From contig JAUMVT010000010.1 of assembly GCA_030529995.1 (NCBI GenBank), positions 1 to 45,593 on the forward strand: a DNA stretch of 45,593 nucleotides. The letters run 5' to 3'. A program made the position numbers and the translations under genes. This DNA comes from Clostridia bacterium. GTDB taxonomy: Bacteria > Bacillota > Clostridia > Christensenellales > Aristaeellaceae. The notes under the pieces are model-generated. The model made no database searches and had not been told where the DNA came from. It was given only the letters and a program-made list of their open reading frames with translations. Below, piece after piece: positions 1 to 45,593 of this stretch (positions within the stretch are counted from its first letter, which is position 1; every line of letters starts with the position of its first letter).

Positions 1-1
1 C

Positions 2-1591
2 AAGGCAGAGCCTGCCCCGGCGGCGGAAGCGACATTGCCCATTGGCAAGCCTCTGTCCATTCTGGATGAAAACAAAGGCTTTACCGAAACGCTGGCAGGC
101 TTGAATCAGCCCCTGAGCAATGGGGCCAATCTGCTGCATCAGCGGCAGGAAGTTCATCATGAAGCTATGCCGGCACAGCAGCTGACCGGTACGCCGCTGA
201 TGCGCAGCGCGGGGGTGCGGACTTCCGTTCCTCGCCCCAAGAACTATGTGCAGGAGGTTGTGGCCAACCAGATGCGAGCCGCCCGGAACGATCCTCCTGC
301 TGCGCCCCTGCCCAACGGTGTTACCATGCGTGCCGTGGATAACCCTGTGGAGCGTGCCTGCGCCCAGCTTCAGCATGCATGGCAGATGCCGGAGGCTCAG
401 CAGCAGCTGGTGGACTTTGTCCTCTCTCTGCCGGGAATGAGCACACGGATTGTGCCTTCTGTCGCCTCTGCTCAGGGGGAAACGCCCTTGCAGCAGGCTT
501 TGCAGCATCGGTTGGAGGATCTGGAAGCGGAACGCTTGGCGGCGCTAATCCAGCTGGATAAGGCCAAGGAAGATCTGGAAGCCTTCCGCAAAAATGCGGT
601 GGAGGCTGCCGGCGGTGCGGCGGCGCAAAAGCTTCGGGAGCAGGAAGCAAAGCTGGAAGATTGCAAAAAGCAGCAGGTGGAAGTAACGGAGCAGATGAAT
701 GCCCTGTCCGCCCAGCGGGATGCCGTGGAGGCGGAAGTGGAACGTCTGCGGCAGAATGACTATGCTTCCGCCCTGACGGATGCCCTGAACCGGGCACAAA
801 TGGTGATGCCGGTAGCAGGACAGCCCTTGCGGCTGCATACCCGGGTAGGTGAGGAAGCCTCTCTGGATGCCTTGGCTAAGACTTTTGCAAAGGCGTGTGA
901 AGCTGCCGGCATTCACTGCACGTATAATGCAGCAGTGGCCTGTGTGGCGGCTGTTACCGTATGCAGGCACGTAGGACTTGCGTGCAAGACCATGGCGCCT
1001 GTGACAACCTTGGCAGAAAATCTTGCCCATGCCATGGGATGGCATGCGGGCTACGCATTGCAAACATCCGATCACCAGACCCCTGTCGCAGACAAGACCG
1101 GGACAGACGGCGCAACGCCCATGATCCTCCTGACCACTTTGACGGAGTATGCAGCCATCCCAGGTGTTTGCACTTTCACTCTTACGGATGCGGCAAAGAA
1201 CTTCACCGGCAGTGCAGCTTATGCGGCAGATCCCTATCCTGTGATTGCTCTGCCGGAAATGGCCTTTGTGGCGGAGCAGAAGAAGGATGGCACGCCCCTT
1301 TCCCTGCAGGGATTGAAGACTTCCTTTACAGAGGAAGAAATGTCCTCTGTGTACAGCGTGCTGACCCCTGTGCTGCAGAAGGTTCAGCCCCTGTCCGGCA
1401 AGGCAATGAATGAAATGGAGCAGTTTGTACTCCTTTGCGCCAGCACTATGGAAGGCGGCTTGGCGGCGGCCTGCGACTGGGCGATTCAGTGGTGGGTTTT
1501 GCCCAGAGCCATGGGCAATGGGGCGCAAACGGCGGCACTGCGGTCTTTGCTGCTGGAGTATCCTCTCAGCTTGGCAAAGCTGACTTGCTGA
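2..1591 (+). CDS. Hypothetical coiled-coil protein, 5' end outside window
   Basis: The frame is open from the first bases of the window, so the true start lies upstream; about 529 residues are visible, ending in a TGA stop. I do not recognise the family. The first ~130 visible residues are rich in Pro, Ala and Gln and look flexible. Roughly residues 155-255 are a strong coiled coil (Leu/Ala/Glu/Arg/Gln heptads). The last ~270 residues look globular, with several Cys and Trp, and have no signal peptide or membrane segment. It is followed by a clear hairpin terminator, so it is probably the last gene of its transcript. A scaffold or cytoskeleton-like role would fit the coiled coil, but that is only inference. 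Confidence 0.6.
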   Translation, partial: KAEPAPAAEATLPIGKPLSILDENKGFTETLAGLNQPLSNGANLLHQRQEVHHEAMPAQQLTGTPLMRSAGVRTSVPRPKNYVQEVVANQMRAARNDPPAAPLPNGVTMRAVDNPVERACAQLQHAWQMPEAQQQLVDFVLSLPGMSTRIVPSVASAQGETPLQQALQHRLEDLEAERLAALIQLDKAKEDLEAFRKNAVEAAGGAAAQKLREQEAKLEDCKKQQVEVTEQMNALSAQRDAVEAEVERLRQNDYASALTDALNRAQMVMPVAGQPLRLHTRVGEEASLDALAKTFAKACEAAGIHCTYNAAVACVAAVTVCRHVGLACKTMAPVTTLAENLAHAMGWHAGYALQTSDHQTPVADKTGTDGATPMILLTTLTEYAAIPGVCTFTLTDAAKNFTGSAAYAADPYPVIALPEMAFVAEQKKDGTPLSLQGLKTSFTEEEMSSVYSVLTPVLQKVQPLSGKAMNEMEQFVLLCASTMEGGLAAACDWAIQWWVLPRAMGNGAQTAALRSLLLEYPLSLAKLTC

Positions 1592-1650
1592 ACACGATGG
1601 CACGAATCAACAGCCTGCAAGTATAATTGTTGAAAACCTGATCATAAGAA

Positions 1651-1696
1651 GGCGGAGCTTTTCACCACCTCACAGTGGGAGAAAGCTCCGCTTTTT
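1651..1696 (+). terminator. Rho-independent terminator
   Basis: An 11-bp near-perfect stem (GCGGAGCTTTT at 1652-1662 against GAAAGCTCCGC at 1681-1691) is followed by CTTTTT on the plus strand. It ends the coiled-coil gene and lies between converging genes. The minus-strand side has a poorer T tract, so it may only partly stop the uxaBA-kduID transcript. Confidence 0.8.
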
Positions 1697-1716
1697 GCTG
1701 TTACTTTACAGGTGCC

Positions 1717-2511
1717 TCAGGGCTGCTTGCCGATGTAGGCAAGGATGCCGCCGTCCACATACAGGATGTGGCCGTTCACGAAGTTGCTGGCATCGCTGGC
1801 CAGGAAGACAGCCGGTCCAACCAGGTCGCTGGTATCGCCCCAGCGGTTGGCAGGGGTCTTGGCACGGATGAAGCTGTCGAAGGGATGCATGCTGCCATCG
1901 GGCTGCTTCTCACGGAGAGGAGCAGTCTGGGGAGTGGCAATGTAGCCGGGTCCGATGCCGTTGCACTGGATGTTGTACTGGCCGTATTCGGAGCAGATGT
2001 TCCGGGTCAGCATCTTCAGGCCGCCCTTGGCAGCAGCATAGGCGCTGACGGTTTCACGTCCCAGTTCGCTCATCATGGAGCAGATGTTAATGATCTTGCC
2101 ATGGCCCTTCTTGATCATGGAAGGAATGCAGGCCTTGCTCACAATGAAGGGAGCGTTCAGGTCAACGTCGATGACCTTACGGAAATCCGCGGCGCTCATG
2201 TCGCACATGGGAATCCGCTTGATGATGCCGGCGTTGTTCACCAGAATGTCGATGACGCCGACTTCCTCTTCAACCTTGGCAACCAGTGCGTTGACGGCTG
2301 CTTCATCCGTCACGTCGCATACGTAGCCGTGCGCCTTGATGCCCTCGGCTTCATAGGCGGCCAGACCCTTGTTCACCAGATCCTGATTGATGTCGTTGAA
2401 CACGATGGTTGCGCCGGCCTTGGCCATGCCGGTGGCAATGGCGAAGCCAATGCCATAGCTTGCGCCGGTCACCAGTGCTACCTTACCTTCCAAAGAAAAC
2501 ATGTTTTCCAT
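1717..2511 (-). CDS. kduD: SDR oxidoreductase, 2-dehydro-3-deoxy-D-gluconate 5-dehydrogenase (KduD)
   Basis: 264-residue classical short-chain dehydrogenase. It has the nucleotide-binding TGASYGIG motif (residues ~15-22), NNAG near 90, an active-site Ser near 145 and YAAAK near 158, and ends in a typical VNGHILYVDGG strand. KduD-type enzymes reduce 2,5-diketo-3-deoxygluconate (DKII) to 2-keto-3-deoxygluconate with NAD(P)H. Close relatives are often annotated gluconate 5-dehydrogenase; the kduI gene directly upstream (26-nt gap) favours KduD. It has an AAGGAGG ribosome binding site and is the last gene of the uxaB-uxaA-kduI-kduD operon. Cytoplasmic. Confidence 0.88.
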   Translation of the reverse strand: MENMFSLEGKVALVTGASYGIGFAIATGMAKAGATIVFNDINQDLVNKGLAAYEAEGIKAHGYVCDVTDEAAVNALVAKVEEEVGVIDILVNNAGIIKRIPMCDMSAADFRKVIDVDLNAPFIVSKACIPSMIKKGHGKIINICSMMSELGRETVSAYAAAKGGLKMLTRNICSEYGQYNIQCNGIGPGYIATPQTAPLREKQPDGSMHPFDSFIRAKTPANRWGDTSDLVGPAVFLASDASNFVNGHILYVDGGILAYIGKQP

Positions 2512-2537
2512 TTCAGTCGCCTCCTTGAATGTTGAGA

Positions 2538-3368
2538 TTATCGCAGATCCTGCATGGCGACAGGATCCATGTCGTCAAAGTCCTGATTCTCGCCTACCAT
2601 GCCCCAGATGAAGGTATAGGCACGGGTGGCGGAAGCGGAGTGAATGCTCCAGCTGGGGCTGATGACTGCCTGCTCATTCCGCATCACAATGTGACGGGTT
2701 TCCGTAGGCTCACCCATGTAGTGGAACACTACCGCATCCTCTGGCAGATCAAAGTAGAGGTAAACCTCCATGCGGCGGTCATGGGTGTGGCAGGGCATGG
2801 TGTTCCATACGCTGCCGGGCATCAGGGTGGTCATGCCCATTTCCAGCTGGCAGCTTTCCACCTGACCGGGAAGAATGTACTTGCAGATGGTACGATGGTT
2901 GCTTTCTTCCATGGTGCCAAGCTCCACCTTGATGCAGTCCTCCGGGCGAATGTACACGGTGGGATAGGTCATGTGAGCAGGGGCACTGTTGAAGTAGAAC
3001 TTGGCCGGATGGTCAGCATGGGCGCTTTCCATCTTCACTTCCCGGCTGCCCATGCCGATGTACAGGCCGTCCCGGTGACGCAGGGTATACACGGTGCCGT
3101 CCACCGTCACGGTGCCTTCGTCACCGATGTTGATGATGCCGATTTCCCGGCGCTGCAGGAAGTATTCCGCCCGAAGCTCATCGCCTGCGTCCAGGGTCAA
3201 TGCCTTGGTGGCAGGCACAGCACTGCCGGTAATGATGCGGTCAATGTGGCTGTACACCATCTTGACTTCATCGGTTCTGAATAGATCGTCAATCAGGAAT
3301 TCCTTCCGAAGCCGGGTGGTATCGTAGGACTTCATATCCAAAGGACTGCAAGCAGTACGCAGTTCCAT
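2538..3368 (-). CDS. kduI: 5-dehydro-4-deoxy-D-glucuronate isomerase (KduI)
   Basis: 276 residues, the usual length for KduI. The cupin-type metal site is visible as CHTH (near 195) followed by R-x-EVYLYF and a later His; in this family His and Glu residues here bind zinc. The enzyme isomerises 4-deoxy-L-threo-5-hexosulose uronate, formed spontaneously from unsaturated uronate, to the KduD substrate. The gene lies 18 nt after uxaA, with a strong AAAGGAGG site and a clear ATG. It connects to the GH88 hydrolase at 33954, which would release unsaturated uronate. Confidence 0.95.
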   Translation of the reverse strand: MELRTACSPLDMKSYDTTRLRKEFLIDDLFRTDEVKMVYSHIDRIITGSAVPATKALTLDAGDELRAEYFLQRREIGIINIGDEGTVTVDGTVYTLRHRDGLYIGMGSREVKMESAHADHPAKFYFNSAPAHMTYPTVYIRPEDCIKVELGTMEESNHRTICKYILPGQVESCQLEMGMTTLMPGSVWNTMPCHTHDRRMEVYLYFDLPEDAVVFHYMGEPTETRHIVMRNEQAVISPSWSIHSASATRAYTFIWGMVGENQDFDDMDPVAMQDLR

Positions 3369-3386
3369 GACTTTTGCCTCCTTTGC

Positions 3387-4868
3387 TTACAGGGTTACGC
3401 CCGTTTTGAAAATGGCCATGTCGTGGTAGCCGTTGCGTTCACTGCATACTTCACGGCCGCCGGCCGTGGCCAGCACAAAATCCATCAGTGCCTGAGAAAG
3501 CTCCGGCAGGGTCTTTCCGTCCAGCAGCTCTCCCGCATTAAAGTCAATCCAGCCCTTCTTCATGTTGGCCAGGCGGCTGTTGCTGGCAATCTTGACGGTG
3601 GGAACGGGAGAAGCGAAAGGCGTGCCTCGACCGGTGGAGAACAGAACGATCTGCGCACCGGAAGCCGCCAAGGCTGTGGCCGCCACTAGGTCATTGCCGG
3701 GGGCGGAAAGCAGATTCAAGCCCTGTGCCTGCACCTTTTGACCATAGCGGAGCACATCCTTCACCGGAGCAAAGCCACTCTTCTGGGTGCAGCCCAAAGC
3801 CTTGTCCTCCAGGGTGGAGATGCCGCCGGCCTTGTTGCCGGGGGAAGGATTCTCGTAGATCGTCTGATGATGCTCTTCAAAGTAGTGCTTGAAATCATTG
3901 ATCAGGCAGACGGTCTTATCAAACATTTCCTTGGTTTCGCAGCGATCCATCAGGATGGTTTCGGCACCGAACATTTCCGGCACTTCCGTCAGGATGGTGC
4001 TGCCGCCCTGAGCAATCAGCAGATCGGAAAATCCGCCGATGACCGGGTTGGCGGTAATGCCGCTGAAGCCGTCGGAGCCGCCGCACTTCAGGCCGATGAC
4101 CAGCTTGGAAGCGGGGCAGGGGACACGTTTTTCACTGCGCATGTGGTCGGCCAGCTCCTTGAGGAGCTTCATGCCTTCCTCTACTTCATCCTCCACCTGC
4201 TGGCTGATGAGGAATCGCACCCGATCCTGATCGTAATCGCCCATGCGCTTGCGGATTTCTTCCACACCGCTGTTTTCACAGCCAAGGCCGAGCACCAGCA
4301 CGCCGCCCACATTCGGGTGGGTGGCCAGATCAGCAAGCACGTTGCGGGTGTTTTCCTGATCCTCGCTCATTTGAGAGCAGCCGTAGGGATGGGTGAAGGC
4401 AAAGACGCCTTCCACACCGTCTCCTGCAAGGGACTGCGCCTTTCGCTCCAGAGAGCGGGCTACATCGTTCACGCAGCCTACGGTAGGCAGAATCCACAGC
4501 TCATTGCGCACGCCCACCCGGCCATCTTTCCGGGGATAGCCCTGAAAAACGGCAGGAACGGCAGGGGTTACCTGAGGATAGGTGGGATGATATGCATAGC
4601 TCAATTCACCGGACAGCAGGGTGTGCAGGTTGTGCACATGCACATGGCCGCCCTGGGGAATATCGCACTTTGCTTCACCAATGGGGAAGCCGTACTTAAT
4701 GACTTTTTCACCGGCATGAATGGCCTCAAGCGCCACCTTGTGCCCTGCAGGCACATCGTCCTGCAGGGTGAGGGTGATGCCGTCAGCCTCGGCCTTGTCG
4801 CCTTTGCTGAGGGGCATCAGGGCAACAGCCACATTGTCGGTGGGGCTGATTCGCAGCAGTTCACGCAT
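3387..4868 (-). CDS. uxaA: Altronate dehydratase (UxaA)
   Basis: 493 residues, full length for UxaA. The N-terminal ~95 residues are the SAF-like domain. They are followed by the conserved GYPRKDGRVGVRNELWILPT block (residues ~112-131) and the large dehydratase domain with several conserved Cys (GCSQMSEDQ, GLGCENSG, LKCGGSDGFSG). It removes water from D-altronate to give 2-keto-3-deoxygluconate. The gap from uxaB is 4 nt and its GGAGG site lies inside the end of uxaB, so the two are translationally coupled. Confidence 0.96.
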   Translation of the reverse strand: MRELLRISPTDNVAVALMPLSKGDKAEADGITLTLQDDVPAGHKVALEAIHAGEKVIKYGFPIGEAKCDIPQGGHVHVHNLHTLLSGELSYAYHPTYPQVTPAVPAVFQGYPRKDGRVGVRNELWILPTVGCVNDVARSLERKAQSLAGDGVEGVFAFTHPYGCSQMSEDQENTRNVLADLATHPNVGGVLVLGLGCENSGVEEIRKRMGDYDQDRVRFLISQQVEDEVEEGMKLLKELADHMRSEKRVPCPASKLVIGLKCGGSDGFSGITANPVIGGFSDLLIAQGGSTILTEVPEMFGAETILMDRCETKEMFDKTVCLINDFKHYFEEHHQTIYENPSPGNKAGGISTLEDKALGCTQKSGFAPVKDVLRYGQKVQAQGLNLLSAPGNDLVAATALAASGAQIVLFSTGRGTPFASPVPTVKIASNSRLANMKKGWIDFNAGELLDGKTLPELSQALMDFVLATAGGREVCSERNGYHDMAIFKTGVTL

Positions 4869-4872
4869 GTTT

Positions 4873-6342
4873 TCAGCCTCCGAAGCGTTCGGTCATCACC
4901 GTGCGTGCACCACGGGTCAGTACATCCTCCAAAGATGCGGATACGCTGTCTGCCAGTCCGGGCACCTTAGTCAGATCCTGACCGAAGAAGCTTTCGTTGG
5001 ACAGGAACATCTGCACCATTTCCTTGGCAGGCTTATCGGAATTGTTGGCGAAGAACTCCACCACTGCGGCGTCATCCTGCAGGGTGTAGGGCTGACCGTT
5101 CCGCTCGCAGACCAGCTTGCCGTCCACCAGCTTGCCGCCGTGATACAGTGCCATCAGGGTGGCGATGGAGAAGGTCAGGTGCTCAGGCAACTTGCCGAAC
5201 TTTTCCACATAGCCCAGCAGAGAAGGCATGCAGCGAGCACGCCACTTGCTGACGCTGTTCAGGCAGATGGACATGAGGGCATGCTTGATGTAGGGGTTCA
5301 TGAACCGGCCTGTCACTGCTTCAGCAAAGGCCAGCAGGTCTTCCTTGGGCAGGGTCAGGGTAGGAATGACTTCATCATACAGGGTCTTCTGCATGAAGGT
5401 CTTGATCATGGGATCGTTCATGGCATCCAGCACGTAGTCATAGCCGCACAGATAGGCAGCAGGCACGAAGGAGGTGTGAGCGCCGTTCAGGATGCGCACC
5501 TTGCGCTGCTTGTAGGGCTTCTGGTTATCCGTGTAGATCACGGGCAGTCCGCAGTCCGGCAGGGGCAGCTCCTTGGAAATGTCCTTGGCGGATTCAATGA
5601 CCCACAGACCGAAGGGCTCTGCCGTAACAAGGATACGGTCCTCGTAGCCCAGCTTGTTCCAAATGGCCTGATCCTCCCCACGGGGATAGCCGGTCACGAT
5701 ACGGTCTACCAGAGTGGAGGTGAACACGCATGCGTTCTCCAGCCACTGCTCGAACTTTTCACCCAGGTTCCACAGCTTGGCCAGCGCCATCACGCACTTC
5801 TTCAGCATGATGCCATTGTCGTCAATCAGCTCCACGGGCAGGATGATCAGACCCTTGTCTTCAGCATAGTTGAAGTGCTCGGCGCGTTCAAACAGCAGCT
5901 TGGTCAGCTTGCCGGGGTAGGAGTGAGGCGGGCAGTACTCGAACTTGTCCGTTTCATCCAGCACAATGCCGGCCTCCGTGGTGTTGCTGACAATGAAGCG
6001 CAGCGTATCCAGCTTGGCATAGGCCGCATACTTCTCGTAATCAGCATAGGCATCCACAGCGTCAGCCACGGAGGTCACTACACGGTCAAGCTCCACCGGC
6101 TTGCCATCCACCAAACCGCGCAGCAGCACGGTGTAGCGGTAGTCCTGCTCCTTAAAGGCAGGGAACAGGGTGCCCATCTCGATGGGCTTCACCAGCACGA
6201 TATCACCATTGAAGTCAGTCTTCTCGTTGGCGATGTCAATCATGTAGTCAACAAAAGCACGCAGAAAGTTACCCTCACCGAATTGCAGTACACGAACAGG
6301 ACGCACGGGGGCATCCTTCATGGCAGCCGTGAGACGTTCCAT
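4873..6342 (-). CDS. uxaB: Tagaturonate reductase / altronate oxidoreductase (UxaB)
   Basis: 489-residue member of the mannitol dehydrogenase family. The N-terminal Rossmann motif is VLQFGEGNFLRAFVDYMID (~19-37), and the C-terminal domain carries the conserved LNGAHTSFVPAAYLCG stretch (~282-297). It reduces D-tagaturonate to D-altronate with NADH. Fructuronate reductase (UxuB) is the alternative in this family; adjacency to uxaA supports UxaB. First gene of the leftward operon, with an AGGAGGG site and its own promoter and operator just upstream. Confidence 0.94.
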   Translation of the reverse strand: MERLTAAMKDAPVRPVRVLQFGEGNFLRAFVDYMIDIANEKTDFNGDIVLVKPIEMGTLFPAFKEQDYRYTVLLRGLVDGKPVELDRVVTSVADAVDAYADYEKYAAYAKLDTLRFIVSNTTEAGIVLDETDKFEYCPPHSYPGKLTKLLFERAEHFNYAEDKGLIILPVELIDDNGIMLKKCVMALAKLWNLGEKFEQWLENACVFTSTLVDRIVTGYPRGEDQAIWNKLGYEDRILVTAEPFGLWVIESAKDISKELPLPDCGLPVIYTDNQKPYKQRKVRILNGAHTSFVPAAYLCGYDYVLDAMNDPMIKTFMQKTLYDEVIPTLTLPKEDLLAFAEAVTGRFMNPYIKHALMSICLNSVSKWRARCMPSLLGYVEKFGKLPEHLTFSIATLMALYHGGKLVDGKLVCERNGQPYTLQDDAAVVEFFANNSDKPAKEMVQMFLSNESFFGQDLTKVPGLADSVSASLEDVLTRGARTVMTERFGG

Positions 6343-6375
6343 TGCATATCCCTCCTGATAGCTTGTACTTCATAT

Positions 6376-6393
6376 CGTGTAAACATTTACACG
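6376..6393. promoter_or_regulatory. Operator for LacI-family regulator (uxaB side)
   Basis: CGTGTAAACATTTACACG has 8-bp inverted arms around a 2-bp centre. It lies just downstream of the predicted uxaB start point, where a bound repressor would block transcription. The same core (TGTAA...TTACA) recurs at 6571-6586 beside the divergent LacI-type gene. It differs at one position from the CcpA cre consensus, so CcpA is an alternative. Confidence 0.7.
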
Positions 6394-6404
6394 TCTTCTT
6401 GCTT

Positions 6405-6433
6405 ATCTTACTACTTTTCCATACATACGTCAA
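6405..6433 (-). promoter_or_regulatory. Promoter of uxaB-uxaA-kduI-kduD operon
   Basis: On the minus strand TTGACG (6428-6433) and TAAGAT (6405-6410) are separated by 17 bp. The operator at 6376-6393 follows directly. Confidence 0.7.
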
Positions 6434-6526
6434 TCCGTTTCGCAAAAAAAATCCAAGACGTGGCAAAAAGTTTCAACGATCAGGTGGAACAACAGAAATT
6501 TTCACACAGCTCCGGTGAAAAAAACG

Positions 6527-6555
6527 TTGCAATCATCGTGAAAATGACGTATAAT
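6527..6555 (+). promoter_or_regulatory. Promoter of LacI-type regulator (and possibly uxaC)
   Basis: TTGCAA (6527-6532) and a perfect TATAAT (6550-6555) are separated by 17 bp, about 50 bp before the regulator start codon. Confidence 0.78.
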
Positions 6556-6570
6556 GAACGTGGAAATTCC

Positions 6571-6586
6571 ATGTAAGTCTTTACAT
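6571..6586. promoter_or_regulatory. Operator for LacI-family regulator (autoregulatory side)
   Basis: ATGTAAGTCTTTACAT has 6-bp inverted arms and lies just downstream of the predicted start point of the regulator gene, which suggests autorepression. It shares its half-site with the palindrome at 6376-6393. Confidence 0.65.
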
Positions 6587-6605
6587 TTATGCGAAAGGAT
6601 GCGCC

Positions 6606-7613
6606 ATGAACATTTATGATATTTCCCGGCGTGCTGGCGTTTCCATTGCCACCGTATCCCGGGTACTGAATAACAGCACCCATGTGAGCCAGAAGACCAA
6701 GGACAAGGTTATGGCGGTTATTAACGAAAGCGGCTACGTGCCCAACGCCTTTGCCCGGGGTCTTGGCCTGAACACCATGAAGACCATCGGCCTTCTGTGC
6801 CCAAACGCTGCCGATTCTTATTTGGCACAGGCATTGGGTTTTCTGGAGCAGGAGTTCCGGAGTCACCAGTATAACTGTGTCCTGTCCTGCACGGGAAAAG
6901 AGCTGGCTGCCCGGGAGGATGGAGTGTCCCAGCTGATGAATCGGCATGTGGACGGTCTTGTGCTCATGGGTTCCAGCTTTATTGAAGAAAACGATGGGGA
7001 TAACGAGTACATCCGTCAGGCTGCCAAGGTGATGCCGGTAGTGATTTTGAACGGATCCTTCCTGTATGACAATGTTTACTGCGTGCTGTGCGATGACCGG
7101 CGTGCCACCAAGGAGGCTTGCCGCTTCCTGATTGAGTCGGGATGCAAAAATGTGCTGTACCTGCACCACAGCCGCAACTATTCTGGGCAGAAGAAGCTGC
7201 AGGGATATTGCGAAGGGCTGGAAAGCTGCGGCCTGCCTGTGCGGAAGGAACTGATTCACCTCTTCAGCGAGGACAAAATGAGCGTGCCTCATGTGCGGGA
7301 CTATCTTGTGCACCTGCATGAAGAGGGACTTCAGTTTGACGCTGTGCTCTCCTCCGAGGATATTTTGGCGGTGGGCGCTGCCAAGTATGCCCGGGTGGTG
7401 CACCAGAGCATTCCCAAGCAGCTGAGCATCATCGGCTACAACAATTCGAATTTCTGCCTGTGCTGCGAGCCGGAGCTAACCAGCGTGGACAATCGGCTGA
7501 ACGCTCTGTGCAGCCACTGCGTCACCACCATGCTGGGGGTGCTGGAAGGACGGGAAATGCCCCAGCGTACGGTTTTCACGGCGGAGATGGTTCGCCGGGG
7601 AAGCACTTTGTGA
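6606..7613 (+). CDS. LacI-family transcriptional regulator of the uronate genes
   Basis: 335 residues. The N-terminal LacI helix-turn-helix (IYDISRRAGVSIATVSRVLN, residues 3-22) and hinge helix near 45-55 are intact. They are followed by a periplasmic-binding-protein-like effector domain from ~60 to the end. It is divergent from uxaB and upstream of uxaC, so it most likely senses a uronate or pathway intermediate (inference). ATG start with an AAAGGA site. Two matching palindromes flank the divergent promoters. Confidence 0.9.
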   Translation: MNIYDISRRAGVSIATVSRVLNNSTHVSQKTKDKVMAVINESGYVPNAFARGLGLNTMKTIGLLCPNAADSYLAQALGFLEQEFRSHQYNCVLSCTGKELAAREDGVSQLMNRHVDGLVLMGSSFIEENDGDNEYIRQAAKVMPVVILNGSFLYDNVYCVLCDDRRATKEACRFLIESGCKNVLYLHHSRNYSGQKKLQGYCEGLESCGLPVRKELIHLFSEDKMSVPHVRDYLVHLHEEGLQFDAVLSSEDILAVGAAKYARVVHQSIPKQLSIIGYNNSNFCLCCEPELTSVDNRLNALCSHCVTTMLGVLEGREMPQRTVFTAEMVRRGSTL

Positions 7614-7634
7614 CCTCACACCTGCCAAAAGGTG

Positions 7635-7666
7635 TTGGATCAATGACCGCATGCCGGTCATATAAA
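7635..7666 (+). promoter_or_regulatory. Possible regulated promoter of uxaC with palindromic spacer
   Basis: TTGGAT (7635-7640) and TATAAA (7661-7666) are separated by 20 bp, and almost the whole spacer is the inverted repeat ATGACCG/CGGTCAT (7643-7649 and 7655-7661). A long palindromic spacer is typical of MerR-type activation, but no MerR gene is in the window. The repeat could instead be a hairpin in a transcript from the lacI promoter. Confidence 0.35.
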
Positions 7667-7694
7667 GCAAATGATGATAAAAGGAGTAAGAACG

Positions 7695-9110
7695 ATGCAA
7701 GCATTCATGGACAAGGATTTCCTGCTGAATACGCCGACTGCTCGTACCCTGTATCACGATGTGGCTGCCAAGTGCCCCATCATTGACTATCATTGCCATA
7801 TCAGCCCCAAGGAAATCTGGGATGACGTCCGCTATGAAAACATTACCCAGGTGTGGCTGGGCGGTGACCACTACAAGTGGCGTCTGATGCGCTGTGCCGG
7901 TGTGCCCGAGAAGTACATTACCGGTGATGCTTCCGATTATGAGAAGTTCTGCAAGTGGGCAGAGGTTGTGGGCAAGGGCATCGGCAATCCTCTTTATCAC
8001 TGGAGCCATCTGGAGCTGCGCAACTTCTTCGGCTATCAGGGCGCATTGAGCGCAAAGACGGCGGATGAAGTGTGGAACCTGTGCAATGCAAAGCTGCAGA
8101 GCGCCGGCTATAGTGTTCGCGGCCTGATCAACATGAGCAATGTGGACACCATCTGCACCACGGATGATCCCATTGACACCCTGGAATGGCATCAGAAGCT
8201 GGCAGGGGACAAGACCTTCAAGACCACCGTGCTGCCTGCATGGCGTCCTGACAAGGCCATGAACCTGGAAAAGCCTGAATATCTGGACTACCTGGCCAAG
8301 CTGGAAGCAGCTGCCGGCATGAAGATTGCTTCCTTCGCAGACCTGAAGAAGGCACTGGCTGCCCGCATGGAGTACTTTGCTCAGAACCATTGCTGCCTGA
8401 GCGACCACGGCCTGAATTACGTGATGTACACCCCTGCTTCCGGTGAAGAGGTGGAGGCCATCTTCGCAAAGCGGCTGAACGGCGGCAAGGTTACCGAAGC
8501 AGAGGAAGCTGCCTTCAAGACTGCCTTCATGCTCTTCGTTGCCAAGAAGTATCATGAGATGCACTGGACCATGCAGCTCCACTATGGCTGCCGCCGGGAC
8601 AACAACCAGCCTCAGTACCGCAAGCTGGGACCTGACACCGGCTATGACTGCATCAACAACTACGCTCCTTCCTCCCAGACGGCTGCGTTCCTGGGCGCAT
8701 TGGAAGAGGAAGGCTGCCTGCCCCAGACCATCCTGTATAGCTTGAACCCCAATGACAACGAAGCTATCGACACCATCTGCGGCTGCTTCCAGAGCGATGA
8801 AGCTGTCAGCAAGGTGCAGCACGGCTCTGCCTGGTGGTTCAATGACCACTTCCAGGGCATGACCGATCAGCTGGTCAGCTTGGCCAACCTGGGCTATCTG
8901 GCAGGCTTTGTGGGTATGCTGACGGACAGCCGCAGCTTCCTGAGCTATCCCCGTCATGAGTACTTCCGCCGCATCCTGTGCCGCCTGCTGGGTCAGTGGG
9001 TGGAGGACGGCATGTTCCCCAACGATATGGAGCTGCTCAGCGAAATCGTCCGTGGCGTCAGCTATGAGAACGCTAAGAAGTATTTCCATTTTGCCAAGAA
9101 GGAATGCTGA
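7695..9110 (+). CDS. uxaC: Uronate isomerase (UxaC)
   Basis: 471 residues, normal for the family. The metal-binding DYHCHISPKEIW motif is near residue 30, and HWSHLELRNFFG near 100 is also typical. It isomerises D-glucuronate to D-fructuronate and D-galacturonate to D-tagaturonate. The ATG at 7695 is chosen over an in-frame ATG at 7671 because AAGGAG (7681-7686) sits 8 nt before it and the family begins at MQAFMDKDFLL. With uxaB and uxaA across the divergent region it completes the galacturonate branch. Confidence 0.95.
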   Translation: MQAFMDKDFLLNTPTARTLYHDVAAKCPIIDYHCHISPKEIWDDVRYENITQVWLGGDHYKWRLMRCAGVPEKYITGDASDYEKFCKWAEVVGKGIGNPLYHWSHLELRNFFGYQGALSAKTADEVWNLCNAKLQSAGYSVRGLINMSNVDTICTTDDPIDTLEWHQKLAGDKTFKTTVLPAWRPDKAMNLEKPEYLDYLAKLEAAAGMKIASFADLKKALAARMEYFAQNHCCLSDHGLNYVMYTPASGEEVEAIFAKRLNGGKVTEAEEAAFKTAFMLFVAKKYHEMHWTMQLHYGCRRDNNQPQYRKLGPDTGYDCINNYAPSSQTAAFLGALEEEGCLPQTILYSLNPNDNEAIDTICGCFQSDEAVSKVQHGSAWWFNDHFQGMTDQLVSLANLGYLAGFVGMLTDSRSFLSYPRHEYFRRILCRLLGQWVEDGMFPNDMELLSEIVRGVSYENAKKYFHFAKKEC

Positions 9111-9132
9111 TTTCCTGCTTGCACACATAAAG

Positions 9133-9164
9133 AGAAGAGCCGCATCGAAAGGTGCGGCTCTTCT
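9133..9164. terminator. Hairpin terminator between uxaC and icd
   Basis: A perfect 12-bp stem (AGAAGAGCCGCA against its complement at 9153-9164) has an 8-nt loop. The T tract is short on both sides. It lies between converging genes and probably serves both. Confidence 0.6.
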
Positions 9165-9187
9165 TGAATTATGCAGGTTAAAATCCT

Positions 9188-10384
9188 TTACGCAATCCGT
9201 TCTGCGATAGCCTCCAGAAATGCCCGGCTGTTGACGGCGGTCGCTTCTCCGTCCCAGAGAAGTGCCAGATCCTTTGTCATTACGCCGGACTCGATGGTGT
9301 CCAGCGTAGCCTTTTCCAGCTTGTCCGCAAAGGCGATCAGCTCAGGCAGTTCGTCCATTTCGCCCCGCTTGCGCAGTGCGCCGGTCCAGGCAAAGATGGT
9401 GGCCACCGGGTTGGTGCTGGTTTCCTCGCCCTTCAGGTAACGGTAGTAATGCCGGGTCACGGTGCCGTGGGCGGCTTCGTACTCAAATTTTCCGTCCGGA
9501 GAGACCAGCACGCTGGTCATCATGGCCAGTGAACCGAAAGCCGTGGCAATCATGTCACTCATGACGTCGCCGTCATAATTCTTGCAGGCCCAGATGAAGC
9601 CGCCCTTGGAGCGTACGACACGGGCAACCGCATCATCAATCAGGGTATAGAAGTAGGTAATGCCGGCTTCCTCGAAGGCAGCCTTGTAGTTTTGATCATA
9701 AATCTCCTGGAAGATATCCTTGAATCGGTGATCGTACACCTTGGAAATCGTATCCTTGGTGGAGAACCACAGATCCTGCTTCAGGCTCAGCGCATAGCGG
9801 AAGCAGGAATGGGCGAAGGAGGCGATGGACGCATCCACGTTGTGCATGCCTTGGACGATGCCGCCGGAAGTGAAATCAAAGATTTTCTTCCGGGTAACCG
9901 TTCCGTCTGCTCCGGTGAATACAAGCTCAGCCGTTCCGGGACCGGGGACAGCCATTTCCACATTCCGGTACACATCGCCGTAGGCGTGACGGGCAATGGT
10001 AATGGGCTTTTCCCATGTGCGGACGGTGGGATGGACACCCTTCACCAGAATGGGCGCACGGAACACGGTGCCGTCCAGCATGGCACGGATGGTACCGTTG
10101 GGGCTCTTCCACATTTCGTGCAGATGATATTCTTCCACCCGCTGGGCATTGGGGGTAATGGTGGCACACTTAACAGCCACACCGTACTTCTTGGTGGCCA
10201 AGGCGCTGTCGATGGTCACCTGATCCCGGGTTTCGTCCCGGTGCTTCAGCCCTAGGTCGTAATACTCGGTTTTCAAATCCACAAAAGGCTCAATCAGCAG
10301 CTTCTTAATATCCGCCCAGAGAATTCGGGTCATTTCGTCTCCGTCCATCTCCACCAGTGGCGTTTTCATATGAATCTTTGCCAT
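9188..10384 (-). CDS. icd: NADP-dependent isocitrate dehydrogenase
   Basis: 398 residues from the start [20 protein letters not shown], which is where this eukaryote-like (type II, homodimeric) subfamily normally begins. Conserved features: KSPNGTIRA near 95, [11 protein letters not shown] near 130, IDDAVARV near 250 and NYDGDVMSD near 270. It oxidises isocitrate to 2-oxoglutarate and CO2, making NADPH. The frame remains open to an ATG at 10438, but the extra 18 residues look like leader sequence. Neither start has a strong ribosome site, so the exact start is less certain than the function. Confidence 0.93.
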
Positions 10385-10504
10385 TGCTTTTGCTTGTATG
10401 ATCATTTCAAAAACGAAATCATACATTCCTTTCATCATGATCGCATTCCGATAAATGTTGCAAGCGTACCCGGAACAGCTACCGTCCAGTGCGCAGCCTG
10501 CTTC

Positions 10505-10533
10505 ACTATATCATACTTTGTCGGCCTGCACAA
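10505..10533 (-). promoter_or_regulatory. Candidate icd promoter
   Basis: On the minus strand TTGTGC (10528-10533) and TATAGT (10505-10510) are separated by 17 bp. This would give a leader of about 115 nt before the MAKI start. Beyond this promoter and the terminator at 10617-10654, the gap from 10385 to 10673 shows nothing else. Confidence 0.45.
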
Positions 10534-10616
10534 GGATGGTACAGCGTCCTTATGCCGTAAAAACAGACGAAAAACAGAGCGGTTGATGTCGGCTCCTTCC
10601 AAGCAAATAACACCAC

Positions 10617-10654
10617 AAAAAAATCCCGCCGCATTGCATTGCGACGAGATTTTC
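10617..10654 (-). terminator. Terminator of the ferredoxin gene
   Basis: On the minus strand a GC-rich stem of about 11 bp (two G-U pairs) is followed by a run of seven T (the A run at 10617-10623 on the plus strand). It lies just after the ferredoxin stop codon. Confidence 0.75.
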
Positions 10655-10673
10655 ATGTACGTTATACGCTACA

Positions 10674-10844
10674 TTAAGCCTGAGCGGGAGCACCAACGGG
10701 GCAGACGCCTGCGCAAGCGCCGCACTCGATGCACTTATCGGGATCGATTTCGTACTTGCCGTCGCCCTCAGAGATAGCGGACACGGGGCATTCAGCCTCG
10801 CAGCTGCCGCAGCTAATGCAGTCATCGGAAATCTTGTATGCCAT
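10674..10844 (-). CDS. 2[4Fe-4S] ferredoxin
   Basis: A 56-residue clostridial-type ferredoxin. Two CxxCxxCxxxCP clusters are complete: Cys 9, 12, 15, 19 and Cys 38, 41, 44, 48. Each of the two halves holds one [4Fe-4S] cluster with cross-ligation by the last Cys. It carries low-potential electrons in the cytoplasm of anaerobes, for example for pyruvate:ferredoxin oxidoreductase or hydrogenase. A strong TAGGAGGTG site precedes the ATG. It has its own promoter and terminator, so it is monocistronic. Confidence 0.96.
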   Translation of the reverse strand: MAYKISDDCISCGSCEAECPVSAISEGDGKYEIDPDKCIECGACAGVCPVGAPAQA

Positions 10845-10869
10845 GGTGTTTCACCTCCTATAAAATTAC

Positions 10870-10891
10870 CACGTGGGCTGGTTCCCACATG
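10870..10891 (-). other. Small hairpin in ferredoxin leader
   Basis: Arms CACGTGGG and CCCACATG pair over 8 bp (one G-U) with a 6-nt loop in the 5' leader of the ferredoxin mRNA, just ahead of the ribosome binding site. It may stabilise the message; no riboswitch fold is recognised. Confidence 0.4.
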
Positions 10892-10905
10892 ATTCCTACG
10901 GCACT

Positions 10906-10934
10906 ATGATACCATGCCGGTCAGAATTTTTCAA
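10906..10934 (-). promoter_or_regulatory. Ferredoxin promoter
   Basis: On the minus strand TTGAAA (10929-10934) and TATCAT (10906-10911) are separated by 17 bp, with a TGG extension just before the -10. Confidence 0.65.
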
Positions 10935-10975
10935 GGGGGTGATTGTAACAAAAATGACAATGCGGGCAACGGGAC

Positions 10976-12241
10976 TCAAATGGTATCGTCCTCGTCAGGC
11001 GTTTCCTCGAACAGGTGCGTATCCTCGTGATCTTCCGGATCGATGGCGGCTGTTACCTGCTCATCCTTTTCCTCACCCATGGCGGCACGAAGGGCCTGCT
11101 CTACCGCCTGCTTCCACGGACTGGCAGCCGGTTTTTGCTCGGCAGGAGCAGCCGGCTTTTCGGCAGCAGGCTTGTTCTTTTCCTTCGGCAAGTCGTTGCG
11201 AGTGGGACGGGCAGGCTGAGCCTTTTCCGCGTTTCGTTCCGGCTTCCGCTCACGCTGGCGAACCGGACGTTCGGCCTTGACGGGTGCCTCAGCCGGCTTC
11301 GGCTCTGCTGCTGGTGTTTCAGCAGGCTCGGCAGGCTGCTGCACCGTTTCTTCCGTCTGCACGGTCGTTTCGCTTTCGGCAGGCATGGCGGAAGCTTCGC
11401 TGTCGGTGCTTTCGGCAGGCACTGCAGCCGGAGCACCGATCCGCTGAATCTGATCCAGAGGATAATCCTTCAGCTCGCTGCTGTCGCCCTTCTGAATCCG
11501 CACCCGAACAGACTCTTTGATGATGTTCAAGTCCCACACCACGCCGGGACCGTCAGGCGTGGACACTTCCTTGCCGACCTTAGGCATACGCTTGCGGGTC
11601 TGCTCGTAATTATCCTGCTCATACTTCAGGCAGCACATCAGCCTGCCGCAAACGCCGCTGATCTTGGTGGGGTTCAGGGACAGGTTCTGTTCCTTGGCCA
11701 TTTTGATAGACACGGGCTGGAAGTCGCCCAGGAAAGCACCGCAGCAAATGGGGCGTCCGCAGGGACCAAGTCCGCCCAGCATCTTCGCTTCGTCACGAAC
11801 GCCGATCTGCCTCAGCTCAATCCGGGTTTTGAAGACGGCTGCCAAATCCTTCACCAAGGAGCGGAAATCCACCCGACCGTTGGCCGTAAAGTAGAACAGA
11901 ATTTTGCTGTTGTCGAAGGTATACTCCACCGACACCAGCTTCATATCCAGCTTGTGTTCGCCAATTTTTTTCTGGCAGATGGCATAGGCCTCTTTTTCAT
12001 GCAGCTTATTTTCTTCTGCATGCTGCACATCCTGGGCGCTGGCGATACGCACCACCTGCTTGAGGGGAGAGGACAGCTGCTCATCGTTTAATTCCCGAAC
12101 GCCTGTCACAACCTCGCCAAATTCAATGCCCCGGGTGGTTTCTACAATAACGAAATCCCCGGGCGTGGGCCAATAAGGACCCGGGTCAAAGAAATAAAGT
12201 TTCCCGGCGTTCTGAAATCGAACGCCAATTACATTTACCAT
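10976..12241 (-). CDS. ricT: RicT/YaaT, PSP1-domain protein with long C-terminal extension
   Basis: 421 residues. The first ~270 residues are the PSP1/RicT domain. The Fe-S-binding cysteines are present in CGRPICCGAFLG and CGRLMCCLKYEQ. In Bacillus subtilis RicT forms the Y-complex with RicA and RicF, which affects RNase Y-dependent mRNA maturation, sporulation and competence. The last ~140 residues are low-complexity Pro/Ala/Glu/Lys, ending in a very acidic stretch, absent from the ~275-residue B. subtilis protein. It overlaps holB by 7 bp and is the third gene of darA-holB-ricT. Confidence 0.92.
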   Translation of the reverse strand: MVNVIGVRFQNAGKLYFFDPGPYWPTPGDFVIVETTRGIEFGEVVTGVRELNDEQLSSPLKQVVRIASAQDVQHAEENKLHEKEAYAICQKKIGEHKLDMKLVSVEYTFDNSKILFYFTANGRVDFRSLVKDLAAVFKTRIELRQIGVRDEAKMLGGLGPCGRPICCGAFLGDFQPVSIKMAKEQNLSLNPTKISGVCGRLMCCLKYEQDNYEQTRKRMPKVGKEVSTPDGPGVVWDLNIIKESVRVRIQKGDSSELKDYPLDQIQRIGAPAAVPAESTDSEASAMPAESETTVQTEETVQQPAEPAETPAAEPKPAEAPVKAERPVRQRERKPERNAEKAQPARPTRNDLPKEKNKPAAEKPAAPAEQKPAASPWKQAVEQALRAAMGEEKDEQVTAAIDPEDHEDTHLFEETPDEDDTI

Positions 12242-13239
12242 CGGACGCTTTCCTCCATCAGACTAAACAGCAGCTTTTCCACTACCGCCTGCCACGTTAC
12301 CTGATTTTGACGCATTTTGCGTGCCTGCCAAACGGCATCGATGAGTGCTGAAAAATGATCATAAGGGGCTTCCTTCGCCATACGCTGCCACGATGCGGGA
12401 AAATCGGCAGCCGCGCTCTCCGGCAGACGATTCAGGCGAACCATCAACAAGGTGCGGATCATGTCTTCCACATCGTCAAGAAGCTCGGGCGCGTCATCCT
12501 TTTTATCTTTCCACTTGGTGGAAATACGGAGAATATCGCTTCGCTCCTGCAGAGAAAAAAAATCCTCCATGACGCTTTTCCGCCGCAGCCAGTAATCCTC
12601 ATCCGCCGCAATGGCGAGTGCCTTGCCGATGGACCCGCCGCTGACGCGGATGGCTTCCTCACACCGATGATCCTCGATGCCGTGATCTTTCAGTACACGG
12701 CGCAGCACCTGATCATCCCACGGATGCAGCTTCAGCGACCTGCACCGGCTGATGATGGTAGGCAGCAGCTGCTCCGGTGCTTCCGCAATCAGCAGAAACA
12801 CAACTCCCGGAACAGGCTCCTCCAGGGTCTTCAGCAGGCAGTTCTGTGCGGCGCCGTTCATTTTCTCTGCCTGGGGGATGATGATCACGCGGTAGCCGCC
12901 TTCATAGGTGTGTTCACCGACGGCTTTAATCACTTCCCGCATGACACCGACGGAGATGACGTTCTTTCCCTTTTCAGGCACAACCGTCATCACGTCCGGG
13001 TGATTATCATCCATCACCTGCATACAGCCGGAACAGTGACCGCAGGGCTTGTCTTCCTCACGGCACATCAGGTACTGGGCAATCCGCCGAGCCAGGGTCT
13101 TCTTTCCCATGCCGCTCAGGCCGCTGATCAGATAGGCATGCACAAACGTGCCTTCCTTCAGGGTCTTCATCAATCCATCATAAACAGCGCCCTGCGGTGC
13201 AAAATCACGAAGCAAGGGCGCGGCGGAAGTATCAGCCAC
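12235..13239 (-). CDS. holB: DNA polymerase III, delta' subunit (HolB)
   Basis: 334 residues, a clamp-loader AAA+ protein. GLSGMGKKT near residue 40 is the P-loop. A zinc module follows (Cys in CREEDKPCGHCSGC, near 59-72), then the sensor-type NCLLKTLEEP near 134 and SRCRSL near 163. It works with delta and tau/gamma to load the beta clamp. The start is GTG, with GGGAGG 10 nt upstream. The gene order darA-holB-ricT matches the yaaQ-(yaaR)-holB-yaaT order of B. subtilis. Confidence 0.94.
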   Translation of the reverse strand: MADTSAAPLLRDFAPQGAVYDGLMKTLKEGTFVHAYLISGLSGMGKKTLARRIAQYLMCREEDKPCGHCSGCMQVMDDNHPDVMTVVPEKGKNVISVGVMREVIKAVGEHTYEGGYRVIIIPQAEKMNGAAQNCLLKTLEEPVPGVVFLLIAEAPEQLLPTIISRCRSLKLHPWDDQVLRRVLKDHGIEDHRCEEAIRVSGGSIGKALAIAADEDYWLRRKSVMEDFFSLQERSDILRISTKWKDKKDDAPELLDDVEDMIRTLLMVRLNRLPESAAADFPASWQRMAKEAPYDHFSALIDAVWQARKMRQNQVTWQAVVEKLLFSLMEESVRW

Positions 13240-13265
13240 CTTTACATTTCCTCCCTATGCTGCTC

Positions 13266-13598
13266 TTACAGCTTCAGGAACTGATCCACCGTCAGCACAA
13301 ACACGGTTGCGCCGCCTACGGTTACCTCAATCGGGATGGGGGAATAGGACGTGCCGCCCATGCCGGACATGCTGGAAGGTGCAGTGGCAATCTGCTTGCG
13401 GGACTTGCAGACCTTCTCGATGATATCCATGGCGCCCTGGAACTTATCGTCCTCTACGCCAAGAAGCAGCGTGGTGTTGCCGGCACGGAGAAAGCCGCCG
13501 GTGGTCGCCAGCTTGGTTACGCTATAGCCCTCGTTCATCAGGTTGGAAACCAGGCGGGATGCATCCTCGTCCTGGACAATGGCAATAATCAGTTTCAT
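13266..13598 (-). CDS. darA: Cyclic-di-AMP receptor DarA (PstA/YaaQ)
   Basis: 110 residues, the normal size of this PII-like family. It starts MKLIIAIVQDEDA, and TTGGFLRAGNTTLLLG lies near 33-48, where the loops bind c-di-AMP in the B. subtilis and Listeria proteins. It probably works as a trimer in the cytoplasm; its downstream targets are not settled. First gene of the darA-holB-ricT operon, with an AAGGAGG site. Confidence 0.95.
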   Translation of the reverse strand: MKLIIAIVQDEDASRLVSNLMNEGYSVTKLATTGGFLRAGNTTLLLGVEDDKFQGAMDIIEKVCKSRKQIATAPSSMSGMGGTSYSPIPIEVTVGGATVFVLTVDQFLKL

Positions 13599-13700
13599 CA
13601 GGAATCCTCCTTAGTTTATCAGATCAAGGCCTTACGGCTCTTTCCGTGCCGCAGCCTCACCTTTGTACGCAAACAAGGGCGAAGCCACGCCACCGTAACA

Positions 13701-13729
13701 AGTATAACCCATACACGGGATTTTTGCAA
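13701..13729 (-). promoter_or_regulatory. Promoter of darA-holB-ricT
   Basis: On the minus strand TTGCAA (13724-13729) and TATACT (13701-13706) are separated by 17 bp. It predicts a leader of roughly 95 nt before darA. Confidence 0.6.
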
Positions 13730-13815
13730 GCGCAGGCAAGCGTTTGCTCTGCTTCGGCCGAACGCCTCAGCCTCCAAGGATTTTCATTCTTGCTATCGCT
13801 TTTTTTTAGAAATTA

Positions 13816-13824
13816 TGGTATGAT
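13816..13824 (+). promoter_or_regulatory. Extended -10 promoter of the ABC-F gene
   Basis: TGG followed by TATGAT (13819-13824) forms an extended -10 element 33 bp before the ATG. No good -35 element stands at the usual distance. Confidence 0.45.
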
Positions 13825-13856
13825 AGGATGCGATCAAGAATACTAAAGGAGCTGCC

Positions 13857-15455
13857 ATGATTACAGTTAACAACCTTTCCCTGACCTTCGGCGGTCAAAA
13901 GCTTTTCTCCGGCGCTGATCTGAAATTCCTGCCCGGCAACTGCTACGGCATTATCGGTGCAAACGGTGCCGGGAAATCCACCTTCCTGCGGATTCTCTCC
14001 GGCGAATTGGAGCCTACCACCGGTTCCGTGGTCATCCCGGAAGGACAGCGGCTTTCCACCCTGAAGCAGGATCAGTTCAAATATGACGCGTATCCTGTGC
14101 TGGACACTGTCATCATGGGCAACCAGCGCCTTTACGATATCATGAAGGAGAAGGACGCCCTGTACGCCAAGCCTGACTTCTCTGAAGCAGACGGCGAAAA
14201 GGCCGCCGAGCTGGAAGGTGAATTTGCCGAGCTGGACGGCTGGAATGCGGAAAGCGATGCGGCCACCCTGCTGACCGGCTTGGGGCTGCCTACGGAGATG
14301 CACTATACCCTGATGGGTGACCTGAAGGGCGGCGAAAAGTTCAAAGTACTGCTGGCACAGGCACTGTTCGGCAACCCGGACATTCTGCTGCTGGACGAGC
14401 CTACCAACAACCTGGATAACCGGTCTGTTGCCTGGCTGGAGGATTTCCTGATGGACTTCCCCGGAACGCTGATCGTGGTCAGCCACGACCGTTGGTTCCT
14501 GAATAATATCTGCACCCATATCGTGGATATTGACTACAATCAGATTAAGATGTACGTGGGCAACTACGACTTCTGGTATGAATCCTCCAAGCTGATGCAG
14601 TCCATCATGAAGGATCAGAAGAAGCGGAACGAGGACAAGATTCGGGAGCTGCAGTCCTTCATTCAGCGCTTCTCCTCCAACAAGTCCAAGGCCAAGCAGG
14701 CCACCAGCCGCCGCAAGCTGCTGGACAAGCTGACCATGGAACAGATGCCTGCTTCCTCTCGCCGCTATCCCTGGGTGTGCTTCACGCCTGACCGGGAAGC
14801 CGGCAAGGACATTCTGCAGGTTACCGGCATTAACTACACCCAGGACGGTGTGCAGCTGCTGAAGGATGTTTCCTTCCTGGTACAGAAGGGGCAGAAGATT
14901 GCTCTGGTCGGCTCCAACGAGCAGGCACAGACCGCACTGTTCCGCATTCTGGCAGAAGAGATTCAGCCTGATGCCGGTACGGTGAAGTGGGGCGTGACCA
15001 TTTCCACCAGCTATTTCCCCAAGGATAATTCCCCTTACTTCAACGGCTGTGATAAGAACATGCTGGAGTGGTTCGCTCAGTACTGCCCGGCCAACATGCT
15101 GGAGAGCGACATGCGTGACCTGCTGGGACGGATGCTTTTCCGGGGAGATGATGTATATAAGCAGGTCAGCGTCCTGTCCGGCGGCGAAAAGGTGCGGTGC
15201 ATGCTGTCCCGCATGATGCTCTCTGGCGCAAACTTTGTCATGCTGGATCAGCCCACCAACCACCTGGATCTGGAGTCCATCACGGCGGTCAACAATGCGC
15301 TGATTAACTTCCCCGGCAATGTGATTTTCACTAGCCAGGATCACCAGTTCATTTCCACCATTGCGGATCGGATCATTGAGATTAAGCCGGACGGCACCAT
15401 TGCCGATTATCTGTGCAACTACGAGGAATATCTGGAGAAGATCAAGGAGCAGTAA
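13857..15455 (+). CDS. ABC-F family ATPase (YbiT/YkpA-like) with altered second ATPase site
   Basis: 532 residues, two ABC domains joined by a charged helical linker (~235-305), no membrane segments. Such proteins bind the ribosome E site and rescue or tune translation; some give antibiotic resistance, but nothing here marks resistance. Domain 1 has a proper Walker A (GANGAGKST, ~34-42) and Walker B LLLDEPTNNLD. Its signature is LKGGE instead of LSGGE. Domain 2 keeps LSGGEKVR, but its Walker A reads GSNEQAQTA, lacking the lysine, and its Walker B reads MLDQPTNHLD, with Gln for the catalytic Glu. It begins with ATG after AAAGGAG. Confidence 0.92.
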   Translation: MITVNNLSLTFGGQKLFSGADLKFLPGNCYGIIGANGAGKSTFLRILSGELEPTTGSVVIPEGQRLSTLKQDQFKYDAYPVLDTVIMGNQRLYDIMKEKDALYAKPDFSEADGEKAAELEGEFAELDGWNAESDAATLLTGLGLPTEMHYTLMGDLKGGEKFKVLLAQALFGNPDILLLDEPTNNLDNRSVAWLEDFLMDFPGTLIVVSHDRWFLNNICTHIVDIDYNQIKMYVGNYDFWYESSKLMQSIMKDQKKRNEDKIRELQSFIQRFSSNKSKAKQATSRRKLLDKLTMEQMPASSRRYPWVCFTPDREAGKDILQVTGINYTQDGVQLLKDVSFLVQKGQKIALVGSNEQAQTALFRILAEEIQPDAGTVKWGVTISTSYFPKDNSPYFNGCDKNMLEWFAQYCPANMLESDMRDLLGRMLFRGDDVYKQVSVLSGGEKVRCMLSRMMLSGANFVMLDQPTNHLDLESITAVNNALINFPGNVIFTSQDHQFISTIADRIIEIKPDGTIADYLCNYEEYLEKIKEQ

Positions 15456-15488
15456 GCGTCCTTGCCTGCGGGTGAAGGAGGGAAGCAG

Positions 15489-16166
15489 ATGGAAAGCAAA
15501 CCGTACGGTGGACCGGAAGTGCTGATCGAATGTCCGAGATGCAAGAAAAAGTATCCCAGACCTCTGTGCCAGGTGGTCAACAGCGCCGAGATGCCGGAAG
15601 CCACCGATGCCATTCTGCAGGGAACCTTCTTCGACTTTCACTGCCCGCACTGCGGCAGGGAGGAGGACTCTTTCCTGCCCATGGCATACTTCGACCCGGT
15701 CAACAAGTACCTGTTCTACTTGGAAGGCGAGGAAGAGGATAAGCTTTGCTCCCTTTTGATGGATAGACAGATTAAGAAACTGGGCGACATCGGATCGCTA
15801 TCCGAATATCGGATTCGTGAGGTGCATCTGCCTGCCGATTTGGCGGAAAAGATTCGGCTGGGCTATTTGGGACTGGATGATCGGATCATTGAGTTGTGCA
15901 AGCTGCCCATTGTCCATGGCTTTCATCAAAAGTTCCCTGATAAGAAGCTTTATCGGGTTGCACTGGTTGACAAGGTTTTCTATCAGGAGTTCCTGATCTG
16001 CCCCTATCACAGCGAATCCCTTTATCATGCCGAATTTTCAAGAGAAATGTACGACGATCTGGAACGGCGCTTTTCCGCTTTTCTTCCGCCTGACCGGGGA
16101 GAGAAAATCTGCATTGATCAGGCGTGGGCTGTATCCCTGTTCCAGCCAAACGGTATTCAGCAATGA
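15489..16166 (+). CDS. CpXC-domain protein
   Basis: 225 residues. Two CPxC pairs (CPRC at 15-18 and CPHC near 54-57) form a likely zinc ribbon at the N-terminus, as in CpXC family proteins, whose function is unknown. The rest is mixed alpha/beta with no membrane segment. The ATG at 15489 is preferred over an in-frame ATG at 15462 because AAGGAGGG lies just before it. It follows the ABC-F gene by 33 nt and is probably cotranscribed. Confidence 0.78.
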   Translation: MESKPYGGPEVLIECPRCKKKYPRPLCQVVNSAEMPEATDAILQGTFFDFHCPHCGREEDSFLPMAYFDPVNKYLFYLEGEEEDKLCSLLMDRQIKKLGDIGSLSEYRIREVHLPADLAEKIRLGYLGLDDRIIELCKLPIVHGFHQKFPDKKLYRVALVDKVFYQEFLICPYHSESLYHAEFSREMYDDLERRFSAFLPPDRGEKICIDQAWAVSLFQPNGIQQ

Positions 16167-16177
16167 TGGGATGGATT

Positions 16178-16211
16178 GTCTCTTCCGAATCGTTATGATG
16201 ACGGAAGAGAC
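16178..16211. repeat. Inverted repeat between CpXC and wall-protein genes
   Basis: GTCTCTTCCG (16178-16187) is repeated in perfect inverted form at 16202-16211 around a 14-nt loop. There is no T run, so it is not a standard terminator. It may be a leader hairpin or an operator for the next gene. Confidence 0.55.
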
Positions 16212-16240
16212 ATCGTCCTTGGCCGAAAGGAGAAAATGTC

Positions 16241-17263
16241 ATGGACTTTTTGAAAACATTGCTGGTCTACATGACCGCAACCTTAGCAGCCTCCATGCAG
16301 GGCGAACCGCTGCCTGAGGCAACGCCCACCCCGACGGCTACCCCTGTTGCCATTGTGACCCCTGCGCCGGATACGGCAGCCACTACGGAAGTGCCCACCA
16401 TCACGGTTGCCGGTGTGCCCGTGGTTGTTACGGCGACGCCTGTGCCTCAGCCCACCATCACCCCGAATACAAGCTATAAGAACCTTACCCAGGGCGATCG
16501 GGGAGACAGTGTGAAAAAGGTGCAGGAACGGCTGATTGAGCTGGGTTACCTGACCGGCAAAGCCGATGGCGCCTATGGCGGACAGACCCGCCGAGCCGTG
16601 CTTCGCTTCCAATACTACAACGGGCTGAATCAGGATGGTGTGGCAGGCCGCGCGACCCAAACCATTCTCTTTGAGAGCGAGGATGTGGTGCCTTATCCGG
16701 GCACTGCTACGCCCACGCCTGCACCTACGGAATCCCCGGATGAAGAACCGCCTGCGCTGGAAGAGGTTACCGCTGCGACTGCTGAAGTGGAAGCAACCGT
16801 TACGCCTACGCCGGATCCTTCTCCGACCGCTACGCCTTCCGCCGTCAGCAGCGTGACTGTTACCCCTGTGGAGAATGTTACCGTTACCCTGAACGGCAGC
16901 GGCCTGACGATTCTTTCCACAGAGGGAAATGTGACCACCAGTGTTACCCCCAAGGTCTACATGGCTGAAGGCGGCGATGTCTACATTTCCTTGGATGATT
17001 TGATGGCTGCCGTGCCTGCATGGACAAAGACAGCTGTCACGGAGGATAGCTTTAACATTGCGCTGAACAGCCATAGCGTAGTCATTGGAACGGCGGAAGC
17101 CGGATATCAGACTTGGCTGAACGATGTGTACACGCCTGCAGCTGCCGGAGATTTCGCCATGGACGGCGAAACCCTTCTGGTTCGTCTCTCCTTCCTGCAA
17201 AACTTCTGTGGACTGCAGGCTGATTATGACAGCGCCACCAAGACTTTAACCCTGACAGATTAA
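16241..17263 (+). CDS. Exported peptidoglycan-binding protein with copper-amine-oxidase-N-like domain
   Basis: 340 residues. A short hydrophobic N-terminus (LKTLLVYMTATLAAS) is a weak signal peptide. Then comes a Thr/Pro-rich linker, and a PG_binding_1 domain at ~82-145 (GDRGDSVKKVQERLIELGYL). A second Thr/Pro linker follows, and a C-terminal domain (~230-340) like the copper amine oxidase N-terminal repeat common in clostridial wall proteins. No catalytic domain is visible, so it probably anchors or organises something at the cell wall. ATG with an AAAGGAG site; its own terminator follows. Confidence 0.72.
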   Translation: MDFLKTLLVYMTATLAASMQGEPLPEATPTPTATPVAIVTPAPDTAATTEVPTITVAGVPVVVTATPVPQPTITPNTSYKNLTQGDRGDSVKKVQERLIELGYLTGKADGAYGGQTRRAVLRFQYYNGLNQDGVAGRATQTILFESEDVVPYPGTATPTPAPTESPDEEPPALEEVTAATAEVEATVTPTPDPSPTATPSAVSSVTVTPVENVTVTLNGSGLTILSTEGNVTTSVTPKVYMAEGGDVYISLDDLMAAVPAWTKTAVTEDSFNIALNSHSVVIGTAEAGYQTWLNDVYTPAAAGDFAMDGETLLVRLSFLQNFCGLQADYDSATKTLTLTD

Positions 17264-17269
17264 CAGAAA

Positions 17270-17318
17270 CCCAGCCTGACCGCTTGGCAATGAAATGCAC
17301 GGTCAGGCTGGGCTTTTT
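17270..17318 (+). terminator. Strong rho-independent terminator
   Basis: A perfect 13-bp GC-rich stem (CCCAGCCTGACCG at 17270-17282 and its complement at 17300-17312) is followed by CTTTTTC. It ends the wall-protein transcript. Confidence 0.88.
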
Positions 17319-17348
17319 CATGATTCGAAGGATTCTTGGATGTAAGCG

Positions 17349-18239
17349 TTACTTGCCGTATTTCACGGTGATCACATGGTATTGAGGCTGGTGGAACACA
17401 CGAATGGGCAGCCCCACTGTGCCGATACCGTTGGAAATCAGCAGGGGAATGCGATTCTCATTCAGCCAGCCGGAAATGTACCGCTCCTGAATATCGGTGG
17501 TCAGCCCCAGTACACTGCCCAGGTAAGGTGCCTGACCGCCGTGGGTGTGCCCGAAAAGACCAAGATCAAACCAAGCGGTTGAGCCGTCGGCACTGGTGGC
17601 CTTTAAGGCATCGGGAATGACGCTGGGTGTATGGCTCATGAAAATGACGTAGTCATCCTTGTTTACCTTGGCGGACAGGGTAGAAAGGCTTGGCGAGCCG
17701 GAGGAAGCATCATCAAGCCCGGCAATCCATACGGAGCTGCTGCCGATGCGAATCTGCGCCACATCATTGATCAGGGGCGTTACACCGGCGCTGACCATAG
17801 CGGCACGGAGTTCGCTCAGGTTGGAGCTGGCACCTGCCCGATCCGCATCGCCCACCACGGCGCACACGGCGTACCGGGCGTGGAACTTCGTACTGTTTTT
17901 GAAGAAATTGACGGCACTTTCTGCATCGGTGGCGTAATCACCGCCGAGGAGAATCAGGTCCGGGTTGATGGCGTTGATCTGGCTGATCAACTCATTGGCA
18001 CGGCTCTGACTGAAAAAGTTTCCCATGTGGATGTCTGTTACATAAACAATCTGCAGCGTGCCAATGTCGCTGCTCAGGTCAGAGGACGTAAGGGTTTGCC
18101 GATCCACCTGAATATTGAAGGGCTCAAAGAAGGGATAGCCGATCAGCACCAGCAGGATGAGGAAAGTAATCAGCCGTGAAAGAAAATGGGTGCGGCGATA
18201 CTGCTTCTCGTTGGCTCGATGTCTGGGATGATAACCCAT
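17349..18239 (-). CDS. Membrane-anchored metallophosphoesterase with altered GNHD motif
   Basis: 296 residues. One N-terminal membrane segment (~20-40, LITFLILLVLIGYPFF) is followed by a calcineurin-like domain. Visible motifs are DIHMG (~73), GGDYATD (~104), SHTP (~208) and GHTHGGQ (~240). The usual GNH[D/E] motif is replaced by VVGDADRAG near 138-146, losing the Asn and His that normally bind metal and aid catalysis. The longer open frame up to 18860 runs through the neighbouring gene and is rejected; AAGGAGGG precedes the ATG at 18239. Relatives act on phospholipids such as UDP-diacylglucosamine or on unknown esters; the substrate is unknown here. Confidence 0.85.
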   Translation of the reverse strand: MGYHPRHRANEKQYRRTHFLSRLITFLILLVLIGYPFFEPFNIQVDRQTLTSSDLSSDIGTLQIVYVTDIHMGNFFSQSRANELISQINAINPDLILLGGDYATDAESAVNFFKNSTKFHARYAVCAVVGDADRAGASSNLSELRAAMVSAGVTPLINDVAQIRIGSSSVWIAGLDDASSGSPSLSTLSAKVNKDDYVIFMSHTPSVIPDALKATSADGSTAWFDLGLFGHTHGGQAPYLGSVLGLTTDIQERYISGWLNENRIPLLISNGIGTVGLPIRVFHQPQYHVITVKYGK

Positions 18240-18264
18240 GGCGAAACCCTCCTTGCGCACGTGA

Positions 18265-18293
18265 TTGACAGCTGCATGAAAACATTGTACACT
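18265..18293 (+). promoter_or_regulatory. Promoter of flavin reductase operon
   Basis: TTGACA (18265-18270) and TACACT (18288-18293) are separated by 17 bp. Its -10 overlaps the -10 of the divergent minus-strand promoter. Confidence 0.7.
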
Positions 18294-18312
18294 AAAGCCG
18301 TCGTTTCGTAAA
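18284..18312 (-). promoter_or_regulatory. Promoter of metallophosphoesterase gene
   Basis: On the minus strand TTTACG (18307-18312) and TACAAT (18284-18289) are separated by 17 bp. It shares 18288-18289 with the plus-strand -10. Confidence 0.6.
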
Positions 18313-18347
18313 GGAATTGATCTGTGAAAGAAGAAGGAGATCGACCT

Positions 18348-18971
18348 ATGAATCAATTTCGTTCTCTGCAGCCTTGTACCTTCCTGAACCCTGTGCCTGC
18401 GGTGCTTGTATCCTGCTGCGGCAAGGAGGAAGGCGCAAAGCCTAATATGCTGACCATCGCATGGGCAGGAACGGTGAACTCGGATCCGCCCATGGTTTCC
18501 ATCAGCGTCCAGAAGAAGCGTTACTCTCATGATATGATCAAGGAAAGCGGCGAATTTGTCGTGAACCTGGTGGATGAGGAACGCTGCAAGGCAATGGACT
18601 ATTGCGGCGTCCGTTCCGGCAGGGACGGGGATAAGTTTGCTGCCACCGGGCTGCATGCCATGCCTGCTGAAGGCATGACTTATGCGCCTGCCGTTGCGGA
18701 ATGCCCGGCTTATCTGGCGTGCAAGGTGCGGCAGGTGCTGGAGCTTGGCAGCCATGATATGTTCATCGGCGAGGTTGTGAGCGTGCAGGTGCGTGAAGAC
18801 CTTTTCGATGCAGATGGCTCTCTCCATCTGGAACGTTCCGGTCTTGTGTGCTACACCCATGGCGTTTATCAGAAGGCGGCGGATGTGCTGGGCTTCTTCG
18901 GCTACTCCGTTGCAAGGCCTGAAGTGCTGGCCAAGCGCATGCAGACATACCGGAAGGAGGGCGAGCAGTGA
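18348..18971 (+). CDS. Flavin reductase-like FMN-binding protein
   Basis: 207 residues of the flavin reductase-like (FMN-binding split barrel) family. Typical parts are TIAWAGTVNSDPPMVSISV near 38-56, ESGEFVVNLV near 70 and HGVY near the C-terminus. Such proteins bind FMN and reduce it or use it in electron transfer; the partner is not known. The ATG at 18348 with AAGGAGA is preferred to an in-frame GTG at 18324. The stop overlaps the ATG of the next gene (TGATG), so the two are coupled. Confidence 0.87.
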   Translation: MNQFRSLQPCTFLNPVPAVLVSCCGKEEGAKPNMLTIAWAGTVNSDPPMVSISVQKKRYSHDMIKESGEFVVNLVDEERCKAMDYCGVRSGRDGDKFAATGLHAMPAEGMTYAPAVAECPAYLACKVRQVLELGSHDMFIGEVVSVQVREDLFDADGSLHLERSGLVCYTHGVYQKAADVLGFFGYSVARPEVLAKRMQTYRKEGEQ

Positions 18972-19630
18972 TGCTGACCATTCAAGATCTGTACGATTTG
19001 GATCACACCTTGGCGAAGGACTATCTGTCCCGCTTTACCTATCCTTGGGAAGCACTGGCCGGCATCAAGCAGCTGATTGCGGAAATCGGAAGCCACTTGG
19101 ATCCCCAGGATTATACGGAAGTGGCACCACAGGTGTGGGTGCACCGTACCGCCGTTGTTGCCCACACGGCCTATTTGGGTGCTCCTTGCATCATCGGCGC
19201 AGGAACCGAAGTGCGGCACTGCGCATTCATTCGTGGTGCGGCACTGGTGGGGGAAAACTGCGTGGTGGGCAATTCCGTCGAACTGAAAAACGTGATTCTC
19301 TTTGATTCCGTGCAGACGCCTCACTATAACTATGTTGGCGACAGCATCCTTGGCTACAAGAGCCATATGGGCGCCGGCTCCATTACATCCAATGTGAAGA
19401 GTGACAAAACGCCGGTAGTTGTCCATGGTCAGGGAGAAGATGTCGCCACCGGTCTCAAGAAAATGGGCGCCATGCTGGGGGACTATGTGGAAGTAGGCTG
19501 CAACAGCGTGCTGAACCCCGGCACCGTGATCGGCCGCAACAGCAACATTTATCCGCTGAGCTGCGTGCGGGGCGTTGTCCCGGCTAACGCTATTTGGAAA
19601 ACCGGCGGGGTTGTGGTGGAAAAGAAGTGA
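18971..19630 (+). CDS. Left-handed beta-helix (hexapeptide repeat) transferase-like protein
   Basis: 219 residues. After ~50 residues of helix, hexapeptide repeats typical of a left-handed beta-helix run from ~58 to ~205 (for example VVAHTAYLGAPCIIGAGTEV). They resemble the C-terminal acetyltransferase half of GlmU, without the uridylyltransferase half. Relatives are annotated UDP-N-acetylglucosamine pyrophosphorylase-related or generic nucleotidyl/acyltransferases. Substrate unknown. It is coupled to the flavin reductase-like gene. Confidence 0.82.
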   Translation: MLTIQDLYDLDHTLAKDYLSRFTYPWEALAGIKQLIAEIGSHLDPQDYTEVAPQVWVHRTAVVAHTAYLGAPCIIGAGTEVRHCAFIRGAALVGENCVVGNSVELKNVILFDSVQTPHYNYVGDSILGYKSHMGAGSITSNVKSDKTPVVVHGQGEDVATGLKKMGAMLGDYVEVGCNSVLNPGTVIGRNSNIYPLSCVRGVVPANAIWKTGGVVVEKK

Positions 19631-19706
19631 ATTTTCCCGTGCGGATTGGCAGTGGGTATCAACACTGCCTTACCTGCTGCATATCGTGCCATACTCCTAA
19701 ATAAGC

Positions 19707-19764
19707 AAAATGCTCCATGCGTGCAGGAAATCAAAGTACCTTGCACGTATGGGGCATTTGTTTG
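19707..19764. terminator. Long bidirectional hairpin
   Basis: An 18-bp stem (AAATGCTCCATGCGTGCA against the 3' arm ending at 19759, with two G-U pairs) lies between the converging hexapeptide and DUF1292 genes. A/T-rich flanks on both sides support bidirectional termination. Confidence 0.7.
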
Positions 19765-19792
19765 CTTCCATCCAAGTTTGAAAGGGTTCACA

Positions 19793-20089
19793 TCATTCCG
19801 CCGGTACGAAATCCTCTTCCGCATAGCTGTTGCCTTCATCATCCACAATGTAGGTGTCCAGCACGCGCTGCAGCATATGAGCGTCTTCCTCCGGCAGGAA
19901 GGACTCGTTGCCCTCCGCATCCGCTTCCACTCGGAAGATCAGGATGCCGTCGTCTTCATCCTCGTCCTCATTCATGGCAGCCAGCAGCACATAACGGGTA
20001 TCATCAAGGGTAAGATCCTCAAGAATCTCAAAGGGCACATCGTTGCCCTCGTCATCAGTGAGAACCAAAACATTTTCATCAGCGTCCAT
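19793..20089 (-). CDS. DUF1292 family protein
   Basis: 98 residues, extremely acidic (long Asp/Glu stretches such as NEDEDEDDG). It has the DUF1292 pattern: an N-terminal LTDDEGNDVPFEIL and a central ARYVLL-like segment (here TRYVLLAAM). The family is small, cytoplasmic, common in Bacillota and of unknown function. AAGGAGG site and ATG are clear, and the gene appears monocistronic. Confidence 0.9.
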   Translation of the reverse strand: MDADENVLVLTDDEGNDVPFEILEDLTLDDTRYVLLAAMNEDEDEDDGILIFRVEADAEGNESFLPEEDAHMLQRVLDTYIVDDEGNSYAEEDFVPAE

Positions 20090-20121
20090 GGGTGTTCCTC
20101 CTTAACCGGTACTCCACTGCT

Positions 20122-20150
20122 ATTGTAGCGAAGGGACAACGACGTTGCAA
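20122..20150 (-). promoter_or_regulatory. Promoter of DUF1292 gene
   Basis: On the minus strand TTGCAA (20145-20150) and TACAAT (20122-20127) are separated by 17 bp. Confidence 0.65.
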
Positions 20151-20185
20151 TAGCTCGGCGAAAAAAATATGAATTTGTCTGACAA

Positions 20186-20208
20186 GATACCTTGACAGAC
20201 GAGGTATC
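20186..20208. promoter_or_regulatory. Candidate PadR operator
   Basis: GATACCT (20186-20192) and AGGTATC (20202-20208) form a perfect inverted repeat with a 9-bp spacer that covers the -35 element of the padR operon. A second small palindrome (TTGTC-T-GACAA, 20175-20185) lies just upstream. PadR proteins usually repress their own operons through such sites. Confidence 0.6.
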
Positions 20209-20220
20209 AAGGAGTATTAT
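20192..20220 (+). promoter_or_regulatory. Promoter of the padR operon
   Basis: A perfect TTGACA (20192-20197) and TATTAT (20215-20220) are separated by 17 bp; the -35 overlaps the inverted repeat at 20186-20208. Confidence 0.8.
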
Positions 20221-20285
20221 GTATCTCGTGGCGAGGAGCTATGGGCGGCATCTCTTCGAAGGATGCCCTGAAGGAGGAATTCGTG

Positions 20286-20411
20286 ATGATTGAATATATG
20301 GGCTTGCTTTCTCATGATGACTGGCGGGATTGGCGGCTGGATGAACTGCGCCGGCACGAAACAGATACTCGTGTGCCTAAGAAGCGGAAAGAAGAAAGAA
20401 AGGGGCGGTAA
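20286..20411 (+). CDS. Small charged protein upstream of padR
   Basis: 41 residues if the ATG at 20286 is used, with AAGGAGG 8 nt upstream; an in-frame ATG at 20241 would give 56 residues but has a poorly spaced site. It has an Asp/Trp/Arg-rich centre and a very basic Lys/Arg tail. It ends only 3 nt before the padR ATG, so it is translated in the same operon if real. No family recognised. It could be a small regulatory partner or a leader peptide. Confidence 0.5.
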   Translation: MIEYMGLLSHDDWRDWRLDELRRHETDTRVPKKRKEERKGR

Positions 20412-20414
20412 ACC

Positions 20415-20750
20415 ATGACCCTTTCGGCTGATATCCTTCGGGGATATACGGATACCATCATCCTTCGGCAGTTGTCCGAAGGCGATAGCTACGGCTATCA
20501 AATTAACAAAAAGGTTTCCGAGGTAAGCGGCGGATCCTTTGAGATGAAGGAAGCAACACTGTACACGGCCTTCCGCCGACTGGAGGGCGCAGGCCTGATC
20601 CGCTCCTACTGGGGGGACGAGAACACAGGCGCACGGCGCAGATATTATGCCATTACGGAAGAAGGCCGGCAGCGTCTGGCACAGGATCGAGAAACCTGGC
20701 AGGAAACAAGAAAGCTGATTGATACTTTGCTGATGGAGGCAGAACCATGA
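20415..20750 (+). CDS. PadR-family transcriptional regulator
   Basis: 111 residues, the normal size of a short PadR protein. The winged helix runs from LRGYTDTIILRQLSEGDSYGYQI (~8-30) to the wing EATLYTAFRRLEGAGLI. RRYYAITEEGRQRL follows, then a C-terminal dimerisation helix. It probably represses its own operon through the repeat over the promoter -35. It overlaps the next gene by 4 bp (ATGA). PadR genes often pair with HAAS-domain membrane or sensor proteins, and the next gene starts with such a region. Confidence 0.92.
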   Translation: MTLSADILRGYTDTIILRQLSEGDSYGYQINKKVSEVSGGSFEMKEATLYTAFRRLEGAGLIRSYWGDENTGARRRYYAITEEGRQRLAQDRETWQETRKLIDTLLMEAEP

Positions 20751-21865
20751 ACGAACGAGTAAGCAGCATTGTAGATGCACTGTTTCATGACGTGATCCGG
20801 ACGGATGAAGTCAAGGCAATGCATGATGAACTGATGGATAATTGCCAGACCCGCTATGCAGACCTTCTTCGGGAAGGCGTGAGCGAAGAAGATGCCATTG
20901 CGGCCGTACTGGAAAGCCTGAAGGGCATGGAAGAAGTCATTGGCAAGTATCCGAAGAAGGAAAACAAAACGACAGAAGAGGCACAAGAAACTCAAGAGGC
21001 GCAGGAAGAAACCTATCATGACCGTGCCTTTGATACGCAGGAAATCGACACCATCAAGGTTATCATGAGTGCCGCCGATGTGATCCTGGCGCCTTCCGCA
21101 GATGAAAAGGTGCACGTGATCTGGGATGGTGAAATGGATCCGCTGATTGACTTAATGGGCGGAACGCTGAACATCTCCCAGCAGGAAAAGCAAAATCGAA
21201 GGAAGCAAAGCGATGAGGATTTTGTTTTCAGCGGTAAGAACATCTGGAACATGATTCGGCAGTCCTTGAGCGGCCATATCCATTACGTGGAACAAGTGAC
21301 GGTGACTGTGCCCGAACACATTCAGCCGAAAGTGACGGTGCTCACTTCCGCTGGAGATTTGAAGGCACATGATGTTCGCTTGACATCCTTCCGTTACAAC
21401 AGCAGCTCCGGGGATCTGGATGCAGATCGCTTGTCCTGTGACGAGACGGCAACCATCAACACCGCTTCCGGGGATGTGAAGGCACGGCATCTGTTGGTGA
21501 AAGAGTCTATGAAGGTGGATGCTGTCAGCGGGGATGTGCGCATTGACGGCACCTGCCCTGAGCTTGCCTTGACCATCGTTTCAGGCGACGGGGATGTGGA
21601 CGGACACTTCCGGAGAGTACAAACGAAGTGCATTAACGGAGACATGACGATGTCCTTCGGCACGGAGATTCAGCAGATCACAGCCAAGAACACCAATGGG
21701 GACATTACGGTGTACTTGCCTAAGGAGATTGAAAAAATCAATCTTGGACAGCAGTCCTCCCTGCGGAATATCAACTGCAATGGTTTCTGCTTCAGCGATG
21801 AAGGACCTGTGGTGGAACTGAAGGCGTTGACGGGGGATATTAACATCAGAAGGATCAACGGTTGA
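20747..21865 (+). CDS. HAAS-like/DUF4097 protein without membrane segment
   Basis: 372 residues. The first ~70 residues form a helical region with the DALFHDVIRTDEVKAMHDEL...EGVSEEDAI pattern seen in proteins that follow PadR genes (HAAS/DUF1700-like). After an acidic Gln/Glu linker, residues ~95-372 are a DUF4097 putative-adhesin beta-helix with repeated SGDL, SGDV, SGDG, NGDM, NGDI and TGDI turns. Most relatives have membrane helices between these parts; none is visible here, so this one should be cytoplasmic. It is coupled to padR by a 4-bp overlap. Function unknown; it may respond to envelope stress through PadR. Confidence 0.8.
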   Translation: MNERVSSIVDALFHDVIRTDEVKAMHDELMDNCQTRYADLLREGVSEEDAIAAVLESLKGMEEVIGKYPKKENKTTEEAQETQEAQEETYHDRAFDTQEIDTIKVIMSAADVILAPSADEKVHVIWDGEMDPLIDLMGGTLNISQQEKQNRRKQSDEDFVFSGKNIWNMIRQSLSGHIHYVEQVTVTVPEHIQPKVTVLTSAGDLKAHDVRLTSFRYNSSSGDLDADRLSCDETATINTASGDVKARHLLVKESMKVDAVSGDVRIDGTCPELALTIVSGDGDVDGHFRRVQTKCINGDMTMSFGTEIQQITAKNTNGDITVYLPKEIEKINLGQQSSLRNINCNGFCFSDEGPVVELKALTGDINIRRING

Positions 21866-21891
21866 CACCAAGAAGAAGCAACGCTTATAAT
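21862..21891 (+). promoter_or_regulatory. exoA promoter overlapping the end of the DUF4097 gene
   Basis: A perfect TTGACA (21862-21867) overlaps the TGA stop of the previous gene, and a perfect TATAAT lies at 21886-21891 with 18-bp spacing. The terminator hairpin of the upstream operon begins only a few bp after this -10. Confidence 0.8.
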
Positions 21892-21894
21892 GAG

Positions 21895-21923
21895 TCCGGC
21901 AGCACAACGCTGCCGGATTTTTT
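21895..21923 (+). terminator. Terminator of the padR operon, overlapping exoA start point
   Basis: A perfect 9-bp stem (TCCGGCAGC at 21895-21903 and GCTGCCGGA at 21909-21917) is followed by a T run. Transcripts starting at the exoA promoter (about 21898) would lack part of the 5' arm, so the hairpin may stop only upstream transcription. Confidence 0.8.
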
Positions 21924-21943
21924 CACCGTAAAGGAAGAAGACA

Positions 21944-22696
21944 ATGAAGCTGATTTCCTGGAATGTGAACGGCATTCGCTCGGCCATGAGCAAGGGCTTT
22001 ATGGAAAGTTTCCGCACGCTGGATGCAGATGTGTTCTGCCTGCAGGAAACGAAGGTGCAGCCGGGGCAGGTGGAACTGGATCTTCCGGGCTATCACCAGT
22101 ATTGGCACTATGCGGAAAAGAAAGGTTATTCCGGCACGGCCATCTTCACTAAGCAGGAGCCTTTGCAGGTAACCTATGGCATGGGTGTGGAGGAGCACGA
22201 CCATGAAGGCCGGATTATTACGCTGGACATGGGAGACTTCTACCTGCTGACGGTGTACACGCCCAACAGCAAGCGGGAACTGACCAGACTCAGCTACCGC
22301 ATGCGCTGGGAGGATGATTTCCTCCATTACCTGAAAACCCTTGAGCAAACCAAGCCTGTGATCCTGTGCGGCGACCTGAATGTGGCTCATCAGCCCATCG
22401 ACTTGAAGAATCCGGCCACCAATCAGAACAACGCCGGCTTCACCCTGAGTGAACGGGGCAAAATGACCGCTCTGCTGGAAAACGGATTCATTGATACCTT
22501 CCGCTATTTTCACCCGGAGGAAACGGGGGCGTACAGCTGGTGGTCCTATATGTTCCATGCCCGGGATAACAATGCGGGATGGCGCATTGACTACTTCCTT
22601 GTTTCGGAGGCACTGAAACCCCGCCTACAGAGCGCCTGCATTCATCCTGAAATCTTCGGCTCGGATCATTGCCCGGTAGAGCTTGTGATTGCATAA
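21944..22696 (+). CDS. Exodeoxyribonuclease III (AP endonuclease)
   Basis: 250 residues of the ExoIII/EEP family (xth/exoA type). It has the starting MKLISWNVNGIRSAM, the catalytic QETKVQPGQ near 35, GDLNVAHQPIDLKNP near 143-157 and the final GSDHCPVEL. It cuts DNA at abasic sites and removes nucleotides from 3' ends in base excision repair. AAGGAAG site and ATG are clear, and the gene has its own promoter. Confidence 0.96.
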   Translation: MKLISWNVNGIRSAMSKGFMESFRTLDADVFCLQETKVQPGQVELDLPGYHQYWHYAEKKGYSGTAIFTKQEPLQVTYGMGVEEHDHEGRIITLDMGDFYLLTVYTPNSKRELTRLSYRMRWEDDFLHYLKTLEQTKPVILCGDLNVAHQPIDLKNPATNQNNAGFTLSERGKMTALLENGFIDTFRYFHPEETGAYSWWSYMFHARDNNAGWRIDYFLVSEALKPRLQSACIHPEIFGSDHCPVELVIA

Positions 22697-22711
22697 AGCC
22701 CAAAAGCAAGA

Positions 22712-22738
22712 GCGCAGTCTCCATCATGGAGGCTGCGC
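22712..22738. terminator. Hairpin between exoA and kdgK
   Basis: A 12-bp stem (GCGCAGTCTCCA against TGGAGGCTGCGC, one G-U) has a 3-nt loop, between converging genes. The T tract is poor on both sides, so it is a weaker terminator call. Confidence 0.55.
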
Positions 22739-22778
22739 CTTGTGATATGTGAAGGAAAATCGCTGAATGTCGGGGGAA

Positions 22779-23813
22779 TTAGCGCTGTACGCGGCCGGTG
22801 CCGGAACCCTTCATCAGGCTCTCAACCTCAGCAACGGACACACGGTTGAAGTCGCCGTTGATGGTGTGCTTCAGGCAAGAAGCAGCCACAGCGAACTCCA
22901 GAGCGGTCTTCTCGTCAGCATAGGTGTTCAGGCCGTAGATCAGGCCGCCGCCGAAGCTGTCGCCGCCGCCAACACGGTCCACGATGTCGGTGATGGCATA
23001 CTTGCGGGAGAGGAAGAAGTCCTTGCCGTTGTACAGGCAGGCGCTCCAGTCGTTGTGGTTAGCGCTCTTGCTTTCACGCAGGGTGATGGCAACACGCTTG
23101 ATGTTCGGATACTTTTCCATGGCCAGGGCGGCGATCTTCTTGTAGTTGTCTACATTGATCTGACCCTCTTCCACGGCGGCAGAGGACTCAACGCTCAGGC
23201 ACAGGGACTTCTGGAAGTCTTCCTCGTTGGCGATGACGGTGTCAACATACTTGACCAGCTCGGTCATCACTTCATCGGCACGCTTGCCGTACTTCCACAG
23301 GTTCTTGCGGTAGTTCAGGTCGCAGGACACGTGCAGACCCATTTCCTTGGCAGCCTTCACGGCTTCCAGGGACAGCTCTGCAGCACCTTCGCTGATGGCG
23401 GGGGTGATGCCGGTCAGGTGGAACCAGGTAGCACCTTCAAAGGCCTTCTTCCAGTCGATGTCGCCCACCTTGGCATTGCAGATGGCACTGCCGGCACGGT
23501 CATAGATCACCTTGGAGGGGCGCTGCACGGCACCGGTCTCCAGGTAGTAGATGCCCATACGGCCGTCGGTACGAACGATATTGCTTACGTCCACGCCGAA
23601 GCCACGCAGCTCACGGATGCAGGCCTCACCAATGTCGTTCTTGGGCAGCACGGAAACGAAAGCAGTGTCCATGCCATAGTTGGCCAGAGAAACGGACACG
23701 TTAGCTTCGCCGCCGCCGAAGGTGGCTTCGAGGCTGGGGGACTGGAAAAAACGCTCATATCCCGGGGACTTCAGACGGAGCATGATTTCACCGAAAGTAA
23801 CAACCTTAGCCAT
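22779..23813 (-). CDS. kdgK: 2-keto-3-deoxygluconate kinase (PfkB family)
   Basis: 344 residues of the ribokinase/PfkB family. FGGGEANVSVSLANYG lies near 33-48, and the catalytic anion-hole motif DRVGGGDSFGGGLIYGL, with its general-base Asp, near 277-293. It phosphorylates KDG from both uronate branches to KDPG. Start ATG with AGGAGG. The gene lies 45 nt after eda in the iclR-eda-kdgK operon. Generic sugar kinase activity cannot be excluded, but the context is strong. Confidence 0.93.
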   Translation of the reverse strand: MAKVVTFGEIMLRLKSPGYERFFQSPSLEATFGGGEANVSVSLANYGMDTAFVSVLPKNDIGEACIRELRGFGVDVSNIVRTDGRMGIYYLETGAVQRPSKVIYDRAGSAICNAKVGDIDWKKAFEGATWFHLTGITPAISEGAAELSLEAVKAAKEMGLHVSCDLNYRKNLWKYGKRADEVMTELVKYVDTVIANEEDFQKSLCLSVESSAAVEEGQINVDNYKKIAALAMEKYPNIKRVAITLRESKSANHNDWSACLYNGKDFFLSRKYAITDIVDRVGGGDSFGGGLIYGLNTYADEKTALEFAVAASCLKHTINGDFNRVSVAEVESLMKGSGTGRVQR

Positions 23814-23858
23814 GGGAAAAACCTCCTTACAGATCCTATCGAAAAATGAGGGGATATC

Positions 23859-24815
23859 TTACTTCTGCACCAGATGGAAAGCGAAGCCGCCGATTTCATC
23901 CTTCAGGTAGATGGCAATCAGCTTGCCTTCCTTCACAACAGCGCTGTCCTCATCGAAGGCAAAGCCGCGCTGCTCCAGGTGCCACTTGGCGCGCTTGATG
24001 TTATTGCAGCCGATGGCGATGTGGCCATTCTTGCCGCGGCCGGGCTTCTTCATCATTTCGAAGCCGGTGCCGGCGAAGGTGGAGCTGTTGCCGTCCTTCA
24101 CGGTCCAGCCCAGCAGCTTGCAGATGGCTTCTGCATCCTTCATGGCCGTGTCGGGGTCGCCGGAGTTAATGCCCACATGGCGCAGCTCCAGACCCAGCAT
24201 CTTGTTCACAGCGGAACGGGTCAGCTCGGTGATGCGATCCCAGTCCTTAGCAGCCACAGCATCGCCGGGTACCATCCAGCTGCCGCCGCAGCACACTACC
24301 TTGGGGTTGGCCAGATAGTCCAGCATGTTGTTCTCGTTGATGCCGCCGGTGGGCATGAACTTCATGGCGCCGTAGGGGGCAGACATGGCCTTGATCAGCT
24401 TCAGGCCGCCCAGTGCTTCGGCAGGGAAGAACTTCACCGTGTGCAGACCCAGGGACAGTGCCACTTCCAGGTCGGAAGGATTGGCGGTGCCGGGGCATAC
24501 GGGAATGTTCTTGCTCAGGCAGTACTTCACAACTTCAGGATTCAGGCCGGGGGAAACGATGGCGGCAGCACCTGCGGCCACGGCACGATCCACCTGCTCG
24601 GTGGTCAGCACGGTGCCGGCGCACAGCAGCACATTCGGCAGAGCTTCGTGCACCCGACGGATTGCTTCCTCAGCGGCAGCGGTGCGGAAGGTGATCTCAG
24701 CAACAGGCAGACCGCCGTCGCTCAGTGCCTTGCACAGCGGCACAGCATCTTCTGCATCATTGATGGCGATGACGGGAACCAGACCGGCCAGGGACAGCTT
24801 CTCCAGAAAATCCAT
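23859..24815 (-). CDS. eda: KDPG aldolase fused to a glyoxalase/VOC-like domain
   Basis: 318 residues instead of about 210. Residues 1-~205 are a complete KDPG/KHG aldolase, with AEITFRT near 39, the Schiff-base Lys in HTVKFFPAE near 133 and PTGGI near 158. It splits KDPG to pyruvate and glyceraldehyde-3-phosphate. Residues ~210-318, from ELRHVGINSGD onward, resemble one VOC/glyoxalase-type domain with a hydrophobic C-terminus. Such fused forms are known from Clostridia, but the role of the extra domain is not known. Start ATG has an AAAGGA site. Confidence 0.92.
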   Translation of the reverse strand: MDFLEKLSLAGLVPVIAINDAEDAVPLCKALSDGGLPVAEITFRTAAAEEAIRRVHEALPNVLLCAGTVLTTEQVDRAVAAGAAAIVSPGLNPEVVKYCLSKNIPVCPGTANPSDLEVALSLGLHTVKFFPAEALGGLKLIKAMSAPYGAMKFMPTGGINENNMLDYLANPKVVCCGGSWMVPGDAVAAKDWDRITELTRSAVNKMLGLELRHVGINSGDPDTAMKDAEAICKLLGWTVKDGNSSTFAGTGFEMMKKPGRGKNGHIAIGCNNIKRAKWHLEQRGFAFDEDSAVVKEGKLIAIYLKDEIGGFAFHLVQK

Positions 24816-24855
24816 GATTCAACATCCTTTCCATGTTCGATTCAGCATGTGTTTC

Positions 24856-25614
24856 TCAAAGAGCACGCAGAACGCGCTCAATGCGATGCTTGGCAGTGAT
24901 GAGCAGCGCGCCATAGGTTTCCTGCAGCTCCTCATTCATGCGGAAGGAAGGCGCGGAAACGCTCAGCGCGTAGGCAGGCTTTCCGTCCCGATCCAGAACG
25001 GCAACCCCCACGCAGCACACGCTTTCCGTGTTTTCCTCATCCTCCAGCGCCCAGCCCCTTTGCCGAATCTCCCGAAGCTGAAGCATCAGCGCATCCGCAT
25101 CGGTGATGGTATGGGGGGTAAGCTGCTCAAGGTTTTCGCTCATCAGGAGCCGACGGGCTTCCTCCTCCGGCATAGCGGCAAGGAAGGCTTTTCCCATGGC
25201 GGTGGCGTGCAGAGGCATCTGTATGCCAACGTGGCTGGCCATGCGAATGGAGCGGGTGCTCTCGATTTTATCGATGTACAGCACCTTTCGCCCGGCCAAT
25301 ACACCACAGTGCATGGTTTCGTTGCATTCGTTGAAGGCCTTCATCATGTACTGACGCACAATCTGATTGATATCCGTTCCCTGTACCACAGCCGCCCCGA
25401 CCTCAAAGGTCTTCAGCGTCAGCTGGTACTGCGCACCCGGGGTCAGCCGAACGTAGCGCATGGTCAGCAGAGTCTGCATCAGGTTGTGAGCACTGGATTT
25501 GGGCATGGACAGCATGTCGGCAATCTCATGCAGCTCAAGACCGTCCGGATGCTCGCTTAAAAGCTCCAGCACGTTCAGCCCCCGCTGCAATGTTCGATTT
25601 GCGACCTCTGCCAT
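24856..25614 (-). CDS. IclR-family transcriptional regulator (KdgR-like)
   Basis: 252 residues. The N-terminal winged helix (residues ~7-60) contains LHEIADMLSMPKSSAHNLMQTL, and the effector domain from ~80 to the end has HATAMGKAFLAAM and the conserved Cys region CVGVAVLD. Members of the family such as KdgR sense KDG. Here it precedes eda and kdgK in one leftward operon (40-nt gap), so KDG or a related ligand is a reasonable inference. GGAGGTG site before the ATG. Confidence 0.9.
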   Translation of the reverse strand: MAEVANRTLQRGLNVLELLSEHPDGLELHEIADMLSMPKSSAHNLMQTLLTMRYVRLTPGAQYQLTLKTFEVGAAVVQGTDINQIVRQYMMKAFNECNETMHCGVLAGRKVLYIDKIESTRSIRMASHVGIQMPLHATAMGKAFLAAMPEEEARRLLMSENLEQLTPHTITDADALMLQLREIRQRGWALEDEENTESVCCVGVAVLDRDGKPAYALSVSAPSFRMNEELQETYGALLITAKHRIERVLRAL

Positions 25615-25624
25615 GTCACACCTC

Positions 25625-25642
25625 CGTTCACAATGATGAACG
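25625..25642. promoter_or_regulatory. Candidate IclR-type operator
   Basis: CGTTCA and TGAACG form perfect 6-bp arms around a 6-bp centre, between the promoter and start codon of the iclR-eda-kdgK operon. The placement fits autorepression. Confidence 0.5.
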
Positions 25643-25660
25643 CTGTTCGAATTCGCTTAC

Positions 25661-25689
25661 AGAATAGCACGTAAGCCCTTTCATGTCAA
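25661..25689 (-). promoter_or_regulatory. Promoter of iclR-eda-kdgK operon
   Basis: On the minus strand a perfect TTGACA (25684-25689) and TATTCT (25661-25666) are separated by 17 bp. Confidence 0.75.
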
Positions 25690-25729
25690 GTGCTATTCAC
25701 GCTCTTTCTGCGACGTTTTTTCGATTCTT

Positions 25730-26779
25730 TTATCCTAACTTTCGATACCCAAGCTTTGCACCGCAGCTTTCCCGGACAATCAGGGAAGCTTCCCGCATCA
25801 TGGCAAAGGAAGGCCTGGAATTGTCCTTGGAGAAAAGTAGCTCTCGCACGGCACTTTGCGCCATTTCTTCCGGGTACAGTTCCACGGAGGTCAGGGGCGG
25901 ATCGGTGTAGGGGCAGAAGAATTGGTTGTCACAGCCGATGACTGCCACATCCTCCGGAATGCGGAGTCCCATTTTCTTCAGCTGCTTGAGGGCACCCAAG
26001 GCCACCAAATCGTTGAACGCAATGATGCCGGTGGGCCAGTGGCTCTTCGGCAGGCCGGAAAGCATCCGCAGCACGGCTCGCTCGCCGCTTTCTGCATCGT
26101 AGCCGCAGTCCACATGATAGGCCGGGTCGTCCGGCAGGCCCAGTTCTCTCAGTTCTTCGAGGAAATTTTCACCCCGCTTGCTGTAGTCGTGAAACTGCAT
26201 GGAGCCGCCGATGAAGGCAATTCGCCGATGCCCCAGGGTGTGCAGGTGCCGCACCGGCAGCCGGGAGCATCCTACCAGGTCGCTGTGAATGCAGATGCAG
26301 TCCAGCTCCGTAGCCGGGGGACAGATGGCTACCACCGGCATGTGATGGTGCAGTCTGGACAGCGCTTCGCAAAGGCCGGAACGCTCGCTGCCCCAAATGT
26401 TGCCGGCAAAGACCGCTCCGTCAAACCGGCGGCGAATCAGCTCATCCACCAAATCTTTGGCAATGGGCTTGTGATCCTCTGCCTGAAAAAGCCACATGGT
26501 GTAGCCGTTTTCCACAGCGGCGGTGTGAGCAGCCTCATACATGCGGGTAAAGTAGGGGTTAATGATCTGAGGCAGCACGATGGCTAAGGAATGGGAATGC
26601 CCGCGCTCCAGATCTCTGGCGGCGGCGCTGGGGGCATAAGCATAGCGGTCGATGATTTGCTGCACTTTCTCCCGGGTGCTGGCCTTGACCCGTGCATCAC
26701 CGGAAGTGACCCGTGTGACGGTGGCGGTGGAGACACCGGCCTCCCGGGCAATATCGTAGATGGTTACCTTCTTCTCCAT
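25730..26779 (-). CDS. LacI-family transcriptional regulator of the transporter operon
   Basis: 349 residues. The helix-turn-helix TIYDIAREAGVSTATVTRVT (residues 5-24) is followed by a hinge (PSAAARDLE) and a complete ligand-binding domain. It is divergent from the sugar ABC transporter operon, and two operator-like palindromes lie in the divergent region, so it most likely controls uptake in response to an oligosaccharide. GGGAGG site before the ATG. The ligand cannot be told from sequence. Confidence 0.9.
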   Translation of the reverse strand: MEKKVTIYDIAREAGVSTATVTRVTSGDARVKASTREKVQQIIDRYAYAPSAAARDLERGHSHSLAIVLPQIINPYFTRMYEAAHTAAVENGYTMWLFQAEDHKPIAKDLVDELIRRRFDGAVFAGNIWGSERSGLCEALSRLHHHMPVVAICPPATELDCICIHSDLVGCSRLPVRHLHTLGHRRIAFIGGSMQFHDYSKRGENFLEELRELGLPDDPAYHVDCGYDAESGERAVLRMLSGLPKSHWPTGIIAFNDLVALGALKQLKKMGLRIPEDVAVIGCDNQFFCPYTDPPLTSVELYPEEMAQSAVRELLFSKDNSRPSFAMMREASLIVRESCGAKLGYRKLG

Positions 26780-26805
26780 GGGTAATGACCTCCCTTTGTA
26801 ACTTT

Positions 26806-26834
26806 ATTATAGTTGACAACAAGACAAAATGCAA
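26806..26834 (-). promoter_or_regulatory. Promoter of the LacI-type gene
   Basis: On the minus strand TTGCAT (26829-26834) and a perfect TATAAT (26806-26811) are separated by 17 bp. Confidence 0.75.
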
Positions 26835-26841
26835 GAAAAAA

Positions 26842-26855
26842 TGTTATCGGTAACA
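26842..26855. promoter_or_regulatory. LacI/cre-type operator 1
   Basis: TGTTATCGGTAACA has 5-bp inverted arms. It lies just upstream of the lacI -35 and shares its right half with the site at 27022. It differs from the CcpA cre consensus at one position. Confidence 0.65.
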
Positions 26856-26868
26856 ATAACGAAATTTC

Positions 26869-26900
26869 AAGACAATGACAGCAATTTGCGAAGACAATGA
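26869..26900. repeat. Direct repeat AAGACAATGA upstream of transporter promoter
   Basis: AAGACAATGA occurs at 26869-26878 and again at 26891-26900, 22 bp apart (two helical turns), with a related AAGACAAAAT at 26821. The two copies lie roughly 55-95 bp upstream of the predicted start point and could bind an activator. Confidence 0.4.
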
Positions 26901-26931
26901 AAAAAATGGGCGAAAAAAAACCAAAAAGTGC

Positions 26932-26960
26932 TTGACTTATGAATAGAACAAGGCTATAAT
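26932..26960 (+). promoter_or_regulatory. Promoter of the ABC transporter/polysaccharide operon
   Basis: TTGACT (26932-26937) and a perfect TATAAT (26955-26960) are separated by 17 bp. It predicts a leader of about 110 nt carrying the operator at 27022. Confidence 0.8.
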
Positions 26961-27021
26961 GAAGGCAACAAGGTGAGGAACGGCAATGTGAAGGAATAAC
27001 AAAGCCTGAAAAGATAGGCGA

Positions 27022-27035
27022 TGTAAACGGTAACA
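27022..27035. promoter_or_regulatory. LacI/cre-type operator 2
   Basis: TGTAAACGGTAACA lies downstream of the transporter start point. It fits the CcpA cre consensus fully and also resembles operator 1, so either CcpA or the local LacI regulator may bind. Confidence 0.65.
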
Positions 27036-27078
27036 TTGCAAAAGTATCACCAAAGCACGTTACAAGGAGGAAATCACG

Positions 27079-28323
27079 ATGAAGAAACTGGTTGCTGGCT
27101 TGCTTGCCGCGATGATGGTTGCCACCATGGCACCTGCGATGGCAGAAACGACCCTGAAGGTTGCTGGATGGGATATCAGCAGCACCCCCTACTACACCGC
27201 CATTAAGGAAGGCTACGAAGCGGCCAATCCTGACGTGACCATCGAATGGGTGGACTTGGCATCTCAGGACTACAACGTGAAGGCCAGCACCATGCTGTCC
27301 GGCGGCGACACCACGGATCTGTACTGCGTGAAGGAGCTTTCCGACATGCAGAACTGGGCCAAGGAAGGCCTGATCGTCTCCATGGATGAGTACATCAAGG
27401 CAGACGGCACGGATATGACCAAGTACGCCGGCATGGACAGCTGCTATGTGGGGCTGACCGACGGCCAGCAGTATGCACTGCCCTTCCGTGCAGACTACTG
27501 GGTTATGTTCTACAACAAGGATCTGTTCGACCAGGCTGGCATGGACTATCCCACCAACGACTGGACTTGGGATGAATATGCGCAGATGGCTCGCGACATC
27601 CATGAAAAGACCGGCGCTTACGGCACCCACTATCACACCTGGCTGTCCTGCGTGGCTAACTGGTCTGTGTGCGATGGCGTGAACACCCTGGCAGACGGCG
27701 AATACTCTGATCTGAAGTATTTCTACAACCTGTATCAGAGCCTGGAAGATGAAGGCGTGTGCATGAGCTATGACGAACTGAAGGCTTCCGGCCTCCACTA
27801 CTCCGGCGCATTTGCACAGGGCAACATCGCCATGATGCCCATGGGCTACTGGTACGCTTCCACCCTCATCGGCTACATCAAGGACGGCACTGCTTCCATG
27901 AACTGGGGCATCGTGGCTGTTCCTCACCAGGAAGGCGTAGCTGCCGGTTCTTCCTTCGGTTCTCCCACCGGCATCGCCATCAGCAATGCCAGCGCAAACA
28001 AGGACGAAGCTTGGAAGTTCGCCGCTTGGATGTGCTCTGAAGAAGGCGCTAAGGCCATCGCTGCTACCGGCACCCGTCCCGCTTATGTGAGCGAGGCTGT
28101 TGCTACCGTGCTGGCCGCTGCTGACGGATTCCCCACCGATGAAAACAGCAAGGCTGCCCTGCTGCCTACCTCCATCGCTCTGGAATGGCCTATCGGTGAA
28201 GGCGTCAACGAAATCAAGACCATCGTTAACGAAGAGCATACCCTGATCATGACCCGTGAGCTGACCGTGGACGAAGGCATTGCGGAAATGGAAGAGCGTG
28301 CTGCTGAATACGTGAAGAAGTAA
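27079..28323 (+). CDS. Sugar ABC transporter solute-binding protein
   Basis: 414 residues, extracellular solute-binding protein family 1. Residues 1-22 are a signal peptide ending AMA, with cleavage before Glu23. There is no lipobox Cys, so lipid anchoring is not expected. The mature protein has the usual two-lobe pattern with aromatic sugar-contact candidates (ADYWVMFYNKDLFDQAG near 135-151, PMGYWYAS near 255). It captures a sugar for the two permeases that follow; uronate oligosaccharide is inferred from the downstream enzymes. AAGGAGG site. Confidence 0.93.
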   Translation: MKKLVAGLLAAMMVATMAPAMAETTLKVAGWDISSTPYYTAIKEGYEAANPDVTIEWVDLASQDYNVKASTMLSGGDTTDLYCVKELSDMQNWAKEGLIVSMDEYIKADGTDMTKYAGMDSCYVGLTDGQQYALPFRADYWVMFYNKDLFDQAGMDYPTNDWTWDEYAQMARDIHEKTGAYGTHYHTWLSCVANWSVCDGVNTLADGEYSDLKYFYNLYQSLEDEGVCMSYDELKASGLHYSGAFAQGNIAMMPMGYWYASTLIGYIKDGTASMNWGIVAVPHQEGVAAGSSFGSPTGIAISNASANKDEAWKFAAWMCSEEGAKAIAATGTRPAYVSEAVATVLAAADGFPTDENSKAALLPTSIALEWPIGEGVNEIKTIVNEEHTLIMTRELTVDEGIAEMEERAAEYVKK

Positions 28324-28338
28324 TTCAAACTTCGAAGG

Positions 28339-28375
28339 GGAAGGGGGAGGCGCTGTGCACTTCCCCCTTCCTTTA
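28339..28375 (+). terminator. Intercistronic hairpin after the solute-binding gene
   Basis: A 10-bp G-rich stem (GGAAGGGGGA at 28339-28348 and its complement at 28362-28371) is followed by TTTAT. Such hairpins often stabilise or partly terminate so that the binding protein is made in excess over the permeases. The gap up to 28511 holds nothing else. Confidence 0.65.
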
Positions 28376-28511
28376 TAGGTAACATCGCTTTGACGAAATG
28401 GGAAACCATCCGTCAGGGAGCCAGGGGAGCCTCAGTTTCCGGTGGGGTTAGAGTATGATCCCGGTGCTTCCGTTTTGATCAATGAATTTTGCCCGAAAGG
28501 ATGTGCACGAC

Positions 28512-29450
28512 ATGACAAAGAGCGTTGGAAAGCGCAAGATGGGGAAGCTGGAGCGGCGCAATACGCTGATCGCTTACTCCTTCCTGGCGCCGAACTTCAT
28601 CGGCTTTGTTGTTTTTACTCTGATCCCCGTGCTTTTCTCCATTGTGCTGGCCTTCATGAATTGGAGCGGCGGCTCCAACATCACCTGGGCCGGGCTGGAT
28701 AACTTCAAGCTGATCTTCAAGGACTTCAGCTTCACCAAGAGCAATCTGGGCATTGCACTGAAGAATACCGTCTACTACACCGTGGCAACGGTGCCGATTA
28801 CCATCGCCTGTGCCTTGGGACTGGCACTGGTGCTGAACAAGGCCGTGAAAGGCGCAAAGTTCTTCCGTGCTGTGTTCTTCTTCCCCTACGTTGCCTCGCT
28901 GGTGGCCATCTGCGTTTGCTGGAACTTCCTGCTGATGAAGACAGGCCCCGTCAATCAGGTGCTGAGTTTCTTCGGCATCAACATCACCAAGAGCTGGACA
29001 TCCAGCCGAGACCTGGCCATCTGGGCCATCATCATTGTCAGCGTGTGGCGGAATGCAGGCTACTACATGGTGATGTACCTGGCAGGCCTACAGGGCGTGC
29101 CGGCGGAGCTGTATGAGGCGGCGACCATGGACGGTGCCAACGGCTGGCAGAAGTTCACCAAGGTGACCCTGCCCATGCTGACCCCGACCACCTTCTTCGT
29201 GTCCATCATGCTGGTAATTTCCTGCTTCAAGATTTACGACGTGGTTGCCATCATGACCCAGGGCGGTCCCGGCCGCTCTACCAAGATGCTTGTTACCTAC
29301 ATCTTCGAGCTGAGCTTCGGCGGTGAAGGCATTGCCACATCCGCTCAGTATGGCGTGGCAAGTGCCGTTTCCATGGTGCTGCTGGCCATCGTGCTGCTGG
29401 TGACCTACATCCAGTTCCGCGGCGAGAAGAAATGGGTTAACTACATGTAA
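28512..29450 (+). CDS. Sugar ABC transporter permease (MalF/UgpA type)
   Basis: 312 residues with six membrane segments, the first at ~30-50 (FIGFVVFTLIPVLFSIVLAF). The EAA loop that contacts the ATPase reads EAATMDGANGWQKFTKVTLP near residue 204. ATG at 28512 with AAAGGA is preferred to an in-frame ATG at 28482. It pairs with the next gene 15 nt downstream. Confidence 0.94.
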   Translation: MTKSVGKRKMGKLERRNTLIAYSFLAPNFIGFVVFTLIPVLFSIVLAFMNWSGGSNITWAGLDNFKLIFKDFSFTKSNLGIALKNTVYYTVATVPITIACALGLALVLNKAVKGAKFFRAVFFFPYVASLVAICVCWNFLLMKTGPVNQVLSFFGINITKSWTSSRDLAIWAIIIVSVWRNAGYYMVMYLAGLQGVPAELYEAATMDGANGWQKFTKVTLPMLTPTTFFVSIMLVISCFKIYDVVAIMTQGGPGRSTKMLVTYIFELSFGGEGIATSAQYGVASAVSMVLLAIVLLVTYIQFRGEKKWVNYM

Positions 29451-29465
29451 GGGGAGGCGAGCAAG

Positions 29466-30335
29466 ATGACAACGGTTGTAACGAAGAAAAAGCACACCGG
29501 CAAGAAACTGACGGTGGGGCATGTGATCGGCACGATCTTCAAGTATGCTTTCCTGCTGGCACTGACGGTGATCGCATTGATTCCGTTTGTGTGGATGATT
29601 TCCTCTTCCCTGAAGACCAGCGTGGATGTATTCTCCATCCCCATGAAGTGGATTCCGGAAACCTTCCACTGGGAAAACTATACGCAGATCTGGGAGAAGG
29701 TTCCGCTGCTTGCCTACTTCAAGAACACGGCCATCCTGGCAGTGATTGTGACTTTCATGCAGATTCTCACGTCCTCCTTTGCGGCCTATGCCTTCGCAAA
29801 GATGAACTTCCGCGGACGTGACCTGCTGTTCATGTGCTACATCGGCACCATTGCAGTGCCGTGGCAGGTGTACATGGTGCCTCAGTTCATCATGATGCGC
29901 TCCATTGGCCTGTATGATACCATTTGGGCACTGGTGGCGCTGCAGAGCTTCTCCGCCTTCGGCGTGTTCCTGATGCGTCAGTTCTACATGGGTATTCCCA
30001 ATGACCTGAGCGAGGCTGCTCGCATTGACGGTCTGAGCGAATACGGCATCTGGGCACGGATTGTGCTGCCCCTGTCCAAGCCGGCCATTGCCACCCTGTG
30101 CATCTTCACCTTCGTGAATACATGGAATGACTACATGGGCCCCATGATTTACCTGACCACGGATATCCGCAAAACCATTCAGGTAGGTCTGCGCCGGTTT
30201 ATTCAGGCCTATTCGGCGGACTACAACCTGATCATGGCTGCGTCCCTGTGCTCGCTGCTGCCTGTGACCATCGTGTTCCTGTTCCTGCAGCGTTACTTCA
30301 TCGAGGGTATTGCCACAACCGGCATGAAGGGATAA
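29466..30335 (+). CDS. Sugar ABC transporter permease (MalG type)
   Basis: 289 residues with six membrane segments, starting at ~25-45. The EAA loop is SEAARIDGLSEYGIWARIVLP near 180. It forms the channel with the previous gene. No ATP-binding subunit is encoded in this cluster; as in many Bacillota it is probably supplied by a shared MsmK-type ATPase elsewhere. GGGGAGG site. Confidence 0.94.
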   Translation: MTTVVTKKKHTGKKLTVGHVIGTIFKYAFLLALTVIALIPFVWMISSSLKTSVDVFSIPMKWIPETFHWENYTQIWEKVPLLAYFKNTAILAVIVTFMQILTSSFAAYAFAKMNFRGRDLLFMCYIGTIAVPWQVYMVPQFIMMRSIGLYDTIWALVALQSFSAFGVFLMRQFYMGIPNDLSEAARIDGLSEYGIWARIVLPLSKPAIATLCIFTFVNTWNDYMGPMIYLTTDIRKTIQVGLRRFIQAYSADYNLIMAASLCSLLPVTIVFLFLQRYFIEGIATTGMKG

Positions 30336-30336
30336 A

Positions 30337-32172
30337 ATGTTTGCTGCATATGTAGATACCCATCCGCTGCATTCCCTGCTGGGGAAGGATTATCATCCTT
30401 TTCCGATGCGGCAGGAGAGAGCGGCATGGGATCACCTCCCAAAGGAGAAACGAGCGGAAATCCTTGCCTGGGCGAAAGAGTCCGGGCAAGGATTCCCTAT
30501 GGTAACGGCGACCCAGTTCCTGGCCTTCTGCCGGACGGGCGACCGGATGGTGTATGAGACGCCCTATTTTGCCAGACGAAGTCTGCTGATGGGGGCTGCC
30601 CTAGGCGAATGTCTGCTGGATGACGGCACCTATCTGGATGCGGTGATTGACGGGCTGTGGTGCATCTGTGAGGAAACCACCTGGGTGCTCAGTGCGCACA
30701 ACGGCAGTGATCATCCCGGCCGTCCTCCCATGAACGAGCGGCTTTTGCCGGATGTGACCAACCCCTATGTGGATCTGTTTGCGGCACAAACGGCGGCGAT
30801 GCTGGCAGATATTCTGTATCTGCTGGAAGACAAGCTGGATGCTGTCAGCCCCTTGATTGCCCGTAGAGTTCGGCTGGAAATTGACCGGCGAATCATTGTG
30901 CCCTTCATGCAGCATGACGACTTCTGGTGGATGGGCATGATCCGCAAGGACGTGTGCAACTGGACGCCTTGGATTCTTTCCAATGTGATTGACGTGCTGC
31001 TTCTGCTGGAGCGGGACAGCTGGCGCAAGAGCGAAGGTGTTGCCCGTGCCCTGCGCATGCTGGACAGTTACCTGGCCGTGCTGCCGGAGGACGGTGGATG
31101 CGATGAAGGCGCCGGGTACTTCAACATGGCAGGCGCAGCACTCTTTGATGCGATGGAAAGCGTGTATCAGGCAACAGACGGTCGTGTCAGCTTCTATGAG
31201 GAGCCGATGATTGCTCGCATTGCGGCTTTCCCTATGCATGCCCATATTGCGGGAGCGTACTTCATCAACTTTGCCGACTGTGATGCCAAACCTCAGCTGG
31301 ATGGACAGCGAATCGCCCTCTTCGGGCAGCGCACTCATCAAAGGAATGTGGAGCAATTCGGCTGGTGGTTGGAGGGACAGAGAAAATCTGTCCGTCCGGT
31401 GGATACCCCCCAAATGAGCCGGGTGCTGCAAAGCTTGTTTGTACAGGCGCCTGCCGGGGAAGAACCGGCAGGGGAGCCGTTTGCGCTTCTGCCCAGCCTG
31501 CAGGTTGCTGCCTGGCGTAGAGGGAGGCTTTATGCGGCCGCAAAAGGCGGTCACAATGGCGAAAGCCACAATCACAACGATGTGGGAACCTTCATTGTCT
31601 ATGTGGACGGCCTGCCGGAAATCATCGACGTGGGCAACTGCGTGTACACGGCGAAAACCTTTAGTCCCAGACGGTATGAGCTGATGAATACCCGGTCGCG
31701 GAATCATAATGTGCCGCTGATTGGCAGCAACGAGCAAACAGCAGGCAGAGAGCATGCCGCATCCGCCTTCGAAGCGGATGCGGAGGGCGTACGAATGAAC
31801 CTTGCGGGCGCTTATCCGGAGGAAGCGGGCGTGCAGTCTCTGTTCCGCAGCTTGAAGGTGACCAACGCAGGCATAACGCTGACGGACGAGGTTGAACTGA
31901 CTGCCGCCCAGACGGTGACCTTTGTTTTCATGCTCCGGCATGAGCCCCATTTGGCGGACGGACGGGCGGACTTCGGCAAGCTTCGCATGGCATACGATGT
32001 GGATTTACAGCCTTGTGTGGAAGAAATTCCTGTCACGGATGCCCGCATGGGGAAAAACTTCCCCGGCACCCTTTGGCGGCTGACGCTGACAACCTTACCG
32101 GCACGGAAACATGTGCATACCTTTCAAATACAAGTGGAGGGTTCATCTTATGGGAAATTGTGTGAAGCATAA
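30337..32172 (+). CDS. Heparinase II/III-family polysaccharide lyase
   Basis: 611 residues. The N-terminal alpha/alpha toroid (~60-330, with EGAGYFNMAG near 263) is followed by the heparinase II/III beta-sandwich, whose hallmark KGGHNGESHNHNDVGTF lies near 405-421. The family cleaves uronic-acid glycosidic bonds by beta-elimination, giving unsaturated uronate ends. No signal peptide is seen, so it should act on imported oligosaccharides. Its ATG follows the permease stop by one base without a clear ribosome site, which suggests translational coupling. Substrate (heparin-, hyaluronan-, chondroitin- or alginate-like) cannot be fixed by eye. Confidence 0.88.
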   Translation: MFAAYVDTHPLHSLLGKDYHPFPMRQERAAWDHLPKEKRAEILAWAKESGQGFPMVTATQFLAFCRTGDRMVYETPYFARRSLLMGAALGECLLDDGTYLDAVIDGLWCICEETTWVLSAHNGSDHPGRPPMNERLLPDVTNPYVDLFAAQTAAMLADILYLLEDKLDAVSPLIARRVRLEIDRRIIVPFMQHDDFWWMGMIRKDVCNWTPWILSNVIDVLLLLERDSWRKSEGVARALRMLDSYLAVLPEDGGCDEGAGYFNMAGAALFDAMESVYQATDGRVSFYEEPMIARIAAFPMHAHIAGAYFINFADCDAKPQLDGQRIALFGQRTHQRNVEQFGWWLEGQRKSVRPVDTPQMSRVLQSLFVQAPAGEEPAGEPFALLPSLQVAAWRRGRLYAAAKGGHNGESHNHNDVGTFIVYVDGLPEIIDVGNCVYTAKTFSPRRYELMNTRSRNHNVPLIGSNEQTAGREHAASAFEADAEGVRMNLAGAYPEEAGVQSLFRSLKVTNAGITLTDEVELTAAQTVTFVFMLRHEPHLADGRADFGKLRMAYDVDLQPCVEEIPVTDARMGKNFPGTLWRLTLTTLPARKHVHTFQIQVEGSSYGKLCEA

Positions 32173-33970
32173 TCCTTTGCGTACCCGGGCGGATGTGGAA
32201 AAAGCGGCGGTTCAGCTGATTGAGCCCCTGCTGCCTCTGCTCAGCCCGAACAAAGCCCGTCTGCACTTGGGCGACACAGGGGCTGTGTACCCGGATGATA
32301 TTGCCCAGATGGAGGCTTTTGCCCGTCCACTATGGGTCATTGTGCCTATGCTGGCCGGACACTGCGAAAGCGTTCAGCCCCTGTGGCAGGCTTGGCGGCA
32401 GGGTATTATTGCCGGCGTTGATCCGGAGAATCCGGAATACTGGGGTGAAGTGGTGGATTACGATCAGCGGCTGGTGGAAATGGCCGTGTTCGGCATGGGC
32501 ATGGCGCTGGCACCCAAGGAGTTCTTCTTCGATTTGCCGGAGAAGACCCAAAAGCAGCTGCACGCGTGGCTGGATCAGATCAACCACCACGACATGCCGA
32601 AGAACAACTGGACCTTCTTTCGAGTGCTGGTGAACATGGGCTTTATCGTTTGCGGCGTTCCCTATGATGAGGAGCGGATGCAGAAAGACTTTGCCATGAT
32701 TGAAGAGCACTATGAAGGAGACGGCTGGTACTTCGACTATTTCAATCAGCGGGAGTATTACACCATGTGGGCTTTCCACTTCTATGGCATGGTGTATGCG
32801 AAAGTCATGGGCGAGAGAGATCCGGAGCGCAGCCGGGCATATATTCAGCGGGGCAAGCAAATGGCATCTGACTTTGCCTGCTGGTTCGACAGTTCCTGCG
32901 AAGCGCTGGCCTATGGCAGAAGCCTGACCTATCGCTTTGCTCAGGGCGCTTTCTACGCAGCTCAGGCATTGGCGGAAGCGGAATGTGAAGCAGTCAGCTA
33001 CGGACAAATGAAGCATTTGCTGCTTGGCAATATGCGGAAGTGGTTCGGCAAGCCCATTTTCACCCGGGACGGTGTGCTGACGATTGGCTATGGTTACCCC
33101 AGTCTGCTGATGGCAGAGGGATACAATGCTCCCGGTTCTCCGTACTGGGCCATGAAGGCCTTTGCCTGTCTGGCCTTGCCGGAGGATCATCCCTTCTGGC
33201 AGGCGGAAGAGGCGGAAGTGAATACGCCTAAGGTATCCCTGCAGCCCCATGCCCGCATGCTGATTACCAGAAGCGATGATAAGAGCCATGTGATGGCCTT
33301 TGTGGCAGGCAATCGTGCTCACGAGCACAGCCATGACGAAGCCAAGTATGAAAAGTTTGTTTACTCCAGCCTGTTTGGCTTTAGCGTCAGCAAGGCGCAA
33401 AAGCTGCTGAAGGACGGCGCTTTCGATAATATGCTTGCTCTCAGCGAGGACGGAGACACCTGGCATCCCCGCTACGGCTGTGAAGCGTACGAAATCAGGG
33501 AAGACTGCGTACTTTCCACCTGGCATCCTTTTGTCGGTGTCACGGTAAAGACGGAACTGCGTCCCTATGGAGAGTGGCATGTGCGCATCCACCACATTAC
33601 CAGCGACCGGGAACTGTATGCGGCCGAAGGTGGTTATGCCATCTCTCGTGACGGCTGTGACGGCAGCGTGATTTACGGTCAGCATGCCCAAATGCCTCTG
33701 GAAGTTTGTCAAGATGGTCAGGCTGCGGTGATTGCCCCTTGGGGCATCAGTGGCGTGATGAATCTGCAGGGCTACGATGGCCAGCAGAACGTGATGCCGG
33801 AGCCCAATACCAACCTGATGGTGCCCCGCACGCTGATTCCTACCCTGACGGCAAAAATCGGGAAGGGTGAAACCGTACTGGTCAGCGCAGTATTCGGCAC
33901 AAAGACCGGTGGAGAGAAAGCCTGGAAAAATCCGCCGACGGAGGTTTTGCAATATGGAAAAATGGGTTGA
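32150..33970 (+). CDS. DUF2264 protein, putative glycoside hydrolase
   Basis: 606 residues with the DUF2264 pattern: an alpha/alpha-barrel N-terminal half (~1-370, with MPKNNWTFFRVLVNMG and YYTMWAFHFYGMVYAKV) and a beta-rich C-terminal half. As far as I recall, DUF2264 proteins include CAZy family GH154, with beta-glucuronidase activity shown for a member; treat this as a pointer. No signal peptide. It overlaps the lyase by 23 bp and has GGAGG at 32136-32140 inside it; the ATG at 32150 is preferred to the in-frame start at 32111. It would trim uronate from oligosaccharides. Confidence 0.8.
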   Translation: MGNCVKHNPLRTRADVEKAAVQLIEPLLPLLSPNKARLHLGDTGAVYPDDIAQMEAFARPLWVIVPMLAGHCESVQPLWQAWRQGIIAGVDPENPEYWGEVVDYDQRLVEMAVFGMGMALAPKEFFFDLPEKTQKQLHAWLDQINHHDMPKNNWTFFRVLVNMGFIVCGVPYDEERMQKDFAMIEEHYEGDGWYFDYFNQREYYTMWAFHFYGMVYAKVMGERDPERSRAYIQRGKQMASDFACWFDSSCEALAYGRSLTYRFAQGAFYAAQALAEAECEAVSYGQMKHLLLGNMRKWFGKPIFTRDGVLTIGYGYPSLLMAEGYNAPGSPYWAMKAFACLALPEDHPFWQAEEAEVNTPKVSLQPHARMLITRSDDKSHVMAFVAGNRAHEHSHDEAKYEKFVYSSLFGFSVSKAQKLLKDGAFDNMLALSEDGDTWHPRYGCEAYEIREDCVLSTWHPFVGVTVKTELRPYGEWHVRIHHITSDRELYAAEGGYAISRDGCDGSVIYGQHAQMPLEVCQDGQAAVIAPWGISGVMNLQGYDGQQNVMPEPNTNLMVPRTLIPTLTAKIGKGETVLVSAVFGTKTGGEKAWKNPPTEVLQYGKMG

Positions 33971-35081
33971 CGAAGCTTTTGCCCGTGCCTGCGAAAAGCT
34001 GGAGAAGGGCGCAAAGCGTGCGGCGGAACAGGGCATTATCCCGTACATGGGGCAGAAGGACGGCTATGCCCCTGCGCCTTTTGACGGCAACAGCTGGTGG
34101 ACGGGCGGATTCTGGCCGGGCATGATGTGGCAGATGTACGTGGCTACCGGCAAGGATGTTTTCAAGGATGAGGCACTTCGTGTGGAAAAGCTGCTGACGG
34201 CGGAGCTTCGTTCCTTCATGCTGCTGAATCACGACGTGGGCTTCATGTATCTGCTGTCCACCGGCGCTCATGACCGCATTTTGAAGGATGAGCAGGCTCA
34301 TGCGGATACACTCCATGCCGCTACCCTGCTGGCAGGACGGTTTAATCCGGTAGGATTCATTCGCGCCTGGCCGGGGGAGGATCGGGCAGGATATGCGATC
34401 ATCGACTGCATGATGAACCTGAACATTCTCTACTGGGCTGGGAAGCAGACGGGAGATCCCCGATTCGAAGCCATTGCCCGCATTCATGCGGATACCACCA
34501 TTCGGGAGTTCATCCGTGAGGATGGCAGCAGCAACCACATTGTTATCTTTGATCCTGCAACCGGGAAAGCGCTGGATAAACCCGGCGGACAGGGATATGC
34601 GCCTGGCTCCAGCTGGAGCCGCGGGCAGGCGTGGGCACTGTACGGGTTCACCCTGACCGGCATCAATACCGGGGACAGCAAGTATATTGACGTGGCACGC
34701 AAATGCGCAAAGTACTTTATTGCCAACATCCGTGAGGACGGTCTGACCGACTGTGACTTCCGGCAGCCCAAGGACGAGGAACGCATTGATAACATTGCCG
34801 GTGCCTGTGCTGCCTGCGGCTTGCTGGAGCTTGCCAAGGTGGTGGGCGGCGAGGAAGGAGAGACCTACCGGGCGGCGGCCATGCGGCTGCTGACGGCGCT
34901 GAACACCCTTTGCGCTGACTGGACGGACAACAACATGGGCATCCTGCAAAAGTGCACGGCCAGCTACCATAATGACGGAGCTGGCCGGCATGTGAACATC
35001 CTGTACGGGGATTACTTCTTTGTGGAAGCACTGTGCAAACTGCGGGGCACGGATGCCGGCCTGTGGATGGCCAGAAAGTGA
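33954..35081 (+). CDS. GH88 unsaturated glucuronyl hydrolase
   Basis: 375 residues, matching the ~377 of Bacillus unsaturated glucuronyl hydrolase. The two conserved acidic sites are visible: LNHDVGFMYLLS near residue 90 and IIDCMMNLNILYWAG near 148. WWTGGFWPGMMWQMY near 43 is also typical. The enzyme removes the 4,5-unsaturated uronate from the non-reducing end left by lyases, the starting compound for KduI and KduD. It overlaps the DUF2264 gene by 17 bp; the ATG at 33954 has GGAGG just upstream. Cytoplasmic. Confidence 0.93.
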   Translation: MEKWVDEAFARACEKLEKGAKRAAEQGIIPYMGQKDGYAPAPFDGNSWWTGGFWPGMMWQMYVATGKDVFKDEALRVEKLLTAELRSFMLLNHDVGFMYLLSTGAHDRILKDEQAHADTLHAATLLAGRFNPVGFIRAWPGEDRAGYAIIDCMMNLNILYWAGKQTGDPRFEAIARIHADTTIREFIREDGSSNHIVIFDPATGKALDKPGGQGYAPGSSWSRGQAWALYGFTLTGINTGDSKYIDVARKCAKYFIANIREDGLTDCDFRQPKDEERIDNIAGACAACGLLELAKVVGGEEGETYRAAAMRLLTALNTLCADWTDNNMGILQKCTASYHNDGAGRHVNILYGDYFFVEALCKLRGTDAGLWMARK

Positions 35082-35087
35082 GGCAGT

Positions 35088-35864
35088 ATGTACAGCATTG
35101 AAATTTGGCGCCAAGGCGTCATGCTTGCCCAAAGCAGCGGCACGCAAGAGGCGGCACTGCTCTACAAAGGCGTGTACGAAGAGACGGACGAAATTCGTTT
35201 TGCTTCGGAAAGCACTCATGTGCTTGTGCAGGTCGATCAGCAGGTGAAGCCTGCTCGTATGTACCTGCCGGAGAAGGCCTTTACCTACCGGATTCCCCTG
35301 CAGGGAGACGGGCTGGCGGTTTATCCGCCCCAGGCCTTTGGGGGAGACATGCACCTGATTTCTATTCGCCCGGCGACAGACAATCCTTACCGCAATTTGG
35401 CGGAAAACCCGGCAGATCAGCGGGGCGATGTAGCTGCTTATCCCCATGCAACGGCAAACGTGGAGACCAGGAATGAAAGCGGCTTTGCTGCCCGGAATGT
35501 GATTGACGGCGAGCATATTGCCTGCGGCCATGGAGAATGGCCCTTCGGCAGCTGGGGCATCGGCGCAAGAACGGATGCGGCACTGACCCTGGACTTTGGC
35601 CGGGAAGTGGAAATTGACACCCTTGTGATGTATCTGCGGGCAGATTTTCCCCATGATGCCTACTGGATCTCCGGCACGGTCACCTTGGATGACGGGTTCA
35701 CGAAGACCTTCCCGCTGGAAGGCCGGGATGGGGGACAGCCCATTGATCTGGGCAGCCACAAAACAAGGACACTACTGCTGGATCATCTGATTAAGTGCGA
35801 TAATCCTTCGGCGTTCCCGGCGCTTCGGCAGCTGGAAGTGTACGGAAAAGATATCGAAGCATAA
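35088..35864 (+). CDS. Protein with F5/8-type-C-like (discoidin) domain
   Basis: 258 residues. The N-terminal ~100 residues are beta-rich. The C-terminal part (~115-255) looks like a galactose-binding jelly roll (NVIDGEHIACGHG...SWGIGAR...LTLDFGREVEIDTLVMYLR). It has no signal peptide and no catalytic motif I can recognise. It follows GH88 by 6 nt and ends the operon, so it probably helps handle the same oligosaccharide, or is a non-classical enzyme of the cluster. Confidence 0.75.
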   Translation: MYSIEIWRQGVMLAQSSGTQEAALLYKGVYEETDEIRFASESTHVLVQVDQQVKPARMYLPEKAFTYRIPLQGDGLAVYPPQAFGGDMHLISIRPATDNPYRNLAENPADQRGDVAAYPHATANVETRNESGFAARNVIDGEHIACGHGEWPFGSWGIGARTDAALTLDFGREVEIDTLVMYLRADFPHDAYWISGTVTLDDGFTKTFPLEGRDGGQPIDLGSHKTRTLLLDHLIKCDNPSAFPALRQLEVYGKDIEA

Positions 35865-35865
35865 A

Positions 35866-35904
35866 AAACAGGCACGGACGAATTTCAACGTTCGTGCCTG
35901 TTTG
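35866..35904. terminator. Bidirectional terminator between the sugar operon and comM
   Basis: AAACAGGCACG (35867-35876) pairs with CGTGCCTGTTT (35893-35903), with A and T runs on either side, between converging genes. Confidence 0.75.
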
Positions 35905-35906
35905 TA

Positions 35907-36539
35907 TTACTGCCAATACTTTCCGTCCAGTTCTCGGAACTGGATTGCCTCTGCCACATCCTGGGTTTCAATGTTTTCTGCTCCCCGCAAATCGGCAATG
36001 GTTCTCGCCACTTTCAGCACACGCCCATAGGCACGCATGCTCATGCCCATTCGCTCCACGGCCAGATGCAGGATCTGCGTGGCCTCATTGCTCAGTGCGC
36101 AATAGCGCTTGGAAAGTCGGGAATCCAGCTGGGCATTACAATGAATGCCATCCTTGCGGTACCGCTGCTGCTGAATCTCCCGAGCCTTGCGGACACGAGC
36201 CGCCACCACCTCGGAGGATTCTGCGCCATGGGCGGCGTTGATTTCTTTCACCGGAACGGCGTCAACTTCCACCTGGATATCAATTCGATCCAGCAGGGGG
36301 CCAGAGACCCGATCAAGATAGCGGCGAATTTCCCGCTGAGAGCAACGGCATTGCTTGGTTTTGCTGCCGAAATAGCCGCAGGGGCAAGGGTTCATGCTGG
36401 CAATGAGCATGAAACTGGATTGATACTGTGCCTGATTCTGCACCCGGGTTACGGAAACTACCCCATCCTCCAAGGGCTGGCGCAGGGCTTCCAAGGCAGG
36501 GCGGCTGAACTCAGGCAGTTCATCGAGAAACAGCACCCC
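35907..36539 (-). pseudogene. comM: comM (Mg-chelatase-like AAA+ ATPase), 3' part only, cut by element
   Basis: The last ~210 residues of a ComM/YifB protein (normally about 500). It starts in the Walker B motif (GVLFLDELPEFSR) and continues through ASMNPCPCGYFG and the arginine-finger region to the normal C-terminus DGKYWQ. Reading upstream, the comM match stops at the Gly-Val codons at 36534-36539 and a stop codon follows within five codons, so the N-terminal half, including Walker A, is missing. This is a junction with the serine-recombinase element; the other half is expected beyond the window's right end. ComM is a helicase for branch migration in natural transformation. Confidence 0.9.
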
Positions 36540-36640
36540 TATCCCACAGTCTCAAGTCTCCATGAGCCTTTTCCTCCAAACGTATCAGCTAATGAGACTT
36601 CTATCCTTACCCCACTTCGATTTTACCCCATCTGGTAATT
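36530..36640. other. Attachment-site region at comM/element junction
   Basis: Host comM sequence ends at about 36540. Immediately inside the element are AAGTCTC (36554-36560) and its inverted copy GAGACTT (36594-36600), and a direct repeat TTACCCCA (36607-36614 and 36623-36630). These are plausible recombinase-binding arms. The stretch 36640-36800 is A/T-rich with no recognisable gene. Confidence 0.6.
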
Positions 36641-36809
36641 TTCAAGCGGATGAGTTTTCCTTAAGAAAAACAGTATCACGCCTGATCGGGAAAAAGCATA
36701 GCACAGGTTTGAAAAAAATTCAATGCACAAAGTTATAACCATTCCGGCTATCAAAGCGAAAAAGAAAGATTTTACATTATTTCTTATTGCCTACGCATGA
36801 TATTTCATT

Positions 36810-36837
36810 TTGAATATCTTCCGTACAAGCCTATATA
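36810..36837 (+). promoter_or_regulatory. Promoter of first serine recombinase
   Basis: TTGAAT (36810-36815) is followed by TATATA at 36832-36837 (16 bp) or TATAAG at 36834-36839 (18 bp). The predicted mRNA has a leader of ~130 nt. Confidence 0.5.
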
Positions 36838-36853
36838 AGCGGTACAATGGACA

Positions 36854-36907
36854 GAGCACTCATGGCAAGGGTGCTCATTCTTGCTATGCGCCAAGCACAG
36901 CGCATAG
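36854..36907 (+). other. Two tandem hairpins in recombinase leader
   Basis: GAGCAC/GTGCTC (36854-36859 and 36871-36876) and the perfect 8-bp CTATGCGC/GCGCATAG (36884-36891 and 36900-36907, 8-nt loop) lie in the leader. Neither is followed by a T run, so they may be protein-binding or attenuation structures. Confidence 0.5.
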
Positions 36908-36976
36908 GGACAATTCGGCAGGGAGGAGGGTAGTCAAGCGATAACGGTTACAATTTTTTTATGAGAGAGGGTACGG

Positions 36977-38185
36977 ATGAAAAGGAAACTGGATGTCGCT
37001 CGAATAGAGCAGGCAAGAAGAATGACGGTCAAAGAAAGCACAAAGGAGGCTGAACGCCAGCAAATACACGAAACCATTGAGAAGAACAGGCGTGGTGAGC
37101 GAAAAGTCAAGGTCATCATGCCGGATAAGAAGCTCTACGCCTATCAAGACTCCAAGCGTATCCGTGTAGCTGCTTATTGCCGAGTAAGCACTGCCGAGGA
37201 AGCGCAAATGAACAGTTTCGAGATGCAAGTGCAGCATTTCGAACAGGTAATTTCTCAGAACCCTCTGTACGATAAGGTTGACATCTATGCGGATGAAGGT
37301 ATTTCAGGCACATCCATCGATAAGCGCAAGGAATTCCAGCGCATGATCGCGGATTGTAAGGCTGGTAAGATCGACCTCATCCTGACAAAGAGCATCAGCC
37401 GGTTTGGACGGAACATTGTCGATATACTCTCCACGTTGAAGCTGCTGGATGAGCTTCGGCCACCTGTAGCTGTTACCTTTGAAAGTGAAAGCATCTCTAC
37501 TGCAGATGGCAAGAATAAACTGGTCATCTCCATTCTGTCAGCACTGGCGGAACTGGAAAGCCAGCAGAAAAGCGAGGCCATCAAGCAGGGGATTCGTTAC
37601 CGGATGCAGGAGGGGCTTTACAAGTTTTCCGTGCGAAACATCATCGGATACTACCGTGATTACTCCGGGCAGATCAAGATCGAGCCTGCAGGAGCGGAAA
37701 TCGTTAAGTTCATCTATGGCAGCTTTCTGGATGGTGATTCGTGTAAGGAAATTGCGCAAAGGCTGACGGATGAAGGCGTGAGCTCCCCCATGGGATTAGA
37801 CCGCTGGCATCCGGGCACCATCAAAAGCATTCTGCGCAATGAGAAGTATTGCGGCAACGTTCTGTACCAGAAAACGTACTCTAAAAGCTACCTGACCCAT
37901 AAGACCGCAAAGAATAACTCCATCCTCCCACAATGGTTCTGGGAGGGTATCGTTCCCGCCATCATCCCTGTAGACGAATGGCAGCGAGTGCAAGAGGCGC
38001 TCGGCGCTGGTCGCCGTGGTAAGAAAAAAGCGGAGATCATCCGCAAAAGATTTGAGTTTGCCCGCGTAAAAGCCGGTGTGCTGCGCGGGTTTTACTATTT
38101 TGATCCGGACTGGCCAAAGGATGAGCGGGAACAGTTTTTCACACTCATGGACGCAACGCTGAACAGTATCAAAGAAGAGGACTAA
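36977..38185 (+). CDS. Large serine recombinase 1 (no zinc ribbon)
   Basis: 402 residues. The resolvase catalytic domain (~62-215) has the nucleophile Ser71 in YCRVST, and SRFGRN near 140. The Recombinase domain follows (~220-330). Unlike most large serine recombinases it has no CxxC zinc ribbon and no long coiled coil, and it ends soon after residue 340. It is nearest to the comM junction, so it is the first candidate for the integrase of this element. A purine-rich site (GAGAGAGG) precedes the ATG. Confidence 0.92.
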   Translation: MKRKLDVARIEQARRMTVKESTKEAERQQIHETIEKNRRGERKVKVIMPDKKLYAYQDSKRIRVAAYCRVSTAEEAQMNSFEMQVQHFEQVISQNPLYDKVDIYADEGISGTSIDKRKEFQRMIADCKAGKIDLILTKSISRFGRNIVDILSTLKLLDELRPPVAVTFESESISTADGKNKLVISILSALAELESQQKSEAIKQGIRYRMQEGLYKFSVRNIIGYYRDYSGQIKIEPAGAEIVKFIYGSFLDGDSCKEIAQRLTDEGVSSPMGLDRWHPGTIKSILRNEKYCGNVLYQKTYSKSYLTHKTAKNNSILPQWFWEGIVPAIIPVDEWQRVQEALGAGRRGKKKAEIIRKRFEFARVKAGVLRGFYYFDPDWPKDEREQFFTLMDATLNSIKEED

Positions 38186-38202
38186 GAAAGGAAGTATGCA
38201 TT

Positions 38203-38643
38203 ATGGCAACCAAGATTGATTTTTCTTCCCTGAAGCTCGAAGTGATGGACTTCAACACGATGTATTCCTGCAACGACCCTGTGATCTTCATTAACCGTGG
38301 TACGGTTACGTTTTCTCGCGGTGTGCTTGAGATGCTGAATTACCCAGCCTACGTTCAGTTCCTCCTCGACCCGAAGAACCGTGTTTTCGCTGTTCGCGCC
38401 TGCAAGAGCAATGAGACCAAGGCGAAGCCCTTCTCCAAGCCTCGTGGTGAACAAGTTTCTACGATTAGCAGTAGTATCAAGGCATTCCACTCTGCGCTTT
38501 CACGGTTAATCCCTGAGTACAATGAAAACCTGCGATACAGGGTGTGTGGCCAGACCAACGGGGATGATAAGATCCTCTACTTCTCAATGAAGGACGCGGA
38601 GGTGAAAATGTTACGTCTGAAAGACAAGGAAGATAAAGAATAA
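38203..38643 (+). CDS. Unknown protein linked to the serine recombinases
   Basis: 146 residues, basic and soluble. No family with known function is recognised. It follows recombinase 1 by 17 nt with an AAGGAAG site and is clearly cotranscribed. It has a beta-rich N-terminal half (VIFINRGTVTFSRGVLEML, LLDPKNRVFAVRAC) and a charged C-terminal tail. Its position beside an integrase and its size fit an accessory or directionality factor, but this is inference only. Confidence 0.75.
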   Translation: MATKIDFSSLKLEVMDFNTMYSCNDPVIFINRGTVTFSRGVLEMLNYPAYVQFLLDPKNRVFAVRACKSNETKAKPFSKPRGEQVSTISSSIKAFHSALSRLIPEYNENLRYRVCGQTNGDDKILYFSMKDAEVKMLRLKDKEDKE

Positions 38644-38644
38644 G

Positions 38645-38678
38645 AAAAAAGGCCGTCCGGCATTACAAACCGGGCGGC
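38645..38678 (-). terminator. Terminator of recombinases 2 and 3
   Basis: GCCGTCCGG (38652-38660) pairs with CCGGGCGGC (38670-38678, one G-U), and six A at 38645-38650 form the T run on the minus strand. Confidence 0.8.
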
Positions 38679-38692
38679 TCAGTGCTACGCGC

Positions 38693-40099
38693 CTATTTTG
38701 CTGGCTCAACAGCAGCCTTCGTGCCATCCAGCAGGTGAAAGACCAGCGTACCGTTTTTCTTGACCACCACATAATCCAATGTTTTAGCTACGATGTGCAG
38801 GTCGATTTTTGTCATCGGCTCCATTTCTGCTGTCAGCGATATAAAGCGCTGGGCATAGAAACTGATCAACGGCGAGCCTTCAGCGCTTTGCTCTGCCCAG
38901 CGGGGGAGATTTTCTTCTCGCTGTTCCAGCAGTCGGTTCCACATGGTGATGAAAGCCGCATGCAAATCCTTTTCTTTGAGGATCATGCTCCGGCATCCCG
39001 GCTTGTCATCCTTGGCAAAACGCTCAACGCAATGCCAAATCTTCACTTCGCCCGCCAGTCTGTACCATGTTCTGCGCCAGAATAGCGAACCGCACACTCC
39101 GCAAAAGACGCGGTTGGAAAACGGCTGCTCGTCTGTATATCGGCCAAGAGTGCGCAACCCATGCTTTTCCTTGAACTCCTGTCTGCGTTTCAATTCAAGC
39201 TGTGCTATTTCCCAGCGTTCTGCAAGGATGATGGCCTCGTGAGAGCCTTTCACATAATACTGTGCAACGCGCCCGTCGTTGGCAATGGTGCGGCCATTGA
39301 GAAAGTCGTCCGTAATATACTTCTGCAGCAGTGCGTCCCCCTTATACTTCTCGTTTTTCAGAATACCGTATATCGTTGAGTTTTTCCAGCGCGGCTCACC
39401 GCATACCCCCGGAATGTTGTCGCGATTCAGCCTCCCGGCGATACTGTCCGGAGAATAGCCATCGAGAAACTCATCAAAGATACGGCGAACGATAGCGGCT
39501 TGAGATTCGTTAATAATCAGCTGATCATCCTTGCCCTTGTCATAGCCCAGAAAACGATTGGTGTTGATGTGCATTTTGCCACGCTGGAAACGTGCTCGAA
39601 TACCCCAAGTGACGTTTTCAGAAATGTTCCGGCTTTCATCCTGTGCAAGGGAAGACATGATCGTCATGAGCAGCTCACCCTTACCGTCCAGCGTGAAAAT
39701 GTCCTCTTTTTCAAATAGAACGCCGATGCCCTTGTCGCGTAGAAGACGTGTATAATGCAGGCAATCGGCGGTATTTCGTGCGAAGCGTGAAATTGCCTTG
39801 GTGATGACCATGTCAATTTTACCTGCCTCGCAGTCTGCAATCATCGCCTTGAATTGCTCTCTTCGCTTGGTGTTCGTCCCTGTTATGCCTTCATCTGCGT
39901 AGATGTTCACCAGCTCGTATTCAGGGTGTGCTGCTACATAGTCGCGGTAATGGATCTGCTGGTTTTCAAAACTCTCCAGCTGATCTTCTTCAGCGGTTGA
40001 CACGCGGCAGTACACCGCCAGCCGGGTTTTCTGCTGTTTTGCTTCAGCGCGATTGGTGAGTTCCCGCCGTGCAGGGATGACCTCGATTTTCCTTGCCAT
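38693..40099 (-). CDS. Large serine recombinase 2
   Basis: 468 residues. The catalytic domain (~25-180) has Ser34 in YCRVST and SRFARN near 103. The Recombinase domain (~190-300) is followed by a zinc ribbon with CGVCG near 345 and two later Cys, and a short C-terminal coiled region. It lies 2 nt after recombinase 3, with its ribosome site inside the end of that gene, so they are cotranscribed and translationally coupled. Confidence 0.93.
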   Translation of the reverse strand: MARKIEVIPARRELTNRAEAKQQKTRLAVYCRVSTAEEDQLESFENQQIHYRDYVAAHPEYELVNIYADEGITGTNTKRREQFKAMIADCEAGKIDMVITKAISRFARNTADCLHYTRLLRDKGIGVLFEKEDIFTLDGKGELLMTIMSSLAQDESRNISENVTWGIRARFQRGKMHINTNRFLGYDKGKDDQLIINESQAAIVRRIFDEFLDGYSPDSIAGRLNRDNIPGVCGEPRWKNSTIYGILKNEKYKGDALLQKYITDDFLNGRTIANDGRVAQYYVKGSHEAIILAERWEIAQLELKRRQEFKEKHGLRTLGRYTDEQPFSNRVFCGVCGSLFWRRTWYRLAGEVKIWHCVERFAKDDKPGCRSMILKEKDLHAAFITMWNRLLEQREENLPRWAEQSAEGSPLISFYAQRFISLTAEMEPMTKIDLHIVAKTLDYVVVKKNGTLVFHLLDGTKAAVEPAK

Positions 40100-40101
40100 G
40101 G

Positions 40102-41322
40102 TTATTCTCCCTTCATGATTTCGTATTCTTCCTTGGGGTATGCCGTGAACCGTACCATACCGTTTTCATCTTCAAACCGCTGAACGACCACCGGCTCCTG
40201 CACATGCCAGCCTTCTGTTGCTTTCGCCGGTAGGAAAATGCCTTTGCAGGAGGAAGCACGCTTCTTAATGTTTGTACTGCAGACCCAGTATTCATCTCTG
40301 CCGTTATTGCACCACTTGTGATGCAAGACCGCACCGCAATGTGGGCAGTACATCATCCCGGATAATGGATAGCGACTATGGCAGGAACGTGGGCTTGCTT
40401 TCGGCGATTGCCTTTTTTTGTTTGCCCCGGCAATAGAAGCTGTCCGCGCATCCAAGACGTGCTGTACCTGTTCCCACTGGGCAGGTGATACAATCGGCTC
40501 ATGATCCTCTCTTACATACCAGCTTTGAACTTCTCCGTGGTTACAACAGGTTTTGCGGTTGGCGTCTTTGAATGTTTTCTGTAAAAGTAAATCGCCTTTG
40601 TACATCACATTGTGAAGCACATCGGCGACCTGACCGTCCGTCCACAGCTTGCCTTCAGGGGACGGAATATTCTGCTTGTTCAGTTTTGCTCGGATTTTTG
40701 AGCACCACACGCCCTGCTCCGCTAAGTCGAAGATCGTTCTGACGACGCGCGCCTGTTCTTCCTTCACCAGAATACTGCCGTCTTTCCCGGCACGGAACCC
40801 ATAGGTCTTTGCGGTTCGAGCCATCGGAATACCCTTTTCAAAACGATGTCTGCATGACATTTTGATCAGCTGGCTTCCGGAGTCGCTTTCGCCCTGTGCA
40901 AATGCAGCCTTGATGGTCAGCATCAGCTCGCCTGTCGCCGTTAGCGTATTGATTCTCTGTAGTTCAAAGTATACGCCGATGCCGAGACTTTTCAGTTCCC
41001 GCGTTGCCTTGAGCAATGTTTCCGTGTTTCTCGCAAACCGGGAAACGCTCTTCACCATGACGAGGTCAAACTTGCCTTGCCGTGCATCACGCAGCATGGC
41101 TTGAAACTGAGGGCGCTGATTGATAAAACCGCTTATGCCGTCATCCACATAGACCCCGGCAAATACCCATGCCGGGTTGGACGTAATGAGCGTAGAAAAA
41201 TGCTCTTTCTGCGCTTCAAGGGATTCTTCCAGATCTTCCGAGGAAGTTGAAACGCGCACATACGCGCATACGCGGAGCCGTTTTTCTGTCGGCTTCTTTG
41301 CCTTAATCACCTTTACCCGCAT
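40102..41322 (-). CDS. Large serine recombinase 3
   Basis: 406 residues from the ATG at 41322, which has AAAGGAG 7 nt upstream; the frame runs 13 codons further back without a better site. The catalytic Ser25 lies in YVRVST, and SRFARN near 95 is typical. The Recombinase domain is followed by a zinc ribbon (CPHC and two later Cys) near 325-350. First gene of the leftward pair with recombinase 2. Confidence 0.93.
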   Translation of the reverse strand: MRVKVIKAKKPTEKRLRVCAYVRVSTSSEDLEESLEAQKEHFSTLITSNPAWVFAGVYVDDGISGFINQRPQFQAMLRDARQGKFDLVMVKSVSRFARNTETLLKATRELKSLGIGVYFELQRINTLTATGELMLTIKAAFAQGESDSGSQLIKMSCRHRFEKGIPMARTAKTYGFRAGKDGSILVKEEQARVVRTIFDLAEQGVWCSKIRAKLNKQNIPSPEGKLWTDGQVADVLHNVMYKGDLLLQKTFKDANRKTCCNHGEVQSWYVREDHEPIVSPAQWEQVQHVLDARTASIAGANKKRQSPKASPRSCHSRYPLSGMMYCPHCGAVLHHKWCNNGRDEYWVCSTNIKKRASSCKGIFLPAKATEGWHVQEPVVVQRFEDENGMVRFTAYPKEEYEIMKGE

Positions 41323-41369
41323 ACCGTTCTCTCCTTTCCTTGAGGGTGTTATATCAATCACTCAAAAGC

Positions 41370-41420
41370 GCCGATAAGTCAAGCAATTCAAGGATATTTC
41401 TTATTGCTTGAGGTATCGGC
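41370..41420. repeat. 51-bp imperfect palindrome upstream of recombinase 3
   Basis: Outer arms GCCGATA (41370-41376) and TATCGGC (41414-41420) and inner arms CAAGCAAT (41380-41387) and ATTGCTTG (41403-41410) are perfect; the bases between the arms mismatch at two positions. It ends 48 bp before the recombinase 3 start. Its size is that of a large-serine-recombinase attachment site, but it could also be an operator or a second terminator. Confidence 0.7.
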
Positions 41421-41427
41421 AAGGGTC

Positions 41428-41459
41428 AAAAAAGAAGAGGCCGGATGGATTCCAGCCTC
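41428..41459 (-). terminator. Terminator after endolysin
   Basis: On the minus strand GAGGCTGG (41452-41459) pairs with CCGGCCTC (41437-41444, one G-U), followed by a T-rich run. It closes the phage lysis/tail transcript. Confidence 0.8.
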
Positions 41460-41466
41460 ATCAAGT

Positions 41467-42543
41467 TCATATGATTTTAGAATAGCTTCCGGACACCCAG
41501 CCCACGCGAGAGCCAATGACAATCGCATGCCAACCGTTCTGCGCGGTCGCCACCAGCGGGAAGGTGCTGCCCGGCGCAACCGCTGAAATACGCGCATACG
41601 CCGTGCCGTTGCCATAGCGGACGTTTACTTTGCCGCCTTCGGAGACAATGACCACAGCCGTACCAACCGAATCAGGTTCTTCCGGGGTAGGCTGCTCCGT
41701 CATTTCCGGCTGTCCGTCATCGTCCGCAATCGCGTCCATCAGCGCTGCGTGTGTCTTGTCGCTATACGTGCCGTCCGCTTCCAGACCGGCTTTCTTCTGG
41801 AACGCCAGCAGCGCCTTTTCCGTTTCAGCGCCAAACTCAGCATCCGCGCCATACTTGGGCAGCGTGTAGCCCAGCTGCATCAAAAGCTCCTGCATGGCTT
41901 TTACGTCGGATCCCACCATGCCCCGTTTCAGCAAACGGCTTCCCAGCGCAATTTCCGGTTCCGAACTCTCAGCAGTGGCTTCTCCGTACTGAATGAAGGG
42001 CAGCTTGTACCAGTACTTCCACGTGCGCTCGCTTACCTTCGTGCGCACACAGCCGTAATTGAAGCCGCGCCATTCTACGGCATAGCCGTCGCCGACATAA
42101 TAGCCCACATGCCCGTCTGTGTGCAGCGCAAGCCCTACGGTCTCCGGCAGCGTGTCAATGGTGCCCCAATCCATGCCCTTGGATTTCGCCCACGAGAACA
42201 TGGAGTTCGCTCCCTTGTCCGGGCAGCCGTTTGCACCGTACTTGTTGGAAACAGCGCTGTCCGTGCCGATTGCATCCAGCATGGCCTGACCTCCATCCGA
42301 CCACGCATATCCCTTTGCACCGCCGATGCAGTCGCAAACCACCTTCTTATCCCGGATGTCCTGCTTGTACCGGTTCATGCGAGACGAGGTGTAATGGGAC
42401 GGATATTGCTTGGACTTTCTGTTCAAGAGGCTGGTGGTGGCCTTGTAGCCGCAGCAGCCGTACCAATAAGGCTGGCCTACCATCTTCAGACAGTAGGCCG
42501 CGAAGTGCTCATTGGTAAAAGGAGTGGCAATTCGTTCGCTCAT
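41467..42543 (-). CDS. Phage endolysin (NlpC/P60-like cysteine peptidase, PG-binding, SH3)
   Basis: 358 residues. Residues ~1-195 form a cysteine peptidase-like domain, with Cys72 in CDCIGGAKGYA and a His in GHVGYYVG near 145. Residues ~205-270 are a PG_binding_1 domain (VGSDVKAMQELLMQLGY), then an acidic Pro linker, then an SH3-like domain (~298-358, VNVRYGNGTAYARIS). It degrades peptidoglycan for release of phage. It overlaps the holin by 4 bp (ATGA). Confidence 0.9.
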   Translation of the reverse strand: MSERIATPFTNEHFAAYCLKMVGQPYWYGCCGYKATTSLLNRKSKQYPSHYTSSRMNRYKQDIRDKKVVCDCIGGAKGYAWSDGGQAMLDAIGTDSAVSNKYGANGCPDKGANSMFSWAKSKGMDWGTIDTLPETVGLALHTDGHVGYYVGDGYAVEWRGFNYGCVRTKVSERTWKYWYKLPFIQYGEATAESSEPEIALGSRLLKRGMVGSDVKAMQELLMQLGYTLPKYGADAEFGAETEKALLAFQKKAGLEADGTYSDKTHAALMDAIADDDGQPEMTEQPTPEEPDSVGTAVVIVSEGGKVNVRYGNGTAYARISAVAPGSTFPLVATAQNGWHAIVIGSRVGWVSGSYSKII

Positions 42544-42992
42544 TCCTGCTCACCCTCCTGTGGATTGTCCTTCTTCTCATCGGCGCGCCCATGCAGCTGC
42601 GCCAGCACATCCTTCATCTTGTCGGGAATGGGCAGGCCGATGTGGGCAGCATTCTCCAGCAGAGACAGACCCTCATTGGACAGGTAGAAACAGATCACGG
42701 CGCTGCGCAGCGCGGAGCCGGTGCCCACAATGTGGATGTCCACCACGTTGGCCACGCCCACCAGCATCAGGATCAGCACCTTCTTGCAGATGCCCTTAAA
42801 GCCCACGGCGCTGGACAGCTTCTTGTCGATTACCGCGCACATCAGGCCGGTGATATAGTCCAGCACCATGAAAATGATCAGCGCAATCATCAGTCCGTCC
42901 ATGCCTCCCAAGAAATAGCCCAGCCAGCCGCCAATGGCAGCAACGGCCATCTGAATCTTCGCCCAGATGATGTCAATGGAAAAGTTTCTCAT
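42540..42992 (-). CDS. Phage holin family protein
   Basis: 150 residues from the ATG at 42992, which has AGGAGG upstream. Three to four hydrophobic segments (~12-35, 38-58, 70-95) and a charged tail match the toxin-secretion/phage lysis holin family. It makes membrane lesions through which the endolysin acts. The longer frame to 43019 lacks a good ribosome site. Confidence 0.9.
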   Translation of the reverse strand: MRNFSIDIIWAKIQMAVAAIGGWLGYFLGGMDGLMIALIIFMVLDYITGLMCAVIDKKLSSAVGFKGICKKVLILMLVGVANVVDIHIVGTGSALRSAVICFYLSNEGLSLLENAAHIGLPIPDKMKDVLAQLHGRADEKKDNPQEGEQE

Positions 42993-43021
42993 GTTCAAAA
43001 CCTCCTGTCTTGATTGCATAG

Positions 43022-43048
43022 AAAAACGACCGTCCGAAAAGACAGTCG
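43022..43048 (-). terminator. Terminator between tail and lysis genes
   Basis: On the minus strand an 8-bp stem (CGACTGTC with GACGGTCG, one G-U) with a 6-nt loop is followed by TTTTTC. The holin may then need its own start or readthrough. Confidence 0.7.
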
Positions 43049-43049
43049 A

Positions 43050-43445
43050 TCATGCTTGCTTTTGCCACCCGATGGGATAAACCTCCGGGTTCCACACACA
43101 GTGTGGCAGGCGGCAGATATATCGAGTGCCGTTGTAAGTGACCTTATCGCCTACCTGATACGCTGTGCCCGCGCTGGTGGGCTGGACATACTCCGGCCAT
43201 TCCTCCGTTTCTTCGGAGGGTGATATGCTTTGCTGCAGAGCGCGAACCGCTGCCCACAGGGCGTTGATTTCTGCTGCATAGTCATATTCAGGTGCTGCGC
43301 CTTCCTGTGCCTGCAGGGTCAATTCCTGACGTTCATCGTCTGTCAGCTTCCCCTCGATGTGATACTGGTCGATGCAGTTCAGCAGCGACTTTAAGTCGTA
43401 ATTCTTGCCTTGGATAACCTGCTCAAATACTTCTTTCAAGATCAT
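43050..43445 (-). CDS. Small phage tail-associated protein with carbohydrate-binding-like C-terminus
   Basis: 131 residues. The N-terminal half is helical. The C-terminal part (EWPEYVQPTSAGTAYQVGDKVTYNGTRYIC...WNPEVYPIGWQ) looks like a CBM5/12-type chitin/carbohydrate-binding fold common in phage tail proteins. ATG at 43445 is preferred over GTG at 43448, with AAAGGAG in front. It lies 9 nt downstream of the large tail gene. Confidence 0.75.
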   Translation of the reverse strand: MILKEVFEQVIQGKNYDLKSLLNCIDQYHIEGKLTDDERQELTLQAQEGAAPEYDYAAEINALWAAVRALQQSISPSEETEEWPEYVQPTSAGTAYQVGDKVTYNGTRYICRLPHCVWNPEVYPIGWQKQA

Positions 43446-43454
43446 CACGCTCCT

Positions 43455-45593
43455 TTAGGTTCCAATAGCGATCCAGTCAACTGCGCGGTTAGTTGAAAAA
43501 CTGCCGCCGACAACAATGCTAGCCTGTGTCGTTGTTTTGCTGTGTACCTTGATGGCACCATTATCACCCGACCAGTTGGCTGCTGTTGTGGAATACGTCA
43601 CAATCACTTTCGGCACAGCAGTAAATCCTGCGGATGCATAGCTGATGGTTACAGCACTATTGCCGTTGATGGTGGTAGATCCGGATGCAATCTTGAACGG
43701 CAACCGTGCCGATGGAATCGTTCCGGAAGTCAAATTGTCCGCATTGCTGACACCAAGGTTTGCTCGTGCGGCTTCTGCGCTGCTTGCGCCTGTGCCGCCG
43801 TTAGCCAAAGGGATGGGTGTCGCCATGCCTGCGTGAAACAGGCGGTAGGAAGCCCATGTGCCGCCCGTGCAGGTGCGCAGCAGTACGGCAAAATCCAAAC
43901 TCGCCTGATACGCCGCGTTGCGCACCTCCAGCATTCGGCGGTTGTTGCCCGTGCTGTCCTCCCACGAGGAAAAGGAGGATGCGCCTACATACGATCCTTC
44001 AAAAACCGTCCGATTGGTGGTGCTGTTGTAGGTGGGCATCAGGTACAGGGACGGATACAGGTAACCCGAAATAGCGAGGTTGCCGGTCATGGTATCTCCG
44101 GCCTTTTTGACCGCGCCCAGCTTCGTACAAGCTGCGGACGCGGTTTCAGCGCCGGTGCCGCCCTGATCTACGCCCAGCGGCTCGGAAAGCAGCAGCGGCC
44201 AGCCGAATTCCACCTTGCCCGCGTTTTCTGCGACCTTGCCAAAGGCTATGCCGGAGCCGTCTTTGTAGAAATCCATCATGACCTGCTTCGTGCCGATGGA
44301 CACCGTCTGCTCGATGTAGTAGAACACATCCTGTACGCGAATCTTGATGTCGTAGCTGCTGAGTGCATCAAAGGTCGGCGAAAGCAGAAGATTGGATTCA
44401 TCGATGGCATAATCTGTGGGTGTGAGCGTTGCTGCGGAAACCCATGACTCGGCGCTGCTGAGCCTGTAGTACACCGTGCAGGACAGCGTATTCTTGCCGC
44501 CCACGGATGAGGTGCTTGCCTTTGCGGAGATCCGCACCTTCGTACCATCTGTCTGGGCAGCCGTGCCGTCCTCATTGCAGCGCTCGGCGGTAAACTGGGA
44601 AAGCGACGGCGGCGAGTAATCCAGCACGGTAATTGTTTGAGTGGTGCTGGCTGTGCGGCCACGAGAGTCGGTGACGGTTACGGTCAACGTAAGCGTACCT
44701 GCCGTGTTCAGCGTATTGGTGGTAAAGGACGAACCAGAATAGGTCACGCTGTCGATGCTGGTGCGATAGGCTGAAATGCTGCTGCCCTGCGCGCCAGTTG
44801 CCGTGATGCTGACCGACAGCTTGCTTCGCGTCCGCACATAGCCGCCGAAGCGGTCGGCAATGCCGGAAGTCGCTTCAGAAAACGCCACATTGGAAATAGA
44901 CGGCACAACGGACGCAGGCACCGTCAGCTGAAAAGCACAGGTATTTGTTGAAACGAGATTGCCGTTGACATAGGTGTCGCACAGAATCGTGCCCCAGCCG
45001 GAGGTCGCGTTCGGGATCTGTTCGGCCAGTGAAACGGGCGGCGTCCACGTGCAGGAGGCGGTTACGCCTGTGGCAATCGTTCCGTTTGCCGAAAAGAAGC
45101 TGTAGCGAATGGTGTGCGTGGCGATACTGCTCTGCCGGTTCGTATAGATCGTGACCGCCGTGCCCATTTCAAAAGAAGTCTTGGAAAGACTGGGTTTAGA
45201 AGCAGCCTCTTCATACGTCACCGTGATAGTGCATTCCGACCATTGCAGGTAGTTTGTAGAATATCCTTGCGAGCTCTTCACTGGGCTGGGATTGTACAGG
45301 CAGATGGTATTGTTGCCTTCCGCAATGTACGCCGCCAGATTGTTCAGCAGATCGCCGCTGAGCGTATAGGTGCTGGTATTTCCGTAGAACGCACCGGTGA
45401 ATGTGCCCAGTGCGTCGCCGCAATAGCCGAGACCCGTAATGCCCGACTGGGACGCAGACTGGTAATTGGCCTTTCGGACATACACGGTTTTCGTGTGCCC
45501 GGTGCCGTAGCCCGCCTGCGCCGCCACAACGCGCAGGGAAATCCCCGTGATGACCTTGCCGCTCAGCGCCATGCCCGCGAAATGCACGATGCC
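43455..45593 (-). CDS. Phage minor tail protein (DUF859-like), 5' end outside window
   Basis: About 712 residues visible, open at the window's right edge. The long middle part (~110-440) is made of Ser/Thr-rich immunoglobulin-like repeats as in siphovirus minor tail proteins of the DUF859 type. The C-terminal part has the tail-fibre motif GGTGA...NLG twice (DQGGTGAETA and LANGGTGASSAEAARANLG). It probably serves in host attachment. The visible start GTG at 45587 has open frame before it, so it is partial. Confidence 0.85.
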   Translation of the reverse strand, partial: GIVHFAGMALSGKVITGISLRVVAAQAGYGTGHTKTVYVRKANYQSASQSGITGLGYCGDALGTFTGAFYGNTSTYTLSGDLLNNLAAYIAEGNNTICLYNPSPVKSSQGYSTNYLQWSECTITVTYEEAASKPSLSKTSFEMGTAVTIYTNRQSSIATHTIRYSFFSANGTIATGVTASCTWTPPVSLAEQIPNATSGWGTILCDTYVNGNLVSTNTCAFQLTVPASVVPSISNVAFSEATSGIADRFGGYVRTRSKLSVSITATGAQGSSISAYRTSIDSVTYSGSSFTTNTLNTAGTLTLTVTVTDSRGRTASTTQTITVLDYSPPSLSQFTAERCNEDGTAAQTDGTKVRISAKASTSSVGGKNTLSCTVYYRLSSAESWVSAATLTPTDYAIDESNLLLSPTFDALSSYDIKIRVQDVFYYIEQTVSIGTKQVMMDFYKDGSGIAFGKVAENAGKVEFGWPLLLSEPLGVDQGGTGAETASAACTKLGAVKKAGDTMTGNLAISGYLYPSLYLMPTYNSTTNRTVFEGSYVGASSFSSWEDSTGNNRRMLEVRNAAYQASLDFAVLLRTCTGGTWASYRLFHAGMATPIPLANGGTGASSAEAARANLGVSNADNLTSGTIPSARLPFKIASGSTTINGNSAVTISYASAGFTAVPKVIVTYSTTAANWSGDNGAIKVHSKTTTQASIVVGGSFSTNRAVDWIAIGT

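What the first reader, a model, noticed from the sequence alone, without database searches (positions are those of the whole stretch)
35907..36640. Element inserted in comM at the Walker B motif
The comM match ends abruptly at Gly-Val before LFLDE, and the next gene-sized feature is a serine recombinase, followed by more recombinases and phage genes. This is one end of an integrated element, and the host ComM is disrupted. comM is also the AbaR island site in Acinetobacter (established), but there a Tn7-like system is used. Use of the same gene by a serine recombinase element of Clostridia would be a parallel case. If excision restores comM, it could switch transformation or branch-migration ability.
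Basis: partly seen in the sequence, partly recalled or inferred. Interest (0 to 1): 0.75.

Follow-up and report, generated by a model that had tools for sequence, protein, structure and literature searches.

The report
Three-recombinase prophage splitting bacterial comM gene
A bacterial virus has inserted itself into the middle of the bacterial gene comM, which is linked to DNA uptake and recombination, using a set of three related cut-and-join enzymes; this gene is already a known target of such viruses, but the three-enzyme set at this exact spot and the small unnamed protein that travels with it are less familiar.

Summary
Window 35907-36539 (-) is the 3' part of comM, cut at the Gly-Val codons before LFLDE (Walker B); to its right lies one end of a prophage. 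The 5' part is on another contig (G000:C43), cut at the same codon and followed by 53 foreign bases. The parts tile the ComM family model and, joined in a script, give one open frame. Intact relatives exist.

The element carries three serine recombinases and a 146-residue protein of no known family. Ten further loci (eight further element arms) are cut at the same codon; of eight loci with enough flank, ours included, 6 of 8 carry the same tandem recombinase pair. That pair forms clades of its own; the third recombinase with the small protein does not follow the target. Streptococcal phages agree: the latter unit is 98-99% identical in comEC- and rum-targeting phages while the tandem pair differs.

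comM as serine-recombinase target is published (12.4% of site-specific integrases; Wolbachia phage WO), as are three-recombinase prophages (phi1207.3 in comEC). I call it a new variant of a known kind. That excision switches comM is untested.

The parts
35907..36539 (-). comM 3' part (from the Gly codon of GVLFLDE to the stop)
   Evidence: TIGR00368 298-499, Mg_chelatase 109-206, Mg_chelatase_C; junction comparison
36538..36539 (-). inferred 2-base crossover core GG (within GGNGT, seen at both ends)
   Evidence: L233 and L236 share a 45-base element arm but differ in the third base of the Gly codon, so that base is taken as host DNA; inference
36540..45593 (.). element DNA (prophage end), runs off the contig end
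   Evidence: contig C51 is 45593 long; phage families
36977..38185 (+). serine recombinase R1 (E type), 402 aa, Resolvase + Recombinase, no Zn-ribbon hit
   Evidence: E clade
38203..38643 (+). small protein ORF146, found beside E-type recombinases, no known family
   Evidence: no hit in Pfam, PHROGs, NCBIfam at 0.001, only weak scattered Pfam matches, no credible PDB match; relatives beside E recombinases; relative of phi1207.3 Orf3
38693..40099 (-). serine recombinase R2 (M type), 468 aa, with Zn ribbon
   Evidence: M clade of comM elements
40102..41361 (-). serine recombinase R3 (I type), 419 aa, with Zn ribbon
   Evidence: I clade of comM elements
41467..42543 (-). endolysin-like, PG_binding_1
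42540..43019 (-). holin (Phage_holin_4_1)
43050..43448 (-). protein with CBM_5_12 module, weak phage family match
43455..45593 (-). tail protein (DUF859 / phrog_372), reaches the contig end
   Evidence: window 42584-45593 lies in an 85.5% identical match to PV036454.1

Best explanation
A temperate phage with a three-recombinase module integrated into comM at the Gly-Val codons just before the Walker B strand, by recombination over a 2-base core (GG). Shown by sequence: the split, both halves, the module, and repeated use of the same codon by elements with related modules. Inferred: the tandem pair R3-R2 chooses the comM site and does the integration, while R1 with ORF146 is an exchangeable helper that does not set the target, perhaps for excision or its control. 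Integration leaves two open comM fragments, neither with a whole AAA+ domain, so ComM should be off in the lysogen.
For: 5' half in G000:C43, cut at the same codon and followed by 53 foreign bases. The halves tile TIGR00368 (8-299 and 298-499); joined in a script they give one 510-codon frame, 74.8% identical over 1532 nt to the intact gene of G216. Eleven loci, ours included, with nine distinct element arms break at the same codon (G192 dropped); both halves were found in 4 genomes: ours, G188, G114, G115. The R3-R2 pair is beside comM in 6 of 8 such loci with at least 3 kb of element flank, 6 of 7 without the duplicate L238. comM-associated I and M rows each form one clade (SH-aLRT 100 and 99, 100 and 100), while our R1 lies outside the other comM E rows. 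phiNJ3 (rum) against phi-SsuHCJ31 and phi1207.3 (both comEC): E 98.6-99.2%, small protein 97.8-99.3%, but I 36-37% and M 47-49%. No comM in the fetched flanks of 15 R1-relative loci (0 of 15).
Against: L236 and its duplicate L238 are cut at the comM codon with E+ORF146 but no R3-R2 within 8 kb. G188 has the pair but no E type on that side, nor in about 11.5 kb of element at its 5' half. Use of comM is not confined to our pair's clade: 80 R2-relative viral loci and two phage stretches show no comM in their fetched flanks (0 of 82), but one of those contigs (L162, a sister-type pair) has comM cut at another codon (site B) at its far end, beside a further recombinase (L237), and L228 has a tandem pair about 7 kb from a comM piece cut at site B. 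Our two contigs do not overlap, so the join rests on tiling and single copy; neighbour synteny gave no support. Clade membership is correlation; no recombination was measured. The assembly is a 102-contig draft.
Confidence: 0.75

Rival explanations
1. R1, the recombinase next to the junction, is by itself the comM integrase, and R2/R3 do something else.
For: R1 is nearest to the junction; in L236/L238 an E+ORF146 unit sits at the comM codon with no R3-R2 within 8 kb; E+ORF146 occurs without a tandem pair in fetched DNA, e.g. beside a type III restriction system in L061.
Against: R1's close relatives (57-67% identity) lie in 15 loci with no comM in the fetched flanks; our R1 is not in the clade of the other comM E rows; in streptococcal phages nearly the same E goes with two different targets; G188 has the pair beside comM without an E type.
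Confidence: 0.15
2. Regulated switch: the prophage leaves comM under some condition and restores it, as in active lysogeny (recalled from Listeria comK).
For: Both halves are open and restore one frame when joined in a script; C43 breaks only 53 bases inside the element, which could reflect alternative states (inference).
Against: No excised or circular junction seen; the C43 end string occurs once in the assembly; contig breaks have many causes; need for ComM in this host is unknown; a RadA-like gene is intact (named by its ChlI-domain match and by eye).
Confidence: 0.08
3. Assembly or binning artefact: the halves belong to different strains, or the junction is chimeric.
For: Draft assembly, halves on separate contigs; G192 looked split but was a 141-base contig overlap.
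Against: No overlap between our two contigs; both halves are equally close to the same relative, G216 (82-84%); the same codon is cut in ten further loci with eight further arms.
Confidence: 0.05
4. The 209-residue gene is a stand-alone short ComM, not a split one.
For: It is an open frame with a possible GTG start.
Against: It starts inside the AAA+ fold at Walker B, without Walker A; a 5' part exists in the same assembly; intact relatives have frames of about 510-590 residues.
Confidence: 0.02

Closest known systems
phi1207.3 (Tn1207.3) of Streptococcus pyogenes, in comEC
   Same: Prophage with three serine recombinases; holin and amidase followed by two tandem recombinases (Orf56, Orf57); the third, Orf2, has no Zn ribbon in the paper's table and is followed by Orf3, a relative of ORF146 (32%); 2-base target (GA) inside a competence gene.
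   Different: Target comEC, not comM. Orf2+Orf3 lie at the opposite end of the prophage from the tandem pair; here R1+ORF146 lie on the same side as the pair, inverted. Conjugal transfer not testable here.
Triplets of serine integrases in streptococcal ICEs (Ambroset et al. 2016, PMC4701971)
   Same: Three serine recombinases at one end, disruption of the target gene, very short repeats of 2-8 bp (passages).
   Different: Targets there are mutT, traG and hsdM; all three genes there point the same way relative to the target, here R1 is inverted; those are ICEs, this is a phage.
Large serine recombinases that target the magnesium chelatase gene (Durrant et al. 2022, PMC10083194); sr1WO prophages of Wolbachia (PMC9203015)
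   Same: Same target gene family, same recombinase superfamily (passages).
   Different: The passages seen do not mention three-recombinase modules; the codon used there was not compared.
Ca. Heliusvirales gut phages (PV036445.1, PV036427.1, PV036454.1)
   Same: Tail region 85.5% identical to PV036454.1; PV036445.1 has the same module order; PV036445.1 and PV036427.1 carry 5' comM cut at the same codon.
   Different: Our phage is incomplete and membership by marker genes was not tested. PV036454.1 has recombinases of another clade.
AbaR islands in comM of Acinetobacter (recalled)
   Same: Same target gene.
   Different: Tn7-like transposition there (recalled); serine recombinases at this end.

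Membership tests
Three-recombinase (triplet) serine integrase modules | Three Resolvase+Recombinase proteins clustered at an element end | tested here: met
Three-recombinase (triplet) serine integrase modules | Recombinases cluster by position (external, middle, internal) | tested here: met
   I and M rows of comM elements form one clade each, E rows lie in a third larger clade but split in two within it; phi1207.3 Orf2 joins the E clade, its Orf56 has a long branch and stays unplaced; streptococcal ICE triplets themselves were not in the tree
Three-recombinase (triplet) serine integrase modules | All three genes in one orientation relative to the target | tested here: not met
   R1 is opposite to R2/R3 here, in L192 and in PV036445; all alike in L195, L233 and L243
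Three-recombinase (triplet) serine integrase modules | 2-8 base direct repeat at the ends | tested here: met
   GG core inferred, GGNGT at both ends
phi1207.3-type prophages | Holin and amidase/endolysin followed by two tandem recombinases, plus an Orf2+Orf3-like pair | tested here: met
phi1207.3-type prophages | Orf2+Orf3 pair at the opposite prophage end from the tandem pair | tested here: not met
   window 36977-38643 lies between comM 3' and R2
phi1207.3-type prophages | Conjugal or phage transfer | not testable with these tools
   needs experiment
Ca. Heliusvirales | Shared marker genes of the proposed order | not tested
   only tail-region DNA similarity to one member
Serine-recombinase elements targeting magnesium chelatase (comM) | Element with serine recombinase inside this gene | tested here: met
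AbaR-type Tn7-like islands | Tn7-like transposition genes at the end | tested here: not met
   no such family among the eight element genes of the window; the rest of the element is not in the window
Active lysogeny (gene-restoring prophage excision) | Regulated excision that restores the gene without lysis | not testable with these tools
   frame would be restored; no excision data

The most novel reading that the evidence does not exclude
The E recombinase plus its unnamed small protein is a separable helper unit, with the small protein acting as directionality factor (or obligate partner) of a three-recombinase system, shared by phages that use different target genes, among them the competence genes comM (here) and comEC (streptococci). 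Combined with restoration of comM on excision, it would give a reversible control of ComM.
Probability: 0.2. Interest if true: 0.7.

Novelty: new variant of a known kind. Interest (0 to 1): 0.45.

Why it matters
It ties a set of phages from several hosts to one codon of comM and gives comparisons that split a three-recombinase module into a target-following pair and a target-independent unit. Directionality factors of serine integrases are hard to recognise by sequence (recalled, general knowledge); ORF146 is a concrete, testable candidate. It also adds a second competence gene, after comEC, to the targets of this kind of module.

Tried and rejected
Rejected: comM as a new kind of serine-recombinase target (published). 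G192 as a further split genome (141-base contig overlap). L234 and L189 as site-A junctions (comM-like sequence at a contig start). L201 and L215 (breaks at residues 315 and 311) are not counted. GT as core (L233 against L236). Neighbour synteny with G216, G208 and G128 gave comM itself and two weak (29%) transporter-like matches in G128. The C43 end string was found only at itself. R3 in viral contigs by peptide pattern gave nothing. R3 in 391 genomes of the class (E limit 1e-60) gave nothing above 45% identity besides our own. Structure prediction of ORF146 was not available; its profile against PDB gave no credible match. A claim that only our type of pair uses comM was dropped after (L162/L237 and L228).

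Tree choices: rows under 290 aa were left out of both trees; I also dropped long-branch rows (L210, L219, L221, L231, L288, L068_14993). PV036448 (L251) is counted in the comM groups only because its module nearly equals that of PV036445; no comM was seen in its own record. L069 was in the E group without comM and was left out of that group. Both trees used the quick method with SH-aLRT support only.

Full report
1. Observation. Window 35907-36536 (-) codes for 209 residues that match ComM (TIGR00368) positions 298-499 of 499. The comM reading takes in one more codon, Gly 36537-36539; beyond it the DNA is unrelated. LFLDE is the Walker B strand (established knowledge of AAA+ proteins). Next come R1, a serine recombinase (36977-38185 +), ORF146 (38203-38643 +), R2 and R3 (38693-40099 and 40102-41361, both -), endolysin, holin and tail genes. 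Contig C51 equals the window and ends in the tail gene.

2. The other half. In the same assembly (102 contigs, 92% complete) one other comM piece was found, on C43. It matches TIGR00368 8-299, reads ...GEVSLSHNGV and then runs into 53 foreign bases at the contig end. Joined in a script at GG, the halves give one 510-codon frame with 74.8% identity over 1532 nt to the intact gene of G216. Of 30 relatives held as best-scoring loci, the motif search printed 29, all reading through the site; these were the top matches, not a random sample. The two contigs do not overlap, so the link is by tiling; neighbour genes of relatives did not help.

3. Same codon elsewhere. In the host family 249 of 308 genomes have the ComM C-terminal domain. 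From the listed part of that table I fetched 18 with short or odd frames. Break positions: 4 of 18 at our codon, site A (G114, G115, G068 and a second copy in G037); 5 of 18 near MNPCPCG, site B (G138, G136, G297, and at contig ends G116 and G173); 1 of 18 (G192) an assembly overlap; 8 of 18 other positions or contig ends. G188 came in through its recombinases. Among 62 viral contigs or loci with a comM piece, 6 of 62 break at residue 308/309 of the reference (L192, L195, L233, L236, L238, L243; L238 duplicates L236), and 16 of 62 have a 3' break in residues 345-366, the range of site B. In all, eleven distinct loci including ours, with nine distinct element arms, break at site A on the 3' side. 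5' halves cut there were seen in ours, G188, G114, G115 and two Evtepia phage records; in the last five the element supplies a stop codon right after Gly-Val. L233 and L236 share a 45-base arm but have GGA against GGT, so the third base is taken as host DNA and the core as GG rather than GT (inference).

4. The module. R1 has no Zn-ribbon hit; R2 and R3 have one. Of 8 site-A loci with at least 3 kb of element on the 3' side (ours, G188, L192, L195, L233, L236, L238, L243), 6 of 8 have the R3-R2 pair next to comM and 7 of 8 have an R1-type gene with an ORF146 relative. The exceptions: L236/L238 have no pair within 8 kb; G188 has no R1 type on that side, nor in about 11.5 kb of element at its 5' half. 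Evtepia phage PV036445 has the same order, and its record holds a 5' comM half cut at the same codon. Of 28 loci that I grouped as site B or near it, 10 have a single distant recombinase, 15 none in the fetched DNA, and 3 have recombinases closer to our type: L228 (a tandem pair about 7 kb from comM), L232 (a fragment) and L237. L237 is the far end of the contig of L162, which bears a tandem pair of the sister type, so one element of that type sits at site B with a third recombinase at its other end. Seven of the distant single ones were in the tree and fall outside the I, M and E clades.

5. Which part follows the target? In a tree of 62 recombinases the comM I rows and the comM M rows each form one clade (SH-aLRT 100 and 99), with tandem pairs of other viral contigs (L101-L108) as sisters. 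Our R1 is in another 10-row E clade, with L069 and eight rows without comM. A second tree of 58 rows with phi1207.3 agrees. R1 relatives at 57-67% lie in 15 loci, 0 of 15 with comM in the fetched flanks. The fetched flanks of 80 R2-relative viral loci and two phage stretches have no comM (0 of 82), yet the contig of one (L162) has comM at site B farther off, as told above; flanks limit this count. A natural comparison: phiNJ3 (rum, as annotated in its record) against phi-SsuHCJ31 and phi1207.3 (comEC) has E 98.6-99.2% and small protein 97.8-99.3% identical, but I 36-37% and M 47-49%. So the tandem pair follows the target site and E plus the small protein do not. This is correlation, not an assay.

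6. ORF146. No family in Pfam, PHROGs or NCBIfam, only weak scattered Pfam matches among 16 relatives, no credible PDB match. 24 of 308 family genomes have a relative at E <= 1e-8, and 24 of 50,697 phage records at E <= 1e-3, among them phi1207.3 Orf3, directly after recombinase Orf2. Its function is unknown; directionality factor or partner of E is my proposal.

7. What is known. comM as serine-recombinase target: Durrant 2022 (PMC10083194; passages only) and phage WO (PMC9203015; passages). Mobile elements in comM of several Proteobacteria: Croucher 2016 (PMC4774983; passages). Triplets in ICEs: Ambroset 2016 (PMC4701971; passages). phi1207.3 with three recombinases at a GA dinucleotide in comEC: PMC4260502 (passages). 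Heliusviridae: PMC9226167 (passages; zero occurrences of recombinase, integras or invertase). My ten searches (listings, two of them capped at 20 of 162 and 20 of 98 papers) showed no paper that joins a three-recombinase module with comM; supplements and most subscription journals could not be searched.

8. Verdict. A well-supported insertion and a new variant of a known kind: a phi1207.3-like three-recombinase prophage using comM. Two features of the known kinds were tested and not met (one orientation of all three genes; E pair at the opposite end), so I call it similar in working rather than a plain member. The switch idea remains open.

Noticed in passing
L248 (PP197248.1) 15523-16110: Acetoanaerobium phage carries its own internal comM piece (AAA+ part from about residue 199 to MNPCPC) directly beside its serine recombinase; after integration at site B it could fuse with the host 3' part.
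   Followed up: partly
L209, L210, L214, L217, L219, L223 (viral loci): A second comM hot spot at the MNPCPCG motif (site B), often with a single serine recombinase of a different lineage.
   Followed up: partly
L162 and L237 (both IMGVR_UViG_3300010279_000477): Tandem recombinase pair of the sister type at one end and a third recombinase beside comM cut at site B at the other: a phi1207.3-like layout at another comM codon.
   Followed up: partly
L184, L186, L187, L188 (residues 222-225); L185, L193, L221, L222, L231 (residues 281-290): Further comM break points just before Walker A and near residue 285, which suggests several insertion points in conserved AAA+ motifs.
   Followed up: no
L061 3479-9655: R1-type recombinase plus ORF146 relative without a tandem pair, beside a type III restriction-modification system, with an RNase R gene farther on; similar neighbours in some of L056-L060. 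Perhaps an autonomous island integrase.
   Followed up: partly
L356, L359, L357 (streptococcal phage ends): Cargo genes (macrolide efflux, tagatose operon) follow the E plus small-protein pair, as if the pair marks a cargo slot.
   Followed up: no
G000:C62:33000-36615 (L288): A second tandem array of three serine recombinases in the same genome, about 1.3 kb from a radA-like gene; its target was not determined.
   Followed up: no
L047 (G014:C10): comM interrupted near residue 224 by about 1.65 kb with both parts on one contig, a different and shorter insertion.
   Followed up: no
L246 5659-7883 (PV036445.1): C5 cytosine methylase and SacI-like restriction enzyme genes next to the comM 5' junction of the Evtepia prophage.
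   Followed up: no
window 29466-35864: Cluster of large same-strand genes next to comM that looks like sugar uptake and polysaccharide breakdown (by eye only).
   Followed up: no
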